The notes below the pieces were generated by a model. That model was not told where the DNA came from, ran no database searches, and worked only from the letters and a program-made list of their open reading frames with translations. From contig NZ_CP025228.1 of NCBI RefSeq assembly GCF_004102025.1, positions 1,922,001 to 1,986,000 on the forward strand: a stretch of DNA of 64,000 bases. The letters are read 5' to 3'. How positions within the stretch are numbered: the first letter of the stretch is position 1; every line of letters starts with the position of its first letter. The position numbers and the translations under genes were made by a program. Positions 1 through 64,000 of the stretch are shown here, piece after piece. The stretch is from Actinomyces qiguomingii. Its GTDB lineage: Bacteria; Actinomycetota; Actinomycetes; Actinomycetales; Actinomycetaceae.

Positions 1-1128
1 GTCATTCAGTCCCAGGTAGCTGACCTCCACCCGCCCGTAGCGGCCGGAGTCGAAGGGCGCCGTTGTGGCCCCCTGGGTGGGTGCGTTGACGGCGAAGCCG
101 TGGTTGTGGGAGGTGATCTCTACCCGGCCGGTGGCCCGGTCCAACACCGGCTGGTTGACGCCTCGGTGCCCGTAGTCAAGTTTGTAGGTGCCGAAGCCCA
201 GCGCCCTGCCAAAGATCTGGTTGCCCAGGCAGATACCGAAGAAGGGAATACGGGCGTCTAGAACGCCACGCAGCAGCTCCACCTCAGCGTCGGCCGTCCC
301 CGGATCGCCGGGGCCATTGGAGAAAAAGACTCCATCAGGGTGCAGGGCGAGTACCTCGACCAAGGTGGTGGACTGCGGCAGCACGTGTACGCGTACGCCC
401 CGTTCGGCCAGCTGCCAGGGGGTGCGTGCCTTGATACCCAGGTCGATGGCGGCCACAACGGCGATCGGCTCCTGGCCGGCGAAGTCGCCCCCGGGTTCTA
501 CGGTGTAAGGCTCGGTGGTGGTCACCTCCGCCGCCAGCGCCTGTCCGGTCATGGCCGGTGCGGAGCGTACCGCGTCCAAACAGGACTCGATAACCCGCGG
601 GGTCGGCTGTGACTGCTCCGGTGAGGCCACGCCATCGGGCAGGGCGGTCCCGGAGAAGATACCGGCGCGCATGGCTCCCCGCTCACGCAGGTGGCGGGTC
701 AGGGCGCGGGTGTCGATGTCGCAAATGCCGACCACGCCGTGGGTCACCAGCTCGGTCTCCAGTTCGCGGCGGGATCGCCAGGAGGAGGCGCGCCGAGCCG
801 GGTCGCGCACCACGAAACCTGCCACCCAGATGCGGTCGGACTCCCCGTCCTCGTCGTTGATGCCGGTATTACCGATGTGCGGCGCGGTCATCACCACGAT
901 CTGCCGGTGGTAGGAGGGGTCGGTGAGAGTCTCCTGGTAACCGGTCATGCCGGTGTTGAAGACGATCTCGGCGACAGTGGAGCCGGTGGCGCCGTAGGAG
1001 CTACCCACCAGTGTGTAGCCGTCTTCCAGGACCAGCAGTGCCGGGGTGCGCACGATACGCTCTCCGGCGGGCAGGGCGGGGCTGGTGAAACCGCCGTAGG
1101 CAGCCGGCGTGGGACTGGAGTCGTTCAT
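1..1128 (-). CDS. carA: Carbamoyl-phosphate synthase small (glutaminase) chain, 3' end cut by window edge
   Basis: CarA hydrolyses glutamine and passes ammonia to CarB to make carbamoyl phosphate for pyrimidines and arginine. Translating the minus strand from the ATG at 1128 gives 376 codons open to the window edge. It begins [12 protein letters not shown] and contains the N-terminal CarA fold ([20 protein letters not shown]), the class I amidotransferase nucleophile elbow (FFGICLGNQ, catalytic Cys) and the SHNHGF histidine segment near the end, so only a short C-terminus is missing. The start codon overlaps the pyrC stop (ATGA, 1125-1128), which implies translational coupling as the fourth gene of the pyr operon. 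carB is expected just outside the window. No key residue is missing in what is visible. Confidence 0.95.
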
Positions 1129-2462
1129 GCCTGCTCCTTCGGTTCGGTCTCCTGGCTTGCACGCTCCACGGGACGACCGGCCAGCACGGTGGGGCGGCCG
1201 TGTAGGAAGGTGGCCAGTACCTGCCCGGGCAGCTCCATGCCGACGTAGGGGGTGTTGGTGGAACGAGTCCACTGGGACTCGGGGTCAACTACCTGCCGCA
1301 CGCCGGGGTCCACCACCGTGACATTGGCGGGCTCTCCCACGGCCAGCGGGCGGCCCTGATCGGCTAGTCGACCGATGCGGGCCGGCGTTTCGGACAGCAC
1401 GCGCGCCACGTCCCGCCAGGTCATGAGTCCGGGCTCGACCATGGTGGCGATGATGATTGGCAGGGCTGTCTCCAGACCGGTCATGCCGAAGGCGCCGGCC
1501 TGCCACTCGCAGTCTTTGGACTCGCGCGGATGGGGGGCGTGATCCGTGCCGACCACGTCGATGGTCCCGTCGGCCAGTGCTTCTCGCACCGCCTCCACGT
1601 CGGCGGCGGTGCGCAGCGGCGGGTTGACCTTGTACCGGGGCGAGTAGGTGCGGGCCAGTTCGTCGGTCAGCAGCAGATGATGAGGGGTGACTTCGGCGGT
1701 GACATTGATTCCGCGGGCCTTGGCCCAGCGGATGATCTCCACGCTGCCGGCGGTGGACAGGTGGCACACATGCAGGCGGGAACCGACGTGCCCCGCCAAT
1801 AAGACGTCACGGGCGATGATCGACTCCTCGGCGACGGCGGGCCAGCCGGCCAGGCCGAGCTCGGCCGAGACACGGCCCTCATGCATCTGGGAGCCCTCGG
1901 TCAGGCGCGGGTCCTGGGAGTGCTGGGCAATCACGCCGTCGAAGGACTTGACGTATTCCAAGGCGCGGCGCATGAGCACCGGGTCGGATACGCAGTTGCC
2001 GTCATCGGAAAAGACACGCACCCGGGCGGCAGAGTGCGCCATAGCACCCATCTGGGACAGGTGCTCACCCTTAAGCCCCTCGGAGACGGCACCGACAGGG
2101 TGCACATCCACCCAGCCGGCCTGGTTGCCCAGGCGCAGCACCTGCTCGACCACACCGGCGTTGTCCTGCGCAGGGGTGGTGTTGGCCATGGCGAACACGG
2201 CGGTGTAACCGCCGACGGCGGCGGCACGGGTGCCGGTGTAGACGGTTTCGGCGCTCTCACCGCCGGGTTGACGCAGGTGGGTGTGAATGTCCACCAGACC
2301 GGGCAGTAGCACCCGGCCGGCCAGGTCGTCGTGGCGGTGGGCGTCGGCGGGGGCCTGGGCGGCGGCGTCGGAGCCGATGGCGGCCAGGCGGCCTTCGCTG
2401 ATCAGGACATCGGTGGCGTCCTCGCCATAGGGGCGGACACCGGGCAGGAGGTGAGCGGTCAC
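1125..2462 (-). CDS. pyrC: Dihydroorotase (class I type, PyrC)
   Basis: Catalyses the reversible cyclisation of N-carbamoyl-L-aspartate to dihydroorotate, step three of pyrimidine synthesis. The 445-residue protein has the amidohydrolase metal motif [10 protein letters not shown] at about residues 58-67, the DDG segment (FSDDGNCV) and the GTDHAPH motif that carries the catalytic Asp, all typical of the long class I dihydroorotases of Gram-positive bacteria. The start at 2462 overlaps the pyrB stop (ATGA) and the stop overlaps the carA start, so the gene sits in a tightly coupled pyrR-pyrB-pyrC-carA transcript. Its length is normal for the family and nothing appears damaged. Confidence 0.96.
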
Positions 2463-3463
2463 AGCTGGTTCCCTTCGTCGGCGAGGAGCAGGTAGAGAGC
2501 GGCCATACGCACAGAGACGCCGTTACCCACCTGTTCGACCACGCGCGAGCGGGGGTCGTCAGCGGCGTCGGCGGTGATCTCCAGGCCACGATTCATAGGG
2601 CCGGGGTGCATGACGATGGCGTGTTCGGGCATGGCGGTTCGGCGCACCGCGCCGAGCCCGTAGCCGCGTGAGTACTCCTCCGGGCTGGGGAAGAAGCCAC
2701 CGCCCGCGGCGCTCATGCGCTCGCGCTGCACGCGCAGCATCATCACGGCATCGGGCTCGACGGCGGCGATGGCGGCATCGAAATCGTAGGAGACCTCGCA
2801 GGGCCAGTCATCCATGCCCACCGGCAGCAGGGTGGGTGGGGCGACCAGGGTGACCCGCGCGCCCAGCGTTGTGAGCAGGTCGACATTTGAGCGGGCCACC
2901 CGTGAGTGCAATACGTCGCCGACGATGATCACTCGGGCCCCTTCCAGGTCACGGCCCTGGGGGGCCGGGGCGCCGTCGGCGGCGCGGGCCGAACCGGAGG
3001 CTGGTCCGCCGGGGGCGTACCAGCGGCGCAGGGTCATGGCGTCCAGCAGCGCCTGGGTGGGGTGCTGGTGGGTGCCGTCGCCAGCATTGAGGACGGGCAC
3101 GTCAATCCAGCCAGCGTGCGCCAGCAGGTGGGCGGCGCCGCAGGCGGAGTGGCGCACCACCACTGCGTCGGCGCCCATGGCCATGATGGTCTGTGCGGTG
3201 TCCTTCAGGGTCTCCCCCTTGGAGACCGAGGAGCCTTTGGCGGAGAAGTTGATGACGTCGGCGCTCAGGCGCTTGGCGGCGGCCTCGAAGGACAGCCGAG
3301 TGCGGGTGGAGTCCTCGAAGAAGAGGTTCACCACGGTCTTGCCGCGCAGGGTGGGCAGCTTCTTGACGGCGTGGCGCTGGGTAGCGGCCATTGCCTCGGC
3401 GGTGTCGAGCACCATCACCGCCTCGTCATGGGACAGGTCCTTGGCGGACAGCAGGTGCTTCAT
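2459..3463 (-). CDS. pyrB: Aspartate carbamoyltransferase catalytic chain
   Basis: Condenses carbamoyl phosphate with aspartate, the committed step of pyrimidine synthesis. The 334-residue protein carries the carbamoyl-phosphate loop ([13 protein letters not shown], about residues 49-61) and the HPTQALLD motif (about 133-140). The usual loop between the HPTQ domain and the [12 protein letters not shown] segment is enlarged by roughly 20-25 small and charged residues (about 153-175), which is not part of the core fold as I know it. The gene is coupled to pyrR upstream and pyrC downstream by 4 bp overlaps. No pyrI regulatory chain is present, as expected for Gram-positive PyrB, so control is likely at the mRNA level through PyrR. 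Confidence 0.96.
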
Positions 3464-4047
3464 CGGGTGGCCTCCTGGGTCTGGGCGTCGACGATGGTCA
3501 CGGCGTCCGCGTCGGCGCCGAGCTCGGTCAGGGCGACTACCACCTTCTCCGAGCGCGAAGTGGGCAGATTCTTACCCACATAGTCGGCCCGGATGGGTAG
3601 CTGGCGGTGACCCCGGTCCACCAGGACGGCCAGCTGAACCGCGTCGGCGCGGCCGATTGCGCCTAGGGCGTCCAGGGCGGCCCGGATGGTGCGGCCGGAG
3701 AATAGGACGTCGTCAACCAGGATGACGGTGCGTCCCTCCAGAGTCTCACCCGGAATCCGCGTGGGCCGGGGCACGCGGATGGGATGACGGCCGAGATCGT
3801 CGCGGTACATGGTGATGTCGAGGGTGCCTACCGGCGGGGCGCCGGCACCTTCCTCCCCTTTGGCTGCCATCTCCAGGGCGGCGGCCAGACGCTGGGCCAA
3901 TGGGACTCCGCCGGTTGGGATGCCGAGAATCATCAGGTCACTGCTGCCCCGATTGCGTTCGAGGATCTCGTGGGCTATGCGGACGAGGGAGCGCTGAATC
4001 TCGGCAGCGCCGAGGATCTGCTTCCCGCTGGGCTGGGCTGCGGCCAC
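3460..4047 (-). CDS. pyrR: PyrR bifunctional pyr operon regulator / uracil phosphoribosyltransferase
   Basis: PyrR binds pyr mRNA in response to UMP/UTP and also has uracil phosphoribosyltransferase activity. The 195-residue protein has the type I PRPP-binding motif [13 protein letters not shown] (about residues 109-121) and the PyrR hallmarks near the N-terminus ([14 protein letters not shown]) and GIPTGGV. The start is a GTG at 4047, chosen because a strong Shine-Dalgarno (AAGGAGGT, 4057-4064) lies 9 nt upstream. The leader holds a PyrR-type binding loop whose stem can pair with this ribosome site (separate entry). First gene of the pyr operon; the stop overlaps the pyrB start. Confidence 0.96.
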
Positions 4048-4056
4048 GGTATGTGG

Positions 4057-4092
4057 ACCTCCTTCTCCGCCTCACTGGACGGGCTTCAAGGA
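4057..4092 (-). promoter_or_regulatory. Putative PyrR-binding leader hairpin that occludes the pyrR ribosome-binding site
   Basis: On the minus strand the leader reads TCCTT (4092-4088), GCC (4084-4082), the loop CGTCCAGTGA, GGC (4071-4069), then the Shine-Dalgarno AAGGAGGT (4064-4057). TCCTT can pair with AAGGA of the Shine-Dalgarno and GCC with GGC, presenting UCCAGUGAGG in the loop. This matches the PyrR binding-loop core known from Bacillus and mycobacteria (UCC-G-GAGG). A candidate -10 (TAACAT, 4112-4107) would start the RNA close to 4100, just before the hairpin; no good -35 was seen. The arrangement fits PyrR-dependent translational repression as described for Mycobacterium smegmatis rather than Bacillus-type attenuation. 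This is inferred from sequence only. Confidence 0.7.
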
Positions 4093-4168
4093 TGTCGGTC
4101 GGGCCGATGTTAGCGCAGGGACTGGGCCGACGCGTCCGGTGTCCGCCCGGTGAGCCTCACACCCCCCA

Positions 4169-4234
4169 CGCCGAGTTCGGTCGACGTTACCGCCGAGTTC
4201 GGCCGATATTACCGCCGAGTTCGGTCGATATGGC
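4169..4234. repeat. Three tandem 22 bp units with core CCGAGTTCGG
   Basis: Units at 4169-4190, 4191-4212 and 4213-4234 follow one another with an exact 22 bp period. Each contains the near-palindrome CCGA-GT-TCGG followed by a more variable TCGATATTAC-like part; the last ends in TATGGC. The same unit occurs twice at 22812-22855. Both arrays lie between the 3' end of one minus-strand gene and the 5' leader of the next (here sorC-type gene and pyrR). Function unknown. Confidence 0.85.
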
Positions 4235-4337
4235 ATGGGGAGTCGCGCCCGCCCACGGTGCCGGGTTGGGTGCCTTAGCCGCATTCGTATATGACGGCGG
4301 AACGCCCACGCCAGCCCCTCGCCCGTCAGCAGCACGC

Positions 4338-5294
4338 TCAGCTCCCCTCGAGCACCGCGCGGGCGGTGACCTCATCGGTCACGAGCGCGGAGAGGAAGCC
4401 GCCACGCAGCGCAGCCCGGATAGCCGTGATCTTGTCCTCGCCGGCAGCCACGCCGACCACCACTGGAATCGCCTTAAGCCGTTCGGGCTCCATGCACAGG
4501 GTGCGCTCACACAGCGCCGTGGGCACGTGTCTTCCCTCGGCGTCCAGATGATGTCCGCACAGGTGTGCAACTGCGCCACGACGGCGGCACTCGCGCACCA
4601 CCTGCGGTGTCATCCACTTGCGCAGCAGCGGGCTGGCGGACTCGCCCACCGCACCGATACCCGTAAGGGCAACGTCGCTGCGCGCGGCCAGTTCCAGGGT
4701 GGTGGCTACCTGATCCTCTTGGCGTACGGCGCGCGCCAGATTCAGAGAGTCGAACACTAAAGGCACGGTAAGGGAGCGATACCGGCCTCCCAGCCGCATG
4801 GCGAGATTGCGGCACACGTCGCCGCCGTCGCCCAGGTCGAAGGACTCGCCCGCCGAGCCGATCATGGACACGACGGTAGAACTCGGCCAGGTGCGCTCAG
4901 GCGTCTGCTGTACGACGGCGGCCACTGCCCGTCCATTGGACACAGCTATCACCGAACGCGGCCCGCAGTAGTCGACCAGCAGCTCTGCCGCGGCCCTGGC
5001 CACGTCGGGCGTCACACCAGGGAGCACCGGGTGGGAGACCTCGGTGACGCGCGCCTCCTTAAGGCTGTAGGCCGAACTGAGCTGCTCCTCCAGCGCCATT
5101 AGGCGCTCGATGGGGTGGGCAACGGTTACCCGCACGATCCCAACCCTGCGGGCCTCGGTCAGTTTGCGTGAGACCGTGGAACGCGAGTAGCCCAGGCGTT
5201 CGGCGATCTCCTCCTGACTCAGATCCCGGTCCCAGTAAAGGTGAGCGATATTGAGCAGCAGCCGCGCCTGCTCACGGTCCAGGTTGGCGCACAT
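4338..5294 (-). CDS. SorC/DeoR-type sugar-binding transcriptional regulator
   Basis: Probable repressor of the divergent sugar-acid operon at 5522-10614. The 318-residue protein has an N-terminal helix-turn-helix (LSQEEIAERLGYSRSTVSRK, about residues 25-44) and the SorC family C-terminal effector domain, related to sugar-phosphate isomerases, beginning about residue 60. The family normally binds a phosphorylated sugar as inducer, which suits the phosphorylated intermediates expected from the neighbouring enzymes. The start is the ATG at 5294. A TAAGAT box (5306-5301) lies seven bases before this ATG, so the mRNA may be leaderless, and an AGTTGC-12-GCAACT inverted repeat covers that box, suggesting autoregulation. 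Confidence 0.85.
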   Translation of the reverse strand: MCANLDREQARLLLNIAHLYWDRDLSQEEIAERLGYSRSTVSRKLTEARRVGIVRVTVAHPIERLMALEEQLSSAYSLKEARVTEVSHPVLPGVTPDVARAAAELLVDYCGPRSVIAVSNGRAVAAVVQQTPERTWPSSTVVSMIGSAGESFDLGDGGDVCRNLAMRLGGRYRSLTVPLVFDSLNLARAVRQEDQVATTLELAARSDVALTGIGAVGESASPLLRKWMTPQVVRECRRRGAVAHLCGHHLDAEGRHVPTALCERTLCMEPERLKAIPVVVGVAAGEDKITAIRAALRGGFLSALVTDEVTARAVLEGS

Positions 5295-5435
5295 AGTTGC
5301 ATCTTACGATCAGCAACTTCGTATTTCACTGTAAATATTGCAGGCGTATCGGTTGTGAACACCACCTTCGCTGATGGAAAGATGCACGAACGTGCATGAC
5401 CGCCTTTTGTAGACGGGTCGGGCCATGCCTAGCGT
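5295..5435. promoter_or_regulatory. Divergent control region with two inverted repeats and a candidate promoter
   Basis: This stretch between the SorC-type regulator and its target operon holds: (a) AGTTGC-N12-GCAACT at 5295-5318, overlapping the regulator's TAAGAT -10 candidate; (b) a perfect palindrome ATGCACG-AA-CGTGCAT at 5382-5397; (c) a possible plus-strand promoter TTGTAG (5407-5412), 17 bp, TAGCGT (5430-5435) just downstream of the palindrome. The palindromes are candidate operators. The promoter boxes are weak matches and the leader to the first gene would be about 80 nt. Confidence 0.45.
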
Positions 5436-5521
5436 TAAGGCGTCGCAACGGTGGGAACTGGGAACTTGGGACCGGCTCCCACCCGGCGGCTCCCTCGCTC
5501 ACCCGTTCGAAGGAGAACCAT

Positions 5522-6514
5522 ATGGCAGTTGTCCGCACCATCAACGGCGACGTCGATCCGTCCACACTCGGCGTCGTTAACGCCCACGACCACCTCATCC
5601 GCGTCGGCGCGGGCGAGGTTTACATCGACCCCGACCATCTTCTGGATGACGAGGATAAGGCGGCCCAGGAAGCCGGATACTTCGTCGCCGCCTCCAAGCG
5701 CTTCGCCCCGACCGCCACCATCGTGGACATGTGTCCGGCCTCCTGTGGCCGCGGCGTGGTCAAGCTCAAGCGGGTGGTCGAACGGGTCCCCGACCTGCAG
5801 GTCATCCAGGCCACCGGCTTCCACCAGCAGAAGGTGTACCTGGAGTGGCGCCAGTCCTGGGTCAACCAGTACACCGTCAACGAGATCGCCGACTTGCTGA
5901 TCGCCGACATCGTCGAAGGCGTTGACGCGGGCGACTACATGGGCCCGCTGGTCAGACGCACCGACGTGCGTGCCGGCGTGATCAAGTGGGCCACCGCCTA
6001 CGGGAAGATCACTGACTGGGAGGTCAAGACCGGTAAGGCCGTCGCCATTGCTTCCAAGGAGACCGGCGCGCCGGTCAACACCCATGTCACCGCCGGCACC
6101 TGTGGCCCCGAGCAGGCCCGCTTCCTGATCGACCAGGGCGTGGCCCCGGAGAAGATCGCCATCGGCCACATCCAGCGCAACTGGGACCCGTGGGTCCAGG
6201 AGCAGATCACGAAGCTAGGCGCCTACGTGGAACTGGACGGCACCAACCGCATCAAATACGTGCCGGACAACGCCCGCGTCAACTTGCTCAAAGTGCTAGG
6301 TGAGAAGGGCTACGGCAAGCAGATACTGCTCGGCACCGACTCTGGCAAGGCCTCCTACCAGAAGGCCTACGGCTCGGTCTCCGGGATCGACTACGACCCG
6401 GCCGTGTTCTGCCCGCGCCTGATCGACGACGAGGGCTTCGACCCCGACTATGTCCAGGACCTGCTGGTGAACAATGCCGCGACGTTCTTCGCCTTCGAGC
6501 CCTTGGCCGACTGA
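5522..6514 (+). CDS. Phosphotriesterase-family metal hydrolase, probable sugar-lactone(-phosphate) lactonase
   Basis: Amidohydrolase-superfamily TIM-barrel enzyme of 330 residues. All binuclear metal ligands of the phosphotriesterase homology family are visible: H22 and H24 (NAHDHL), a bridging Lys at K155 (AGVIKWA), H188 (NTHVT), H216 (IGHIQRN) and D273 (LLGTDSGK). Family members with a bridging Lys include lactonases acting on sugar lactones and lactone phosphates, such as the Mycoplasma enzymes for xylono/arabino-lactone 5-phosphates. The neighbours encode UlaD- and UlaE-like enzymes, so a lactone or lactone-phosphate substrate replacing the UlaG step is a reasonable inference. The start was set at 5522 because an AAGGAG ribosome site sits just upstream; a longer in-frame reading back to 5396 lacks one. 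First gene of the operon. Confidence 0.85.
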   Translation: MAVVRTINGDVDPSTLGVVNAHDHLIRVGAGEVYIDPDHLLDDEDKAAQEAGYFVAASKRFAPTATIVDMCPASCGRGVVKLKRVVERVPDLQVIQATGFHQQKVYLEWRQSWVNQYTVNEIADLLIADIVEGVDAGDYMGPLVRRTDVRAGVIKWATAYGKITDWEVKTGKAVAIASKETGAPVNTHVTAGTCGPEQARFLIDQGVAPEKIAIGHIQRNWDPWVQEQITKLGAYVELDGTNRIKYVPDNARVNLLKVLGEKGYGKQILLGTDSGKASYQKAYGSVSGIDYDPAVFCPRLIDDEGFDPDYVQDLLVNNAATFFAFEPLAD

Positions 6515-6529
6515 ACGAGGCGAATCGAA

Positions 6530-7198
6530 ATGAGCGAACCCCGCAACACGCCCAGGCTCCAGATCGCCCTGGACACCCTGGACCAGCCCAGTGCGCTGGG
6601 CCCGCTGCAGCAGGCGGCGCCGTACGTCGACATCATCGAGTGCGGCACCATCCTGATCCTTTGCGAGGGCTACCATGCGGTGCGCAACATCCGCGCCCTG
6701 TTCCCCAACAAGCAGATCCTGGCCGACGTGCGCATCGCGGAGGCCGGTGCCAAAATCGCTCGCCTTGCCTTCGAGGCCGGCGCGGACCTGGTCTCCTGCG
6801 TGGCGGGCGCCTCCATGACCACTATCGAGCAGGTCTGCAAGGTAGCCGCGGATTTCGACGGCGAGGTGCAGGTGGAGCTGGCCGACGAGTGGTACGACCC
6901 CGAGCGTGCCCGCGCCTGGCGCGCCGCCGGCGTCCAGCACGTCATCGTCAAGCGCTCCCGCGACCGCGAGGCGGCCGGCGACCTGTCCTGGAAGGCCGAG
7001 GACATGGACCGCGTCGACGAACTGGCGGACATGGGCTTCACGGTCACCGTCACCGGGGGCATCAATGTGGGGGATCTGCCCGCCTTCATCGGCAGGCGGG
7101 TAGGCATCGTCATCGCCGGCCGGTCAATTGTGGCCGCCGCCGACCCGGCCGGCTCCGCAGCCGCCCTGCGCGATGCCATCGACAAGGTGTGGCCATGA
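6530..7198 (+). CDS. UlaD-like 3-keto-L-gulonate-6-phosphate decarboxylase family protein with altered active-site residues
   Basis: OMP-decarboxylase-superfamily barrel of 222 residues that aligns by eye along its whole length with E. coli UlaD: ALD at 13-15, IIECGTIL at 35-42, LADVRIAEAG at 64-73, VQVEL at 113-117, RSRDREAAG at 142-150, TVTGGI at 173-178, IAGRSI at 195-200. UlaD converts 3-keto-L-gulonate 6-phosphate to L-xylulose 5-phosphate and CO2. The usual D-x-K-x-x-D signature reads D66-x-R68-x-x-E71 here, and the position of UlaD His136 is K141, while the arginine matching R139 is kept. So the key lysine is replaced by Arg and a Lys appears where His is expected. The substrate or chemistry may differ. 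The stop overlaps the next gene's start (ATGA). Confidence 0.85.
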   Translation: MSEPRNTPRLQIALDTLDQPSALGPLQQAAPYVDIIECGTILILCEGYHAVRNIRALFPNKQILADVRIAEAGAKIARLAFEAGADLVSCVAGASMTTIEQVCKVAADFDGEVQVELADEWYDPERARAWRAAGVQHVIVKRSRDREAAGDLSWKAEDMDRVDELADMGFTVTVTGGINVGDLPAFIGRRVGIVIAGRSIVAAADPAGSAAALRDAIDKVWP

Positions 7199-8079
7199 GC
7201 ATGACCTTCCTTGATGACGGCATCCGTCTGGGCATCTATGAGAAGGCCCTGGTCTCCAACCCGCTGGCCAGCCCGGACGACTGGGCGAGCTTCCTGGCGC
7301 AGGTGCCGCAGGCCGGCTACTCCTTCCTGGACCTGTCGGTCGACGAGTCCCCCGAGCGGGAGGCCCGCCTGGAGTGGGGGCCGCGCCAGTGCCGCATGGT
7401 TCGACAGGCCGCCGAATCGGTCGGCACCGGCATCGGCGGGGTGTGCCTGTCGGTGCACCGGCGCATCGGCCCGGGCTCGGCCGACCCCGAAGTCAGGCGA
7501 CGGGCCCGGGAGGTCATGGCCCGGGGCCTCGAACTGTGCCACGAGCTAGGCGCGCCCGTGATCCAGGTCGCGGGCTACTACGCCTACTACGAGGACCCGC
7601 ACCCTGACGCCGAGCGCTGGTACTGCCAGCTGCTGGCCGACGCCGTTCCCCTGGCCTCCCGCCTGGGAGTGGTGATGGGGATTGAGAACGTTGACGGCAC
7701 GGACGTGACCTCCATCGGCAAGGCCATGGAGTTCGTTGACGCCGTCGGCTCCCCCTATCTGCAGGTCTACCCGGACCTGGGCAACATCGCCGAGCAGGGG
7801 CTCGATCCCATCGTCGAACTCGAGGCCGGCCGTGGGCACATGGTGGCCATGCACGCCAAGGACGTGCGGCGCGGCGAGCCCCGCAGGGTGGACATGGGCA
7901 CGGGCATCGTCGACTGGGACCTGTCCTTCAAGCTGCTCGCCGAGCAGCACTGGACCGGTCGACTCATGATCGAGATGTGGAACGACGACGCCCCCGACTC
8001 AGTGGCGCGCTGCATCGGCGCCCGCGAATTCATTGAGGGCAAGGCCGCTGGCGCCGGCATCGCCATCGACAAGCCCTGA
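7195..8079 (+). CDS. UlaE-like L-ribulose-5-phosphate 3-epimerase (xylose-isomerase-like TIM barrel)
   Basis: 294-residue homologue of UlaE/SgbU, which interconverts L-xylulose 5-phosphate and L-ribulose 5-phosphate. The metal ligands are visible at E164 (GIENVD), D194 (YPDLGN), H220 (AMHAKD) and E260 (LMIEMWND), and the N-terminal LGIYEKAL and CLSVHRR segments match the family. The ATG at 7195 overlaps the upstream stop (ATGA); a second ATG at 7201 is possible. The gene directly follows the UlaD-like decarboxylase, the same pairing as in ascorbate and L-xylulose pathways, so the two probably act in sequence. The 4-epimerase UlaF that would complete the route to D-xylulose 5-phosphate is not in this window. 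Confidence 0.88.
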   Translation: MSMTFLDDGIRLGIYEKALVSNPLASPDDWASFLAQVPQAGYSFLDLSVDESPEREARLEWGPRQCRMVRQAAESVGTGIGGVCLSVHRRIGPGSADPEVRRRAREVMARGLELCHELGAPVIQVAGYYAYYEDPHPDAERWYCQLLADAVPLASRLGVVMGIENVDGTDVTSIGKAMEFVDAVGSPYLQVYPDLGNIAEQGLDPIVELEAGRGHMVAMHAKDVRRGEPRRVDMGTGIVDWDLSFKLLAEQHWTGRLMIEMWNDDAPDSVARCIGAREFIEGKAAGAGIAIDKP

Positions 8080-8226
8080 GCGCCACTTAACGACTCGCAC
8101 CGCGAGCCGCACCCGGCATACGCCGTCCCCCCGACCGTCTTCGAACACACCCGCGGCCACAGCCAGACAGGCAGCCGCACCGCCGCGAACTCGCGGCCAT
8201 ACACAGCCAACCAGAAGGACCGAACA

Positions 8227-9174
8227 ATGACGTACGACCTGACCACCATCGGTGAGGGACAGATCCGCCTCACCTGCGAACGCGGCGACCGGCTGGCGAC
8301 GGCCCGTTCACTGCGCATGACCGCCGCCGGCTCCGAGGCCAACGTCGCCGGCCTGCTCAGCCAACTGGGCCGCTCCACCGCCTGGGCCTCGAAGCTGCCC
8401 AGGGGCGAGTTGGCCGACCGCATCGCCCTGGAGTACTCCGCCGTCGGCGTGGACATCCGCCACACGGTGATGACTGAGGAAGGCCGCGTGGCCCTGTACT
8501 TCCTCGAGCCGGGCGAGTTTCCGCTGCCGGGCAAAGTCACCTACGACCGGCTGCACACGCCATTTCGCACCATCACGCCGGAGGAGTTCAACTGGGACGC
8601 CCTGCTGGACACCCGCGTCGTCTTCCTTACCGGCATCACCGCCGCGCTCACCCCCGAGACCGCCCGGGTGGTGCGGTACTTCGCCGACGCCGCCGTCGAA
8701 AGGGGCGTGGACCTCGCCCTGGACGTCAACTTCCGCTCACTGCTGTGGAGCGGCGAGCAGGCCCGCGCCACCCTGGAGCCGATTGCGCGCCAATCCTCGA
8801 TCCTGTTCTGCTCGCGCACCGACGCGCGCATCGTGTTCGGCATCGACAAGGCCGACGTGCAGGCCTGCCACGCCCTGCGCGAGGAAATGGGCGTGCCCAC
8901 GGTTGTCTCAACCGACGGCCGCGCCGGCACCTACCTGTCGACGGCGGAGAAAGACCGGACCTTCGAGATCCACTCGGTGCCGGTGATCGACCGGCCCGGT
9001 GCGGGTGACTCCTTCGTTGCCGGCACCCTACACGGCTGGCTGGACGGCGACGTGGAGAAGGGCATCCAGATGGGCACCAAGGTCGCTCAGATAGCGCTGA
9101 CGCACCACGGCGACCTCACACATGTGCGGGCCGGCGAGCTCCAGACCCTCCAGGGCTCGGACATCCTCCGGTGA
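8227..9174 (+). CDS. PfkB-family sugar (acid) kinase, KDG-kinase-like
   Basis: Ribokinase/PfkB-fold kinase of 315 residues expected to phosphorylate the imported sugar acid or a catabolic intermediate with ATP. The N-terminal AAGSEANVAGLLSQLG segment matches PfkB signature 1 and the C-terminal DRPGAGDSFVAG (about 255-266, catalytic base D261) matches signature 2, with Arg-Pro in place of the usual Thr-x. LALDVNFRSLLW (about 163-174) resembles the sugar-acid-contacting segment of 2-keto-3-deoxygluconate kinases, but the true substrate cannot be read from sequence. It follows the epimerase after a 147 bp gap with no gene. An AGAAGGA ribosome site precedes the ATG. With no PTS genes nearby, this kinase probably supplies the phosphate that the UlaABC PTS supplies in E. 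coli. Confidence 0.85.
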   Translation: MTYDLTTIGEGQIRLTCERGDRLATARSLRMTAAGSEANVAGLLSQLGRSTAWASKLPRGELADRIALEYSAVGVDIRHTVMTEEGRVALYFLEPGEFPLPGKVTYDRLHTPFRTITPEEFNWDALLDTRVVFLTGITAALTPETARVVRYFADAAVERGVDLALDVNFRSLLWSGEQARATLEPIARQSSILFCSRTDARIVFGIDKADVQACHALREEMGVPTVVSTDGRAGTYLSTAEKDRTFEIHSVPVIDRPGAGDSFVAGTLHGWLDGDVEKGIQMGTKVAQIALTHHGDLTHVRAGELQTLQGSDILR

Positions 9175-9222
9175 CAAGGCCCCGCACCAGCGTTCATCCT
9201 CCTTCAACGAGATCGGAATGAA

Positions 9223-10614
9223 ATGAGCACACAGACAGCGCAGTCGGCGGCGCCGCAGGGCAGAACCGCCCCTGAGCAGATCGACAATCATCGCCTGACC
9301 GGACACCAGAAGTCGCTTATCAGCATGGCTATTGTGGGCAACGTGTCGGAGTTCTTCGACATGTTTCTCATCGGTTTCATCATAAATCTACTCATCGAGA
9401 CGCCCGGCTGGAACCTGACCGGATTTCAGTCGGGAGTAATCCTGGCAGGCGCGGGCCTGGGCACGGTACTGGGATCGATCACCTGGGGGCGCCTGGCAGA
9501 CGTTTTCGGCCGCAAACACGCCTTCATCTGGTGCATCGTGGTGCTGGTGGTCTTCACTGCGGCCTCGGCAATCACCCCCGTTAACGGCTGGATCCTGCTG
9601 ACCATCTTGCGCACGGGAGTCGGATTCGGTGTCGGAGGCCTGAACATTACCTCCGTGCCCTACGTGCAGGAGTTCGTGCCGGCCAAGCAACGGGGACTGC
9701 TGGCCGGGCTCACGAGTGTGTTCATCCCTGCGGGGATCTTCCTGGGCGGGCTGGTCACCAAGTACCTCGGTGGCCCCGTTGGGTGGCGTGGCTTGATCGC
9801 CATTGGCTGCATCCCCATTGTCCTGTTGGCTTGGACCCGGATCATTCCGGAATCACCGCGCTTCTTGCAGTCAAGGGGGCGGGAGCGCGAGGCCCGGGAG
9901 GCCTACGCCTGGGCCATGGAGATCCCTGTTGAACAGGTGGCCGATCTGCCGGAGCTGCCGCAAAAGTCCTCAGCGTCCTATGCGGTCATCTTCTCCAGGT
10001 ATCCGAAGCAGCTGCTGGTGGTGGCAACAGGATCCTTCTGCTTCATAATGGGCTCATTCACGGTCCAGTCTTGGGGACAGACGCTGCTAGGGCAGTCCTT
10101 CAAGTTCAACGCGGGAACCGTGGCAACCCTGTTCATGTTCGTGTCTCTCGGCGACCTGCTGGGGCGCCTGGGATCGGCCTGGATCTCGGACAAGATCGGA
10201 CGGCGCTGGACCATGTTCGGCTGCGGCATGATTGGCGCGATCGGCGCTCTAATCGCTGCCTTCTCAACGCGGATGGTCACCGGCGATGAGATCGGTAACG
10301 CCGGGTACGTGTTCTTCGCCGGCATCTTCATTGTGATGATGTTCGGCGACGGCGCATTCGGCATCCTCAACGCTTTCGGCGGGGAGCAGTTCCCCACTGA
10401 GGCGCGCTCCACCGGGCTAGGGCTCGGGTACGGCATCGGCGCGATAGCGAAGGTGGTCGGCCCCTACTTTGTGGGCGCCCTGGTGGGCTCGGCCGAGCTC
10501 AGCCATGAAGTGGTGTTCGTGCCCTTCATTATCTTTGCGATGCTGCTGTTCCTGGGCGGAGTGACCTATCTATTCGCGCGCGAGACCAAGGGTGCCTCCC
10601 TGGAGGACATCTAG
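9223..10614 (+). CDS. MFS sugar / sugar-acid importer
   Basis: Major facilitator of 463 residues with about 12 hydrophobic segments. The inter-helix 2-3 loop GRLADVFGRK, the PESPRFLQSRGR segment after helix 6 and LGRLGSAWISDKIGRR in the second half are hallmarks of the sugar porter and aromatic-acid symporter branches. It is the last gene of the operon and most likely imports the substrate of the upstream enzymes by proton symport. The N-terminal 30 residues are polar and Gln-rich. A perfect 15 bp hairpin follows the stop immediately, closing the transcript. Confidence 0.87.
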   Translation: MSTQTAQSAAPQGRTAPEQIDNHRLTGHQKSLISMAIVGNVSEFFDMFLIGFIINLLIETPGWNLTGFQSGVILAGAGLGTVLGSITWGRLADVFGRKHAFIWCIVVLVVFTAASAITPVNGWILLTILRTGVGFGVGGLNITSVPYVQEFVPAKQRGLLAGLTSVFIPAGIFLGGLVTKYLGGPVGWRGLIAIGCIPIVLLAWTRIIPESPRFLQSRGREREAREAYAWAMEIPVEQVADLPELPQKSSASYAVIFSRYPKQLLVVATGSFCFIMGSFTVQSWGQTLLGQSFKFNAGTVATLFMFVSLGDLLGRLGSAWISDKIGRRWTMFGCGMIGAIGALIAAFSTRMVTGDEIGNAGYVFFAGIFIVMMFGDGAFGILNAFGGEQFPTEARSTGLGLGYGIGAIAKVVGPYFVGALVGSAELSHEVVFVPFIIFAMLLFLGGVTYLFARETKGASLEDI

Positions 10615-10620
10615 CGTCGT

Positions 10621-10654
10621 GTCGTGGCCGCGGTCCGCCGACCGCGGCCACGAC
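10621..10654 (+). terminator. Strong hairpin terminator after the sugar-acid operon
   Basis: Perfect 15 bp arms (10621-10635 and 10640-10654, outer sequence GTCGTGGCCGCGGTC) with a CGCC loop, seven bases after the MFS stop codon. No U-tract follows, which is common in high-GC actinobacteria. Confidence 0.8.
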
Positions 10655-10739
10655 AGCGCATCACGTTGCCAACCGCCAACACCCTCAAACCGGAAGAGCC
10701 ACATTCCGCAGCTCACGAGTAAACGACCCGGAACAGACC

Positions 10740-10777
10740 AGACCCCGCGGTAGCCGCAGTAGGCAAAAACGGGGTCT
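10740..10777 (-). terminator. Candidate terminator downstream of nusB
   Basis: Arms AGACCCCG (10740-10747) and CGGGGTCT (10770-10777) flank a 22-base loop, just past the nusB stop. The stem is short (8 bp) but perfect. Confidence 0.5.
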
Positions 10778-10792
10778 ATGGACGAGTCGAAT

Positions 10793-11326
10793 TCAGCGTA
10801 GCGTGTCGGCCAGGTCGCCGATGCGGCCCAGCAGCCCGTTGAGGAAGCGGGGGGAGTCGTCGGTCGACAGCATGCGAGCAAGGGTGATCGCCTCGTCGAC
10901 GGCTACCGGCCCATCGACATCGTCATTCCAGACGATTTCCCAGGTGGCCAGGCGCGCTATGGCCCGGTCCGTGGCCGGCATGCGGCTGAGCACCCACCCG
11001 TGGGAGTAGGTTTCTATGGTCTCGTCAATCTCGGCCAGATGGTCGGCGACGCCGGCCAGCGCCTGGCGGGTGTAGGCGGGCGCCTCGGTGTGATTGGCGG
11101 AGTGGAAGGCCCGCTCGGCGGCTAATTCCCGGAGGTTCTGCACCCCGGATGGTCCGGCCAGTAGGCCGCGCTGGTCGGCCTCGAAGAGTACCTCCACGGC
11201 ACGCCGCCGCGCCTTGGTGCGTGCGGTGACCGGGTATTTGGGGCGCTCGCCCTTGGCGGGAGCACCGTCATCATCCAGTGGCTCCGCGGCGGCGTCGGGC
11301 TCCGATACCGGCATAGATTCGGTCAT
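10793..11326 (-). CDS. nusB: Transcription antitermination protein NusB
   Basis: NusB pairs with NusE (S10) and binds boxA of rRNA transcripts for antitermination. The 177-residue protein has the NusB helical domain from about residue 33 (TARTKARRRAVEVLFEADQRG) to the C-terminus (STDDSPRFLNGLLGRIGDLA), preceded by about 30 acidic, disordered-looking residues. It starts 6 nt after the efp stop, the usual efp-nusB pairing of Gram-positive bacteria. Nothing unusual apart from the extended N-terminus. Confidence 0.95.
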   Translation of the reverse strand: MTESMPVSEPDAAAEPLDDDGAPAKGERPKYPVTARTKARRRAVEVLFEADQRGLLAGPSGVQNLRELAAERAFHSANHTEAPAYTRQALAGVADHLAEIDETIETYSHGWVLSRMPATDRAIARLATWEIVWNDDVDGPVAVDEAITLARMLSTDDSPRFLNGLLGRIGDLADTLR

Positions 11327-11332
11327 CGGCGG

Positions 11333-11896
11333 TCAGTCGGTGACGCGCGAGATGTAGGAGCGGGAGCGGGTGTCGACCTTGACCTTGTCGCCGATGTTGA
11401 GGAACAGCGGGACCTGGATCTCGGCACCGGTCTCCAGTGTGGCGGGCTTGGTGCCCGCAGAGGAGCGGTCGCCCTGCAGTCCAGGCTCGGTGTGGGAGAT
11501 GGTCAGCACCACGGCAGCCGGCAGTTCCACGAACAGCACTGTCTCCTCATGGAAGGCGACAATCACGTCCTGGCCCTCCAGCATGAGATCGGCCGACTGC
11601 CCGACCACATCGGCCGAAACATAGGTCTGCTCATAGGTCTTGACGTCCATGAAGACGAAGTCGTCGCCGTCCTTGTAGGAGAACTGCATGTCACGCCGGT
11701 CGACTGTGGCGGTCTCAACCTTGAGACCGGCGTTGAAGGTCCGGTCGACCGTCTTGCCGGACAGAACGTTCTTGATCTTGGTGCGCACGAAGGCGGGGCC
11801 CTTGCCCGGCTTGACGTGCTGGAACTCGACCACCTGCCACAGCTGCCCCTCCAGGTTGAGCACCATGCCGTTCTTCAGGTCGTTCGTCGTTGCCAC
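11333..11896 (-). CDS. efp: Translation elongation factor P
   Basis: EF-P relieves ribosome stalling at polyproline stretches. The 187-residue protein begins [20 protein letters not shown], with the lysine-tipped loop [12 protein letters not shown] at about residues 29-40 and the family C-terminus [18 protein letters not shown]. The start is a GTG at 11896, preceded by AAGGA with 7 nt spacing; the longer reading back to 12013 is rejected. Many proteins in this window are proline-rich (SecD linker, surface protein repeats), consistent with a need for EF-P. Confidence 0.96.
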
Positions 11897-12018
11897 GTGC
11901 GGTTCCTTACTCGCTAGGGGATGTCGAAGTCTTAGACCGCACAAGCTTACCGCCCTGATCCGGCAGTGCTCGGGCAGATGCCTGTCATGCCCGTCACGAG
12001 CGGGATGCCGCAACCACT

Positions 12019-12699
12019 TCAGGTTATTTCAGCCGACCTGGGTGGGTGGAGGGCATGCAGATCTCCCAGGCGGGCCAAGGTGGCGTAACGCTGTTCGGCA
12101 TAGGGCAGGGAGACCTCCAACAGGAACTCGGCCATACGGTCCTGCCCTTGGCGGGCCAGCTGCGCGGCGAGGGAGCGGATATCATCGGGGTGCCGGTTCT
12201 GGCTCATCTTGGCCTTGCCCCGGACCCGCTCGATGCCGACCTCGACCGCCACGATCGCTCGCGCCATCCGCTCGAGCTTCTCCTCCCCTACCGCACCGAG
12301 CACGTCATCGGACTCATACAGCTCGGTAAGTCGACGCGCAGCTCGTAGGGCCGCCTGGGGGTCGGGGTCGATATGCACCGGCCCCCACACGTGCAAGGTG
12401 ATGTAGTCCCAAGTGGGCACGTTCGCCTGAATCGCATTAGTGGCGTACCAGCTCGGTGAAACGTAGGCGTCTACGTCGTCGAAGATTACCATGGCGCCGC
12501 CGGTGATCGGCTCGCGCACCTGCGGGTTGTTGCGCACCAGATGGGTGACCAGCGTGCCGCGCTCGGTATCCCGGTAGAAGGGCACGAGCGTGGCCTGCGG
12601 CGCGTCGTCGTGCACGGTGATGAGATTGCCCACGCGGGGGCGGGCAAGCATCGCGGTGGCGTAATCATCGGGGAGCTCGAAATGCCCGGGCACGTACAT
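12019..12699 (-). CDS. PaiB-like FMN-binding split-barrel protein
   Basis: 226-residue protein of the PaiB / FMN-binding negative transcriptional regulator family: MYVPGHFEL at the start, [12 protein letters not shown] (about residues 77-88), [13 protein letters not shown] (about 93-105) and the C-terminal [15 protein letters not shown]. subtilis PaiB lowers expression of sporulation and protease genes, but the biochemical role of most members is unknown; the fold is a flavin-binding split barrel. The gene lies 4 nt after the AroK-like gene's stop, between the shikimate genes and efp, so it is probably co-transcribed with them. Confidence 0.88.
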
Positions 12700-12703
12700 G
12701 AGG

Positions 12704-13261
12704 TCACTTTATGGCGTGACCGGTCACCCGGTCGAGGTCGTTCCGGTCTAGTATCGCGGCGGCGGCCTGGGCGGGGGTGGTCTCGGTGGTGTCGACGACG
12801 ACGGCGCTCACGTCCGCGCACGCCTCCTCGCGCTGGCGCAGCATGTGTATGAAGGCCTGGTGGACATTGCCCAGGGCCACCGACCGGGGGGCGTCCAGGC
12901 CATTGCGGGTGGCCAGGCGTCGCGCGGCGGCCGTCAGATGGACCAGGCGCGCGCCGTCGGTCTCGGCCCGCTTCAGGGCACTGCGTATCTCCGAGTCGCC
13001 CAGGCAACCGGATCCGAGGGCCACAACGGCACCTTCCCCGAGGGCCCGGTCTATGGCCGCCAGGGCGGTGGCCGTCTCGGCGCGCCGGTAGCGCTCCTCC
13101 CCAACAGCTACCAGGGCAATGTCCGCAGAGGTTCCCAGCACTCTGGCCGTCTCCTGTCCGACGTCCACCAGCATCGCCCCGGTGGCCTGCGCCAGGGCCC
13201 GGCCAACACTGGAACAGCCCGCACCGGGAACACCGATCAGCACCACCCCGGAGGATTTCAC
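12704..13261 (-). CDS. Degenerate shikimate-kinase-like protein lacking the P-loop lysine
   Basis: 185-residue P-loop-like protein whose N-terminus reads VVLIGVPGAGCSSVG: the Walker A motif G-x-P-G-x-G-K-S has Cys16 where the catalytic lysine should be. The rest follows the shikimate kinase layout: a VDVGQE stretch where the D-x-D site should be, VVALGSGCLG in place of the G-G-G substrate loop, and DGARLVHLTA before the lid region. It is therefore probably not an active ATP-dependent shikimate kinase. An intact AroK domain is fused to AroB immediately upstream (4 bp overlap). Possibly a regulatory or scaffolding paralogue. Confidence 0.75.
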   Translation of the reverse strand: MKSSGVVLIGVPGAGCSSVGRALAQATGAMLVDVGQETARVLGTSADIALVAVGEERYRRAETATALAAIDRALGEGAVVALGSGCLGDSEIRSALKRAETDGARLVHLTAAARRLATRNGLDAPRSVALGNVHQAFIHMLRQREEACADVSAVVVDTTETTPAQAAAAILDRNDLDRVTGHAIK

Positions 13262-15123
13262 TCCGGGCCTCCGGGGACCGAGTCCCCCTTAGGGGCTGCC
13301 GTGACCGCCTCATGGGCGGCGCGCAGCACCTCCAGGGAGGGCCTGACACCGCGCACGGGTTTGGTGATGTCCTCCAATAGCACCATGCGCAGCCTGCCGG
13401 CACGCGCCTTCTTATCCGCGGTCATAGCCGCGTGCAGTGCCTGAAAGGCATCCGCGCCTTCGGGGAATGCCACCGGCAGGCCGGCGGCGCTAAAGGCGCG
13501 CCGGTGCAGCGCCAGCGCCTCGGCATCCAGATATCCCAGCCGGTGCGAGACCTCGGCGGCAAAGACGCAGCCAACGGCGACCGCCTCGCCGTGCCGCCAG
13601 GTGTAACCGGTGACCTTCTCGATGGCGTGCGCATAGGTGTGCCCGTAGTTGAGGATCTCCCGCAGACCGGATTCGGCTAGATCCTCCCCTACCACGCAGG
13701 CCTTGACCGCCACTGAACGGGTCACCAACTCGCAGATCCCCGGTGAGTGAGCGGTCGGCGGGATCGGCTCGGCCAGCACCCGGTCCAGGATCACCGGGTC
13801 GGCGATGAATCCGCATTTGACGACCTCCCCCATACCGGCACGCAGCTCCGGTGCGGGCAGCGTCACCAGGTGGCCCAGGTCGGCGATCACGGCGGCAGGA
13901 GGGTGAAAGGCGCCAACCAGGTTCTTGCCGGAGTCGGTGTCTATGCCGGTCTTGCCCCCAACGGCGGCATCCACCATCGCCAGCAGGCTGGTGGGCACCT
14001 GCACGACCGGCACGCCACGCAGCCAGGTGGCCGCGGCGAATCCCGCCAGGTCGGTGGCAGCCCCGCCTCCGACGCCGACCAGGCAGCCGTCCCGTCCCAT
14101 GCGTAAGGCACCCAACTGCTCCCAGATCTCGTTCAGTACGGTGGCCTTCTTGGCGCTCTCCCCATCCGGTACCTCAATACGGCTCACCCGTAGACCTGCC
14201 CTATTCAGGGCGGTCGCATAGTCGGCGGCGACCCCGGCCAGGGCCTGGGCATGCACCAGTGCCACCCCGCCGCCCCCCGCACCGGGCGCCTCCAGGACGG
14301 CGCGGGTGACGGCTTCGGTCAGGCCCGATCCGATAACCACGTCATAGGGGCGCGCCGCGGTGCTGGCCGGAACGGTGATCCGGGTGATGCCGTCCTCGTG
14401 CCGCGGCCGGGTTGCGGCCTGCCGAGGGGCACGGTCGGTGGCGCAAACGGGTGCCAGTGCGGCTGCGGCCTGAGACGGAGCCGCACCCAGGGAGACCAGC
14501 ACCAGCGCGGCCACCTGCTCCGGGGTGAGTCCGTCGGTGGGAACGGAGATGGTGGCAACCTGCCGATATAACTCGGCGCGCTCGGCGTGCAGGGTCTCCA
14601 TGCGGGCAAGCACATCGATGGCTACGTCGTCTCGGGCGGCCGCGGTGGCATCGGAGTCGGCGGTGGTGCAGGCACGACCGATCAGCGGGCGGCCTGCGCC
14701 GTCACCCACATGGGCGGCCGCGGTGGCGGGGGTGGCCACCAGATGCACGACTATGCGGCCGCGCAGCAGACGGCGGTTCTCCTCCCGCAGCACGGCTCCG
14801 CCTCCGAGCGCCACCACCCCCTGGGCGGCGGCCTCGCCGCTGAGCACCGCCCGCAGGGCGCGGGACTCCCGTTCCCGGAAACCGTCCTCCCCCTCGGTCG
14901 CGAAGATCTCGGGAATAGTCATGCGGGCGCGACGACGGATCTCCGCATCCGTGTCGGTGACCTGCACTCCCAAGGCGGTTGCCAGTAGGCGGGCCACCGT
15001 GGTCTTGCCGGATCCGGGCAGCCCGACCAGTATGAGCGGCAACTGGTCGGCGTTGACGACGGTGTCGGTTCGTACCATGCCGCCCGAAGGGCGGGAGTGA
15101 GTGGTGGAAACCATGGGATTCAT
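13258..15123 (-). CDS. aroKB: AroK-AroB fusion: shikimate kinase plus 3-dehydroquinate synthase
   Basis: Bifunctional 621-residue protein. Residues about 28-205 form shikimate kinase: P-loop LVGLPGSGKTTVARLL (Lys40), D-x-D (TDTDAEIRRR) and the GGGAVL loop. After a roughly 50-residue Ala/Pro-rich linker, residues about 255-605 form 3-dehydroquinate synthase (AroB): GVGGGAATDLAGFAAATWLRG, PTSLLAMVDAAVGGKTGID, NYGHTYAHAIE and RHGEAVAVG, with metal and NAD sites intact. The start is placed at 15123, where AAGGAG sits 9 nt upstream; an alternative start at 15171 would overlap aroC. The two activities are usually separate in related genomes, so the fusion is notable. The downstream gene encodes a second, degenerate AroK-like protein. 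Confidence 0.93.
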   Translation of the reverse strand: MNPMVSTTHSRPSGGMVRTDTVVNADQLPLILVGLPGSGKTTVARLLATALGVQVTDTDAEIRRRARMTIPEIFATEGEDGFRERESRALRAVLSGEAAAQGVVALGGGAVLREENRRLLRGRIVVHLVATPATAAAHVGDGAGRPLIGRACTTADSDATAAARDDVAIDVLARMETLHAERAELYRQVATISVPTDGLTPEQVAALVLVSLGAAPSQAAAALAPVCATDRAPRQAATRPRHEDGITRITVPASTAARPYDVVIGSGLTEAVTRAVLEAPGAGGGGVALVHAQALAGVAADYATALNRAGLRVSRIEVPDGESAKKATVLNEIWEQLGALRMGRDGCLVGVGGGAATDLAGFAAATWLRGVPVVQVPTSLLAMVDAAVGGKTGIDTDSGKNLVGAFHPPAAVIADLGHLVTLPAPELRAGMGEVVKCGFIADPVILDRVLAEPIPPTAHSPGICELVTRSVAVKACVVGEDLAESGLREILNYGHTYAHAIEKVTGYTWRHGEAVAVGCVFAAEVSHRLGYLDAEALALHRRAFSAAGLPVAFPEGADAFQALHAAMTADKKARAGRLRMVLLEDITKPVRGVRPSLEVLRAAHEAVTAAPKGDSVPGGPE

Positions 15124-15164
15124 GGGTAACGACTCCTTCGGCGTATGGGTGATCGTGGAACCGG

Positions 15165-16385
15165 TTACCAACGGGTGCGTTCGGACACGTGAGCGAGATA
15201 GCCGGCCAGGTTGCGACGCACCTCCGCCAGCGAGTCCCCACCGGTCTTGTCCAGCAGGGCCTGTGCCAGTACCAACGCCACCATCGCCTCGGCGATCACG
15301 GCGCCAGGGACCACTGCGGTGGTGTCGGAGCGCTGATGCAGCCCGGTAGCGGGTTCACCATCGGCCAGGTCTACGGTGCGCAGAGCACGGGGAACGGTGG
15401 ATATGGGCTTGTAGGCGGCCCGCACCCTTACGTCGGCGCCGTTGCTGATGCCTCCCTCAATGCCGCCGGCCCGGTTGGTGGCGCGCACCACCCGTCCGGA
15501 ATCCAATCCGAGAATCTCATCATGTGCGCTCGAGCCCCGACGTGAAGCCTCGGCGAAGCCGTCACCGATCTCCACTCCCTTGACCGCCTGAATGCCCATC
15601 AGTGCCCCGGCCAAACGAGCATCGAGGCGACGGTCGGCCTGCACGTGGGTGCCCAGGCCTATGGGCACGCCGGTGGCGATCACCTCAACGACGCCACCGA
15701 GCGTGTCCCCGGCCTTCCGGGCGGCGTCGATCTCGGCGATCATTGCGGCGCTGGTGGCGGGGTCGGTGCAGCGCACCGGATCGTCGGTTAGCCGCTGCTC
15801 GTCCTCGGCGGTGGGCGCCGGCACGGCCTGCGGCAGTTCGACGGCGCCGATGCGCACCACATGGCTGACCAGACGAATACCGGCTACTTGCTCCAGCAGT
15901 GCCTCGGCGACGGCGCCCAGAGCCACCCGGGCGGCGGTCTCACGGGCGGAGGCGCGCTCCAGGACGGGCCGGGCGTCGGGGAGGTCATATTTGAGCATGC
16001 CGGCTAAGTCGGCATGGCCCGGACGTGGCCGGGTCAGCGGCAGGTTGCGGGCGATCTCGCGTTCGTCACCGGTGCCCGCGTGCTTGCGCAGGGCGGATTC
16101 GGGGACCGGGTCGGCGCTCATGACGGTGGACCACTTGGGCCACTCCGAGTTGCCGATACGCAAGGCAATGGGGCTGCCCAGGGTGCGGCCGTGGCGTATA
16201 CCGCCGAGGATCGTCAGCTCGTCGGCCTCGAAGTTTTGGCGGGCGCCGCGCCCGTGACCCCTGCGGCGGCGCGCCAGGGCGGCCCGGATTTGCGCGCTTG
16301 TGATTTCTACGCCCGCAGGCACACCTTCCAGGACGGCGGTTAGCGCCTCGCCGTGGGATTCACCGGCGGTCATCCATCGCAGCAT
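15165..16385 (-). CDS. aroC: Chorismate synthase
   Basis: Converts EPSP to chorismate using reduced FMN. The start at 16385 gives [15 protein letters not shown], the standard actinobacterial N-terminus, 406 residues; an upstream start at 16421 would overlap aroE. Further signatures are [16 protein letters not shown] (about 44-59), [14 protein letters not shown] (about 112-125) and [20 protein letters not shown] (about 311-330). It lies 7 nt after the aroE stop and is followed by aroKB, so aroE, aroC and aroKB form one transcription unit. Confidence 0.96.
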
Positions 16386-16392
16386 AGGCCGA

Positions 16393-17379
16393 TCATCCCA
16401 TGCTCGGGGCGGCCGCGTCATCGTCGTTCAACCCGATGCGGTCGGCCAGTGCGCGCATCAGCGCGTGTCGCATGGCGGATAATTCGGGGGTACGGCCAGT
16501 GATGAGCCTGACCTGCGGCACCGCCTGGTGCAGCAGCATGAGCCAGCCGGGGGCCACAGACCCGCCACCGTTACGCCACGCGTCCGCCAACGGGGTGGGC
16601 CAGGGCGCATAGACGACGTCGAGCAGGATGGCCGCCGTCACCTTCCTTCTTCCGGCCATGGCGGTGCTTATCGGGGCTGCCAGCGTATTCGCGGCGCCCG
16701 CGGGCAGGGTTGAGATGACGATGTCCGCTCCGGCCGCCGTCGTAGCGACCTCGAGATCGGAATCGGAGCGACCGGGCCGCCAGTTCAAGGCGGTGACCTC
16801 CAGTCCCATGCGGTGGGCCGCGGCCAGGGCCCGGCCGGGTCCGGCGTGGCGACGGGCGGCGATGGTGATATCGGTGGCGCCGAGCTCGGCCAGGGCGGCC
16901 AGCGCGGAGCAGGCGGTCGCCCCGGAGCCGAGCACGACGCCGCGTACCGGCACTGCGGCACAGGGATCGGGTCCGGGGCGACCGCGGGTCTCCCGTAAGG
17001 CGCCAACTATGCCGGCGACATCGGTGTTGAAGCCCGCCAGCAGGGCCCGGCCCCGTCCGGGACGTTGGGCGACAACGGTGTTGACGGCCCCGATCGTGGC
17101 GGCCAGCGGATCGATCACGTCCAGTCGCGGCACCAGGGTCTGCTTGTGCGGCATGGTGACGCTGAGCCCCTCCCAGATCGGATCGGCCAAGGCCGGCGCC
17201 GCCACCTCATCCAGCAGGTCGGGCAGGCCTGCTGGCGTGATCTCACGGCGTTCATAGACCCAGTCGTCCAAACCGAGGGTGGCGTAGGCGGCCAGATGCA
17301 GCACCGGTGAAAGTGAGTGCGCAACCGGTGATCCGATGACGGCCGCCCGGTGGCGGGCGGCACCGGAGGTGGTGGGCAT
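16393..17379 (-). CDS. aroE: Shikimate dehydrogenase
   Basis: NADPH-dependent reduction of 3-dehydroshikimate. The 328-residue protein shows the substrate loop [14 protein letters not shown] (about residues 15-28), the catalytic Lys in SVTMPHK (about 73-79), [15 protein letters not shown] (about 116-124) and the nucleotide-binding GSGATA segment. It is somewhat longer than typical AroE (about 270-290) because of Pro/Arg-rich insertions. It starts 5 nt after the mltG stop. Confidence 0.95.
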
Positions 17380-17384
17380 GACAG

Positions 17385-18629
17385 CTACTCGGCGTCCGCC
17401 GTGGCGGTCGGCTGGGTGGTGGGGGCGGCCGAAGCGCCGGAGCAGACCTCGGGATGGTCCTTGCAGTAGGCGGTTAGCTTCTCCGTGTTCTTCTTCTGCT
17501 CCTCATGGGTGGCGGCGAAGAGGGTGTCGCCGGTCTGCAGATTCACGGTGACGAAGTACAGCCAGTCGCCCTCGGGGGGATCGACAACCGCCTGGATGGC
17601 GGCCTCGCTGGGACTGCCGATAGGGGTCGGTGGCAGTCCGGCGTGCAGATAGGTGTTGTACGCGTTAGCGGAATCGGCGATCTCATCCGTGGTGGGAATG
17701 CCGCCACTGCGGCCCAGCCCGTACAGGACGGTGGAGTCCATCTCCAACCTGCCCCCGGTCTCCCCGTTGGTGTCGGCCAGGCGATTCTCGATCACCCGCG
17801 CCACCTTCCCGTAGTACTCGGCGTGGAAGACCTCCCGCTCAATAATCGAGGCCTTGGTCAGCACCTGTCCGTAGCTCTTCTCCTCCACACCGGCGTTGTT
17901 CAGACGTGTGATCGTGGTGGAGACCATGGAAGCCACCACGTCGGTTGCGCTCGCGTCTTCGGCGATGTCGTAGGTGGAGGGGGCGAGCCACCCTTCCACG
18001 TCGCCGCCGGCGGCCTCTGGCAGCCCGATTCCGGCGGTGTCGGCGAAGGCCTGCTCAACCTCGGCGTCGGTGTAACCGCCTACGCTCATTAGCCTTTCCT
18101 TCACCTGTGCCCTGGTGGCCCCTTCCGGCACGGTCAGGGTGTGGCCGGAACGGGAGGAGGGGTCCAGCAGCAGGGCAACGGCGTTGGCCGCGGACATGTG
18201 CTTCTTGAGGGTGTAGGTGCCGGCCTGTATGTTGCCGGACTTCGAGTTGGCCGCGTAGGCGTCCCTGAACGCCCCAGCGGTGGCCACCACGTCGGCATCG
18301 GCGAGTATCTGGCCGATGTCGGCTCCGGTGGCACCGTCCGGAATGGTGACCACGACGTCATCCCCGCCGGCGCCCGTGTAGTCGGAGATAGCGGTCTGAG
18401 CCGGTTGGGCGCTCCTGATCACGCTGATGGCCTTGTAGCCGCCGAAGCCCACTCCGGCCAGTGCCAGCACCAGCACCAATGCGGTGAGCACGTGCCGGCG
18501 GCGCTTGCGGCGGCGACGGTTGCGCTCGGCTTGTCGGCCATGGCGCCGGCTCTTACGGCTGTCCGACTGTGGTTGCTCCGCGTCGGGGGCCTCAATGCCG
18601 ACGGCAGAGAAGAAGTCGTCCTCGGTCAC
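17385..18629 (-). CDS. mltG: Endolytic peptidoglycan transglycosylase MltG
   Basis: MltG cleaves nascent glycan strands and is thought to set their length. The 414-residue protein has a cytoplasmic acidic then Arg/Lys-rich N-terminus (about 1-45), one membrane helix (about 46-70, LTALVLVLALAGVGFGGY) and an extracellular YceG domain with the catalytic Glu in KASIIEREVF and the downstream ARVIENRLA and YNTYLHAGLPPTPIGSPS segments. The C-terminus has Cys-containing and Thr-rich residues. It overlaps ruvX by 4 nt. The ruvX-mltG-aroE order is conserved in actinobacteria. Confidence 0.94.
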   Translation of the reverse strand: MTEDDFFSAVGIEAPDAEQPQSDSRKSRRHGRQAERNRRRRKRRRHVLTALVLVLALAGVGFGGYKAISVIRSAQPAQTAISDYTGAGGDDVVVTIPDGATGADIGQILADADVVATAGAFRDAYAANSKSGNIQAGTYTLKKHMSAANAVALLLDPSSRSGHTLTVPEGATRAQVKERLMSVGGYTDAEVEQAFADTAGIGLPEAAGGDVEGWLAPSTYDIAEDASATDVVASMVSTTITRLNNAGVEEKSYGQVLTKASIIEREVFHAEYYGKVARVIENRLADTNGETGGRLEMDSTVLYGLGRSGGIPTTDEIADSANAYNTYLHAGLPPTPIGSPSEAAIQAVVDPPEGDWLYFVTVNLQTGDTLFAATHEEQKKNTEKLTAYCKDHPEVCSGASAAPTTQPTATADAE

Positions 18630-19102
18630 TGTCTGCCTCTCTGGATGGGATCGGCCTGCTCGCCCGCCGGGGCATGGGTGGAGCGCTCGGTTGCGAGGGC
18701 CTGTTCAAGTATGACCACGGCGGCCGCCTGATCAACAACGCTTCGGAAACTCTTCTCCCGCCTGCCCGACTCGTGCAACTCCCTGTGGGCGGTGATGGTG
18801 GTCATTCGCTCGTCCACCAGGCGCACCGGCACGGGAGCGATCATCCCCGCGAGGCGGCGCGCCCAACCGCGGGCGTCGTGGGTAGAACTGGAAGAACCTC
18901 CGCTCATATTCCGAGGCAGGCCAACGATCACTTCAAGCGCGTTATGGTCGGCCACGAGGTCGGCGGCCTCCTCGAGGTCGCCGCCATAACGGTCACGGTG
19001 CAAAGTAGTCACGGGAACAGCAAGGATGGCGTCGGCGTCGCAGCGGGCCACGCCCACGCGCACCTTGCCCACGTCGAAGGCGAGCCGAACCCCGGACCTC
19101 AC
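18626..19102 (-). CDS. ruvX: Putative pre-16S rRNA nuclease / Holliday-junction resolvase-like RuvX (YqgF)
   Basis: RNase H-fold protein of 158 residues: LAFDVGKVRVGVARCD (first catalytic Asp at about residue 10), EVIVGLPRNMSGG (about 57-69) and LVDERMTTITAH (about 94-105) followed by the conserved S-V-V-D-Q-A-A-A-V-V-I-L helix with the last Asp. In E. coli YqgF matures the 16S rRNA 5' end. The C-terminal 20 residues are polar and variable. It lies 29 nt after alaS. Confidence 0.93.
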   Translation of the reverse strand: MRSGVRLAFDVGKVRVGVARCDADAILAVPVTTLHRDRYGGDLEEAADLVADHNALEVIVGLPRNMSGGSSSSTHDARGWARRLAGMIAPVPVRLVDERMTTITAHRELHESGRREKSFRSVVDQAAAVVILEQALATERSTHAPAGEQADPIQRGRQ

Positions 19103-19131
19103 AGCAACCCCACTTCAATGTCGCGTGTTCT

Positions 19132-21852
19132 TCAGGCTGTCAGTGCTGCGCTGACGGCAGCCAAGGCCGCGGGGATGGCGGTGGGGTCCTGACCGCCGCC
19201 CTGGGCGAGGTCGTCCTTGCCGCCGCCACCACCACCCAGTGCCTGAGCGGCGGCGCGCACCAGTGTCCCCGCTCGGGCGCCGCGGGCACGAGCCGCTGAA
19301 TTGGTGGCGACGACGACGAACGGACGACCGTTGGCCTCAGCGGCCAAAGCGACTACTACCGCCTCGGACTCGGGTAGGCGTCCACGCACGTCCAGCGCCA
19401 CGGACCGCAGGGCGTCGGCTGAGCCCACCTCACCCAGCGCGGCGCTGGCCAGCAGGTAGTCGCCGGTGCGGCCGGCGGCCGCCGCGATCTGCCCGGCGCG
19501 GGCGGCCAAGGCGGCCTGCTCGGCGGCGGCCAACTTCTTCTCTGCATCCTTCAATCTAGTCAAAAGACTCTCGACGCGTCCGGGAAGCTCCTCGGGCCGC
19601 CCGCCCACCATGGCGGCCAACTGTGACACAAGGGCGTGTTCCTTGTGTTGGAAGCCGTAGGCCGAGTCGGCTACGAGCGCGTCGATGCGGCGCACTCCGG
19701 AACCGATGGACCCCTCCCCCAACAGGGCGATGCGGCCGATGTGGCCGGTGGATGGCACGTGGGTGCCACCACACAGCTCCCGGTCGAATCCGTCGCCGAT
19801 TGTCACCACCCGCACCTGCTTGCCGTACTTCTCCCCGAACAGGGCGATTGCTCCGGAGGCCCGCGCCTCCTCCAGGTCCATGACCTCGGTGGTGACCGGG
19901 AGATTCTCGGCGACGCGCTCGTTGACCAGGGCCTCAATGTCATCCATCTGCCCGCCAGTTAGCGCCGAGCCGTGACGGAAGTCGAAACGCAGCCGGGCCG
20001 GAGAGTTCTCACTACCGGCTTGGGCGGCGTCGGAAGACACGATTTGGCGCAGACCCGCGTAAACCATGTGGGTGGAGGTGTGCGCGCGGGCGATGGCCAG
20101 ACGCCGCACCGTGTCGATCTCGGCGTAGGCGCGTTCACCCAGGGCGGCTGTGCCCTCGGTGAGTGTGCCACGGTGCACGGACAGGCCGGCAATGGGTGCC
20201 TGGACGTCGTGCACCTCAATGACTCCGCCGTCGGCCAGCCGGATGGTGCCGTGGTCGGCCAGCTGCCCGCCCATCTCGGCGTAGAAGGGGGTGCGGTCAA
20301 GGATGACCTCCACCTCCGCTGGGGCGGTGGCCGCCGGGACGGGCACGCCGTCGACCAGCAGACCGGTGACGCTAGCGTCCGCCGCCGACTCGGTGTAGCC
20401 GAGGAACTCCGAGCCGCCGCCCATCTGCTTCTCTATGTCCTGGAAAACGCGCACGTCGGTGTGCCCGGCCTTTTTGGCGCGGGCGTCGGCGCGGGCGCGC
20501 TCCTTCTGCTCCTCCATGAGGGTGCGGAAGGTGGACTCATCAACGTCCACACCCTGCTCGGCGGCCATCTCCAGGGTCAGGTCGATCGGGAAGCCGTAGG
20601 TGTCATGCAGCTCAAAGGCCGCTTTGCCGGGCACGATCGGGCGGGCGCCGCGGCCCGATGCCGCGGCCTCCTGCTTAGCCGAGGCGACGGTGGTATCCAG
20701 AATCGTGGTGCCGGCGGCCAGGGTGCGGCGGAAGGCCTCCTCTTCGGCGTAGGCGACCTGGGAGATGGTTTCCCAGCCAGTTTCGAGCTCCGGATATGAG
20801 GCCTTCATGGCGTCTTTGGAGGTGGTTAGCAGAGTGGGCAGCGTGGCCTCGCCGACGCCGAGCAGGCGCATGGAGCGCACCGCGCGGCGGATCAGGCGCC
20901 GCAGCACGTAGCCGCGGCCGTCGTTGCCGGGGCGTACGCCGTCACCGATTAGCATCAGGGCGGAGCGGACGTGGTCGGCAACCACGCGCAGGCGTACATC
21001 GTCCAGGTAGGCGTCGCCGGCCTGGGGCCCAACGGCGCCGCGGCCGTAGGTCTTGCCGCTCATGGCTTCGGCGGCGGCGATGACGGGGTAGACCTCGTCA
21101 ATCTCATACATGTTGGGCTTGTCCTGCATGATGAATGCCAGACGTTCAAGGCCCAGGCCGGTATCTATGGCGGTGTGGTCGAGTCTGCCGACAAGCTCGA
21201 AGTCGTGGCCCTCGCCCTCACCGCGGATGAACTCGTCGAACACCAGGTTCCAGATCTCCAGGAAGCGGTCGCCGGCCGTGTCCGCCAGCGGGCCGCCGTC
21301 CGGGCCGTAGTCGGGGCCGCGGTCGTAGTGGATCTCGCAACAGGAGCCGGCCGGGCCGGGCTGCCCGGTGGACCAGGAGATCTCCGCAAAGGGCAGCAGC
21401 TGGACACGTTCCGCGGGAACGCCGATCACCCGGGTCCAGTGGTCGAAGGAGACCTTATCTTCCTCCCAGATGGTCATCCACAGCCGGTCGCCGTCCAGGC
21501 CGTACTTGCCCTCCTCCCGGCTGCCGGTCAGCAGATCCCAGGCATAGTCGATAGCCCCCTCCTTGAAGTAGTCGCCGAAGGAGAAGTTGCCGTTCATCTG
21601 GAAGAAGGTGCCGTGGCGGGTGGTGCGTCCGACGTTGTCGATGTCATTGGTGCGGATGCACTTCTGCACCGAGGCGGCACGCGGCCAGGGCGCCTTCTCG
21701 GTGCCCAGGATGTAGGGGATGAAGGGGACCATGCCGGCCACAGTGAACAGGATGGAGGGTTCCGGTGACACTAAGGACACGGAGGGGCGGATCTCGTGAT
21801 CGTTCGCCGCGAAGTAGTCCAGCCAGCGGGAGCGGATCTGTGAGGTGCGCAT
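19132..21852 (-). CDS. alaS: Alanyl-tRNA synthetase
   Basis: Charges tRNA-Ala. The start at 21852 gives MRTSQIRSRWLDYF, the normal AlaRS N-terminus, and 906 residues; a longer reading to 21900 adds an unlikely polar leader. The class II aminoacylation domain (about 1-260) includes SILFTVAGMVPFIPY and RTTRHGTFFQMNGNFSFGD. The editing domain has the zinc motif H-x3-H (RAHTSTHMVY) and the C-x3-H (CGGTHV). The C-terminal Gly-rich C-Ala region carries GGGGGGKDDLAQGGG (about 880-895). All expected landmarks are present. Confidence 0.96.
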   Translation of the reverse strand: MRTSQIRSRWLDYFAANDHEIRPSVSLVSPEPSILFTVAGMVPFIPYILGTEKAPWPRAASVQKCIRTNDIDNVGRTTRHGTFFQMNGNFSFGDYFKEGAIDYAWDLLTGSREEGKYGLDGDRLWMTIWEEDKVSFDHWTRVIGVPAERVQLLPFAEISWSTGQPGPAGSCCEIHYDRGPDYGPDGGPLADTAGDRFLEIWNLVFDEFIRGEGEGHDFELVGRLDHTAIDTGLGLERLAFIMQDKPNMYEIDEVYPVIAAAEAMSGKTYGRGAVGPQAGDAYLDDVRLRVVADHVRSALMLIGDGVRPGNDGRGYVLRRLIRRAVRSMRLLGVGEATLPTLLTTSKDAMKASYPELETGWETISQVAYAEEEAFRRTLAAGTTILDTTVASAKQEAAASGRGARPIVPGKAAFELHDTYGFPIDLTLEMAAEQGVDVDESTFRTLMEEQKERARADARAKKAGHTDVRVFQDIEKQMGGGSEFLGYTESAADASVTGLLVDGVPVPAATAPAEVEVILDRTPFYAEMGGQLADHGTIRLADGGVIEVHDVQAPIAGLSVHRGTLTEGTAALGERAYAEIDTVRRLAIARAHTSTHMVYAGLRQIVSSDAAQAGSENSPARLRFDFRHGSALTGGQMDDIEALVNERVAENLPVTTEVMDLEEARASGAIALFGEKYGKQVRVVTIGDGFDRELCGGTHVPSTGHIGRIALLGEGSIGSGVRRIDALVADSAYGFQHKEHALVSQLAAMVGGRPEELPGRVESLLTRLKDAEKKLAAAEQAALAARAGQIAAAAGRTGDYLLASAALGEVGSADALRSVALDVRGRLPESEAVVVALAAEANGRPFVVVATNSAARARGARAGTLVRAAAQALGGGGGGKDDLAQGGGQDPTAIPAALAAVSAALTA

Positions 21853-21942
21853 GAGAGCCTCGTCCTGTTCTCGTATCGGGGTAGGGCGTGCAGTAGGCAC
21901 GCGGCGGTTGGAGGATCGGGGCGAGATTACCCCGAATACCGC

Positions 21943-21977
21943 GGACGCCCCGAACCGTTATGCGGTCCGGAGCGTCC
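21943..21977 (-). terminator. Candidate terminator downstream of rpsD
   Basis: Imperfect inverted repeat (15 bp arms, two mismatches, outer sequence GGACGC/GCGTCC) around a 5-base loop, between the rpsD stop and alaS. It could terminate or attenuate transcription from rpsD into alaS. Confidence 0.5.
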
Positions 21978-21998
21978 CGGCATCATCAAGGGGTGGGA

Positions 21999-22622
21999 TC
22001 AGCGCGAGTAGTACTCGACGACCATCTGCACGTCGCAGGTGACCGGTACCTCGTCGCGCTGGGGCCGACGCACCAGCTGGGCCTGCAGCTTCTCAAGCTC
22101 CACGCTCAGATAATCGGGTACCGGCGGCAGCACGTCGCGATGGGTGCCGGCCGCAGCCACCTGGAAGGGCACCATCACCTGAGAACGGGGCCGCACCTGG
22201 ATGGTCTGGCCAGGCTTGACGCGGAAGGAGGGGCGGTCGACGACCTCTCCGTCAACCATGATGTGCCGGTGGACGACGCTCTGACGGGCCTGAGCGATGG
22301 TACGGGCGAAGCCGGCTCGCAGCACCAGGGCGTCCAGACGCATCTCCAGCAGCTCCACCAGGGACTCGCCGGTCCTGCCCTTCTCGCGACGGGCCTCCTC
22401 GAAGACCTTCTGCAGCTGGGCTTCACGGATGCCGTACTGGGCACGCAGGCGCTGCTTCTCCTTGAGCCGGACCGCGTAGTCGGACTCGGTGCGACGGCGG
22501 GCGCGGCCGTGTTCGCCCGGACCATAGGGGCGCTTCTCGAAGTAGCGCACGGCCTTGGGGGTCAGCGGGATGCCGAGGGCGCGTGAGAGACGCACCTGGC
22601 GGCGGGAACGTGAAGAGCTCAT
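21999..22622 (-). CDS. rpsD: 30S ribosomal protein S4
   Basis: Primary 16S rRNA-binding protein that nucleates 30S assembly. The start at 22622 gives MSSSRSRRQVRLSRALGIPL and 207 residues. KAVRYFEKRPYGPGEHGR (about 23-40) is typical of actinobacterial S4, followed by the S4 RNA-binding fold (MRLDALVLRAGFARTIAQAR, about 93-112). A GGAAGAAG element precedes the start. The upstream Arg-rich in-frame stretch to 22742 is not coding-like. The zinc-binding cysteines near the N-terminus of C+ forms are absent, so this is the zinc-free type. The leader region carries the second 22 bp repeat array. Confidence 0.95.
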   Translation of the reverse strand: MSSSRSRRQVRLSRALGIPLTPKAVRYFEKRPYGPGEHGRARRRTESDYAVRLKEKQRLRAQYGIREAQLQKVFEEARREKGRTGESLVELLEMRLDALVLRAGFARTIAQARQSVVHRHIMVDGEVVDRPSFRVKPGQTIQVRPRSQVMVPFQVAAAGTHRDVLPPVPDYLSVELEKLQAQLVRRPQRDEVPVTCDVQMVVEYYSR

Positions 22623-22811
22623 TGACTTCTTCCTGTCGGATCGGTTCGCACGCCGTGAGCGGATGCCCCGGCGCGGGGCCGGCCTTGGAGGCTGAGGCCC
22701 CAGGAGCGCCCGCAGGCGCCGGGAGGGCGCTGCCGCGGGCAACTCGCAAACACTAGCGCGCAGACCTTGGGTGGCGCACGCTGATTCCGCCGGTGTGAGC
22801 CGGTCCTCACC

Positions 22812-22855
22812 CGCCGAGTTCGGTCGTTATTACTGCCGAGTTCGGTCGTTATGGC
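22812..22855. repeat. Two tandem 22 bp units with core CCGAGTTCGG (same family as 4169-4234)
   Basis: Units at 22812-22833 and 22834-22855 match the pyrR-upstream units, with TCGTTATTAC / TCGTTATGGC tails. The final unit again ends in TATGGC. The array lies between the 3' end of the TauE-like gene (6 bp away) and the 5' region of rpsD. The rest of 22623-22811 shows no gene. Confidence 0.85.
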
Positions 22856-22861
22856 GCAGGA

Positions 22862-23701
22862 TCACGGGTCTGGAGCATGTCGGCGGGTACGCAGCAGCGT
22901 GGAGATGATCACATAGACCAGAAACAAGTTAAACAGTACGGAACCGGTGCGAGGGCTCACGGCACCCGCTGTCACGCTGCCCAGCGGGGACGCGGTAGCC
23001 GAGGCGATGCCCACCGCCACTCCCACCCGGATATCGGCGACGCCGTGGCGCAGGTTGGTGATCGAGCCGGACAGAGCCGTGGGTAGGATCACCACCAGGG
23101 AGGTGCCACGGGCCAATAGGTCGCCGATGCCGAGGGCCAGCTGGGTGCCTGGCACGATGACGGCTCCGCCGCCCACGCCCACCAGCCCCGACATTACTCC
23201 GGCAGCCATACCGACGCCGACCAGCGCGGCACCGCTGATGAGGGTAAGTGTCAGCTCAGCATCACGCACGGGCGTCATGATTTGCTGCGAGACGATCACG
23301 AGCAGGACGAACCCCACGAAGAACCAGGGCAGTACACGTCCCGGCAGGGTGTGTAGCAGCCGGACTCCGATCTGAGCACCGGTCAGCGAGCCGGTCATCA
23401 GGAGTACGGCAGCGACCGGCGACACCTGCCCCTGGACTGCGTACGAGACGGCACCGACAATCGAGGTGGGCACAATGGCGATCAGTGAGGTAGCGGAGGC
23501 ACGGCGTTGGTCCATGCCGGCGAAGGCAACCAGGGCCGGCACGAGTACCAGCCCGCCACCGACGCCGAACAGGCCGGCCAGGAAGCCAGCGCCAAGCCCT
23601 ATGGCGATGATCGCCGGCCAGCGTCGTGCGGACGGCTGCGCCGCAGAACCCGACCTGGAGTCGTTGAACCCAGGTTCTTCGCCGTCGGGGATCTTGCTCA
23701 C
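22862..23701 (-). CDS. TauE/SafE-family sulfite / anion exporter-like permease
   Basis: Integral membrane protein with about eight hydrophobic segments and the two family repeats, each holding a Gly-rich motif: GLFGVGGGLVLVPALV in the first half and GLVGVGGGAVIVPGTQ in the second. TauE/SafE proteins move sulfur-containing anions such as sulfite or sulfoacetate, but most members are unassigned. The start is uncertain: GTG at 23701 (AGGG spaced 8 nt, 25 nt after rarA) gives 279 residues; ATG at 23752 would overlap rarA. A polar N-terminal stretch precedes the first helix. Confidence 0.85.
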   Translation of the reverse strand: MSKIPDGEEPGFNDSRSGSAAQPSARRWPAIIAIGLGAGFLAGLFGVGGGLVLVPALVAFAGMDQRRASATSLIAIVPTSIVGAVSYAVQGQVSPVAAVLLMTGSLTGAQIGVRLLHTLPGRVLPWFFVGFVLLVIVSQQIMTPVRDAELTLTLISGAALVGVGMAAGVMSGLVGVGGGAVIVPGTQLALGIGDLLARGTSLVVILPTALSGSITNLRHGVADIRVGVAVGIASATASPLGSVTAGAVSPRTGSVLFNLFLVYVIISTLLRTRRHAPDP

Positions 23702-23726
23702 CCGGTTGACCCTATCGCGACGCCGA

Positions 23727-25190
23727 TCAGCCGCTGCTACTTCCAGCATCATTAGGCCCGTGGGTGATTCGCCGGATGGCCACCAGACGCCGCGTGAGTT
23801 GCTCCTCGAAACCGTTGGTGGTGGGCTGGTAGTACTCAGCCCCAACCAATTCGTCGGGCAGGTACTGCTGGGAGACCACGCCGTGCGGGAAGTCGTGTGG
23901 GTAGCGGTAACCGGCGCCGTGTCCGAGGCGCTGCGCACCCGCATAATGGGCGTCGCGCAGGTGGGCAGGCACCTGCCCGCCCCGCCCCGCGTGAACATCC
24001 GCTGTGGCCCGACTGATGCCGACCGTCACCGCATTGGACTTCGGTGCCGTGGCGACTGCCAGAGCCGCCTGTGCGAGCACCAACTGCGCCTCCGGCATGC
24101 CGATCAGGGCGACTGCCTGCTGCGCGGCCACAGCGGTTGACAACACAGTGGGGTCGGCCAGACCTACGTCCTCGGCTGCGTGAATGGTGATGCGCCGGGC
24201 GATATAGCGGGGGTCCTCCCCCGCGGCGAGCATGCGCGCCAGGTAGTGCAGGGTCGCGTCAGGGTCGGATCCGCGCATCGACTTGATGAACGCACTGATC
24301 ACGTCGTAATGCTGGTCACCCTGCCGGTCGTAGCGCACCGCGGCCACGTCCGCGGCCCGTTCAACATCGGTGAGCGTTATCGTCGGCGTGGCGGCGTCCA
24401 CTTCCTCATTCCGATCAGCCCCGCCGGTAGTACTCGTCGTCGCCTTATCGGTGCGCGTGGCTGCGGGAGTGGCGGCCAAAACGGCGCCGGCGGCCGCCTC
24501 CAAAATTGTCAGCGCTTTACGGGCGTCGGAACCGGCCAGCCGCACGATCTGCTCGCGGGCAGGTTCATCCAGGGCGACGGCGCCGGCCAGACCGGCTGCG
24601 TCGGTCAGTGCCCGATCCACCAGGGCGCCGACGGCGTCGGCCTCCAGCGGGTGCAGGGTGAGCAGTAAAGAGCGGGACAGCAGCGGGGATACCACTGAGA
24701 AGCTAGGATTCTCGGTGGTTGCGGCCATCAGCGTGACCCAGCGGTTCTCGACGCTGGGCAGCAGCGCGTCCTGCTGGGAGCGCGAGAAGCGGTGCACCTC
24801 GTCGACGAACAGCACGGTCTCCTCGCCCGCAGCCAGAAGCCGGCGGGCGTCGGTTACAACCTGACGGATGTCCTTAACACCGGCGGTTACGGCGGATAGC
24901 TCCACGAAACGCCGTCCGGAGCCGCGCGCAACCAGATAGGCGAGTGTGGTCTTGCCGGTGCCGGGCGGTCCCCACAGGATGACGCTCGCCACGCCCGCCC
25001 CGTGGGTGCTCCCTGATGGGGGCTCAACGAGGCGCCGCAGTGGTGAGCCGGGCGCTAGCAGATGATCCTGGCCGAGCACCTCATCCAGTGTGCGTGGTCG
25101 CATCCGCACAGCTAACGGAGCATGAGCGTCGACGGGCAGGCCGATGTCATCGGTGCCGGCGCTCTCAAACAGGTCTGTCCCCTGATTCAT
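23727..25190 (-). CDS. rarA: Replication-associated recombination protein A (RarA/MgsA AAA+ ATPase)
   Basis: Clamp-loader-like AAA+ ATPase acting at stalled replication forks. 487 residues: [20 protein letters not shown] (about 26-45), Walker [17 protein letters not shown] (about 71-86), Walker [17 protein letters not shown] (about 124-139), [10 protein letters not shown] and the arginine-finger region SRSLLLTL. The C-terminal half has the tetramerisation domain ([42 protein letters not shown]). A low-complexity insert of about 35 Ala/Thr/Asp residues (about 240-275) interrupts the usual helical region. The gene is divergent from the MMPL transporter with an 81 bp gap that must hold both promoters. 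Confidence 0.94.
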
Positions 25191-25271
25191 GTATACGATT
25201 CAACACCCGATCCGCCATTGGCCAGAGCGCCGAGGTCTCTAAGGTGCGGCCGGTCTGCCAGACTAGGGCGC

Positions 25272-27599
25272 ATGCTTGCCTGGCTCTCCCGTCGCGTCGT
25301 CAAGGACGCTTGGATCATTGTCGGCACGTGGACGCTCCTGGCCGGTGTGCTCTTCACCGTGTCTGTGACGGGGCTGGGCGGTGCGAACCTGTTCGCCCGA
25401 GCAGACGCCGGCGGCACATCAATAGCCGGCACCAACAGCGCGGAAGGTGAGCAGATCCTGGACACTCTGTCCGGAGATGCCGAAACGGTCACGTTGATGG
25501 TCACCGATATCGATATCTCCGACGCCGACGCTCAACAGGCGGTCGCCGACATGCTTGAGGACGCGCATGAGGACCTGCGCGCGCTGGTGGGCCAGCAGAA
25601 CGTCATCGACCCATTCGTCGTCCCCGGGATGTTGAACGAACCAGCGGCTCAAATGCTGGCGTCCAAGCAACTGGACGGTTTCCTGATGGTCGTGACGGTG
25701 GACCCCAACGGGGATGCGGTGGCCGATCCTGCGGATGAGACTTATGCGGCTGAGGTCGCCCGACTGGTGAGCCGGGTCGAGACGCGTATGGCGCGGGTGC
25801 CCGATGAGCTCAGAGCGATCGAGCCCGAGGCGCGCGGCATTGTCTCCGACGACGCCCTGATGGCCAAGGCGGTGACCGAGCAGGTGCATACCGATCTGAT
25901 CCGGGGCGAGTTGATCGCCCTGCCGTTGGCTTTGCTAATCATGGTGCTCGTTTTCGGCGGTTTCCTGGCCGCCGGCATGCCGCTGTTTGGGGCACTGGTG
26001 TCTATTGGCGGAACCATGGGGATGCTTTACGCCCTGAGCTTCTTCATGAATCTGCAGTCCTTCGTCATCAACGTCGTGGCGGTCATCACACTTGGACTTT
26101 CGATTGACTACGGACTGCTGATCACCTCTCGGTACCGGGAGGAATTGGCTAAATCTCGGGACGCTGAAAGCGCCGGGCAGGGTCGGCAGCCGCGCCGTCG
26201 CCGCACCGGACGACGTGACACGCTCATCACCGACTGCATGACCACCACATTGACGACAGCCGGACGTACCGTAGTGTTCTCGGCACTGACGGTTGCGGCA
26301 TGCATGCTCGGACTGGTGTTACTGGGGCCGGCCGTCCTGCATTCGATCGGCATCGCCTGCCTGGCCTCATGTCTGATTGCGGCGGCCGCCGCAATCACCC
26401 TGGTACCGGCGATACTGGTGTTGCTCGGGCGACGCATGCTGCGACCACCACTATTGCAACGCATCCCGCTGGTGGGTCCCCTTCAAAGGCGCCTGGGTGA
26501 CGTCGACAGGGAACGTGGGATGTTCCGGTGGGTCGCGCGGCAGGTGCAGCGCATGGCCTGGGTGGTGTTGGTGGCCTGTGTGGTGGCGCTGGTGGTGCTG
26601 GCCTCCCCGGCTCGGAACCTGCACATGCTCGTGTCCACCACCGAGCTGTTGCCCGCGGATTCCGACCAGCGCACTTATTTGTCGGTCCTGGAGGAGAGCT
26701 ACTCGGCGGTCACCAGGCAGGACGCAACCGTGGTCATAGCGTCCACCGGCGAGACAGTGACCGACTTCATCAACAGTGAGGTGGCCGGCGTCGACGGCGT
26801 GGCGGAGGTGTTGCGGGTGGCAACTGCAGGTGACTACACGGTTATCTACCTGGATCTGGCCGCAGACACAGCCTCCCGCCAGGCCGAGAACGCCGTTGCC
26901 TCCATCCGGGCACTCGCCGCGCCCGCCGACATGTGGGTCACTGGGCAGGCGGCCAGTCAGCTCGACTTCCGGCAGGCGCTGTTGGCAGCCTCGCCTTGGT
27001 TTGGCGGATTCATCGCCTTGGCGACCTTCATTCTGCTGTTCCTCATGACCGGCTCCGTGCTATTGCCCATGAAGGCTCTGACGATCACCCTGTTGTCGCT
27101 GGCGGCCTCCTTGGGAGTGCTGACCTGGGTGTTCCAGGAGGGCCACCTGACCGGGCTTCTCGGCTTCGCTCCCGTCGGCGGGGTGGAGGCCTATGTGGTG
27201 GTGACGGCGCTGGCCGTGGGCTTTGGAGTAGCCATGGACTATGAGGTGTTCCTGCTGGGACGCATCAAGGAGTACTGGGACGCGGGAGCTGATAATGACA
27301 CCGCTGTGGCGAAGGGATTGCAGCGTTCGGGCCGCATCATCACCTTCGCCGCACTGATCATGGTGGTGGTCTTCCTGGGCTTCATCAGCGGCGAACAGCT
27401 GATAGTCAAGGAGATCGGTTTGGCATTGGCGATCGTGGTTGCGCTGGACGCCACCCTGGTGCGCATGTTGCTAGTGCCGGCCTTCATGACTCTGTTGGGC
27501 CGGTGGAACTGGTGGGCTCCCGAACCGTTCAAGCGGGTCTACGAGCGCTACGGGTTCGATGACGCCCCTGCCCTAGTCCCCCGGCCTGAGCCCCTGTAG
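25272..27599 (+). CDS. MMPL-family RND-type transporter
   Basis: 775-residue membrane protein with the RND layout: one N-terminal helix (about 12-32), an extracellular domain (about 33-200), five or six helices (about 205-390 region, VLVFGGFLAAGMPLFGAL, TLGLSIDYGLLITSRYREEL), a second extracellular domain, then a second bundle with the matching GFGVAMDYEVFLLGRIKEYW motif. The two D-Y motifs (SIDYGLL, AMDYEVF) are the proton-relay signatures of MMPL proteins, which export lipids, siderophores or drugs in actinobacteria. A basic cytoplasmic loop (RQPRRRRTGRRD) lies in the first half. The start is ATG 25272 (MLAWLSRRV); the upstream in-frame extension to 25122 overlaps rarA and is rejected. Substrate not predictable. 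Confidence 0.9.
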   Translation: MLAWLSRRVVKDAWIIVGTWTLLAGVLFTVSVTGLGGANLFARADAGGTSIAGTNSAEGEQILDTLSGDAETVTLMVTDIDISDADAQQAVADMLEDAHEDLRALVGQQNVIDPFVVPGMLNEPAAQMLASKQLDGFLMVVTVDPNGDAVADPADETYAAEVARLVSRVETRMARVPDELRAIEPEARGIVSDDALMAKAVTEQVHTDLIRGELIALPLALLIMVLVFGGFLAAGMPLFGALVSIGGTMGMLYALSFFMNLQSFVINVVAVITLGLSIDYGLLITSRYREELAKSRDAESAGQGRQPRRRRTGRRDTLITDCMTTTLTTAGRTVVFSALTVAACMLGLVLLGPAVLHSIGIACLASCLIAAAAAITLVPAILVLLGRRMLRPPLLQRIPLVGPLQRRLGDVDRERGMFRWVARQVQRMAWVVLVACVVALVVLASPARNLHMLVSTTELLPADSDQRTYLSVLEESYSAVTRQDATVVIASTGETVTDFINSEVAGVDGVAEVLRVATAGDYTVIYLDLAADTASRQAENAVASIRALAAPADMWVTGQAASQLDFRQALLAASPWFGGFIALATFILLFLMTGSVLLPMKALTITLLSLAASLGVLTWVFQEGHLTGLLGFAPVGGVEAYVVVTALAVGFGVAMDYEVFLLGRIKEYWDAGADNDTAVAKGLQRSGRIITFAALIMVVVFLGFISGEQLIVKEIGLALAIVVALDATLVRMLLVPAFMTLLGRWNWWAPEPFKRVYERYGFDDAPALVPRPEPL

Positions 27600-27636
27600 G
27601 ACCTGGAGGTCTGCAGGCCTGTAGGAGCATTTCGGT

Positions 27637-27682
27637 GGGGCCGGGCGCTGACAGACATGCTGGTGCCCGTCAGCGCCGGCCC
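27637..27682. terminator. Bidirectional terminator between convergent genes
   Basis: GGGGCCGGGCGCTGAC (27637-27652) pairs with GTCAGCGCCGGCCC (27669-27682) with one bulged G. It lies between the 3' ends of the MMPL gene (plus) and the YciO-type gene (minus). Confidence 0.65.
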
Positions 27683-27685
27683 GGT

Positions 27686-28303
27686 CTACAAGATGGTGAT
27701 GTCGCCGGCCCCTTCGCGGGCGACCTCGGGGACATCCTCGGTTAGGTCGATGACGGTGGTCGGCTCGGTGGAGGTCACCGGTCCCTCAATGACGACGTCG
27801 ATCAGGTGTCCGAGCTCGTCCTCAATCTCCCAGCCGTTGGACTCCGGGGTGCTCTGTCCGGGCCGGATGAGGGTGGACGACAGTACGGGGGCGCCGAACT
27901 CCTTGACCAGTGCCTGAGTGATGGCATGGTCGGGGATGCGCACACCCAGGGTGTGCTTCTTGGGATTGAGTGTCATCCGCGGCACCTCCTTGGTGCCCTT
28001 GAGGATGAAGGTCCACGGACCCGGCGTGAGCCGCTTGATCAGCCGGAAGGCGTTGTTACCGACTATGGCCAGTGGTCCTGCCTGCGCGAAGTCGGCACAT
28101 ACAAAGGTGAAGTTGTGCTTGGAATCCAACTGGCGGATGGTGCGGATGCGTTCCAGCCCCTCCTTATTGCCCGGCGCGCAGGCAAGCGCATAACCGGAGT
28201 CTGTGGGATAGGCGATGAGCTCACCGTCCCGTAGCCTGTCGACGATCTTGGTGACCAGTCGTGCCTGCGGGTTGACGGGGTGCAACTCAATGTAGCGGGA
28301 CAT
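27686..28303 (-). CDS. YciO/Sua5/YrdC-family protein (threonylcarbamoyladenylate synthase-like)
   Basis: 205-residue YrdC-fold protein. The YrdC domain normally makes threonylcarbamoyl-AMP for t6A tRNA modification; motifs are LIAYPTDSGYALACAPGNKEG (split by position, about 29-49), IRTIRQLDSKHNFTFVC and TPGPWTFILKGT with LGVRIPDH. The sequence resembles the YciO subgroup, whose exact role is less certain than Sua5/TsaC. The start is ATG 28303 (MSRYIELHPVNPQ); the longer reading upstream is an antisense shadow of the AraC gene. Likely transcribed behind the AraC gene or from its own promoter. Confidence 0.88.
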   Translation of the reverse strand: MSRYIELHPVNPQARLVTKIVDRLRDGELIAYPTDSGYALACAPGNKEGLERIRTIRQLDSKHNFTFVCADFAQAGPLAIVGNNAFRLIKRLTPGPWTFILKGTKEVPRMTLNPKKHTLGVRIPDHAITQALVKEFGAPVLSSTLIRPGQSTPESNGWEIEDELGHLIDVVIEGPVTSTEPTTVIDLTEDVPEVAREGAGDITIL

Positions 28304-28351
28304 GGGGTCATTGTTCCACCGATCACCCCACCTTGTCGCGCGCCACACTGT

Positions 28352-28370
28352 GCCGGTCGAGCGGACCGGC
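28352..28370 (-). terminator. Small hairpin after the AraC-type gene
   Basis: GCCGGTC (28352-28358) and GACCGGC (28364-28370) with a 5-base loop, 4 bp past the AraC gene's stop on the minus strand. Confidence 0.4.
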
Positions 28371-28374
28371 GGGG

Positions 28375-29379
28375 TCAACCGTCGCCGCGGCGGTAGGCAC
28401 TCGGGGTGGTGCCGGTCTCGTCTTTGAAGCGCCGGTTGAAGTTGGCCAGGTTGGTGTACCCGCTCAGCGCGCATACCCGGGCCACCGGCAGGTCGGTGGT
28501 GCGCAGCAGGTGGCAGGCCCGTGCGATGCGACGTCGCCGCACCAGTTCGGAGAAGGTGATCCCGGCGGTGACATGGAACAACCGGGAGAACGCCGACGGG
28601 CTGAGCGCAACCAGCTCCGCTGCCCGAGTCATGGAGATCTCCCCCGCCAGGTTGGCCTCGACGTAGTCGAGCACCGTGTTGACCCGGGCGGCGGTGGCGT
28701 CGTCGAGGCTGGGCATGTAGCCGGCGGTGGCGATGGGGTGCGCCTCGTCGTCGGGTGCGGACAGGAAGACGTCTACCAGCTCCAGCAGGGCGGCTAGCCG
28801 CCCGAGGGGGTCGCGCTGTCCCATCCTCTCCAGCAGTGTGGCTGCCCGCGCACGGCTCGCCCCGGATAGCAGGATGCCCCGACGTGCGCGGTCGACCAGC
28901 GCCCGCAGGCCGGCTAGTTCTGGCAGCTGCGCGGAAGCCGCCGTGAATCGCTCGGGCAGCACCTGGCACAGCACGTCACGGTCGGGCAGCAGTTCCCCGG
29001 GGGCCAGGTCCGACAGCCAGTTGTGCGGCAGGTGCGGCCCCATCAAGGTGACCTGGCCGGCGTCGAAGTCGATGGTGCGGTCACCCGCGAGCATCTGCCC
29101 GGAGCCGGAGCGGATCAGGTGGAACTCGATCTCGGGGTGGTGGTGCCAGCGCGCCAGCGGGTCGGGATATCCGTGCGTCCACCAGCGCACCGAGGTGCCG
29201 ACGTCGGGAACGATGACCTCCAGGTCGCCGACGTCGGCCTTCGCCCCCGGCACGGATTCGGCGCCCGGGGCCGAGGGGCGTGTGGGGATGCCGGGGCGGG
29301 CCGGTGGGGAGGACACGCGCTCATTGTGCGCGCCCTGCCCACCGGCCCGTGGCCGGTCGCGCTGGTTGGCCCTTTGCAC
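28375..29379 (-). CDS. AraC-family transcriptional regulator with cupin sensor domain
   Basis: 334-residue regulator. Residues about 65-140 form a cupin-like sugar-sensing domain (WHHHPEIEFHLIRSGSGQ, then GPHLPHNW). The C-terminal 100 residues form the double helix-turn-helix of AraC proteins (MTRAAELVALSPSAFSRLF, then DLPVARVCALSGYTNLANFNRRF, ending GTTPSAYRR). It lies 15 nt after a polyol dehydrogenase gene and behind a polyol-type MFS gene, so it probably activates that operon in response to the polyol. The start is a GTG at 29379 with GAGG 8 nt upstream; GTG 29316 is an alternative. Confidence 0.9.
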   Translation of the reverse strand: MQRANQRDRPRAGGQGAHNERVSSPPARPGIPTRPSAPGAESVPGAKADVGDLEVIVPDVGTSVRWWTHGYPDPLARWHHHPEIEFHLIRSGSGQMLAGDRTIDFDAGQVTLMGPHLPHNWLSDLAPGELLPDRDVLCQVLPERFTAASAQLPELAGLRALVDRARRGILLSGASRARAATLLERMGQRDPLGRLAALLELVDVFLSAPDDEAHPIATAGYMPSLDDATAARVNTVLDYVEANLAGEISMTRAAELVALSPSAFSRLFHVTAGITFSELVRRRRIARACHLLRTTDLPVARVCALSGYTNLANFNRRFKDETGTTPSAYRRGDG

Positions 29380-29394
29380 GGCTGTGGCCTCGGC

Positions 29395-30429
29395 TCAGCC
29401 CACCGTGATCTGCAGCTTGACGTCCCCGGGGCGGCCCTCGACCACCCGGTCGAAGACCTCCCTGGCCCGATCCATCGGGAAGGTCTCGGTGATGAAGGGC
29501 TTGAGGTTGATCTTGCCGGCCGCCACCAGGTCGATTCCCCGCTGGTAGACGTTGGCGTAGCGGAAGACGGTCTCGATGCGGGTCTCGCGGGCCTGCACCT
29601 CGGTGATATCCACGGCGACCGGGTCCACGGGGATGCCGACCAGCACGGTGCGGTTGCCGGGGGCGCCCAGCTTCCACAGGTCCTCATAGGCCGACGGGTG
29701 GCCGGAGGCCTCGAAGACGACGTCCGCGCCCCAGCCGGCGGTGCGCTCGTTCACGACGTCGAGCAGGCGCTGCTCGCGCAGGTCCACGGTGACCACGCCG
29801 GGGATCTGGGAGGCGATCTCGAGCTTGACCGGGGAGACGTCGGAGACGATGGCGGTGGAGGCGCCGCCGGCGAGAGCTGCGGCGGCGGTGAGCATGCCGA
29901 CCGTGCCGCAGCCGGAGACGACGGCGACGTCGCCCGGGTGAATGGCGGCCTTCGTGGCCGCGTGCATGCCGACGGCCAGCGGCTCGAGTAGGGCGCCCTC
30001 CCCGTAGGAGACGTTGTCGGGCAAGTGGTAGGTGAAGGCGGCCGGGTGGATGACCTCCTCAACCAGGCAGCCGTCCACCGGCGGAGTGGCCCAGAATGAG
30101 ACCGCGGGGTCGACGTTGTACATGCCCATGCGGGAGGCCCGCGAGCTCATGTCGGGCACGCCCGGTTCCATGGCCACGCGGTCGCCGACGGCAAAGTCGG
30201 TGACGCCCTCGCCGACCTCCAGCACGGTGCCGGAGGCCTCATGGCCCAGGATCATCGGCTTCTCGACGACGTACCGGCCGATGCGGCCGTGCGTGTAGTA
30301 GTGGACGTCCGAGCCGCAGATGCCGACCGTGTGCGGGGCGATGCGCAGCTGGCCGGGGCCGCAGACGAGGTCACCGGGGACCTCACGGACGTTGATCATG
30401 TTGCGCTTCTCAAGGACTACAGCCTTCAT
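29395..30429 (-). CDS. Zinc-dependent polyol (sorbitol/xylitol-type) dehydrogenase
   Basis: Medium-chain dehydrogenase of 344 residues. It has the zinc ligand region ICGSDVHYY (catalytic Cys, about residue 38) and GHEASGTVLEVGEGV (about 63-77), and the NAD-binding Rossmann motif VVSGCGTVGMLTA (about 168-180). The usual structural-zinc cysteines (C-x2-C-x2-C-x7-C) near residues 95-110 are absent: this stretch reads GVPDMSSRASRMGMYNVDP, as in sorbitol dehydrogenases that lack structural zinc. The enzyme should oxidise a sugar alcohol such as sorbitol, xylitol or arabinitol to the ketose. ATG 30429 has GAGGAG upstream. Its partner is the RbtT-type MFS importer. Confidence 0.88.
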   Translation of the reverse strand: MKAVVLEKRNMINVREVPGDLVCGPGQLRIAPHTVGICGSDVHYYTHGRIGRYVVEKPMILGHEASGTVLEVGEGVTDFAVGDRVAMEPGVPDMSSRASRMGMYNVDPAVSFWATPPVDGCLVEEVIHPAAFTYHLPDNVSYGEGALLEPLAVGMHAATKAAIHPGDVAVVSGCGTVGMLTAAAALAGGASTAIVSDVSPVKLEIASQIPGVVTVDLREQRLLDVVNERTAGWGADVVFEASGHPSAYEDLWKLGAPGNRTVLVGIPVDPVAVDITEVQARETRIETVFRYANVYQRGIDLVAAGKINLKPFITETFPMDRAREVFDRVVEGRPGDVKLQITVG

Positions 30430-30508
30430 GGTTTCTACTCCTCGTAGGTTGGTTGCGGTTGGTTGGAGGTGATTTGTGACTTTAAGGATGGTCAGCGAGT
30501 CGATGGGT

Positions 30509-31792
30509 TCAGGCGTCCACCTCCGCGACAGGTCGGTTGGCGGTTTCCGGCAGGCGCCGACCGTTGCGGTCGAAACCGGGCTGGTCGGGGTGGATAAAGA
30601 CGGTGATGAAGGAGCCCAGCAGGTACAGGGCGGTGTAGGTCCAGCACACTCCGGCAACGCCGATGTGCGGCAGCAGCAGGGTGACCAGCCCGGGGCCGAC
30701 GAAGGTGGTCAGGCCGGAGGCGAGGTTGTTAGCGGAGATGGCGGCCCCGCGGTGCTTGGGCGCCAGGGCAGGGAATACGGCGGCCATGGGGACGAAGGCA
30801 GTCACGCCCATGCCCAGGAGTACGGCGGCGGCGCCGAGGGCAATCATGTTGCCGCCCAGGAACTGCGGCACGTAGTAGAAGCCGAGGGTGGCGGCGGCGC
30901 AGAACCAGCACCCGTACCAACGCATCTGCCGCATCCAGCCGTAGCGGTCGCCAATCCAGCCCCAGAAGAGGTTGCCGAAGACGGTGACGGCGAACTGGAT
31001 GCCCCAGATGGTCATCCACTGCGGCATGGTGAACCACTCCTCGCCGTAACCGGCCGTGGTCAGGTACAGGGGCATGATGACCGGGAAGCCGTAGAGACTG
31101 AGGTTGCAGATGACGCGGACAATCGCAGTGAGGGCAACTTCGCGATTGGTGCCGAGGATCGTCACCCCTACCGACAGTTGTCGCAGCGTGTCACGCAGGT
31201 CACCGCGTTTTGGCTGCGGTTCGCCACGACCGACGAACAGTAGGCAGAGCAGGCCGCCGGTGATGGTCCAGGCGAGGGAGAACCAGAGCGTGCCCTGCTC
31301 ACCGATGAAGTTGATGGTGCGGGCGGGGATCCAGGAGCCTAGGCAGCCGATGCCGATGGAGTAGGCGGTCCAGAACCAGCCCATGGCGGAGGCGCGGGAT
31401 GCCGGCTCAACCTTCTGGGTGATGTACACGACGAAGGAGTAGATGAACAGCGGGTAGGCCAGTCCGCGGCCGGCGTAGACCACCAGGATCAGCGGGTAGA
31501 GGCCCGAGGGGATGGCTACGCCGATGAACAGCAGGTGCAGGCAGATCCACAGCCCGGCTCCAATGAGCATGATCCGGCGGACCCCGAAGGTCTCGGCCAG
31601 GACGCCGGATGCCCAGCCTGCCAGGGCGGCCATCAGGCCGTAGGCGGTGATGACCGTTGACGCCTGGGTTGCGGCGAAGCCGAGGGAGACTAGGTACTTA
31701 GATAGGAAGGTCAGCTCGAAGCCGTCGCCGGTCATGAAGATGGCAATGGCGATCAGCCCGGGGATCAGGATCTTCGGGGGTGCAAGGCGCAT
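30509..31792 (-). CDS. Polyol MFS importer (RbtT/DalT/CsbX family)
   Basis: 427-residue 12-helix transporter. The N-terminus ([20 protein letters not shown], about 18-37) and [19 protein letters not shown] (about 135-153) resemble ribitol and D-arabinitol permeases of the RbtT/DalT family. It is the first gene of the minus-strand polyol operon (MFS, dehydrogenase, AraC regulator). GGAG lies 8 nt before ATG 31792; longer upstream readings are rejected. No polyol kinase or ketose kinase accompanies it here, so the ketose product must be phosphorylated elsewhere. Confidence 0.87.
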
Positions 31793-31970
31793 ATGTTCCA
31801 CTCCGTCGTCTCGGTGCCGCGGCTCATTCCGCGGTTGCTGGATGAAGCATCGCTCCGGGCGCGCACGCTGGTCTTCCGGCGCCGATGCCGGGCACTGGTA
31901 CTTTTTTGACCTGCGCGCAGCTGAGCTACTGGCACATTTGGAATGCCGCTCGGCCGAAGCCACCCTGCGG

Positions 31971-32120
31971 TGGGACAACGACCAGACTCGCCCCACCGGC
32001 ACCCACCTGGCGGCGACGACCGCACTCGGCCGCCAGACGGTCATGAAGGATCCCGACCCCAGGTACAAGGATTGGGGCACCGCCCAGGACCTGACGATCC
32101 CCGAAGGCCATCTCGCCTGA
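31971..32120 (+). pseudogene. Possible gene remnant (C-terminal ~49 codons)
   Basis: Reading plus from about 31971 to TGA at 32118-32120 gives a stretch with coding-like third-position GC, ending [19 protein letters not shown] and a short tail. It has no usable start or ribosome site: the open frame runs back into the antisense of the MFS gene. I do not recognise the family. It could be the tail of a gene removed when the repeat island next to it formed. The rest of 31793-32160 holds only the presumed MFS promoter region. Confidence 0.3.
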
Positions 32121-32160
32121 TCTCCCCGTGGGAGCATGAGTAGCCGCACCGCCACCAATC

Positions 32161-32257
32161 GCGCGCTTTACTACCTTGGGGTGCGTTTCACGACCACCCC
32201 GGGGTCGGGAAACGCACCCCAAGGTCGTGTCTTGCACCGGCAAGGTGGTCAACCCTC
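32161..32257. repeat. Palindromic repeat, left copy (~97 bp), flanking the toxin-antitoxin pair
   Basis: Nearly the same sequence recurs in direct orientation at 32885-32980. It contains perfect 17 bp arms: ACCTTGGGGTGCGTTTC (32173-32189) and its complement at 32209-32225, around a 19-base loop. A non-palindromic tail (CGTGTCTTGCACCGGCAAGG and a few bases more) follows. Together the two copies bracket the island 32258-32884. Confidence 0.9.
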
Positions 32258-32286
32258 TTCAGAGACGTAAGACGATGTACTACAAT
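32258..32286 (+). promoter_or_regulatory. Candidate promoter for a leaderless toxin-antitoxin transcript
   Basis: TTCAGA (32258-32263), 17 bp, TACAAT (32281-32286). The expected start point falls at about 32293, the A of an ATG, so the mRNA may be leaderless. The promoter starts immediately after the left repeat copy. Confidence 0.5.
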
Positions 32287-32292
32287 TTATAC

Positions 32293-32625
32293 ATGATGCG
32301 GTTGTACTGGGACGCTGCCACGGAGCGGTATATCCGGAACCGCGCCAAGAGGTACCCCGGGGCAATCGGCGTCACGCCGGAGCAGGCACGTGAAGTGCTG
32401 GATGACATCGACCTGGTTGCGCTCGAGCCTGATCCAAAGTCTCATATCGGCGCCAGTCGCTTCATCGGCTATTCACCGGATGCGAAACGAGTACTGACCA
32501 TAATTGCCTGGCGGGATCGCGACGGCGATCTGCATCTGGTGAATGCCTGGCGTGCGACCGGCGCAGACCTGCGCCTGTACAGCCTCAAGGAGGACAAGGA
32601 GGACTTCGATGGCCAAGACGGTTGA
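32293..32625 (+). CDS. BrnT-like putative toxin of a toxin-antitoxin pair
   Basis: Small 110-residue protein starting MMRLYWDAATERYIRNRA. The layout (short strand with W-D-x-A, helix, LDDIDLVALEPDP, then strands RFIGYSPDAKRVLTIIAW and LHLVNAWRATGADLRLY) resembles BrnT-type RNase toxins and relatives, but similarity is by pattern only. An in-frame ATG at 32275 is also possible; the start at 32293 is preferred because a TACAAT box would place transcription initiation there. The stop overlaps the start of the next gene by 17 bp, the usual tight coupling of type II toxin-antitoxin modules. Toxin first, antitoxin second is the BrnTA order. Flanking repeats suggest recent insertion. Confidence 0.6.
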   Translation: MMRLYWDAATERYIRNRAKRYPGAIGVTPEQAREVLDDIDLVALEPDPKSHIGASRFIGYSPDAKRVLTIIAWRDRDGDLHLVNAWRATGADLRLYSLKEDKEDFDGQDG

Positions 32626-32854
32626 CACCGAAATGATCGCCAAAATGCGCGAGGAATCCGAGGCGACCCGCGAAGCGGAGTACCCAGTGAACACCGTTCC
32701 TGTACGCCCAAACCGGTCTCAGGTGTACTCGGTGCGGTTAACCCCGCAGGAACGCGAGGCGATCGAGGCGGTCGCTGAGGCAAAACACCTGCCCGCCTCG
32801 ACCCTGGTACGGGCATGGATACTGGAGCGTCTTGAGGCCGAGCACGCCGCTTGA
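32609..32854 (+). CDS. Ribbon-helix-helix (CopG-like) putative antitoxin
   Basis: 81-residue protein. The first half is charged and likely disordered (toxin-binding is plausible). The second half, VYSVRLTPQEREAIEAVAEA then LPASTLVRAWILERLE, matches a ribbon-helix-helix DNA-binding unit. The start ATG 32609 lies inside the 3' end of the toxin gene. It probably neutralises the toxin and represses the shared promoter. Confidence 0.65.
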   Translation: MAKTVDTEMIAKMREESEATREAEYPVNTVPVRPNRSQVYSVRLTPQEREAIEAVAEAKHLPASTLVRAWILERLEAEHAA

Positions 32855-32884
32855 CCGGCGCTGGTCGACTACACCCCGGAAGCC

Positions 32885-32980
32885 GCGCGCTTTACGACCT
32901 TGGGGTGCGTTTCCCGACCCCGGGGTGATCGTGAAACGCACCCAAGGTCGTGTCTTGCACCGGCAAGGTGGTCAACCCTC
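32885..32980. repeat. Palindromic repeat, right copy (~96 bp)
   Basis: Direct copy of 32161-32257, starting GCGCGCTTTAC and ending CAAGGTGGTCAACCCTC. Arms at 32897-32913 and 32933-32948, with one C missing from the right arm and several loop differences. It begins about 30 bp after the antitoxin stop. Confidence 0.9.
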
Positions 32981-33045
32981 CCTTCTACGACGCGGCGTAA
33001 GGCCGGTAGCATCAAACGCAACCGCTAGGATCGAGGAGTACCACG

Positions 33046-33759
33046 ATGCCCAGGGCACGCGCACCCGCCGTGAGCGGCTTGGCGTTGGTCGCCGCCCGTA
33101 ATCTGAGCGTCGGCTACGGCGAACATGCGGTGTGCGCCCCGGCGACCTTCACCCTCAGGCCCGGTCAGGTCCTGGCGCTGGTCGGTGTCAATGGCGCTGG
33201 CAAGTCCACCCTGCTGCGCACCTGCCTCGGCCTGCTCCCACCCGTCGACGGCGAAGTCACGCTGCTGGGTCGGGCACCCGACCCGCGCTCGGGCCGCCAG
33301 CGGCGAGCGGTGGCGCGCGACCTGGGCGAGGAATCCTTCTTCCCCACCCTGACCGTGGCCGAACATCTGGCCCTGGTCGGCTACGGCCACTCAACCCCCG
33401 CGCCAGCGCGGACCACCGCCGATCTCCTGGATGAGTTCAACCTTGCGGGTCTGGCGGACGTGCTACCCGATGCGCTGTCGTCGGGACAGCGGCGCCGCCT
33501 GGCGCTGGCCGCGGTGCTGGCCCGGCCCCGCCGCCTGCTGGTGCTCGACGAGCCGGAACAACGCCTGGACCACGTCACCCGCCGCGCTCTCGCCCGCCGG
33601 TTGGTCGCTGAGCGGGAGGCGGGAATCGGGGTACTGCTCGCCTGTCACGACGCCGAGTTCGTAAGCACCGCGGCCACGGATGTGCTCCTGGTGGGCGCCG
33701 ACACCCGGAGGCTCGGCGTTGCCGACGGGGTGCGTGCAATGAATGAGGGCGCGCCGTGA
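33046..33759 (+). CDS. ABC transporter ATP-binding protein
   Basis: 237-residue ATPase. Walker A LVGVNGAGKSTLLRTC (about 46-61), a signature motif reading LSSGQRRRLALAA (about 144-156) instead of LSGGQ, Walker B RRLLVLDEPEQRLD (about 163-176) and the H-loop LLACHDAEF. It partners the membrane protein in the next gene (ATGA overlap at 33756-33759). Two-gene exporters of this design, with a roughly 500-residue membrane subunit, are common in actinobacteria and have no assigned substrate. Confidence 0.88.
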   Translation: MPRARAPAVSGLALVAARNLSVGYGEHAVCAPATFTLRPGQVLALVGVNGAGKSTLLRTCLGLLPPVDGEVTLLGRAPDPRSGRQRRAVARDLGEESFFPTLTVAEHLALVGYGHSTPAPARTTADLLDEFNLAGLADVLPDALSSGQRRRLALAAVLARPRRLLVLDEPEQRLDHVTRRALARRLVAEREAGIGVLLACHDAEFVSTAATDVLLVGADTRRLGVADGVRAMNEGAP

Positions 33760-35309
33760 AAGCCTCCGCACGCTCCTGCCCCGCACCGCCCTCGGGGCGG
33801 GAGTTGCGCGGATGGGTACGCGCTCATACCGTCCGCACACGCAGCCGCTGGGCACTGCTCGGGGATGTTTACGACACCGTATTTGCCGCGGCCGTGCTGG
33901 GCGCCATGGCGGCGCCATACCTGCGGCGATTGGGAGCCGGGTCGCCGGCGTCGGGCCATGGGCCCACTGCCGTGGACCCGGCCTGGGCTGCGCTGCTGCT
34001 GGGACTGGTCCTGACACGGCTGCTCCTGGATCCGCTGCGGCAGCTGGGGCCGCTGTTCCTGCGTCCCTACGAGGCGGCCTGGTGGCTGGCGATGCCCGGT
34101 GATCGGCGTGGCCTGCTGGACCCGGTGGCGCGGGCGGAGATCGCGTTGACGGCGGCGGCCGGTGGCACGGTCGGGCTGCTGCTGGCGGGGGTGGCCGGCT
34201 GCGGACCGACGGCGGCGGCCGGGATGATACTGCTTGGCGGAGGCGTCGCGGCGCTGCTGTTCCTGGAGTTGGTGCGCGCGCAGGTGGAGGACACGGGCGC
34301 GCCCGGGGCGGGCGCGGGCGTGCTGGTTGCGGCGACAGCCGTGTTTGCCGCAGGCATTGGTGGCGTCCCCTTCCCGCGTCATGCGGATGGAGGTATGTTC
34401 ATAGTGTCGGGAATGCTCGCGGGGACGGCGACCGTTGCGTGGTGGTGGCGGTTGCGGGACCGGCTGGTTGACGTGCCGGACGCGCGCCTACTGGAGGTGG
34501 CCGCCCGTAATCTGGGGGCGCAGGTATCCCTGCTGTCACTGGACACTCGCGCGCTGGGGCGCCTGCTGTCTTCTCCGACGCGACGTCCATCCGCCTCCTC
34601 CCATCTGCCGCTGGCCCGCATCGCCCTCCAGCTGCCGCCGGGGCTGCGTCCGCTGCTGGGTGTGGCTCAGGCCGACTGGCTCCTGCTGTGGCGCCAGCCG
34701 CGACGGGCTCTGCAGCTGCTGGCGGGCCTGGTCATTGCTCTCTTCCCGGTGGTCTCCAGCGGGATCGGCAACGTGGGAGCCCCGGTCTTCCATCTGGTCG
34801 GTGGCTGGGTGGCGGTGCTGACCGTTGCTGAGCCCGCGCGGCGTGCCTGGTTCAACGGCGGGCCGGACGCCTCCTGGCCGGCCAGCCCGATGTCGGTCAG
34901 GTGCGGGCACCTGCTGGTGCCCGCGGCGGTATTGATCCCCTGGGCGGCCCTGGTGGTGTTGGCGTGCCTGTCCACCTCGGGGCGGCTTCCCGCGACCGCC
35001 GGTGGGGCGTGGACGGTGCTGGTCCTGGTGGTGGCGCTCGGCTGCGGCTGGGCCGGAGCGGCGTTGCGCTCGGGGCTGCGACCCACGCCCGACTTCTCCC
35101 TGGGCCTGGTCGCCTCGCCGTTCGGGTCGCTGCCGCCGGGCGCGGTCGAGATGCTGGTGGGCGGACCCGACGCCGCCGCCCTGGCCGCAGCGCCGACCGC
35201 GCTGCTGCTTGCGGGGGTGTCCACACCGGAGCGTCTGCTGCTCCCCCAGCTGGCGGCCAGTGCCGTCGTCGTCGCCTGGGGTCTTCTGACCGGCCGCCGA
35301 CTGGAGTGA
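33756..35309 (+). CDS. ABC-2-like membrane subunit (DUF6297-type), substrate unknown
   Basis: 517-residue membrane protein with about 10-12 hydrophobic segments: for example the first at about 38-55, LLLGLVLTRLLLDPL (about 80-95), then VGLLLAGVAGC, LLLGGGVAALLFLEL and further ones after a cytoplasmic stretch (about 260-300). No catalytic motif. It overlaps the ATPase gene by 4 bp and so should form the exporter channel. The only family resemblance I can offer is to the uncharacterised membrane proteins that accompany such ATPases. Confidence 0.75.
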   Translation: MKASARSCPAPPSGRELRGWVRAHTVRTRSRWALLGDVYDTVFAAAVLGAMAAPYLRRLGAGSPASGHGPTAVDPAWAALLLGLVLTRLLLDPLRQLGPLFLRPYEAAWWLAMPGDRRGLLDPVARAEIALTAAAGGTVGLLLAGVAGCGPTAAAGMILLGGGVAALLFLELVRAQVEDTGAPGAGAGVLVAATAVFAAGIGGVPFPRHADGGMFIVSGMLAGTATVAWWWRLRDRLVDVPDARLLEVAARNLGAQVSLLSLDTRALGRLLSSPTRRPSASSHLPLARIALQLPPGLRPLLGVAQADWLLLWRQPRRALQLLAGLVIALFPVVSSGIGNVGAPVFHLVGGWVAVLTVAEPARRAWFNGGPDASWPASPMSVRCGHLLVPAAVLIPWAALVVLACLSTSGRLPATAGGAWTVLVLVVALGCGWAGAALRSGLRPTPDFSLGLVASPFGSLPPGAVEMLVGGPDAAALAAAPTALLLAGVSTPERLLLPQLAASAVVVAWGLLTGRRLE

Positions 35310-35313
35310 AGAA

Positions 35314-36087
35314 CTAATCCTGTCGCTGCCAGGTCGTCTTGTTCCTGACGTCGAAGAAGCTGCCGTTCCACACGAAATCCGCTTCGGCCGCGCCGGTGGC
35401 GCAGGCGGAGCAGGCCTCGTCGGTGGGCAGGAACTCACCGACCCACTCCAGGTGAAAGCCGTTATCGATGGGCTTGAGGGTACCCTCGACCGCGAAAATC
35501 GCATTGCTCTGGTAGGGGCCGGCGGCGATCTGGATCCCGGTCTGGATGGCGGGCGGTGCGGAGGCGTCGTCGTAGAAGCCCATGTGGTCATATACCAGGT
35601 TCCCGCCGCCCCAACAGGCGAAGATCACCGCCCGGTAGGCCTTGCCGTCAAGCGTCACCACGGCGGTCTGCTTGACCGTGACACTCATCCTGATGATGCC
35701 GTCCTCCATGCTGGCGAAGCCATCAACGAGGTTCACCCGCCCCTCATCGTTCTCCAGCCAGGCGCATTCGTCGGGCAGGATGACCTCACCGTTGAAGAAG
35801 GCGGTTTCATCCGGAACCGAGGTCTGCTCAGCCAGCGGCTGCGGCGTTGACGTATTGACTGCCTCCTGGGTCAACGACTCTTGCGTGGCGGCGGCGTCGC
35901 TGGAAGCGGAACCCTCGTCGCTGGGTGAAGCCACGGCGGTCGTAGGGGCCGCAATCGGTGACTCCGCGTTGGTACTGGAGCCTGCGTCCCGACCGGCAGT
36001 TGCGCAGCCCAGGACAGAGCCCACCATGATCAGCACAGTCACCGCGGCCATGACGCGCGCACCCATTACTCGGCTCATTGTAAACAT
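35314..36087 (-). CDS. Putative secreted lipoprotein, function unknown
   Basis: 257-residue protein with a lipoprotein signal peptide: basic start (MFTMSRVMGARVM), hydrophobic core and lipobox SVLGC (lipidated Cys at about residue 28). A Ser/Thr/Ala-rich linker (about 30-95) precedes a globular domain of about 160 residues containing ILPDECAWLENDEGRVN, VIFACWGGGNLVYDH and a paired Cys (ACSACATG). The start at 36087 was chosen because GAGG lies 7 nt upstream. It is convergent with the ABC membrane gene (stop codons 4 bp apart) and downstream of the Dpp-type importer genes. Not recognised as a substrate-binding protein. Confidence 0.7.
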   Translation of the reverse strand: MFTMSRVMGARVMAAVTVLIMVGSVLGCATAGRDAGSSTNAESPIAAPTTAVASPSDEGSASSDAAATQESLTQEAVNTSTPQPLAEQTSVPDETAFFNGEVILPDECAWLENDEGRVNLVDGFASMEDGIIRMSVTVKQTAVVTLDGKAYRAVIFACWGGGNLVYDHMGFYDDASAPPAIQTGIQIAAGPYQSNAIFAVEGTLKPIDNGFHLEWVGEFLPTDEACSACATGAAEADFVWNGSFFDVRNKTTWQRQD

Positions 36088-36118
36088 GCTAGACCTCACA
36101 CAATCTAGTCCCTGGCAT

Positions 36119-37861
36119 TCAGTCGGTCACGGCACGGTACAGGTCGATTCCCGACCCCGGCACCGCCTCGATCAGGCGCTTGGTGTATTCCTCACGAGGA
36201 CTTGCGAATATTTCGTCACTGGGCCCGGTCTCAACGACCCGCCCCTGCTCCATGACGACGACGTCGTCGGCAAGCAGACGCACCACAGCCAGGTCATGGG
36301 TGATGAACAGGTAACTCAACTCCAGTTCGGCCTGCAGATCCGACAGCAGCTTAAGGATCTGCGCCTGCACCAGCACATCTAGGGCGGAGACCGCCTCGTC
36401 CAGCACGACGATCTCGGGTCGCAGCGCCAGTGCCCTGGCGATGGCCACGCGCTGGCGCTGTCCCCCGGACAGTTCTCCGGGGTAGCGGCGCATGGCGGAG
36501 CGAGGCAACGCCACCATATCCAGCAGTTCAGCGACCCGCTGTTCCCTTTCTTTGCGGGTGCCCACGCGGTGCACTCGCAGCGGCTCCTCAACCGAGGAGA
36601 ACACCGAGTACATGGGGTCCAGGGACCCGTAGGGGTTCTGGAACACCGGTTGCATGACTCGCCGCAGCCCGAATAGCTCTTGCCGGTTCAGTGTCGACAG
36701 GTCAGTGCCGTGGTGGAACACCTTCCCGCTGGTCGGGTCGGTCAGGTTCAGGATGATGTTGGCGACCGTAGATTTGCCCGACCCGGACTCGCCGACCAGA
36801 GCCAGCGTGGTGCCTTTGCGCAGCCCGAAGCTGACGTCGTTTACGGCCTTGAAGGTCTTGGCCTTCCCCTTGGCGCCACGCACCGGGAAGATCTTGGTCA
36901 GATGTTCAACCCGCAGCACGTCCTCGGTGGACACGGCGCCCAGGCCCGCACCCAGCAGCTCCTCCTCCGTGGTCTCCACCCCCTGGGCGTGAGCCTGCTC
37001 AATGCGGTGAGAAGCCAGTGAGGGAGCCGCCTGCACCAGTCGCTTGGTGTAGGGGTGCTGGGGGTCCTTGAGGATCTCCAGGCTGGGACCGGATTCGACG
37101 ACGCGGCCCCGATGCATCACCACCAGGTGTTCGGCCCGTTCGGCAGCCAACCCCAGATCGTGGGTGATCAGCAGCATGGCGGTTCCGCGTTCGCGGGTCA
37201 GGGTCTGCAGGTGATCGAGGATGACCCGTTGGACGGTGACGTCTAATGCACTGGTCGGCTCGTCGGCGATCAGCAGACTCGGGTCGGCGGCTATGTCGAT
37301 GGCGATCAGGGCTCGCTGCCGCATACCTCCGGAGAACTCGTGCGGATACTGCTTTGCGCGGCGGTCGGCGTCCGGCAGGCCAGCTTCGGTGAGCAGTTCG
37401 GTCACTCTGCGGTCCAGCCGGCCGCCCGGCACAACATTGTTGGCCAGCAGCGTTTCCTTGACCTGGTTGCCGATCGACCATACTGGGTTTAGGTTGCTCA
37501 TCGGGTCCTGCGGCACCAGGCCGATGCGGGCGCCGCGCAAGGCGGTCATGTCCTTGGCGGAGGCGCGGGTCAGATCGCGTCCTTCGAACAGGATCTGTCC
37601 GCCGGTTACGCGGCCGGTGCCCGGAAGCAGCCCGATAACGGCGTGGGCGGTTGTGGACTTGCCGGAGCCGGACTCCCCCACAATGGCCACGGACTGGCCC
37701 GGGTAGACGCTTAGATTCGCCTTGCGCACCGCCGGAACCATGCCAGTGGAGGAACGGAAGGCCACTTCGAGGTCGCGGATCTCCAGCAGCGGCTTATCGG
37801 GATCCGGGCGCCTTTGCGCGGTGGTGGTGTCGGTCATGGCATTCGCGTTCGCTTCACTCAT
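36119..37861 (-). CDS. Fused dipeptide/oligopeptide ABC ATPase (DppD-DppF type)
   Basis: 580-residue protein containing two full ABC ATPases. First domain: Walker [13 protein letters not shown] (about 54-65), signature [12 protein letters not shown] (about 166-177), Walker [13 protein letters not shown]. Second domain: [12 protein letters not shown] (about 355-366), [15 protein letters not shown] (about 465-479), [11 protein letters not shown]. Both halves have intact motifs. In E. coli these are two separate subunits; the single-chain form is common in actinobacteria. It overlaps the DppC-type permease gene by 4 bp. It powers import of peptides captured by the substrate-binding lipoprotein at 39822-41432. 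Confidence 0.93.
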
Positions 37862-38826
37862 TTGCGGGCCTTGGGGTCGAGGGCGTCGCGCACGACGTCA
37901 CCCATCATGATGAAGCCGAGCACCGTCAGAGCCAGGGCACCGGCCGGGTAGAAGAGGATGCCGGGGGCGTTGCGTAGAGAGGACTGGGCGGCGGAGATGT
38001 CCGCACCCCACGACACGATCGTTGCTGGCAGCCCGATCCCTAGGAAGGACATGGTCGCCTCGGTGACAATGTATGACCCCAGGGACACGGTCGCGGTGAC
38101 GATGATGGGGGCTGCAGCGTTGGGCAGGATGTGCCGGAACATGGTCGCCCATCTGCCGGCGCCCAATGCCGTCGAGGCGGTGACGAACTCGTCATTCTTC
38201 ACCGACATGACCGCGCCACGCGTAATGCGGGCAATCTGCGGCCAGCCGAAGATCCCCAGCACCAGCACCACCGTGAAGACCGAGCGGTGCGTCTTGAACA
38301 TGCTCATCACCACGATGGCGGCGAGCATGAAGGGCACGGCGAAAAAGATGTCGGTGATGCGCGACAGCAGGGTGTCAAACCAGCCGCCGAAGTATCCCGC
38401 TATGGCGCCAACCATAGAGCCGACCGCGACCACGAGCAGCGTGGTCAGCACCCCTACGCTTACAGATGCACGGGCGCCATAGACGGTACGGGCGTAGATG
38501 TCGCAGCCCTGCTTGTCGAAGCCGAAGGGATGTCCGGACCGTGCCGGCGCCAGGGAGTTGCTCAGCTCGCAGAAGCGGGGATCGGTGTTCGTGAACAGTC
38601 CCGGCGCCACCGCCAGTGCGACGGCGGCGAGGATAAGCAGGGCGGCGATCCAGAACAGGGGACGCCGACGCAGCTGCTTCCACGCCTCCCCCCACATCGA
38701 CGCCGGTGCGGACTCGTCGGCGACGGCATCGACCGCGCCCAGACCGGTCTCATCGACGTCGGAGACGAAGCGCTCCTGGCCGGGGCGGGTGGCACCGGGC
38801 GCACCTGGTTGAAGAGTGTCAGGCAT
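37858..38826 (-). CDS. Peptide ABC transporter permease (DppC type)
   Basis: 322-residue permease starting MPDTLQPGAPGATRP. It has a 50-residue cytoplasmic leader, a first helix at about 62-82 and the binding-protein-dependent permease core with the EAA loop EFVTASTALGAGRWATMFRHILPN (split: about 215-238). The start at 38826 overlaps the DppB stop. Six helices are predicted by eye, usual for DppC/OppC. Confidence 0.92.
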   Translation of the reverse strand: MPDTLQPGAPGATRPGQERFVSDVDETGLGAVDAVADESAPASMWGEAWKQLRRRPLFWIAALLILAAVALAVAPGLFTNTDPRFCELSNSLAPARSGHPFGFDKQGCDIYARTVYGARASVSVGVLTTLLVVAVGSMVGAIAGYFGGWFDTLLSRITDIFFAVPFMLAAIVVMSMFKTHRSVFTVVLVLGIFGWPQIARITRGAVMSVKNDEFVTASTALGAGRWATMFRHILPNAAAPIIVTATVSLGSYIVTEATMSFLGIGLPATIVSWGADISAAQSSLRNAPGILFYPAGALALTVLGFIMMGDVVRDALDPKARK

Positions 38827-39745
38827 AGCGGATCCTCGGGTCGAGGGCGGCGTAGAGCAGGTCCACGAGCAGGTTGGAAATGATGAAGACGAGCACGAGC
38901 ACGGTGGTGAAGGATACGACCGTTGTTCCCTGACCTTGGAGGATCGCCCGGTACAGGGTGCCGCCAACACCGTGGATGTTGAAGATTCCTTCCGTGACGA
39001 TGGCGCCGCCCATCAGCGCCCCCAGGTCCGCCCCGAGGAAGGTCACCACCGGGATCAACGAGTTGCGCAGGATGTGGTGGGTGACCACGCGGCGCTCGGA
39101 GATGCCCTTGGCCCGGGCGGTGCGCACATAGTCGGCGGACAGGTTCTCCCCCACGGAGGTGCGGGTCAGCCGCAGCACATAGGCGAAGGAGACGGCCGAA
39201 AGCACCATGGCAGGCATGAGCAGGTCTCGGACGCCCGGATTGCTGCCCGCCGTAACCGGCAGCCAGCCGGCCTTGATGCCGATGAGGAACTGCAGCACGA
39301 AACCGATGACGAAGGTGGGGACGGCGATCACCGTCATGGAGACGATCAGCACCGTGGCGTCGAAGGCTCCGCCCCGGCGCAGCCCAGCCACGGTCCCGAT
39401 GATGATCCCGAATACGGCCTCCAACACCAGCGCCATCACCGCCAGTTTGATGGTGACGGGGAAGGCCTGCGCCATCACCTCGGAAACGGGCTGACGGGAG
39501 AAGGTGGTGCCGAAATCACCGGTGAAGATGCCTTTGATGTACAGCAGGTACTGGACAATGAAGGGCTGATCCAGGTGGTACTCGGCGCGGATCTGGGCGA
39601 CGACGGCGTCGGACAGGGCCCGCTCCCCGCCCAGGGCGGCCACCGGGTCGCCGGGCAAGGCGAAGACCATGGCATAGATCAGGAAGGTGGCCCCGAAGAA
39701 CACGGGAACCATCTGCAGGAGTCTGCGCCCAACGTAGCGGAGCAT
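38819..39745 (-). CDS. Peptide ABC transporter permease (DppB type)
   Basis: 308-residue permease beginning MLRYVGRRLLQMVPVFFGAT, the standard DppB N-terminal helix, followed by a periplasmic loop (ALPGDPVAALGG) and the EAA loop DYVRTARAKGISERRVVTHH (about 202-221). It lies downstream of the substrate-binding gene, after a perfect palindrome that probably lowers read-through. Confidence 0.93.
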   Translation of the reverse strand: MLRYVGRRLLQMVPVFFGATFLIYAMVFALPGDPVAALGGERALSDAVVAQIRAEYHLDQPFIVQYLLYIKGIFTGDFGTTFSRQPVSEVMAQAFPVTIKLAVMALVLEAVFGIIIGTVAGLRRGGAFDATVLIVSMTVIAVPTFVIGFVLQFLIGIKAGWLPVTAGSNPGVRDLLMPAMVLSAVSFAYVLRLTRTSVGENLSADYVRTARAKGISERRVVTHHILRNSLIPVVTFLGADLGALMGGAIVTEGIFNIHGVGGTLYRAILQGQGTTVVSFTTVLVLVFIISNLLVDLLYAALDPRIRYA

Positions 39746-39777
39746 GTGAGTCTTCCTGTTTGTTGGCGATCAAGTCA

Positions 39778-39809
39778 TCGGGGCCGGGCGGGCGCCCGCC
39801 CGGCCCCGA
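39778..39809 (-). terminator. Perfect 32 bp palindrome between binding-protein and permease genes
   Basis: TCGGGGCCGGGCGGGC (39778-39793) is followed directly by its complement (39794-39809). It sits just after the stop of the substrate-binding gene and before DppB, where an attenuator or mRNA-stabilising hairpin often keeps the binding protein in excess over the permease. Confidence 0.7.
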
Positions 39810-39821
39810 CAGCCGGGAGTG

Positions 39822-41432
39822 TCAGGCCTTGGTGATGGCGTAGTAGAGCGGAACGGAGTTCCAGCCCCACTCGACGTTGGACACCAGGCTCGAGTAGCCA
39901 CCGAAGCCGTTCTGGTACCACAGCGGAATGGCCGGCAGGTCGGTAAGCAGTATCGTCTGCGCCTGCTTGTACAGCTTCAGCGCCTCGTCGGGGTCGGTGG
40001 CCTGCGCGGCCCCTTTCAGCAGGCCGTCGAACTCCGCGTTGGCGTAGTGGGCGTCATTGGAACCGGCTCCCGTTTGGTAGACGGCGCCCAGGAAGTTGGA
40101 CATGGACGGGTAGTCGGCCTGCCAGCCGTTGCGGAAGCCCGACTTGATGGCGCGGGCATGGATGTCGTCGCGCAGCTCCTGGAACGTCGGGTAGGACTTG
40201 CCGGAGGCCTCGATCCCGAGGGTGTTCTTAATGGAATTGCATACGGCGTCCACCCAAGTCTTGTGCGGGCCGTCGGCGTTGTAGGCAATCGTGAACTCGC
40301 CCTCAAAGGGGCTGATGGCATCTGCGGCGGCCCACGCCTCCTTGGCGGCGTCGGGGTCGTAGGTCAGCACCTCATTGCCCTCGACATCCTCGGTCCACCC
40401 GTCGATAACCGGGGAGGTGAAGTCGGATGCCGGGGTGCGGGTCTCGTTGTAGATGGTGTCGCAGATCTCCTGCCGGTTGACGGCCAGGGACAGGGCCCTA
40501 CGGCGCAGTCGCCCCTCCTGATCCATCTTGAAGTGCTCGGAGTCGACGTCGATGGAGAAGCACTGCACAACCGCGCCAGGCTCGTTGACGGCCCGGTCAG
40601 CCAGGTCGTCCTTGAAGGTGGCCAGGGCGGAATCCGGGATCGCGTCCAGGACGTCGACGGCGTCGGACTGTAGGTCGGCGTAGGCGGCGTCGTAGTCGGT
40701 GTAGAACACGAAGGTGATCCCTTCGTTGGCGGCCTTGCGCGGGCCGGCGTAGTCGGGGTTGGTGACTAGCTCGGCCCGGTCGTTGTGGGTCCAGCTGGAC
40801 AGCGTGTAGGGGCCGTTACCGACAGGGTTCTGACCGAAGGCGTCCATATCGTCGTAGGCGGACTCCGGCAGCGGGTAGAAGGCGGAGTAGCCCAGGCGCA
40901 ACGGGAAGTCGGACTGCGGTTCGGTCAGGGTGATGGTGAACTCGGTGTCGGAGACCTTCTTCAACCCCGTCAGTTCGGAGTCCTCATCGTAGGAGAAGCC
41001 CTGGATCGGCTCGTAGAAGTAGCTGGACAGGTGCGCGTGGGACAGCAGCGCACCGTAGTTCCAAGCGTTGATGAAGGAGTCGGCGGTTACCGGGGTACCG
41101 TCGGAGAAGGTCCAGCCCTCGTTGAGAGTGACGGTGAAGGTCTGGTTGTCGTCGGTGGTGATGTCCTTGGCGACCTCGTTGACTATGCCCCCATCGGCGT
41201 CGTAGCTGAACAGGCCGGCGAAGAGCAGATCCACGATGCGTCCGCCCCCGACCTCATTGGTGTTTGAGGGAATCAACGGGTTTTGCGGCTCGGTGCCGTA
41301 GGCGAGTACGGAATTGCTAGCGGCCGAGTCATCGGAGTTGTTGGAACCGCATGCTGCCAGGGACAACAGCACGGCCGTTGAGGCTGCTCCAATGCCGAAG
41401 GCACGGCGGGAGACGACAGTTGCGGTGTTCAT
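39822..41432 (-). CDS. Peptide ABC transporter substrate-binding lipoprotein (DppA/OppA type)
   Basis: 536-residue solute-binding protein, family 5. The signal peptide has an RR pair (SRRAFGIGAAS), then a lipobox LAACG (Cys at about residue 28). The mature protein has the family landmarks LNEGWTFSDGTPVTADSFIN (about 104-123), NPVGNGPYTLSSW (about 199-211) and SLAVNRQEICDTIYN (about 330-344). It is the first gene of the operon, which then reads permease, permease, fused ATPase. It captures short peptides for import; the exact specificity is not readable. Confidence 0.93.
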   Translation of the reverse strand: MNTATVVSRRAFGIGAASTAVLLSLAACGSNNSDDSAASNSVLAYGTEPQNPLIPSNTNEVGGGRIVDLLFAGLFSYDADGGIVNEVAKDITTDDNQTFTVTLNEGWTFSDGTPVTADSFINAWNYGALLSHAHLSSYFYEPIQGFSYDEDSELTGLKKVSDTEFTITLTEPQSDFPLRLGYSAFYPLPESAYDDMDAFGQNPVGNGPYTLSSWTHNDRAELVTNPDYAGPRKAANEGITFVFYTDYDAAYADLQSDAVDVLDAIPDSALATFKDDLADRAVNEPGAVVQCFSIDVDSEHFKMDQEGRLRRRALSLAVNRQEICDTIYNETRTPASDFTSPVIDGWTEDVEGNEVLTYDPDAAKEAWAAADAISPFEGEFTIAYNADGPHKTWVDAVCNSIKNTLGIEASGKSYPTFQELRDDIHARAIKSGFRNGWQADYPSMSNFLGAVYQTGAGSNDAHYANAEFDGLLKGAAQATDPDEALKLYKQAQTILLTDLPAIPLWYQNGFGGYSSLVSNVEWGWNSVPLYYAITKA

Positions 41433-41493
41433 CGGTCCTCTATGGTCGTTGTACTAGTTGAAGCGGATGCGCGAAGGCGTCTGCGGCGACGCG

Positions 41494-41526
41494 CTCGACG
41501 GCCGATGCGACGCATCGACCGTCGAG
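41494..41526 (-). terminator. Hairpin between aspS and the peptide importer operon
   Basis: 16-base arms (outer CTCGACGG / CCGTCGAG, one mismatch) around a single-base loop, 55 bp past the aspS stop on the minus strand. The remaining intergenic sequence to 41433 must hold the promoter of the peptide importer. Confidence 0.65.
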
Positions 41527-41580
41527 ACTATTCACACGCGCTAGAGAATACACACATTGACGTCGTAACGAATCGGCTCG

Positions 41581-43356
41581 TCAGGATTCGTCTTCGGGCA
41601 CGGCGTCGACACCCGCTTCCTTGCGCTGCTCGGGCGTGATCGGCGCTGGCGCGTCGGTCAGCGGGTCGTAGCCGCCGCCAGACTTGGGGAAGGCGATCAC
41701 ATCGCGGATGGAGTCCGCGCCGGTGAGCAGCGACACTATGCGGTCCCAGCCGAAGGCGATGCCGCCGTGCGGCGGAGCGCCGTACTTGAAGGCGTCCAGC
41801 AGGAAGCCGAACTTCTCCTGGGCCTCCTCCGGGCCGATCCCCATCACCTTGAAGACGCGCTCCTGAACATCACGCCGGTGAATACGGATGGATCCGCCGC
41901 CAATCTCGTTGCCGTTGCACACGATGTCATAGGCGTAGGCGAGCGCGGAGCCGGGATCGGTGTCGAAGCTGTCCAGACACTCCGGCTTGGGCGAGGTGAA
42001 GGCATGGTGGACGGCGGTCCAGGCCGACTCGCCCAGCGCCACGTCTCCCTCCGCTTTGGCCTCGGCCGACGGCTTGAACAGGGGGGCGTCCACCACCCAG
42101 ACGAAGGACCAGGCACCCTCGTCAATCAGCCCGCAGCGCTTGCCGATCTCCAGGCGGGCGGCCCCCAGCAGGGCGCGGGAGGCGTCCACGGCGCCGGCGG
42201 CGAAGAAGATGCAGTCCCCCGGGTGCGCGCCCGCAGCCGCGGCGAGCACGGCGCGCTCGGTGTCAGTGATGTTCTTGGCGACAGGGCCACCCAGGGTGCC
42301 GTCCTCGGCCACGGTTACGTAGGCCAGACCGCGGGCACCGCGCTGCCGGGCCCATTCCTGCCAGGCGTCGAAGGTGCGTCGGGACTGGGAGGCGCCTCCC
42401 GGCATCACAACGGCGCCGACGTAAGGGTTCTGGAATACCCTGAAGGTGGTGTCCTTGAAGAAGTCGGTCAGATCCACCAACTCAAGTCCGAAGCGCAGAT
42501 CCGGCTTGTCGGTCCCGTAACGCTCCATCGCTTCGCGGTAGGTGATGCGCGGAATCGGGGTGGGCAGCTCGTAATCGATCAAAGCCCAGACCTCGCGCAG
42601 GACGTCCTCGGCGACGGCGATGACATCCTCCTGGTCGACGAAGCTCATCTCAACGTCCAACTGGGTGAACTCCGGCTGGCGGTCGGCACGGAAGTCTTCA
42701 TCGCGGTAGCAGCGGGCGATCTGGTAGTAACGTTCCATACCGGCCACCATGAGCAGCTGTTTGAACAGCTGGGGGCTCTGCGGCAGGGCGTACCACGAAC
42801 CGGGAGCGAGCCTGGCGGGCACCAGGAAGTCGCGGGCGCCCTCCGGGGTGGAGCGGGTCAGCGTGGGCGTCTCGACCTCGACGAAGTCGTGGCCATCCAG
42901 CACCCGGCGGGCGGCTTGAGAGACCTTGGAGCGCAGCCGCATGGCATGCTGCATGGGGGTGCGGCGCAGGTCGAGATAACGGTACTTCAGGCGGGTCTCC
43001 TCCCCCACCTGGCCGGAGTCCTCGGCATGGTCGGAAACCTGGAGGGGCAGTGCCGCGGCAGGGTTGAGGATCTCCACGTCGGAGACGACGACCTCGATCT
43101 GCCCGGTGGGCAGGTTGGGGTTGGCGTTGCCCTCGGGACGGGCGCAGACCTCGCCGGTCACCCGGAGCACGTACTCGGCACGCAGATCGTGGGCGATTTC
43201 CTCACGGATGACGACCTGAGCGATGCCCGAGGCGTCTCGCAGGTCGATGAAGGCGACGCCGCCGTGATCACGGCGACGATCCACCCATCCGGCGAGTGTG
43301 ACCACTTCTCCGATATCCGCGGCGCGCAGCGTGCCTGCCTCACGGGTTCGCATCAC
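41581..43356 (-). CDS. aspS: Aspartyl-tRNA synthetase
   Basis: 591-residue bacterial-type AspRS. N-terminal OB-fold anticodon domain ([20 protein letters not shown], about 19-38), class II motif 2 ([21 protein letters not shown], split about 210-230), the GAD insertion domain (about 300-425) and motif 3 ([13 protein letters not shown], about 539-551). The start MMRT at 43356 could equally be the second Met. Whether it is discriminating (Asp only) or also charges tRNA-Asn cannot be settled by eye; no gatCAB is in the window. Confidence 0.96.
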
Positions 43357-43377
43357 GATGCTGGTTCCTTCCGTTGG

Positions 43378-43396
43378 GGACGCTGGACCGGCGTCC
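43378..43396 (-). terminator. Small hairpin between surface-protein gene and aspS
   Basis: GGACGC (43378-43383) and GCGTCC (43391-43396) with a 7-base loop, downstream of the gene ending at 43460 and just before aspS. Confidence 0.35.
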
Positions 43397-43459
43397 GGCG
43401 GGGTGCACCGCGAGACGGGCGGGCACCGGCGGCGATACTACGCCGGGTCGGTACGCCGC

Positions 43460-44251
43460 TCAGCGCCGGGCGGCGTATTCGAGTTGACGCTCATAGGCCA
43501 GTAGCCGCCGACGCTCTACCGCCATAATCGCGCTCAGCACCGCCAGCACCGCCGCCAACGCCAGCACGACGGTGGTCACCACCGGCATAGAGGCGGAAAT
43601 CCAGCCGTCTCCGGAAGAGGCGGCGTCCGAGCCGCCTCCCGCAGCGACCACCGGAGCGGTAGCCGTCACAGTGGGCGAGGACGACGCGACATCACCGACC
43701 GTCTGTGAGTCCTTCGCGGGCTCATGGGGCGGGCTGGCCTGCGACTCCCCACCGATGACGGTTACATCGGCCACCGTGAAGTAGGGGCTCTTGTTGGTGT
43801 AGTCCAGGGTGCGCACCGTATTGGTTGGTATATCTTCACCCTCCGTGACGCGGAAACGCAGCCAATGCGTGCCCTTGGCCACGTACGGGGGCAGTTCGAC
43901 GGCGCCGGCGTGGGTGCCGTCCTCGCCCACGGTCAGTTGACCGACCACGCCGGTCTGGCCGCCGGGGGCGAGCTCGCCGTCGTCAATGAGGATCTCCACC
44001 TTGGCTCCCTGCGGGAAACCGGAGAGTGTATAGGTTAGCGTCCCACCGAGTGCGATAGTCGACGGGCTGACGGTGGAGGCCGTGCCGGTGGTGGAGTTGC
44101 CCAACAGCTGATCGGCTTGCGCTCCAGCGGTGGGCGTGAACACCATCACCGCAATCAGCAGCATGAGGAGCAGACGGCGCAGGAGGCGGCGGGCGTGATC
44201 CGGCGTCACCAAAGCAACCGCCCCGTGGCCGCGGCGGTTGCGCGGCGTCAT
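43460..44251 (-). CDS. Secreted, C-terminally membrane-anchored protein of unknown function
   Basis: 263-residue protein: basic N-terminus, signal peptide helix (about 22-47, LLLMLLIAVMVFTPTAGAQA), then a beta-rich extracellular region (STIALGGTLTYTLSGFPQG, VEILIDDGELAP, LPPYVAKGTHWLRFRVTEG) resembling an Ig-like or CARDB-type repeat, a Ser/Thr/Ala linker, and a C-terminal helix (MPVVTTVVLALAAVLAVLSAI) with a positive tail. No LPxTG sortase motif. It lies 61 nt after a larger protein of the same architecture, so the pair probably works at the cell surface together. The start was set at 44251 (MTPRNRRGHG); no strong ribosome site is evident. Confidence 0.65.
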   Translation of the reverse strand: MTPRNRRGHGAVALVTPDHARRLLRRLLLMLLIAVMVFTPTAGAQADQLLGNSTTGTASTVSPSTIALGGTLTYTLSGFPQGAKVEILIDDGELAPGGQTGVVGQLTVGEDGTHAGAVELPPYVAKGTHWLRFRVTEGEDIPTNTVRTLDYTNKSPYFTVADVTVIGGESQASPPHEPAKDSQTVGDVASSSPTVTATAPVVAAGGGSDAASSGDGWISASMPVVTTVVLALAAVLAVLSAIMAVERRRLLAYERQLEYAARR

Positions 44252-44312
44252 AATCCGCGACCGTTGAAGCACGCCTCCCCCTCTCGTTACGCGTCTGTAA
44301 CGAGCATACACG

Positions 44313-46472
44313 TTATCGGCGATTAATTCGCGTCCACGTGCCGATCAATGTGGGGCGCGCCAGCACCACGAAGGACACGGCACCGAGCACGAGCAGCATC
44401 CCGGCACCAATGAGCTTCCAGCCGTCCGCGCCGAGCGGACCGCTGGGAGTCAACGCATCGCCGGTTATGAGGGTGATGCCGGCGCCGTCGGTGCGTGCAC
44501 TAGCCGTTTGGGCGATCTCGAGCTGCGCCCAACCCAGCAGTTGGGAGTCACGGTCGCCGACGGCGATCTTGTAACTGCCGGGTTCAAGGGTGGAGATGTC
44601 GATCGATACCGAGTTGTCCGCGTCGACCTGCACCCAACCGGGAGTGGTCGCGCCGGGGAAGACGAACACGGCCACCCAGTCCCCTGCAGTGACCTTGGAG
44701 GAGGGGAAGATCAGCGTGATGGCAGTGCCCTGACGGGTGCCAGATAGGGAGCCGGCGTTGTCCGGTCCGAGCTCACCGGGATCCCGGACAGGCGAAATCG
44801 GGGCGTTGGCCGGTCTGCGGGCGGTATCGTCCGCAGACCCCTGCACCGCTTCGGTGTTGTCCTGCTGGGGCGAGGGGTTGGAGCCGGCCTGTCCCGCGCT
44901 GCCACCGGTGTCGCGCACCACCAGGGGATCAACATCTACACCTTCGTTCAACCTATCGAAGCCGGTATTCGTACCGCCCGGGGGCCGGGTGCCTGGGGCG
45001 GGCGTGGTGATCGGCGTCGACGGTGATTGCGGAGAGGCCGTCGGACTCACCTCGGTAGGTGCGGCCGTGGGTGTGGGATCGGCCGTGGGCTCAGGCTCCG
45101 GCGAGGCGGAAGGTGTGGGATCGGCCGTGGGCTCAGGCTCCGGCGAGGCAGAGGGTGTGGGATCGGCCGTGGGCTCAGGCTCCGGCGAGGCGGAAGGCGT
45201 GGGATCGGCCGTGGGCTCAGGCTCCGGCGAGGCAGAGGGCGTGGGATCGGCCGTGGGCTCAGGCTCCGGCGAGGCGGAAGGCGTGGGATCGGCCGTGGGC
45301 TCCACGGCCGGGGGTGAAGACGGCACGGTGGTCGGCGCTGCGGTGCTGGGCTGCGCGGAGGGGGCGGGAACGTTACCGGGGATTGTTACCGAGATCGCCC
45401 CGACCTTACCGCCGGTCGGAGTAGCGGAGATGGTGTAGCCCGCACCGACCGAAGCTCCGGCATCGGCTAGGGCGGCGTCCGTGATGGTGAACCGGGTGCC
45501 GAAGAAGCGGGCTCTGACCATCACGGGCCGGGCGTTGCCCTGGGCATCCGCGATTTCCAGGACCACATTGAAGGTTCCTCCGATGTTGGTGCTGCGGTCG
45601 AAGGCCCAGCCGGTGCCGGTTAGGACGCCGTCGGAGTAGCTCAGCGTCGACTCTTCAGTCGCCTCGGGCAGCCGTACATCCATGGTCATGGTGTCGATCA
45701 CTTCCCAGTCGGCCGCGCCCGGGAACCGCCACTCGATGGTGTACGTGCCCACATGCGGTTCCATGGCCTGCGTGAAGGGCCAAAGTGGCAGCGAATAGTC
45801 GGAACGCCCGTTGGTGACTTCCGGGTATATGGTCGCCGACTGCGCCGCGCCGGACTCGTCCACGATCCGTACCTGAACGGCGGCAGCGACCGTGCCGTCC
45901 GAGCCCAGGGTTCGTCCCTCGGAATCCTCCCAATCGGAGAACATCAGCAGCGGCCGGTCGGTGCTGGAGGAGGATACATAAGTGGCGCCGGGGATCTTCA
46001 CACCCACCGTCACCTTGCCGACCCGGGCAGCGTCATCCTCGGTTGCTGGACTCAACGTCTCCGTACCCGGCTGCGGCGCAGCATCCACCCCTGGGGGAAG
46101 AGCACCCTCAGCTCCGATTCCGCTCGCCCGCGCTGTAGCTGAGGCGGCCGGCGCGTCATTGTCCGCCCCGGCTTGCCCAGCCTCGGTGCCAGCCCGACCG
46201 GCGATGGGCTCTGCCTGCGGCGAGTTGGTGGAGGAAGGATCAGGCAGGGTGACCACCTCCGTGATTTCCACCGTGCGCCCCACCACTGGTGATGCTGCGG
46301 GAGCTGCAGCATCGGATCCGGTCGGCACCAGCCGCCCGCCTGCTGCCAGAGCGCCCGCTCCTGCGGAGCTGAGCAGCACGAGGCCCAGTGCGGTAGGCAG
46401 TACGAATGCGGCGCGCAGCGCGGGTCTGCGTGCCGCTCTAGAAGCCTTGGCATGGCGCGGGGAATGGGTCAT
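44313..46472 (-). CDS. Large surface protein with Pro/Thr/Glu repeat stalk and C-terminal membrane anchor
   Basis: 719-residue protein: signal peptide (about 22-46, FVLPTALGLVLLSSAGAGAL), a Ser/Ala-rich segment, two beta-rich domains (about 135-260 and 265-365; ATYVSSSSTDRPLLMFSDWE, LTGTGWAFDRSTNIGGTFNV), a tandem repeat stalk of the 14-residue unit PTADPTPSASPEPE (about 389-466), a further domain (about 580-670, GTAITLIFPSSKVTAGDW) and a C-terminal helix (about 690-708) with a basic tail. No LPxTG motif, so it is anchored by the membrane helix rather than by sortase. The repeat probably spans the cell wall. First gene of a two-gene operon. Confidence 0.75.
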   Translation of the reverse strand: MTHSPRHAKASRAARRPALRAAFVLPTALGLVLLSSAGAGALAAGGRLVPTGSDAAAPAASPVVGRTVEITEVVTLPDPSSTNSPQAEPIAGRAGTEAGQAGADNDAPAASATARASGIGAEGALPPGVDAAPQPGTETLSPATEDDAARVGKVTVGVKIPGATYVSSSSTDRPLLMFSDWEDSEGRTLGSDGTVAAAVQVRIVDESGAAQSATIYPEVTNGRSDYSLPLWPFTQAMEPHVGTYTIEWRFPGAADWEVIDTMTMDVRLPEATEESTLSYSDGVLTGTGWAFDRSTNIGGTFNVVLEIADAQGNARPVMVRARFFGTRFTITDAALADAGASVGAGYTISATPTGGKVGAISVTIPGNVPAPSAQPSTAAPTTVPSSPPAVEPTADPTPSASPEPEPTADPTPSASPEPEPTADPTPSASPEPEPTADPTPSASPEPEPTADPTPSASPEPEPTADPTPTAAPTEVSPTASPQSPSTPITTPAPGTRPPGGTNTGFDRLNEGVDVDPLVVRDTGGSAGQAGSNPSPQQDNTEAVQGSADDTARRPANAPISPVRDPGELGPDNAGSLSGTRQGTAITLIFPSSKVTAGDWVAVFVFPGATTPGWVQVDADNSVSIDISTLEPGSYKIAVGDRDSQLLGWAQLEIAQTASARTDGAGITLITGDALTPSGPLGADGWKLIGAGMLLVLGAVSFVVLARPTLIGTWTRINRR
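45073..45309. repeat. 42 bp tandem repeat in the surface-protein gene
   Basis: Five complete 42 bp units (45073-45114, 45115-45156, 45157-45198, 45199-45240, 45241-45282) plus a partial sixth encode PTADPTPSASPEPE. Unit ends alternate between GCGGAAGG and GCAGAGGG, so the array looks amplified in 84 bp double units. In frame, so copy-number change would change stalk length without a frameshift. Confidence 0.92.
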
Positions 46473-47090
46473 CGATTCAGAACTCGCCTGTTGGCCTTCT
46501 CAGGAATGCTTGGGAGGCACGCCGGTCCCTCCGACGCATTTCGATGGTATCGTCGAAATTGTCTGTGCGGCACTGAAATGTCGGGAGCGTGGGCGGTCTC
46601 ACCCGCGGTTCGAACCGGACCGCGGCCTGCGGCGCACGCACCGTGGAAGACGACAATCCCCGTGATGACAAGGAATGCCGCACCCAGTTTGCGGGCGACA
46701 CGCGCGCATTGACCACCCACGTCTCACTATCGTTTCGAAGGTCTCGATATGGCTCGGCCGGGCTGTGCCGACGGAATCGGCGAGACCGGATTCACGTGTG
46801 ACTTGATGCGCGCAAAGGCGATTGTCCCTCGTGTCTCGGCGCGCACCCGCATACCATTGCACTCAGGAGTGATCCGTGCTGTGAGCCCCGTTCACGGCTC
46901 GTTCCGCCGCCCGCACTGTGCGGCGCCGGACGTGGCCCCGTGAGTTAAGTGCGTGAAACCCGTGAGGCCCCGCCGTCGAGTCCGATGGCGGCCGGGTGAG
47001 TGTGGTGGGTGCGGTGCGGCAAGAGCGGAGACCGTCCGGTCTCCCCCACGCTCCGCGACCGGTTCCCTCATGTGGAATCAGATACGGGAA
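46473..47090. other. Long intergenic region without a convincing gene
   Basis: 618 bp between the divergent surface-protein operon and the DEAD-box helicase. Short open frames on both strands lack ribosome sites and protein-like composition. Visible elements: a perfect ATTTCGA-N8-TCGAAAT inverted repeat (46537-46558), 65 bp upstream of the surface gene start, and a related TATCG-N12-CGATA element (about 46728-46749). These are candidate operators. The helicase leader may be long, as is usual for cold-shock-type DEAD helicases. Confidence 0.5.
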
Positions 47091-49469
47091 ATGACGATGA
47101 CAGCCACCCCTACTGGGGATTCTGCGCCCTTCGGCGCCCCCGACGACACCACCCCCGGCTCCGCCCTGGGTATAGACGACCTGTTCAGCGCCGAGATCGC
47201 CGGCGCCCCCGACGCCGCCCAGCGGGCCCGCGCGCCCCAGGACCCCAGCGACGTCGGTGCTCGGGATGTGCACGAGGACGCACATGATGCCGACCTCGCC
47301 TCCCCCGCCGATCCCGTACCCGCCTCGGCGCAGTCCGCTGAGTCCTTCGATACTCCCGCATCCTCGGAGTCACCCGAGGATCCCGAGGATCTGGAGAATG
47401 AGGATGAGGCCGATGATGTCGACCTGAACCTGCCCGAGGCCGACCCGGAGCTGCCCGAATCCGAGGCGGACTTCGTGGACGAAGCCGAAGACGAGGATCC
47501 GGGGCAGGATGATCCGGACTACCCGACACCCGAGGCCGTCACCTTCGATGACCTGGGCCTGCCCACGGATCTGCTCAAGGCGGTCAAGGACATGGGCTTC
47601 CAGGTGCCGACCCCCATTCAGCGCGAGGCGATCCCGGTGCTGCTCTCGGGCCGCGACGTTGTTGGTATCGCCCAGACCGGGACCGGCAAGACGGCCGCTT
47701 TCGGACTGCCGCTACTGGACGCCGTAGACGCCCGCGACGGCGAGGTGCAGGCGCTGGTCCTGGCGCCCACGCGCGAATTGGCACTTCAAAGCGCCGAGGC
47801 CATAACCGATATGGCCAGTCGCTCACGCGGCCTCGATGTGGTCGCCGTCTACGGTGGCGCCCCCTACGGTCCGCAGATCGGTGCGCTTAAGGACGGCGCC
47901 CAGGTGGTAGTAGGCACACCCGGGCGCATCATCGACCTGATGGACAAGGGCGCCCTGGCACTGGACCAGGTGAAGTACTTCGTACTCGACGAGGCCGACG
48001 AAATGCTGCGCATGGGTTTCGCCGAGGACGTCGAGGCGATCGCCGCCTCCCTACCATCCCCCCGCCGCACCGCTCTCTTCTCCGCCACCATGCCGCCCGC
48101 CATCCAGGCGGTGGCCCGCCAGCACCTGGAAGACCCGATCCGTGTGGAGGTCTCCCGTCAGGCCTCCACGGTGGACACCGTCCGGCAGACCTACGCGGTG
48201 GTGCCCTTCCGGCACAAGATCGGCGCCGCCGCCCGGGTACTGGCCGTTACCGAGGCACAAGCCGCTCTGGTGTTCGTCCGTACCAAGTCAACCGCCGAGG
48301 ACGTCGCCATCGAGCTGGCCGGCCGCGGAATTCAGGCGGCCGCCATCTCTGGTGACGTGCCGCAGCGTGAGCGCGAACGGCTCGTAGAGCGACTGCGCGC
48401 CGGCACTCTCGACGTGCTGGTGGCCACTGATGTGGCCGCCCGGGGACTGGATGTGGACCGCATCGGGCTGGTGGTCAACTTCGATGTCCCCCGGGAGGCG
48501 GAGGCTTATGTGCACCGCATCGGCCGCACCGGGCGCGCCGGACGCCACGGCGAGGCCGTCACCTTCCTGACCCCCAAGGAAAAGCGCAAGCTCCGCCAGA
48601 TCGAGCGGCTGACCGGTACCCGTCTGGAGGAAATCACCCTCCCCTCCCCCGCGGACGTATCCGAGCACCGCGCGGGCAAACTGCTCGAGCGGGCCGCCGC
48701 TCGACGCGAGCGCGGCCGTCTGGAGATGTATGCCGATCTGGTCGCCGCCAAGAGCCAAGAGCTGGGAATCGAGGCTGACGAGCTTGCCGCCACCCTGCTG
48801 GCCCTCGCCGTCGGCGACGAGGGGCCCCGACGTCGTGACGACGGCAAGCGTCCCCGGCGGGGCAATCGCGAGGAGCTCCTGGATGATGACGGCACCTTCG
48901 TGTCTGCTTCCTTCGAAGGCGGCCGTGATGACCGCCGTGGGCGCCGTGGAGACCGTATCGATGGCAAGCCAGGCGCATCCAGGGGTGGCCGGCGCCGTCA
49001 TGAGGACGGAACCGGAACCGTCTACCGCATCGAAGTCGGCCACCGGGATCGCGTGCTGCCGGGCGCGATCGTTGGCGCCCTGGCTAACGAGGGCGCCATC
49101 TCCGGCTCCGACATCGGCAAGATCGATATCCTGCAGTCCTTCTCACTAGTTGAGATCCACACGCCGCTGGATGACGAGCAGATGGAACGTATGCGGCATG
49201 CGACCTTCGCTGGCCGAGAGCTGCGCATTCGCGTGGACGAGGGGCCGGGCTCAGGCGGTTGGGACGACCAGCGCGGCGATCGCTCCGGAGGGTCACGCGG
49301 CCGGAACAACGACCACGGTTCGAGGCGTTATGAGCGTGGCGGCTTCAAGCGGCGCTACGACCGTGATAACCGTCGGAATGACAGCAACGACAGGAACGGC
49401 CGCTGGGGCAACCGCGGCTGGAACAGCGGCCACAAGGGCGGTTTCCGGGGTAATCGCGGCGGGCGGTGA
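47091..49469 (+). CDS. DEAD-box RNA helicase (DeaD/CsdA type) with acidic N-terminus and RGG-rich tail
   Basis: 792-residue helicase. An acidic Asp/Glu/Pro-rich extension (about 1-145) precedes the Q motif (FDDLGLPTDLLKAVKDMGF, PTPIQREAIP), Walker A AQTGTGKTAAFG (about 202-213), DEAD replaced in standard form by VLDEADEML (about 300-308), SATMPP and HRIGRTGRAGRHGEAV (about 475-490). A DbpA/RRM-like RNA-binding domain (VYRIEVGHRDRVLPGAIVGA, about 645-664) and a long Arg/Gly/Asn/Asp-rich tail follow. It probably remodels rRNA during ribosome assembly or mRNA at low temperature. Start uncertain among 47070, 47091 and 47097 (the last has GGGA at a good distance). Confidence 0.93.
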   Translation: MTMTATPTGDSAPFGAPDDTTPGSALGIDDLFSAEIAGAPDAAQRARAPQDPSDVGARDVHEDAHDADLASPADPVPASAQSAESFDTPASSESPEDPEDLENEDEADDVDLNLPEADPELPESEADFVDEAEDEDPGQDDPDYPTPEAVTFDDLGLPTDLLKAVKDMGFQVPTPIQREAIPVLLSGRDVVGIAQTGTGKTAAFGLPLLDAVDARDGEVQALVLAPTRELALQSAEAITDMASRSRGLDVVAVYGGAPYGPQIGALKDGAQVVVGTPGRIIDLMDKGALALDQVKYFVLDEADEMLRMGFAEDVEAIAASLPSPRRTALFSATMPPAIQAVARQHLEDPIRVEVSRQASTVDTVRQTYAVVPFRHKIGAAARVLAVTEAQAALVFVRTKSTAEDVAIELAGRGIQAAAISGDVPQRERERLVERLRAGTLDVLVATDVAARGLDVDRIGLVVNFDVPREAEAYVHRIGRTGRAGRHGEAVTFLTPKEKRKLRQIERLTGTRLEEITLPSPADVSEHRAGKLLERAAARRERGRLEMYADLVAAKSQELGIEADELAATLLALAVGDEGPRRRDDGKRPRRGNREELLDDDGTFVSASFEGGRDDRRGRRGDRIDGKPGASRGGRRRHEDGTGTVYRIEVGHRDRVLPGAIVGALANEGAISGSDIGKIDILQSFSLVEIHTPLDDEQMERMRHATFAGRELRIRVDEGPGSGGWDDQRGDRSGGSRGRNNDHGSRRYERGGFKRRYDRDNRRNDSNDRNGRWGNRGWNSGHKGGFRGNRGGR

Positions 49470-49511
49470 CACACCGGCTTTGAGCCCGGCCGCGGAGGGG
49501 AGGACAACCGC

Positions 49512-51113
49512 ATGATCCCAGCCGTGTATCTGCTCACTGTGGTGGTGTTCGGCTTCACCGCGACCCTGCTGCGCCTACCCCCGCTGGTCGGGTTTCTGGC
49601 AGCTGGATTCGTCCTGGGCTCCTCGCCACTACCGAATCTGACTTTCATCGAGGTGCTCGGCGATCTCGGGGTGGCGGTGCTACTGTTCACCATCGGGTTG
49701 AAGCTCGATCTGCGGGTGCTGCGCCGCAAGGAGGTCGCCGGCACCGCCATGATCGTCATGTTGGTGCTGACCGTCCTCGGGACCGGGCTGGTGGCGGGGA
49801 TGCTAGCCCTCGGCTTGAGTCTGGGCGCCACCACCCCCGGGGGCATCGCCTCGGTGGGTTTCGCTCTGTCATTCTCATCAACGGTCGTTGTGGTCAAGCT
49901 TCTAGAGGAGCGTGATGACTCCGGTTCCCTCTACGGGCGCATCGCCATTGGCGTGCTAGTGCTGCAGGACATCGCGGCAGTCGCCTACATGACCGTCACA
50001 TCGGGACGTGCTCCCAGCCCGTGGGCAGTTGCCCTGGTGGCGCTGTGGCCGGCGTCCCGGCTGCTGCGCGGTGTGCTGGACCGCATCGACCACCGGGAGA
50101 TGCGGGCCCTGTTCGGCATGTCCATGGCGCTGCTGCCCGGCTATCTGCTGTTCGATCTGGTCGGCCTCGACGGGGATCTGGGCGCCCTGATCATGGGTGC
50201 GCTATTCGCCTCACACCCCGCCGCCAAGGAGCTTTCAAGCGCCCTGTTCACCATCAAGGAGCTGCTGCTGGTCGGCTTCTTCCTTGCCATCGGTTTGGAC
50301 GGAATCCCCGGAAGCTCTGCTTTCGCCCTGGCTGGAGTGCTGCTGGTGTTGTTGCCGCTGCGGTCACTGATCTACACCGGAGTGCTGCGGGTGATGGGTA
50401 TGCGGCGCCGTACCTCCGTGCTGACCGGCATGGCCCTGACGGCATATAGCGAGTTCGCACTGATTGTGGTGGACACCGCCACCGACCACGGACTGCTCGG
50501 CGGCGAATGGCCGGCGGCGATCTCCCTGGCGCTGGCGCTGTCCTTCGTGGTGTCTGCAGTCGTCAACCACAAGCCCGCCGCCCTGGTGGAGTGGATGTCC
50601 GAGCGGTTGCCCGACCGTCCCAACACCACGCTGCACCCCGATGAGCAGCCTTTGCGGCTCGAAGGCGTGTGCACGGTGGTATTCGGCATGGGGCGGGCCG
50701 GACGCTCCACTTACACCCGCCTGTACGCCGACGGGCAGACGGGTGTGCTCGGCATCGACAACGACGCCACCAAGGTGGAAGAGATGACGCGCCAGGGATT
50801 CAACGTCATGGAGGCGGATGCCACCGACCGCCAGTTCTGGGAGCGCTTGGAGGCGGTGCACGTGTCAACGGTGGTGCTGGCCATGTCCGAGCCTGGTGCC
50901 AATGTGCACGTACTGGAGTGGCTGGGCCGCAACGAATTCGATGGGCGAATCCTGGCGATCGCCCGCTATGACGACGAGGCAGCGACCATGCGGGCTGCGG
51001 GGGTGGACGCCGTGATCAACCTCTACGAGGGCGCCGGAGAGGCCCTGGCCCGGGCCGCCGAGGCCCTACCTCCGGCCGCCGTGGATGGTGTCTACGACGC
51101 CAACGCTAGCTAG
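49512..51113 (+). CDS. KefB-like monovalent cation:proton antiporter with RCK (TrkA-N) domain
   Basis: 533-residue CPA2-family antiporter. The first 375 residues have about 12 hydrophobic segments including LPPLVGFLAAGFVLG, LGVAVLLFTIGLKLDL (about 55-70), and LSFSSTVVVVKLLEE (about 119-133). A cytoplasmic RCK domain follows with the nucleotide-binding VVFGMGRAGRSTYTRL (about 390-405) and acidic strand end (VLGIDND). It likely exchanges K+ or Na+ for H+, gated by NAD(H) or thiol adducts as in KefB/KefC. Its stop codon overlaps the hisS stop in a shared CTAG. Confidence 0.9.
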   Translation: MIPAVYLLTVVVFGFTATLLRLPPLVGFLAAGFVLGSSPLPNLTFIEVLGDLGVAVLLFTIGLKLDLRVLRRKEVAGTAMIVMLVLTVLGTGLVAGMLALGLSLGATTPGGIASVGFALSFSSTVVVVKLLEERDDSGSLYGRIAIGVLVLQDIAAVAYMTVTSGRAPSPWAVALVALWPASRLLRGVLDRIDHREMRALFGMSMALLPGYLLFDLVGLDGDLGALIMGALFASHPAAKELSSALFTIKELLLVGFFLAIGLDGIPGSSAFALAGVLLVLLPLRSLIYTGVLRVMGMRRRTSVLTGMALTAYSEFALIVVDTATDHGLLGGEWPAAISLALALSFVVSAVVNHKPAALVEWMSERLPDRPNTTLHPDEQPLRLEGVCTVVFGMGRAGRSTYTRLYADGQTGVLGIDNDATKVEEMTRQGFNVMEADATDRQFWERLEAVHVSTVVLAMSEPGANVHVLEWLGRNEFDGRILAIARYDDEAATMRAAGVDAVINLYEGAGEALARAAEALPPAAVDGVYDANAS

Positions 51114-52507
51114 TTGGCGTCCACCTGCGCTAGCTGGGGGAACAGGTCGGCCTCATCGGCGGGGAACCAGGTAGTAGCGTCAGCCGGAACCTGATCGCCG
51201 GAGCGAATGTCCTTGACCGAGTCGGGTTCACCGTCCGCGCCCGGGAACCAGACGAAGGGGATGGACCGCTTGTCCGCGAAGCGGATCTGCTTGCCATACT
51301 TGGCGGCTGTCGGGGACACGTCGGCGGCAATACCACGGCCGCGCAGCCGATCGGCAATGGCATCGGATGCGCCGCGGTGCGCCTCATCGGCAACCGCGAC
51401 CAGCACCGCCGTCGGCACGGCCCGGGTCACTTCCACCATGCCAGCGCCAATCACCCTCGCCAGCAGGCGGGACAGACCGATGGAGATGCCCACGCCGGGG
51501 AAGGTGCGTTTGCCGTCGGAGGCCAAGGAGTCGTAGCGGCCGCCGGAGCACACCGAGCCGAGGTCCTCGTGGCCGGTCATGAAGGACTCGTAGACAGTTC
51601 CCGTGTAGTAGTCCAGGCCGCGAGCGATCTTCAGGTCGGCGACAATGGCACCGGGGCGGCGGCTCCCGGCCGCACGCAGCAACTCAGCCAGCTCCTCCAG
51701 GCCCTGCACCAGCAGCTCGGTGGGTGCCGCGCCGTCGAGAGCCGCCATAACACAGGCGCGTACGTGCTCGGGATCATCCCCAGTGATCTCAGCCAGGTGC
51801 AGGGCCGCCTCGGCCTGCTTGGCGGTGATGCCGACGACGTCAACCAGTTCCGCGGCGACCCGGCCGGCCCCGATCTTGTCGAGCTTGTCGACCACCCGCA
51901 GCACCTCAGCCAGCTGCTCCTCGGCGACCCCGAGCGACTGGTAGAAGCCCTGGGCGACCTTACGGTTGGACACGTGGATGGTGACGGCCGGGATGGGCAG
52001 TGCGGACAGGGCCTCGTGCATGACCAGCGGCATCTCGACGTCGTGGAACAGTGGCAAGGCGCCGTCGCCCACGACATCGATGTCCGCCTGGATAAACTCA
52101 CGGAAGCGGCCCTCCTGCGGGCGCTCGCCGCGCCAGACCTTCTGGATCTGGTAGCGCTTGAACGGGAAGTGCAGGGTGCCGGCGTTGTCCAGCACGTAGC
52201 GGGCAAAGGGGACGGTCAGGTCGAAGTGAAGTCCCAGCTGCTTGGCAGGGTCCGCATTCTCCTCACCGGGATCGGCCTGCAGGCGGGAGAGCAGGTAGAC
52301 CTCCTTGCTGGTCTCCCCCTTGCGGGTCAGCTCCGACAGCGGCTCGACGGCGCGGGTCTCGATCCCGCTGAAGCCATGCAACTCGAAGGTGCGGCGCAGG
52401 GTGTCGAGGAACTGCTGCTCGACGATGCGGGCGGCGGGAAGCCACTCGGGAAAGCCGGAGAGAGAGGATTGCGCCTGTCGGACCTGTGCTGGAGCCATGG
52501 GCCGCAT
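51110..52507 (-). CDS. hisS: Histidyl-tRNA synthetase
   Basis: 465-residue class II HisRS: LSGFPEWLP near the N-terminus, motif 2 with FKRYQIQKVWRGERPQEGRFREF (about 115-137), the histidine-binding loops ARGLDYYTGTVYE (about 293-305) and CSGGRYDSL (about 318-326), motif 3 GVGISIGLSRLLA (about 337-349), and the C-terminal anticodon domain. Met4 (52498) could be the true start; neither has a good ribosome site. Convergent with the antiporter gene, with 4 bp (CTAG) shared by both stops. Confidence 0.96.
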   Translation of the reverse strand: MRPMAPAQVRQAQSSLSGFPEWLPAARIVEQQFLDTLRRTFELHGFSGIETRAVEPLSELTRKGETSKEVYLLSRLQADPGEENADPAKQLGLHFDLTVPFARYVLDNAGTLHFPFKRYQIQKVWRGERPQEGRFREFIQADIDVVGDGALPLFHDVEMPLVMHEALSALPIPAVTIHVSNRKVAQGFYQSLGVAEEQLAEVLRVVDKLDKIGAGRVAAELVDVVGITAKQAEAALHLAEITGDDPEHVRACVMAALDGAAPTELLVQGLEELAELLRAAGSRRPGAIVADLKIARGLDYYTGTVYESFMTGHEDLGSVCSGGRYDSLASDGKRTFPGVGISIGLSRLLARVIGAGMVEVTRAVPTAVLVAVADEAHRGASDAIADRLRGRGIAADVSPTAAKYGKQIRFADKRSIPFVWFPGADGEPDSVKDIRSGDQVPADATTWFPADEADLFPQLAQVDAN

Positions 52508-52550
52508 TGTGTCATGTCATCTCGCCAAGCGATGACAGCCATGACGCTAG

Positions 52551-52645
52551 GTGCGCCGTGCCCGCCCCGACCGGCGCTCACGCACCGGTCTCGCCCTGCT
52601 GTGCGCCGTGCCCGCCCCGACCGGCGCTCACGCACCGGTCTCGCC
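52551..52645. repeat. Direct duplication of 45 bp across the 3' end of the MBL-fold gene
   Basis: The 45 bp sequence 52551-52595 (starting GTGCGCCGTGCCCGCCCCGA) recurs exactly at 52601-52645, separated by CTGCT. The right copy encodes the last five residues and the stop codon of the hydrolase gene (TGA at 52630-52628), so the left copy is a duplicate of that gene end lying downstream. Each copy has GACCGG-N10-CCGGTC arms that could act as a small terminator. Confidence 0.9.
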
Positions 52646-53461
52646 GCCGCGGACCTTCGCCTCGGCCAAATAGGGGTTGGCATGGTGCTCGTGGGCCATG
52701 GTCGTGGCCGCGCCGTGCCCGGGCAGCAGCACCGTTTCCGGATCGATAACGCTTGCTAACAGCCGCAGCGTCGCCCACATCTGATACTGGTCTCCGCCCG
52801 GCAGATCGGTACGGCCCACGCTGCCCTTGAAGATCACATCGCCGTCCAGCGCCACCAGGTACTCGCGCTCCGGAATGTCGGTCGGATCATCAAGGACCTC
52901 CGCCTCAAACAGCAGCTGGCTGTCACCCAAGTCGGCGTTTAGGAAGAACAAAGTGGACCCTTCCGAGTGACCGGGCGCGGGCACGGCCCTTAACGCGACG
53001 CCCGGGACCAGTTCGACGGCTGCCCCGAATCCGTCCTGCGGGAAGGCACGCACATCCGCCGGTCGCTGCCACTGGCTGCCGGCCAAGTCGGCGAATGTCA
53101 TGCCGTCGGCTGCGATTCCAGTTGTGGTTGCGGGATCATCGAGCCGGTACAGGTCAGGCTGGGGAATGTAAACCGGCACCCCAGTGGGATCCACCCCGCC
53201 ATCCGGCCCGGCGTCTATGCGCCCCTGGGCCACCGCAGCATCGATCAACCGTTGAGCGTCCCAAACGTGGTCGGCGTGACCGTGGGTCAAGAGTATGGCG
53301 CCAAGCCGCAAGTGATTCGAACGCAGCAAGGCCATGGCACCACGGGCCGCACCCGCGCCCGGATCCACCACCAGGGCGGGGGCACCCGGCTCAGCGGCCA
53401 GGACGTAGCAGTTGGCTCCGAAAACTGCAGCTAGAGTGCGCTCAATGAGCATGTCGGCCAT
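52628..53461 (-). CDS. Metallo-beta-lactamase-fold hydrolase (glyoxalase II-like)
   Basis: 277-residue hydrolase. It begins MADMLIERTLAAVFGANCYV, contains the metal-binding LTHGHADHVWD (H-x-H-x-D-H, about 60-70), PAPGHSEGST (third His, about 163-172), the Asp ligand region (GDVIFKGSVGRTDLPGGD) and LLPGHG near the C-terminus. This is the hydroxyacylglutathione-hydrolase-like branch that acts on thioesters or unknown esters; members are common beside relA and hisS in actinobacteria. The start at 53461 is preferred over 53452 (next Met). Readings further upstream are antisense to the DUF349 gene. The last 15 bp lie in the duplicated element. Confidence 0.88.
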   Translation of the reverse strand: MADMLIERTLAAVFGANCYVLAAEPGAPALVVDPGAGAARGAMALLRSNHLRLGAILLTHGHADHVWDAQRLIDAAVAQGRIDAGPDGGVDPTGVPVYIPQPDLYRLDDPATTTGIAADGMTFADLAGSQWQRPADVRAFPQDGFGAAVELVPGVALRAVPAPGHSEGSTLFFLNADLGDSQLLFEAEVLDDPTDIPEREYLVALDGDVIFKGSVGRTDLPGGDQYQMWATLRLLASVIDPETVLLPGHGAATTMAHEHHANPYLAEAKVRGGETGA

Positions 53462-53675
53462 GGTAGCTGAAGAGCAGCTGTGGCTAATCGTGCCGAACTG
53501 TCCGCCGCTGGTGATTCCGAGGTGGCCGCAGTGGTTCCGCCCCGCCCGACCGACAGGTAGGCTCGTCCTCAACTGTCGCCCTCCGGCGACATGTCGTCGT
53601 CCGGCCCCGCGCCGGACGTGAACGGAACGGGGCGGATCCGCTCGCCCCACCCCGTCAGATCCGTGAAGGAGCGCA

Positions 53676-55346
53676 ATGACCGAGCAGACGCAGCCCCAGG
53701 CCGAAGCCACCACAGCGGTGGAGCCCACGGCCGACACCGGGCAGGCTGCTACCGAGCCCACGCCGACTTCTCCCGACGCCGTCGGGCCGGCCGACACCGA
53801 ACTCACCCAGACCGAGCCGACCAACCCGGCGCAGCACGCCGAGAGCCCCGACGACAGTCGCGACGAGGCCCCGGCGCAGCCACCTGCGGACTCCCCATCC
53901 GGCAACGAGGAACAGGCACCGACCGCCGTCGACGAGACTCCCGAATCCACCACCCAGTCCTCCGAGTCCTCCGAGACCGCCTCCGACCCTGAGGGCGAGC
54001 AGCACACGCCAGCTGCCCGGCCCGAGCCGTCGCAGGCGACTTCGGCGGATTCCGATACCTCCGAACAGGCCGCACCGGCGGAGCCGCAGGTCGACCCCGA
54101 GGCCGCCATGGATGCCGCCAAATGGGGCCGGGTCGACGGCGAAGGCCGGGTCTACGTGCAAGACGGGGGAACCGAACGCGAGGTGGGACAGTTCCCGGGC
54201 GTGCCGATCGCCGAGGCCATGGCCTACTACGTGCGCCGTTACCTGGACCTGAGTTCCAACGTCGACCTGTTCGCGGCCCGGCTTCCGCACCTGTCCGTGC
54301 GTGAGATCGACTCCACCATCAAGAACTTGGACGACTCCCTCAAGGAGCCGGCCGCCGTCGGCGACCTGGAGGCCCTGCGTGCCCGATTCACCGCACTGAA
54401 GTCGGTGGCACTGGAACGTCGGCAGGCGGTTGCGGCCGAGCGCGCCGCCGCAAAGGAACAGGCACTGAAGGATCGCACCGCCATCGTGGAGCGGGCCGAG
54501 GCCGTGGCCGCGCAGGACCCTGCCCGCACCCAGTGGAAGTCATCCGGCGCGGAGTTGCGCGCCCTGCTGGAGCAGTGGAAGGAGGCGCAGCGCCGCGGCC
54601 CACGTCTGGACCGTCCCACCGAGGACGCGCTGTGGAAGCGTTTCAGCCACGCCCGCACCACCTTCGACCGTCACCGCCGCCAGTACTTCAGTGAGTTGGA
54701 CGCCAAGCAGGCCAAGGTGAAGGCCGCCAAGGAGGCGTTGATTAAGCGGGCTGAGGAGCTTTCCAACTCCACGGACTGGGCGGGCACCTCCGCCCGCTAC
54801 CGCGAACTCATGAATGAGTGGAAAAAGGCCGGACGTGCCTCCCGCAAGGAGGACGACGCCCTATGGGAGCGTTTCCACGCCGCCCAGCAGGTCTTCTACG
54901 ACGCCCGCCGCGCCAAGGACCAGGCCACAGACGCGGAGTACGCCAGCAATCTGAAGGTCAAGGAGGAGCTCGCCGCTAAGGCCGAGGCCCTGCTTCCGAT
55001 CAAGGATCCCAAGGCCGCCCGCAAGGCCCTGCGCCCCATCCAGGAGGCGTGGGATGAGGCAGGCCGTGTGCCTCGCAATGCAGTGCGGCGGTTGGAGTCG
55101 CGCATGCGCGCCGTCGAGGAAGCACTGCGCCGCGCCGAGCAGGCCGAGTGGCGCCGCACCGACCCGGAGACCATGGCGCGCGCTCAGGGGCTGGCCAGTC
55201 AGCTGGAGGACTCCATTGCCGAGCTGGAGGCCGATCTGGCGGCAGCTGAGGCCTCCGGCGATGCCAAGGCACAGGCTCAGGCGGAGGCGGCGCTAACCGC
55301 CCGCCGCGCGTGGCTGGATCAGGTACGTCGCACCACACGCGCCTGA
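53676..55346 (+). CDS. DUF349-repeat protein
   Basis: 556-residue protein. The first ~145 residues are a Pro/Thr/Glu/Ala-rich low-complexity region (MTEQTQPQAEATTAVEPTAD). This is followed by a roughly 60-residue segment (KWGRVDGEGRVYVQDGGTER) typical of actinobacterial DUF349 proteins, then about three helical DUF349 repeats, recognisable as W-K-x-A-x-R-x-x-x (EQWKEAQRRGPRLDRPTEDA, then NEWKKAGRASRKEDDALWERF). The C-terminus is alpha-helical and acidic. DUF349 proteins are coiled-coil-like with no settled function; some connect to cell-shape or RNA-related roles. AAGGAG precedes ATG 53676. It is divergent from the MBL-fold gene. Confidence 0.88.
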   Translation: MTEQTQPQAEATTAVEPTADTGQAATEPTPTSPDAVGPADTELTQTEPTNPAQHAESPDDSRDEAPAQPPADSPSGNEEQAPTAVDETPESTTQSSESSETASDPEGEQHTPAARPEPSQATSADSDTSEQAAPAEPQVDPEAAMDAAKWGRVDGEGRVYVQDGGTEREVGQFPGVPIAEAMAYYVRRYLDLSSNVDLFAARLPHLSVREIDSTIKNLDDSLKEPAAVGDLEALRARFTALKSVALERRQAVAAERAAAKEQALKDRTAIVERAEAVAAQDPARTQWKSSGAELRALLEQWKEAQRRGPRLDRPTEDALWKRFSHARTTFDRHRRQYFSELDAKQAKVKAAKEALIKRAEELSNSTDWAGTSARYRELMNEWKKAGRASRKEDDALWERFHAAQQVFYDARRAKDQATDAEYASNLKVKEELAAKAEALLPIKDPKAARKALRPIQEAWDEAGRVPRNAVRRLESRMRAVEEALRRAEQAEWRRTDPETMARAQGLASQLEDSIAELEADLAAAEASGDAKAQAQAEAALTARRAWLDQVRRTTRA

Positions 55347-55373
55347 GGGCCGTCCACCAGTTCGGTTATGCCG

Positions 55374-55420
55374 ACGACGGCGGGTCCCATCCGCATCTAT
55401 AGGACGGGACCCGCCGTCGT
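55374..55420. terminator. Strong hairpin between convergent genes
   Basis: 15 bp perfect arms ACGACGGCGGGTCCC (55374-55388) and its complement (55406-55420), 17-base loop, followed by a T-rich GTGTTTGTG. It is downstream of DUF349 (plus) and of the Tsr-like gene (minus). Confidence 0.8.
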
Positions 55421-55468
55421 GTGTTTGTGCTCCGAGTATGTCGGGGCCACGGTTGAGGCTGAGTCCTT

Positions 55469-56326
55469 CTACTGAGTTGCCGGCGCCAGATTGCGCCAGG
55501 CGCGGCGGTGCAGCAATACACCGGCGGCGACCGACACGTTCAGTGACTCCACCGCCGGATTCATCGGAATGCTCACCGTCGCCTGCGCCAGGGACCGCGC
55601 CTGCGAAGTCAACCCGGAGGTCTCGGCCCCCAGAATGAGCGCGAGCCTGCCCTCCCATGCCGATAGTCGATCAAGCGAACCGGTTGCACCGGCGTCCAGC
55701 GCCGCCAGGTGCCCGCCGGCGCGGGTGAACTCGGCGGCCAGTGCGGTCATCTGCGGCCAATCCATAAGCGCCACCGGCAGGGAGAAGACGTAGCCACGAC
55801 TGGCCCGGATCAGACGACGATCGGCAATAGACGCAAGCCCGGAGTCCACCAGCACGACCCCGGCGGCGCCGAAGGCATAGGCACTGCGGGCGATCGCCCC
55901 AATGTTGCCGACAATCCGCACCCCGTCGAGGATCAGCAAGTCTCCCTTGGTCTGCAGCAGGCGCCCAGCCTCCACGGGGGGCGGCACCCGGGCGACGCCG
56001 AACACCTCAGGGCGCTTGTCGGAACGGAACAGCTCGGTCGCCAAGCCCGCGGCCACGGTAGTAACGGGGACGCGCCGACGCGCGCACTGATCCGACAGCT
56101 CGCGGGGCAGCGTGGCCGAGTCGAGCACGTACACGTCGGACAAGCGCAGACCGGCACGCAAGGCGTTCAGCAACGGCTCGTAATCCTCCACCAGCACGGA
56201 CTTGGTGGGTCGCCCGGACACCTTGGCCAGGTCGGCTATCCGCTGGGCCGCAGGCGTCGCCCGGTCCGTCAGGACCTCTCCCCCGAGCACATCTTTGATT
56301 CCGCCCTCGGCCGTAGTCCCGGTCAT
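55469..56326 (-). CDS. Tsr-like 23S rRNA 2'-O-methyltransferase (thiostrepton/nosiheptide-resistance family)
   Basis: 285-residue SpoU/TrmH-fold methyltransferase. By eye it follows Streptomyces Tsr (thiostrepton resistance, methylates A1067 of 23S rRNA) over its whole length: N-terminal PAAQRIADLAKVSGRPTKSV then LVEDYEPLLNAL (about 25-56), FGVARVPPP (109-117), LILDGVRIVGNIGAIARS (131-148; catalytic-type N141 and R147), ASIADRRLIRASRGYVFSLP (165-184) and VSIPMNPAVESLNVSVAAGV (251-270). General SpoU enzymes lack the N-terminal domain match. It may therefore protect the ribosome from thiopeptides, or be a housekeeping relative. It has no thiopeptide biosynthesis genes nearby. Confidence 0.85.
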   Translation of the reverse strand: MTGTTAEGGIKDVLGGEVLTDRATPAAQRIADLAKVSGRPTKSVLVEDYEPLLNALRAGLRLSDVYVLDSATLPRELSDQCARRRVPVTTVAAGLATELFRSDKRPEVFGVARVPPPVEAGRLLQTKGDLLILDGVRIVGNIGAIARSAYAFGAAGVVLVDSGLASIADRRLIRASRGYVFSLPVALMDWPQMTALAAEFTRAGGHLAALDAGATGSLDRLSAWEGRLALILGAETSGLTSQARSLAQATVSIPMNPAVESLNVSVAAGVLLHRRAWRNLAPATQ

Positions 56327-56525
56327 AGTCAGGTCCTTTCCTGGTGGGTCACGGTGCGCGGCGAGTCTAGCGGGTGGGTCTCGTAGTGTGGTGGTCTACA
56401 CGCAGATGGATCCCTCCCGGACGCGTGCCCCTCAGAACCACCTGCGCCCCCAAATGCGTCTGAGTTTTCCACAGGCCTGCACTCGGTGCTGGTGTAACAG
56501 ACCGTGGGCGGGCGAAGATGCGGAC

Positions 56526-57188
56526 ATGGCTACAACCGCCGTCACCAGCCAATCGCCGCCCTATCCGCGGATGTCGGGCGCATCCCGGCGTACGACAGTC
56601 CGCACGGTTCCTGCGCGCGCGTTGCTGGCTCGCCTATTGCCCGGTCCGGTGCAGCCGATGCTGGAAGCGCCCGAGCAGCATGAGCTAGCCCTGCTGCGAT
56701 GCCAAGGCCTGGATCACCAGGTGCTGGTGGATGTGCTGGGGCGGGCGGTGCCTGCCGACATGCTCACCACGGCCACTGCCCGTGCCGGCGCTCTTGCACC
56801 TGAGCCACCGGCAGGTTTCGCGATAGCCGGGCGCACTGCGCTATGGGTGCATACCGGTGGCGAAGCGCCCGCAGAGCTGGAGCTACTACGGGCCGTGCCC
56901 GCCACCGACGTGGTGACTCTGGCGGGCGTGCCCTGCCTGAGGCTGGCGCGCACCGTCGTCGACCTGGCGCGCACCGCGCCACCGACGATGGCAGTTCACG
57001 CGGTGCTGCAAGGCCGCCGCGCAGGGTTGACTCGACGAGAGCTGGAATCCGCCCTGCTGTCCTGCCGGGGCGGAAGCATGCGGGGACTCAGGCGGGCACG
57101 CCGCCTGATCGACGACTTGTACGCGCCCTTGCCCGAGTATCAGACCGATACTCACTGTCCACTGCGCCCGGCCCTCGCCCCATGCTGA
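56526..57188 (+). CDS. AbiEi/DUF559-like protein fragment without nuclease domain
   Basis: 220-residue protein. Residues about 115-200 (VVTLAGVPCLRLARTVVDLA, then GLTRRELESALLSCRGGSMR) resemble the middle part of actinobacterial AbiEi-like or DUF559 proteins, which usually continue with a C-terminal endonuclease-like domain. Here the protein ends soon after that region, with a tail (PLPEYQTDTHCPL) overlapping the relA 3' end by 37 bp. It is thus probably a truncated remnant or a short family member. A longer in-frame reading starts at 56202 but is antisense to the Tsr-like gene. No toxin partner is seen. Confidence 0.55.
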   Translation: MATTAVTSQSPPYPRMSGASRRTTVRTVPARALLARLLPGPVQPMLEAPEQHELALLRCQGLDHQVLVDVLGRAVPADMLTTATARAGALAPEPPAGFAIAGRTALWVHTGGEAPAELELLRAVPATDVVTLAGVPCLRLARTVVDLARTAPPTMAVHAVLQGRRAGLTRRELESALLSCRGGSMRGLRRARRLIDDLYAPLPEYQTDTHCPLRPALAPC

Positions 57189-59518
57189 TGACGGTTGGAT
57201 GAGGAGGTCAGGCGCCGCGCCTCGAAGACGCCGTCGATCCGACGCAGTGAGGCAAGCGTGTGATCCAGGTGCCCGGCCTCGGCCAACTCGACTACGAACC
57301 TGCCCACCACGACCCGGTCCCGGGAGGTCCCGACGTTGGCACTGATCAGGTTCACGTGGTTGTCCGCCAAGACGCGCGTGATATCCGCCAACAGGCCTCC
57401 TCGGTCGAGTGCCTCAACCTCCAGCTGAACCAGGTAGGCGCTCTGCGCGTGCTCGGCCCACCGCACATTCAGAATGCGCTCGGGCTGCCGCTTAAGCTGT
57501 TCAACGTTCTGACAGTCGGCACGGTGAACCGACAGGCCGGAACCACGAGTGATGAAGCCGACGACATCGTCACCCGGCATGGGAGTGCAGCAGCGGGCGA
57601 GTTTAACGTACACATCACCTTCGCCCATGCCCTCAACGATGATGCCCTGATCGCCAACGGCACGGCTGCGCTGCTGGGTGGGTGCCGCTCGAGTCGGCAG
57701 CACCCCCTCGGCTAGGGTCTCCTCGGCACCGGCCTCCCCGCCCATTGATGCCACGAGCGTGTCCACCACGTGCTGAGCGGATACGTGCCCCTCGCCGACC
57801 GCCGCATACAGCCCGTCGATGTCCCGCTTGTTGAGGGTCTCGGCGACATTCATGAGCGAGTCGTGACTCATCAGTCTCTGGATGGGCAGGTCCTTCTTGC
57901 GCATGGCGCGGGCGATAGCGCCCTTGCCGGCCTCAATGGCCTCCTCACGACGCTCCTTGGAGAACCATGCCTTGATCTTATTGCGTGCCCGGGTGGAGCC
58001 GACGAAGTTCAGCCAGTCGCGGCTGGGCCCCGCCCCCTGCGCCTTGGAGGTGAACACCTCCACCGTGTCACCGTTTTCCAGCTTGGTGTCCAGTGGCACC
58101 AGGCGACCGTTGACGCGGGCGCCTACGGTGCGGTGACCGACTTCCGTGTGCACGGCATAGGCGAAGTCCACAGGTGTGGAATCCCTCGGCAGGGCCAGCA
58201 CATCCCCCTTTGGTGTGAACACATACACCTGCCCGCCGGACATCTCATAGCGCAGAGAGTCCAGGAATTCGGCAGGATCCTGGGTCTCCTTCTGCCAGTC
58301 GACCAGCTGCCGCAGCCAACCGAGCTCGCCGGCGTCGGACTCACCGGGGGCACCGCCCAGAGGACTGGGGCCGGTGGCATTTGGATCCTCCTTGTACTTC
58401 CAGTGTGCCGCCACCCCATACTCCGCCATACGGTGCATCTCATGGGTGCGGATCTGGATCTCCACGGGCTTGCCGCCCGGACCAATCACCGTGGTGTGCA
58501 GTGACTGGTAGAGGTTGAACTTAGGGACAGCGATATAGTCCTTGAAGCGCCCTGACATGGGTGTCCAGCGCGAATGCAATGCACCCAGCACTGCATAACA
58601 GTCCTGGACCGTGTCAACAATCACGCGCACTGCGACAAGATCGTAGATGTCGTCGAAGTCCTTGCCCCGCACGATCATCTTCTGGTAGATCGAATAGTAG
58701 TGCTTGGGGCGACCGGTGACGATGCCCTTGATCTTGTTAACCCTCAGATCCTCCTCGATCTGCAGGCGCACCTGGCGCAGATACTCCTCCCGGGCGGGGG
58801 CGCGTTCGGCCACCAGATGCTCGATCTCATCGTATACGCCCGGATACAGGGCCTTGAAAGAACGGTCCTCCAGCTCCCACTTGATGGTGTTCATCCCCAG
58901 TCTGTGCGCCAGGGGCGCGTAGATCTCCAAGGTCTCCTTGGCCTTGCGGGCGGCGCTGTCCTGGGGAACGTACTTCCATGTGCGCGCATTGTGCAGCCGA
59001 TCACCCAGCTTAATGACCAGCACCCGGATGTCCTTGGACATGGCCACAATCATCTTGCGCACCGTCTCGGCCTGGGCGGCGTCCCCGTACTGGACCTTGT
59101 CGAGTTTGGTGACGCCGTCCACCAGGAGGGCGATCTCGTCACCGAAATCGGCACGCAGCCGCTCCAGCGTGTAATCGGTGTCCTCCACCGTGTCGTGCAG
59201 CAGGGCGGCGGCCAGCGTCTGCGGAGTCATTCCCAGTTCGGCGAGGATCGTGGCAACCGCCACCGGGTGGGTGATGTAGGGTTCCCCTGACTTGCGCTTC
59301 TGGCCGGCATGTGCCTTCTCCGCCACCCGATAGGCACGCACAATGAGACTGGTATCGGCCTTGGGATGATTGGCCCGCAGCGCCCGCATGAGCGGCTCAA
59401 TGGCGGGGGGTGTCGAATGACCGCGCGCACCGAACCAGGCCAGGCGGCTGCGCACCCGAGAACCGGGCACGACCGTCTCATCAGCCGTGTCGGCTCCGCT
59501 GCGCGTGTCCGTCGTCAT
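57152..59518 (-). CDS. relA: RelA/SpoT-homologue bifunctional (p)ppGpp synthetase/hydrolase
   Basis: 788-residue long RSH protein. The N-terminal HD hydrolase (about 55-200) has intact ALLHDTVEDTDYT and GDRLHNARTW. The synthetase (about 240-400) has RGKDFDDIYDLVAVRVI (about 278-294) and YQSLHTTVIG (about 338-347) with EIQIRTHEMH. It is followed by TGS (DSTPVDFAYAVHTEVGH, about 436-452), a helical and zinc-finger-like segment (ARCCTPMPGDDVVGFITRGSG, about 650-670) and a C-terminal ACT domain. Both active sites look intact, so it should make and degrade (p)ppGpp. Located between apt and a fragmentary gene; the apt-relA-secDF order is conserved in actinobacteria. Confidence 0.96.
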   Translation of the reverse strand: MTTDTRSGADTADETVVPGSRVRSRLAWFGARGHSTPPAIEPLMRALRANHPKADTSLIVRAYRVAEKAHAGQKRKSGEPYITHPVAVATILAELGMTPQTLAAALLHDTVEDTDYTLERLRADFGDEIALLVDGVTKLDKVQYGDAAQAETVRKMIVAMSKDIRVLVIKLGDRLHNARTWKYVPQDSAARKAKETLEIYAPLAHRLGMNTIKWELEDRSFKALYPGVYDEIEHLVAERAPAREEYLRQVRLQIEEDLRVNKIKGIVTGRPKHYYSIYQKMIVRGKDFDDIYDLVAVRVIVDTVQDCYAVLGALHSRWTPMSGRFKDYIAVPKFNLYQSLHTTVIGPGGKPVEIQIRTHEMHRMAEYGVAAHWKYKEDPNATGPSPLGGAPGESDAGELGWLRQLVDWQKETQDPAEFLDSLRYEMSGGQVYVFTPKGDVLALPRDSTPVDFAYAVHTEVGHRTVGARVNGRLVPLDTKLENGDTVEVFTSKAQGAGPSRDWLNFVGSTRARNKIKAWFSKERREEAIEAGKGAIARAMRKKDLPIQRLMSHDSLMNVAETLNKRDIDGLYAAVGEGHVSAQHVVDTLVASMGGEAGAEETLAEGVLPTRAAPTQQRSRAVGDQGIIVEGMGEGDVYVKLARCCTPMPGDDVVGFITRGSGLSVHRADCQNVEQLKRQPERILNVRWAEHAQSAYLVQLEVEALDRGGLLADITRVLADNHVNLISANVGTSRDRVVVGRFVVELAEAGHLDHTLASLRRIDGVFEARRLTSSSNRHQHGARAGRSGQ

Positions 59519-59568
59519 ACCCGGATCATAACCGCGTTCTCCTAACGACGAGACCCGGCAGGCGGGGA

Positions 59569-60123
59569 TCAGGAGGATTCGAAAACGACGACGGAGTCGA
59601 TATCCCGTCCGGCGAGCCTCTCGCGCCCGCCCAGCCCCGCCAGCTCAAGCAGCATGCAGATCGACTCGACCTTCGCACCGGCCTGCTCAAGCAGGCTGAT
59701 GGAGGCGGCCGCCGTGCCACCGGTGGCCAGCACATCGTCGATTACCAGTACGCGCGATCCCTCCGTGACCGTCTCGGGCCGCAACTCCATGCGGGCGGTG
59801 CCGTACTCCAGCTCGTAGTCGACGCCGAGCACCGGGCCGGGCAGTTTCCCGGCCTTGCGGACCATCACCATGCCGATGCCCAGATGGACGGCCAGTGGCG
59901 CGGCAAGAATGAAGCCCCGGGACTCCAAACCGGCGACGGCGTCGATGTGGCCGCGATAGTGGGCGGCCAGGCCGTCAATGAGATTCGCGAAGGCCTCGCC
60001 GTTAGACAGCAACGGGGTGATGTCACGGAACAGTACGCCCGGCTCTGGGAAGTCCGGGATTTGTCGTAGGTTGTCCAAAACGAGCTGGGTGAGCTCGCGG
60101 GGCAGGGCGGGTGAAGTGGTCAT
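59569..60123 (-). CDS. apt: Adenine phosphoribosyltransferase
   Basis: 184-residue purine salvage enzyme. IPDFPEPGVLFRDITPLL (about 22-39) and the PRPP motif VLVIDDVLATGGTAAAS (about 129-145) are diagnostic. It overlaps secF by 4 bp. In the same transcript as relA, linking adenine salvage and (p)ppGpp metabolism. Confidence 0.96.
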   Translation of the reverse strand: MTTSPALPRELTQLVLDNLRQIPDFPEPGVLFRDITPLLSNGEAFANLIDGLAAHYRGHIDAVAGLESRGFILAAPLAVHLGIGMVMVRKAGKLPGPVLGVDYELEYGTARMELRPETVTEGSRVLVIDDVLATGGTAAASISLLEQAGAKVESICMLLELAGLGGRERLAGRDIDSVVVFESS

Positions 60124-61223
60124 GGCCGCTTCCTCTTCCTCTTGGGCTGGGCGGAGAATCCGAGATGGTGACCGGGAATCACTGGGGCGGCCACAGGCGT
60201 GGCGGCGATGGCTGCGAGCGCCTCCGGATCGTCGCCGGCCTGGGCCAGGCGCTGGTCCCGGGCCTGGGCCACCCTGTCCGCCTGCTCCTTAACAGCCTTC
60301 TCTCGTCCCCGCAGATCAACCAGGATCGGGGTGGCCAAGAACAATGACGACACGGTGCCGGCGATCATCCCGATGAACAAGGTCAGGGCGATATCGCGCA
60401 AGGTACCCGCACCCAGAATGAAAGCACCTACCACCAGCAAAGAGGCCACTGGCAGCACACCGACCACGGAGGTGTTGATCGAGCGAACCAGGGACTGGTT
60501 GACCGCCAGGTTGGCCAACTCGCCGTAGGTGGAACGTGTCTGGGTCTCGAAGCCGTCGGTGTTCTCACGCACCTTGTCGAACACCACCACCGTGTCGTAC
60601 AGGGAGTAGCCAAGGATCGTCAGCACACCGATGATGGTGGCGGGAGTGACTTCGAAGCCGCTGGCCGCGTAGACGCCCACGGTGATCAAAATGTCATGGC
60701 TGAGGGCCAGCAGTGCCGCCACCGCCATCTTCCAGGTGCGGAAGTAGCCCCAAATGAGGGCGCCGACCAGCACGAAGAAGATGACCAGGCCCCGTACCCC
60801 CTTGCTGGTCACATCCGCTGACCAGGTCGGTCCAATCGTGGTCGCCGAGACGTCGGCTTCTGTCACGCCATAGGCGTCGGTCAGGGCTGCGGACAGGGTG
60901 TTGAGCTCGTCGTTGCTCAGCTCATTGGTCTGCACGCGCACCGAGGACGATCCCATAGTGGTCACCGATGCCCCCGATGCCAGGCCCTCCTCAGCCAGGA
61001 CCCGGTTGGCGGGACCGACTGCAGGATTAGCCAGGGAGGTGACCGTGACCTCCGAGCCGCCTCGGAAGTCGATACCGGGCGTGAGCCCCACGGTAGCGAT
61101 CAGGACGATGGAAGCAGTCATCACGGCGCCTGCGATCGCATACCACAGCCGACGCCTGCCGATGAAGGGGAATGAGGTTTTGCCGGAGTAGAGCTCGTTG
61201 CCGAGCTGGGCGAGGGACTTCAT
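60120..61223 (-). CDS. secF: Protein translocase subunit SecF
   Basis: 367-residue membrane protein with six helices. PGIDFRGGSEVTV (about 49-61) is the conserved SecF motif after the first helix, followed by the P-domain, then five helices with VLTILGYSLYDTVVVFDKVREN (split about 209-230). SecDF uses the proton gradient to pull proteins out of SecYEG. It overlaps secD by 4 bp. The C-terminal 60 residues are cytoplasmic and Ala/Lys-rich. Confidence 0.95.
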   Translation of the reverse strand: MKSLAQLGNELYSGKTSFPFIGRRRLWYAIAGAVMTASIVLIATVGLTPGIDFRGGSEVTVTSLANPAVGPANRVLAEEGLASGASVTTMGSSSVRVQTNELSNDELNTLSAALTDAYGVTEADVSATTIGPTWSADVTSKGVRGLVIFFVLVGALIWGYFRTWKMAVAALLALSHDILITVGVYAASGFEVTPATIIGVLTILGYSLYDTVVVFDKVRENTDGFETQTRSTYGELANLAVNQSLVRSINTSVVGVLPVASLLVVGAFILGAGTLRDIALTLFIGMIAGTVSSLFLATPILVDLRGREKAVKEQADRVAQARDQRLAQAGDDPEALAAIAATPVAAPVIPGHHLGFSAQPKRKRKRP

Positions 61224-63172
61224 GCCTGCTCGTCCTCCTTTCCGCTGTGGGAGTCGGTGGACTCCTTGGACTCGGTGTCCTCATCGGTGGGCGAGGTGTC
61301 ATCTGCCCGCTCCTGGGCGCGGCGGGCCGCGGCGCGCCGCCGGGCCAGTGAGCCCGTGGCGGCTGCGGAACCGGCCAGTAGTCCACCCCTGTAGGCGGCG
61401 CGGGAGCGAGCACCCAGATGCTCGGGGTCCAGGCCCGACAGGCGGTGGCCCTCTCCAAAGAAGCGGAACCGCAGGATCCACACCAGCATCGGATGGGTGA
61501 ATAGGATGATGACAGCCAGGTCGACCACCGTGGTCACGCCCAGGGTGAAGGCGAAGCCCTGCACGCCGCCGACGGCCAGGAAGTACAGGACCACCGCGGC
61601 CAGCAGGTTAACCGAGTCCGAGACGATGATCGTTCGGCGGGCATGTCGCCAGCCCTCGTCAACCGCCGCCACCAGGGTGCGACCATTGCGCACCTCGTCA
61701 CGCACACGTTCGAAATACACGATGAAGGAGTCCATGGTGATGCCAATGGCGATGATCAGCCCGGCCACACCTGCCAGCGACAGCCGGTAGCCCATGGACC
61801 AGCTGAGCAGGGCGATCACCAGATAGGTACCGGCGGCGGCCACCAGCAGGGAGGCAACCGCCACGATCCCCAGTCCGCGGTACTGCCATCCCAAGTACAC
61901 CACGATGAGTGCGAAGCCGATCAGCCCCGCGATCAGGCCGTTACGCAGCTGTTCCGTGCCCAGGGTGGCCGAGATGCGCTGCTCGGACTGAACGGTGAAG
62001 GACAGTGGCAGGGATCCGAAGGACAACTGATTGGCCAGTGTGTTGGCCTGTGCCTGGGTGAAACGACCGGAGATCTGCACCCGGCCGTCGGTGATGGCGG
62101 TGACGACATCGGGGTTGAATCCCGAGGCCATGATCGTCAGTCCGTCCAGCACAATCGCGAACTGGGCCTTTTGGGAGTTGACGGAGGTTGCGTCCGTCGC
62201 CGTGGCAGCGCTGTCGCGGTATGCGATCAGCCTTTCGGAGACGTCGGCGAATTGCTGGGCGCCCTGGTCGTCGAACTCCAGGCTGACCACCCAATTGTTG
62301 ATGGTATTGCCCTGGCTGGTGGTCTCCAGGCCCGAGGAGGCCGAGCGCACATTCGTGCCGGCGATATCCGCGGGACCGAGTATGTAAATGGCGCCGCTGC
62401 CGTCGCGGGCGCAGGAGATTACCGCGGCGCCGGGATCCTGAACCTCGCCCGTCAGCGACTCGGGGGAAGTGCAGTCAGTCATGTAGGCGTCGTAGATGAG
62501 CTGCTCGGAGATCCAGGCGTCGGAGGAGTGATCGTCACTGGTCGACTCCAATGGGTCGGGGCCGATGGTGCCGTCGCCGTTGACATCGGCGAGGGAGGTC
62601 GCCATCTCCTCGGTCGTCACCGGTGCCGTCGGCACCGCCTGGGCCTCGGGGCTCTCCTGCGCCGGGGCCTCCTCGGGAGCCTCAGTGGAGCTCTGGGCGT
62701 CGGTGGCAGGAGCGGTGGGACTGGCCGTGGCCTGGCTGGCGACGTAGTTGTTCTGGGCCTCGGCATAGGTGGCGGCGCTGGCCTGCAGTATCCGGATCAC
62801 GGGGCGGAAGTACAGCACCGCGGAGTTACGCACCAGATCGAGGGTCTCCTCACTGGGTGTGCCGGGCAGGGAGACCACGATGTTGTTGCCTCCCTGGCGG
62901 GAGATCTGGGCCTCGGACACGCCGGAGGCGTCCACACGCTGGCGGATGATCTCAATGGCCTGATTGAGATCTTCATCCGTGATCTCTGAACCGTCGGAAG
63001 TGGTTGGGGTCAGGATGATCTGGGTGCCGCCCTCGAGGTCGAGGGCGAGCCCCGGGGTCATCTGGGTGCGACCGGTGGCGGCGCCGATCGCCAGGCCTAC
63101 ATATCCCAGTACGACCACCAGAAGCAGCGTCAGCAGGCGCCGGCCGGGATGCTTGAGTTTATTAGTGGACAA
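61220..63172 (-). CDS. secD: Protein translocase subunit SecD
   Basis: 650-residue subunit with an N-terminal helix (about 12-33), LDLEGGTQIILTP (about 45-57), a large periplasmic P1 domain, then five more helices including GIGADSF-type MDSFIVYFERVRDE (about 478-491). P1 is interrupted by a long Ala/Pro/Glu/Thr-rich low-complexity insert (about 140-190, TASPTAPATDAQSSTEAPEE and so on), not found in E. coli SecD. A Ser/Glu-rich cytoplasmic tail ends the protein. It precedes secF in the yajC-secD-secF operon. Confidence 0.95.
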   Translation of the reverse strand: MSTNKLKHPGRRLLTLLLVVVLGYVGLAIGAATGRTQMTPGLALDLEGGTQIILTPTTSDGSEITDEDLNQAIEIIRQRVDASGVSEAQISRQGGNNIVVSLPGTPSEETLDLVRNSAVLYFRPVIRILQASAATYAEAQNNYVASQATASPTAPATDAQSSTEAPEEAPAQESPEAQAVPTAPVTTEEMATSLADVNGDGTIGPDPLESTSDDHSSDAWISEQLIYDAYMTDCTSPESLTGEVQDPGAAVISCARDGSGAIYILGPADIAGTNVRSASSGLETTSQGNTINNWVVSLEFDDQGAQQFADVSERLIAYRDSAATATDATSVNSQKAQFAIVLDGLTIMASGFNPDVVTAITDGRVQISGRFTQAQANTLANQLSFGSLPLSFTVQSEQRISATLGTEQLRNGLIAGLIGFALIVVYLGWQYRGLGIVAVASLLVAAAGTYLVIALLSWSMGYRLSLAGVAGLIIAIGITMDSFIVYFERVRDEVRNGRTLVAAVDEGWRHARRTIIVSDSVNLLAAVVLYFLAVGGVQGFAFTLGVTTVVDLAVIILFTHPMLVWILRFRFFGEGHRLSGLDPEHLGARSRAAYRGGLLAGSAAATGSLARRRAAARRAQERADDTSPTDEDTESKESTDSHSGKEDEQA

Positions 63173-63240
63173 GCGGTCCTCTCCTCGGAAAGAGCGGTAT
63201 ACGCCGCCAGCCCCTACCGGGCGACGGCGTGGCTGCGGTC

Positions 63241-63657
63241 TCAGGCCTGGGGCTGGGACTCGGACGGCCCCTCGGGTGCCTCCTGCGGGCTGGCGGAGTC
63301 CTGGACATGTTCGATCTGCGGGGCCGCGCCGTCGGGCTCTGCACCGGTCTGCTCATCCGCCTCAGTCGCATCCTCATCGGCTGAGGCGAAGGGAGGCTCT
63401 TCCGCGCCCACGATGGCACTGGTGGCCCAGAGCGATTCGTCCCCCAGGGGGGTCGCCAGCGTCACCACCTCTCCGTCCACCTCCACGACGGTTCCGTAGA
63501 AGCCGGCGCGGGTACGCACCCAGGTGCCGGGCACCAGCGCTTCCTCGGTGCGGCGCTTCTGCTCATCCATCATTCGCTGCTGCTGTCTGCGGGCGAACCT
63601 GGACATAAGCCAGAAGACCAGCAGCATGATGATCAGCATGAGGAGCATGGGGTCCAT
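63241..63657 (-). CDS. yajC: YajC-type preprotein translocase subunit
   Basis: 138-residue protein: N-terminal helix (MDPMLLMLIIMLLVFWLMS), basic cytoplasmic stretch (RFARRQQQRMMDEQKRR) and the YajC strand segment (VPGTWVRTRAGFYGTVVEVD, about 43-62). The C-terminal half is an acidic low-complexity tail. ATG 63657 has GGAG 8 nt upstream. It forms part of SecDF-YajC. The gap to secD is 68 nt. Confidence 0.9.
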   Translation of the reverse strand: MDPMLLMLIIMLLVFWLMSRFARRQQQRMMDEQKRRTEEALVPGTWVRTRAGFYGTVVEVDGEVVTLATPLGDESLWATSAIVGAEEPPFASADEDATEADEQTGAEPDGAAPQIEHVQDSASPQEAPEGPSESQPQA

Positions 63658-63750
63658 GATAACGACTCCGTTCGTGAGGAAAGCCTGCGTCGCCGGGGCG
63701 ACGGCGTCAGCGAGTCTAGGCCACGGCGGCACTCGCCCGCCCGGACCGGC

Positions 63751-63777
63751 GGGGTGCGCGGGTGTGACACGCACCCC
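63751..63777 (-). terminator. Hairpin after ruvB
   Basis: GGGGTGCG (63751-63758) and CGCACCCC (63770-63777) around an 11-base loop, 23 bp after the ruvB stop. Confidence 0.55.
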
Positions 63778-63800
63778 TTATCGGCTCACAAGCCACCTGC

Positions 63801-64000
63801 TCAGGCGAACAGGGCGCCGTCGTCGGGTGGGTGCAGGCCCAGGTGGGTGTAGGCGGCAGGAGTGGCCATGCGCCCGCGCGGGGTGCGGATTAGCAGCCCC
63901 TCCCGGAACAGATAGGGCTCCGCAACCGTCTCAATCGTCTCGGGCTCCTCCCCCACACTGACCGCCAGTGTGGTCAGCCCCACGGGAACCCCGGCGAACC
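63801..64000 (-). CDS. ruvB: Holliday junction branch migration helicase RuvB, C-terminal end only
   Basis: The last ~66 codons of Ruv[21 protein letters not shown] and [22 protein letters not shown], the winged-helix C-terminal domain diagnostic of RuvB. The 5' part lies beyond the window edge. RuvB drives branch migration with RuvA. The order ruvB-yajC-secD-secF-apt-relA is common in actinobacteria. Confidence 0.93.

Follow-up and report, generated by a model that had tools for sequence, protein, structure and literature searches.

A locus in the rumen-type genome of Actinomyces qiguomingii, found within the 64,000-nucleotide stretch of DNA analysed here (the window), most likely encodes a PTS-independent, phosphorylative operon for the catabolism of L-ascorbate (vitamin C), whose substrates we infer from its gene set. 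The initial annotation had offered a broader list, namely a sugar-acid lactone such as ascorbate, an aldonate or a uronate product; because UlaG orthologues exchange with the operon's lactonase in the same gene set of related genomes, the substrate is narrowed to L-ascorbate. Somewhat less firmly, the data favour a second, PTS-free phosphorylative design for vitamin C use in Actinomycetota and a few Alphaproteobacteria, which would combine a PfkB-family L-ascorbate 6-kinase with an MFS importer (apparently an ABC importer in one relative), either of two unrelated lactonases, and a decarboxylase with Arg and Glu where the compared KGPDC, HPS and OMPDC enzymes have Lys and Asp.

If this is true, a dedicated L-ascorbate kinase with a non-PTS importer would be new to bacterial metabolism, ula chemistry would be usable by bacteria that lack the ascorbate PTS, and vitamin C use would be predicted for species of Actinomyces, Cutibacterium, Propionibacterium, Corynebacterium and Arachnia. 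Moreover, a phosphotriesterase-family clade unnamed in NCBI's models would gain a likely function, and Arg64 and Glu67 of the decarboxylase would represent natural variants of a well-studied active site.

Operon layout and proposed pathway

The locus spans positions 4338-10614 and consists of a SorC/DeoR-type sugar-binding transcriptional regulator on the minus strand (4338-5294, 318 aa; Pfam Sugar-bind, 2.9e-59), divergent from a five-gene operon on the plus strand (5522-10614). The operon encodes, in this order, a phosphotriesterase-family lactonase of the amidohydrolase fold (5522-6514, 330 aa; Pfam PTE, 1.8e-40), a UlaD-like decarboxylase (6530-7198; Pfam OMPdecase, 8.1e-26; PDB 1kv8 family, 2.5e-50), a UlaE-like L-xylulose/L-ribulose-5-phosphate 3-epimerase (7195-8079, 294 aa; Pfam AP_endonuc_2, 7e-42), a PfkB-family kinase (8227-9174, 315 aa; Pfam PfkB, 2.3e-34), and an MFS transporter (9223-10614, 463 aa; Pfam Sugar_tr, 4.2e-43). 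Each of the six products scores above the cut-off for its expected Pfam family, and the gene positions and family matches bear out the arrangement first described for this DNA, including the UlaD-like nature of the decarboxylase. The lactonase most likely starts at the ATG at 5522, which follows an AAGGAG, rather than at 5396, the first in-frame ATG of the open reading frame list. A relic of araD was sought in the gap at 8080-8226 and rejected, as only short matches were obtained (best E 0.57).

In the proposed pathway, the MFS protein would import L-ascorbate, the PfkB kinase would phosphorylate it to L-ascorbate 6-phosphate, and the phosphotriesterase-fold enzyme, in the role of UlaG, would hydrolyse the lactone to 3-keto-L-gulonate 6-phosphate. 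The UlaD-like enzyme would then decarboxylate this compound to L-xylulose 5-phosphate, the UlaE-like enzyme would convert the latter to L-ribulose 5-phosphate, and AraD, encoded outside the operon, would yield D-xylulose 5-phosphate. These substrates and activities, as well as the order of kinase before lactonase, are those that we infer as most consistent with the evidence below.

Recurrence of the gene set and exchange of the lactonases

The same decarboxylase was found with its neighbourhood in 66 related loci, where a homologue was counted if it scored above 50 bits within 9.5 kb, a rule by which an unrelated class II aldolase close by could count as AraD. For the 18 stretches from other genomes, two HPS-like ones (L143 and L144) and six species repeats of the 56 loci are excluded from the 66; two loci of one assembly (L049 and L050) are both counted, and one locus with a broken lactonase/decarboxylase region (L058) and a divergent one (L057) were retained. 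A PfkB homologue lies near the decarboxylase in 64 of the 66, an MFS homologue in 61, a SorC homologue in 55 and an AraD/UlaF homologue in 54. Because dozens of genomes repeat the gene set around this decarboxylase, a chance neighbourhood is ruled out. In two loci, L130 and L135, UlaE and AraD are both missing from the vicinity, which counts against the ascorbate reading. As for the wider distribution, a search of the phylum sample with the UlaD model NF009832 gave one strong match other than the window, and the Arg/Glu decarboxylase occurs in 1 of 385 genomes of the alphaproteobacterial sample, that one being the sample's centre, so that it is rare there.

The narrowing to L-ascorbate rests on the exchange of the lactonase. 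Its slot holds a phosphotriesterase-fold enzyme alone in 54 of the 66 loci, UlaG alone in ten, both in one (L056) and neither in one, where the contig is cut. The UlaG orthologues share 61-68% identity with E. coli UlaG, and the two that were tested, from L049 and L142, reach 620 and 617 bits with the NCBI model for L-ascorbate 6-phosphate lactonase, whose cut-off is 306. Across whole genomes, UlaG is missing from all but one of the 55 phosphotriesterase-type genomes and occurs in all five UlaG-type ones, while a close phosphotriesterase orthologue was found in none of the nine UlaG-only genomes and L029 (five of five positive controls were detected); several of these genomes are MAGs, in which absences may be gaps. 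The window's own genome yielded no UlaG with a query that was positive in control genomes. Together, the exchange and the genome-scale absence support the earlier suggestion that UlaG has been replaced by an unrelated phosphotriesterase-family enzyme, for which we propose the function of an L-ascorbate 6-phosphate lactonase analogous to UlaG. Two UlaG-type genomes contain distant phosphotriesterase relatives (34-36%), which counts against this reading, and the two enzymes may be only partly interchangeable, since L056 has both. Mapped on the decarboxylase tree by a quick method, lactonase type requires four changes.

The closest solved chains to the lactonase are 3msr and 3pnz, and its best NCBIfam model is the phospho-furanose lactonase NF045706 (Mycoplasma Ms0025/Mag6390; PDB 3msr), at 216 bits, far below the cut-off of 630. 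As had been claimed, the window's enzyme has all six ligands of the binuclear metal site (H, H, K, H, H, D), as in the phosphotriesterase family and in NF045706; in an alignment of 61 lactonases, the window's and six repeats of a single species among them, the two N-terminal His are found in 59 (two rows are gapped there) and the other four in all 61. Five positions were compared that we take to be the phosphate site of 3msr, and that reportedly go back to work by Korczynska from 2014: Lys and one Tyr are identical in all 61 sequences and another Tyr in 60, while two positions show Arg/Lys swaps. The mycoplasma members of NF045706 were characterised on pentono-lactone 5-phosphates (excerpts of PMC10971088), a difference that counts against the ascorbate reading. 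A phosphotriesterase-annotated gene has already been proposed, from gene context, in place of the absent UlaG in the ascorbate pathway of swine mycoplasmas (PMC4866288, in part). The passages of that paper on which we draw differ in that they mention a possible ascorbate PTS and describe no kinase/MFS variant.

These observations bear on two alternatives. The first, which we consider improbable, reverses the order of the steps: the lactonase would open unphosphorylated L-ascorbate to 3-keto-L-gulonate, which the kinase would then convert to 3-keto-L-gulonate 6-phosphate. Such an order has a parallel in the E. coli yia cluster, which pairs the kinase LyxK with sgbH-sgbU-sgbE and a non-PTS transporter, and LyxK acts on 3-keto-L-gulonate; however, UlaG orthologues that fit the L-ascorbate 6-phosphate lactonase model take the place of the operon's lactonase in relatives, and the lactonase retains most of the phosphate-site residues of 3msr listed above. 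Slightly less probable still is a different lactone-forming acid sugar as the true substrate, e.g., a pentono-lactone, an aldono-lactone or D-isoascorbate. This would agree with the hydrolysis of D-xylono- and L-arabino-1,4-lactone 5-phosphate by phosphotriesterase-family lactonases of mycoplasmas (excerpts of PMC10971088), and with a kinase that is closest to 2-keto-3-deoxygluconate kinases, but UlaG orthologues occur in the same gene set, and a 3-keto-L-gulonate 6-phosphate-type decarboxylase followed by the L-series enzymes UlaE and AraD/UlaF fits L-ascorbate and would not be needed for a product of the D series.

Decarboxylase, epimerases and uptake

Returning to the route from L-ascorbate 6-phosphate, the decarboxylase narrowly misses the cut-off of NF009832 (227 bits against 250). 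In E. coli numbering it carries Arg64, Glu67 and Lys136, and it keeps Asp11, Glu33, Asp62, Glu112, Thr169 and Arg192 as in E. coli UlaD. Arg64 and Glu67 are found in 64 of the 66 rows from these loci in a residue survey in which two E. coli references are entered twice, whereas the compared relatives have Lys and Asp. Among these 64, position 136 is Lys in 56 and His in eight, a proportion biased by the peptide patterns used to collect loci, which contained Lys136; they introduce no bias at 64 and 67, and one further collection was pattern-free. In Table 1 of PMC5980557, Lys64 and Asp67 are common to the KGPDC, HPS and OMPDC rows, and Thr169 is unique to KGPDC within that set. It is very unlikely that the Arg64/Glu67 protein no longer decarboxylates 3-keto-L-gulonate 6-phosphate and that the pathway ends elsewhere: the replacement of the two residues, the canonical UlaD fragment that L036 also has (beside UlaE and AraD), and a canonical-type copy on a separate contig of the Pleomorphomonas genome G781 would agree with such a loss, but the remaining active-site residues are retained, including the KGPDC-specific Thr169 of that published set, UlaE and AraD/UlaF still follow, and the window's genome has no other UlaD. 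Its PF00215 members number two, the operon decarboxylase and one that we take to be pyrF.

The UlaE-like protein exceeds the cut-off of NF009688 (327 bits against 317) and matches the E. coli UlaE structure 3cqh at 2.7e-55. The absence of UlaF noted earlier applies to the operon, which has no UlaF-type 4-epimerase gene, but not to the genome: araD adjoins araA, the L-arabinose isomerase gene, at about 769.6-772 kb of contig G000:C1, and both exceed their NCBIfam cut-offs. This, with the AraD/UlaF homologues near 54 of the 66 loci, rules out that the pathway necessarily lacks a 4-epimerase.

The absence of a linked UlaA homologue from all 66 loci and the presence of PfkB in 64 support the view, put forward in the initial annotation, that UlaABC is replaced by a transporter of the MFS type plus a kinase. 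The MFS protein has TIGR00895 as its best NCBIfam model (174 bits, under the cut-off of 418.55), and the kinase, whose nearest relatives of solved structure are the 2-keto-3-deoxygluconate kinases, has its GAGD motif at residue 258. The UlaA permease family PF03611 is absent from eight of the nine UlaG-only genomes, with the same reservation for MAGs; since UlaA is also unlinked in the 66 loci, these eight genomes would have to make L-ascorbate 6-phosphate without it, and the adjacent kinase is the natural source. Counting against this, the ninth genome (G788) has three PF03611 permeases, and the window's own genome has four, none of them linked to the operon. A kinase-based ascorbate route seems undescribed, as no description of an ascorbate kinase was found in a collection of open-licence papers.

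Compared with the E. coli ula regulon (ulaG, ulaABCDEF), UlaD and UlaE are shared, UlaG and UlaF/AraD homologues occur in the relatives, and the proposed intermediates are the same from L-ascorbate 6-phosphate onward; the differences are the kinase and MFS protein with no linked PTS, the phosphotriesterase-fold lactonase of the window and most relatives, and SorC instead of UlaR. The yia cluster (yiaK-S) likewise places non-PTS uptake and a sugar kinase before a UlaD/UlaE/UlaF-type trio (sgbH, sgbU, sgbE), and differs in its TRAP transporter, its 2,3-diketo-L-gulonate reductase and its lack of an annotated lactonase. LyxK also belongs to a different kinase family than PfkB.

Regulation and flanking signals

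Transcription may end at a hairpin at 10620-10655, 3' of the MFS gene, with perfect 16-bp arms and a 4-nt loop; no T run follows it, and a scan that requires one scored it as not terminator-like. The scan was uninformative for the operon, with two promoter-like sites, both within the MFS gene, and one terminator-like site on the opposite strand.

SorC would control the operon, probably through a perfect palindrome at 5382-5397 (ATGCACG-AA-CGTGCAT), which we propose as its operator. The core TGMACNNNNGTKCA is found 47 times across 1.38 Mb of related stretches, where mononucleotide shuffling leaves 3.2, and lies inside the SorC-lactonase gap in 28 of 56 stretches (23 of 50 when species repeats are removed). 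A scan of the window's genome gave six sites, against two for a backward control. None lies in front of araD, and copies stand at other genes, so the palindrome gives no link between araD and the regulon. One of these copies is upstream of a PTS cluster. Another, identical, is beside a glpD-like gene and another SorC-like gene, so that the palindrome is probably not specific to the operon's SorC.

Layout and distribution of the operon

The genome holding the window is a single contig of 3.99 Mb, and the operon at 4338–10614 is present as the initial annotation described it. A minus-strand gene for a SorC-type regulator opposes five plus-strand genes, namely those for a phosphotriesterase-family protein proposed as the lactonase (5522–6514), a UlaD-like decarboxylase (6530–7198), a UlaE-like epimerase (7195–8079), a PfkB kinase (8227–9174), and an MFS transporter (9223–10614). 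The lactonase gene most likely starts at ATG 5522 (plus strand) with AAGGAG upstream, the start of the ulaE-like gene overlaps the end of the ulaD-like gene, and a hairpin whose two 16-bp arms pair perfectly and which lacks a T run lies 3′ of the last gene (10620–10655). To judge from ORF translations, the operon is inserted among housekeeping genes: pyrC, pyrB, and pyrR-like ORFs at 1125–4047, and nusB, efp, aroB, and aroC-like ORFs at 10793–16421.

A search of species genomes with a decarboxylase alignment gave 56 loci, which include Actinomyces, Cutibacterium, Propionibacterium, Corynebacterium, Arcanobacterium, Austwickia and, in the Alphaproteobacteria, Pleomorphomonas. A second, independent sample, made without peptide patterns, covered 396 genomes of the order, and a decarboxylase at least 50% identical was found in 17 of them, the own genome counted; ten of these were new and six repeated the first set, giving a joint set of 66 loci in which the gene set recurs. 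Counting homologues within 9.5 kb of the decarboxylase, UlaE is linked at 62 of the 66 loci, MFS at 61, SorC and the phosphotriesterase at 55 each, AraD/UlaF at 54, and UlaG at 11. The operon is real and widely conserved. The nearest named relatives of the window genome are rumen Actinomyces, with decarboxylase identities of 95% (A. succiniciruminis) and 93% (A. ruminicola).

In Actinomyces haliotis (L058, 9608–11322) a SorC fragment abuts a phosphotriesterase fragment and the decarboxylase is only partly readable, while UlaE, PfkB, and MFS are still there; this operon looks damaged. A Rhodospirillales MAG (L057, 5314–12459) carries a distant set (phosphotriesterase 33%, UlaD 47%, PfkB 37% identical) with a transketolase-like ORF upstream and Arg64, Arg67, His136, and Ala139 in its decarboxylase (E. 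coli UlaD numbering), and possibly serves another substrate.

Exchange of UlaG and a putative phosphotriesterase-family lactonase

Across the 66 loci, the lactonase position is held by the phosphotriesterase only in 54, by UlaG only in 10, by both in one (L056), and by neither in one (L029, whose contig stops inside the MFS gene), which supports the earlier suggestion that an unrelated phosphotriesterase-family enzyme replaces UlaG. The linked UlaGs are 61–68% identical to E. coli UlaG, and two of them scored 620 and 617 bits on the NCBI equivalog model for L-ascorbate 6-phosphate lactonase (cut-off 306). In whole-genome searches, 54 of 55 phosphotriesterase-type genomes (a group that takes in L057 and L058) lacked UlaG and all five UlaG-type genomes had it; a search for the phosphotriesterase in the nine UlaG-only genomes and that of L029 returned just two distant relatives (34% and 36%), with five positive controls matched. 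Four changes of lactonase type are needed on the decarboxylase tree, a soft number given the quick method and several long branches. Because the two enzymes substitute for each other in the same gene set, the simplest meaning is that both would catalyze the hydrolysis of L-ascorbate 6-phosphate; L056 shows that they can coexist.

In the accessible text of one paper, a phosphotriesterase-annotated gene of swine mycoplasmas is proposed, from gene context, as the stand-in for UlaG (PMC4866288), and that of the paper on the UlaG family deals with regulons of the PTS type (PMC3219644). No other report joining a phosphotriesterase and UlaG in bacterial L-ascorbate catabolism was found in the accessible portion of the open-licence literature, a scope outside which most subscription papers lie.

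The metal ligands are kept in 59–61 of 61 lactonase sequences. Five positions of 3msr, a solved mycoplasma relative, bind phosphate; two are identical in 61/61 sequences and one in 60/61, and the other two carry conservative swaps (Lys to Arg in 61/61, Arg to Lys in 60/61). The window lactonase thus shares most residues of this phosphate site with the mycoplasma enzymes but differs by two Lys/Arg swaps, and since most positions are kept and both swaps are conservative, its substrate is likely a phosphorylated lactone. Pentono-lactone 5-phosphates are reported as substrates of the mycoplasma enzymes in the accessible part of another study (PMC10971088). The substrate of the window enzyme probably differs from these.

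Kinase, decarboxylase, and epimerases

In E. coli, L-ascorbate 6-phosphate is produced by the PTS. That MFS and kinase replace it here, as first proposed, is supported by linkage within the same 9.5 kb, with UlaA homologues at 0/66 loci and PfkB at 64/66; the two loci without PfkB start at a contig end (L032) or lie near one (L045). Members of the UlaA permease family are missing from eight of nine UlaG-only genomes and number three in the ninth, G788. At L142, in genome G469, UlaG, UlaE, PfkB, and a decarboxylase 50% identical lie together with an oligopeptide/nickel-type ABC transporter, whose ATPase and binding protein matched with every score under the curated cut-off; no MFS homologue was found at this locus. 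Since UlaA is never linked, PfkB nearly always is, and L142 combines UlaG, PfkB, and an ABC transporter, the kinase accompanies non-PTS import, whichever the lactonase type.

The solved structures nearest the kinase are 2-keto-3-deoxygluconate kinases. Its Tyr106, Arg108, and Arg170 belong to the positions whose residue is shared by at least 97% of 65 homologues, and they align to Tyr103, Arg105, and Arg167 of the Thermus enzyme, which presumably bind substrate. These residues would fit an acidic sugar, and do not prove ascorbate. No description of an ascorbate kinase or of PTS-independent ascorbate phosphorylation was found in the accessible portion of the open-licence literature, most subscription papers being outside that scope.

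Lys64, Asp67, and His136 of E. coli UlaD are Arg, Glu, and Lys in the window, with the rest of the catalytic positions kept. Arg64 and Glu67 occur together in 64 of the 66 distinct decarboxylase rows from these loci, the exceptions being L057 (Arg, Arg) and L058 (a fragment). Lys64 and Asp67 occur in three distinct canonical decarboxylases and 20 HPS-type rows, as in the OMPDC, KGPDC, and HPS rows of a published table, in its accessible part (PMC5980557). No second UlaD was found in the window genome, and we infer that the UlaD-like protein is a decarboxylase whose charge pair is swapped. Position 136 is Lys in 56 of the 64 Arg64/Glu67 rows and His in eight; as the most divergent members retain His136, Lys136 would have arisen later than Arg64/Glu67. 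An Acetobacteraceae MAG (L036, 35–6678) holds a canonical UlaD fragment (His136), UlaE, and AraD together with an Arg/Glu decarboxylase, PfkB, MFS, and UlaG; its canonical fragment beside UlaE and AraD counts against a swapped-pair decarboxylase.

No 4-epimerase gene lies within the operon, so the absence of UlaF stands there but not for the genome: the suggested check for ulaF/araD found an araD about 1.16 Mb away, which passes the L-ribulose-5-phosphate 4-epimerase model cut-off and precedes an L-arabinose isomerase gene. An AraD/UlaF homologue, where nearby (54/66 loci), often sits between the UlaE and PfkB genes; in A. succiniciruminis (L003) araD lies directly downstream of the set in opposite orientation, its product 93% identical to that of the window genome, so araD can supply the missing UlaF in trans. 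The pair of L-series 3- and 4-epimerases argues for an L-ascorbate-derived product. From the initial choice of a sugar-acid lactone, aldonate, or uronate product, the lactone, L-ascorbate, is retained, narrowed by the UlaG exchange and these epimerases, and the reading of predicted L-ascorbate catabolism is supported. The operon is proposed to work like the E. coli ula pathway but, lacking the PTS and UlaG that define that pathway, falls outside it.

The operator-like site and other SorC-type regulators

The divergent gap holds a perfect palindrome (5382–5397). Related stretches totalling 1.38 Mb contain the core TGMACNNNNGTKCA 47 times, compared with 3.2 times under mononucleotide shuffling. 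The core is present in the SorC–lactonase gap in 28 of 56 stretches (23 of 50 once repeats are removed), and half of these gaps have no exact match. In L049 it also stands between the UlaG and UlaD genes, which are divergent, and in L015 and L021 it lies upstream of AraD. Elsewhere in the window's own genome (L164, 577000–594000, at 8031), a glpD-like gene and the gene of another SorC-like regulator flank a further copy of the palindrome's exact core, TGCACGAACGTGCA. Because half of the gaps lack the site and a copy stands beside another SorC-like gene, the palindrome looks typical of SorC regulators and not specific to the operon's own.

In a further stretch of this genome (L145, 632000–650000), a PTS made up of a PF03611 permease plus ORFs resembling IIA and IIB is grouped, at 8223–16314 and behind a TGAACNNNNGTTCA site, with genes for a class II aldolase and a further SorC-type regulator, DhaK- and DhaL-like genes, and an ORF resembling an aldo/keto reductase. 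This group has the look of a sugar-phosphate pathway of its own under SorC control.
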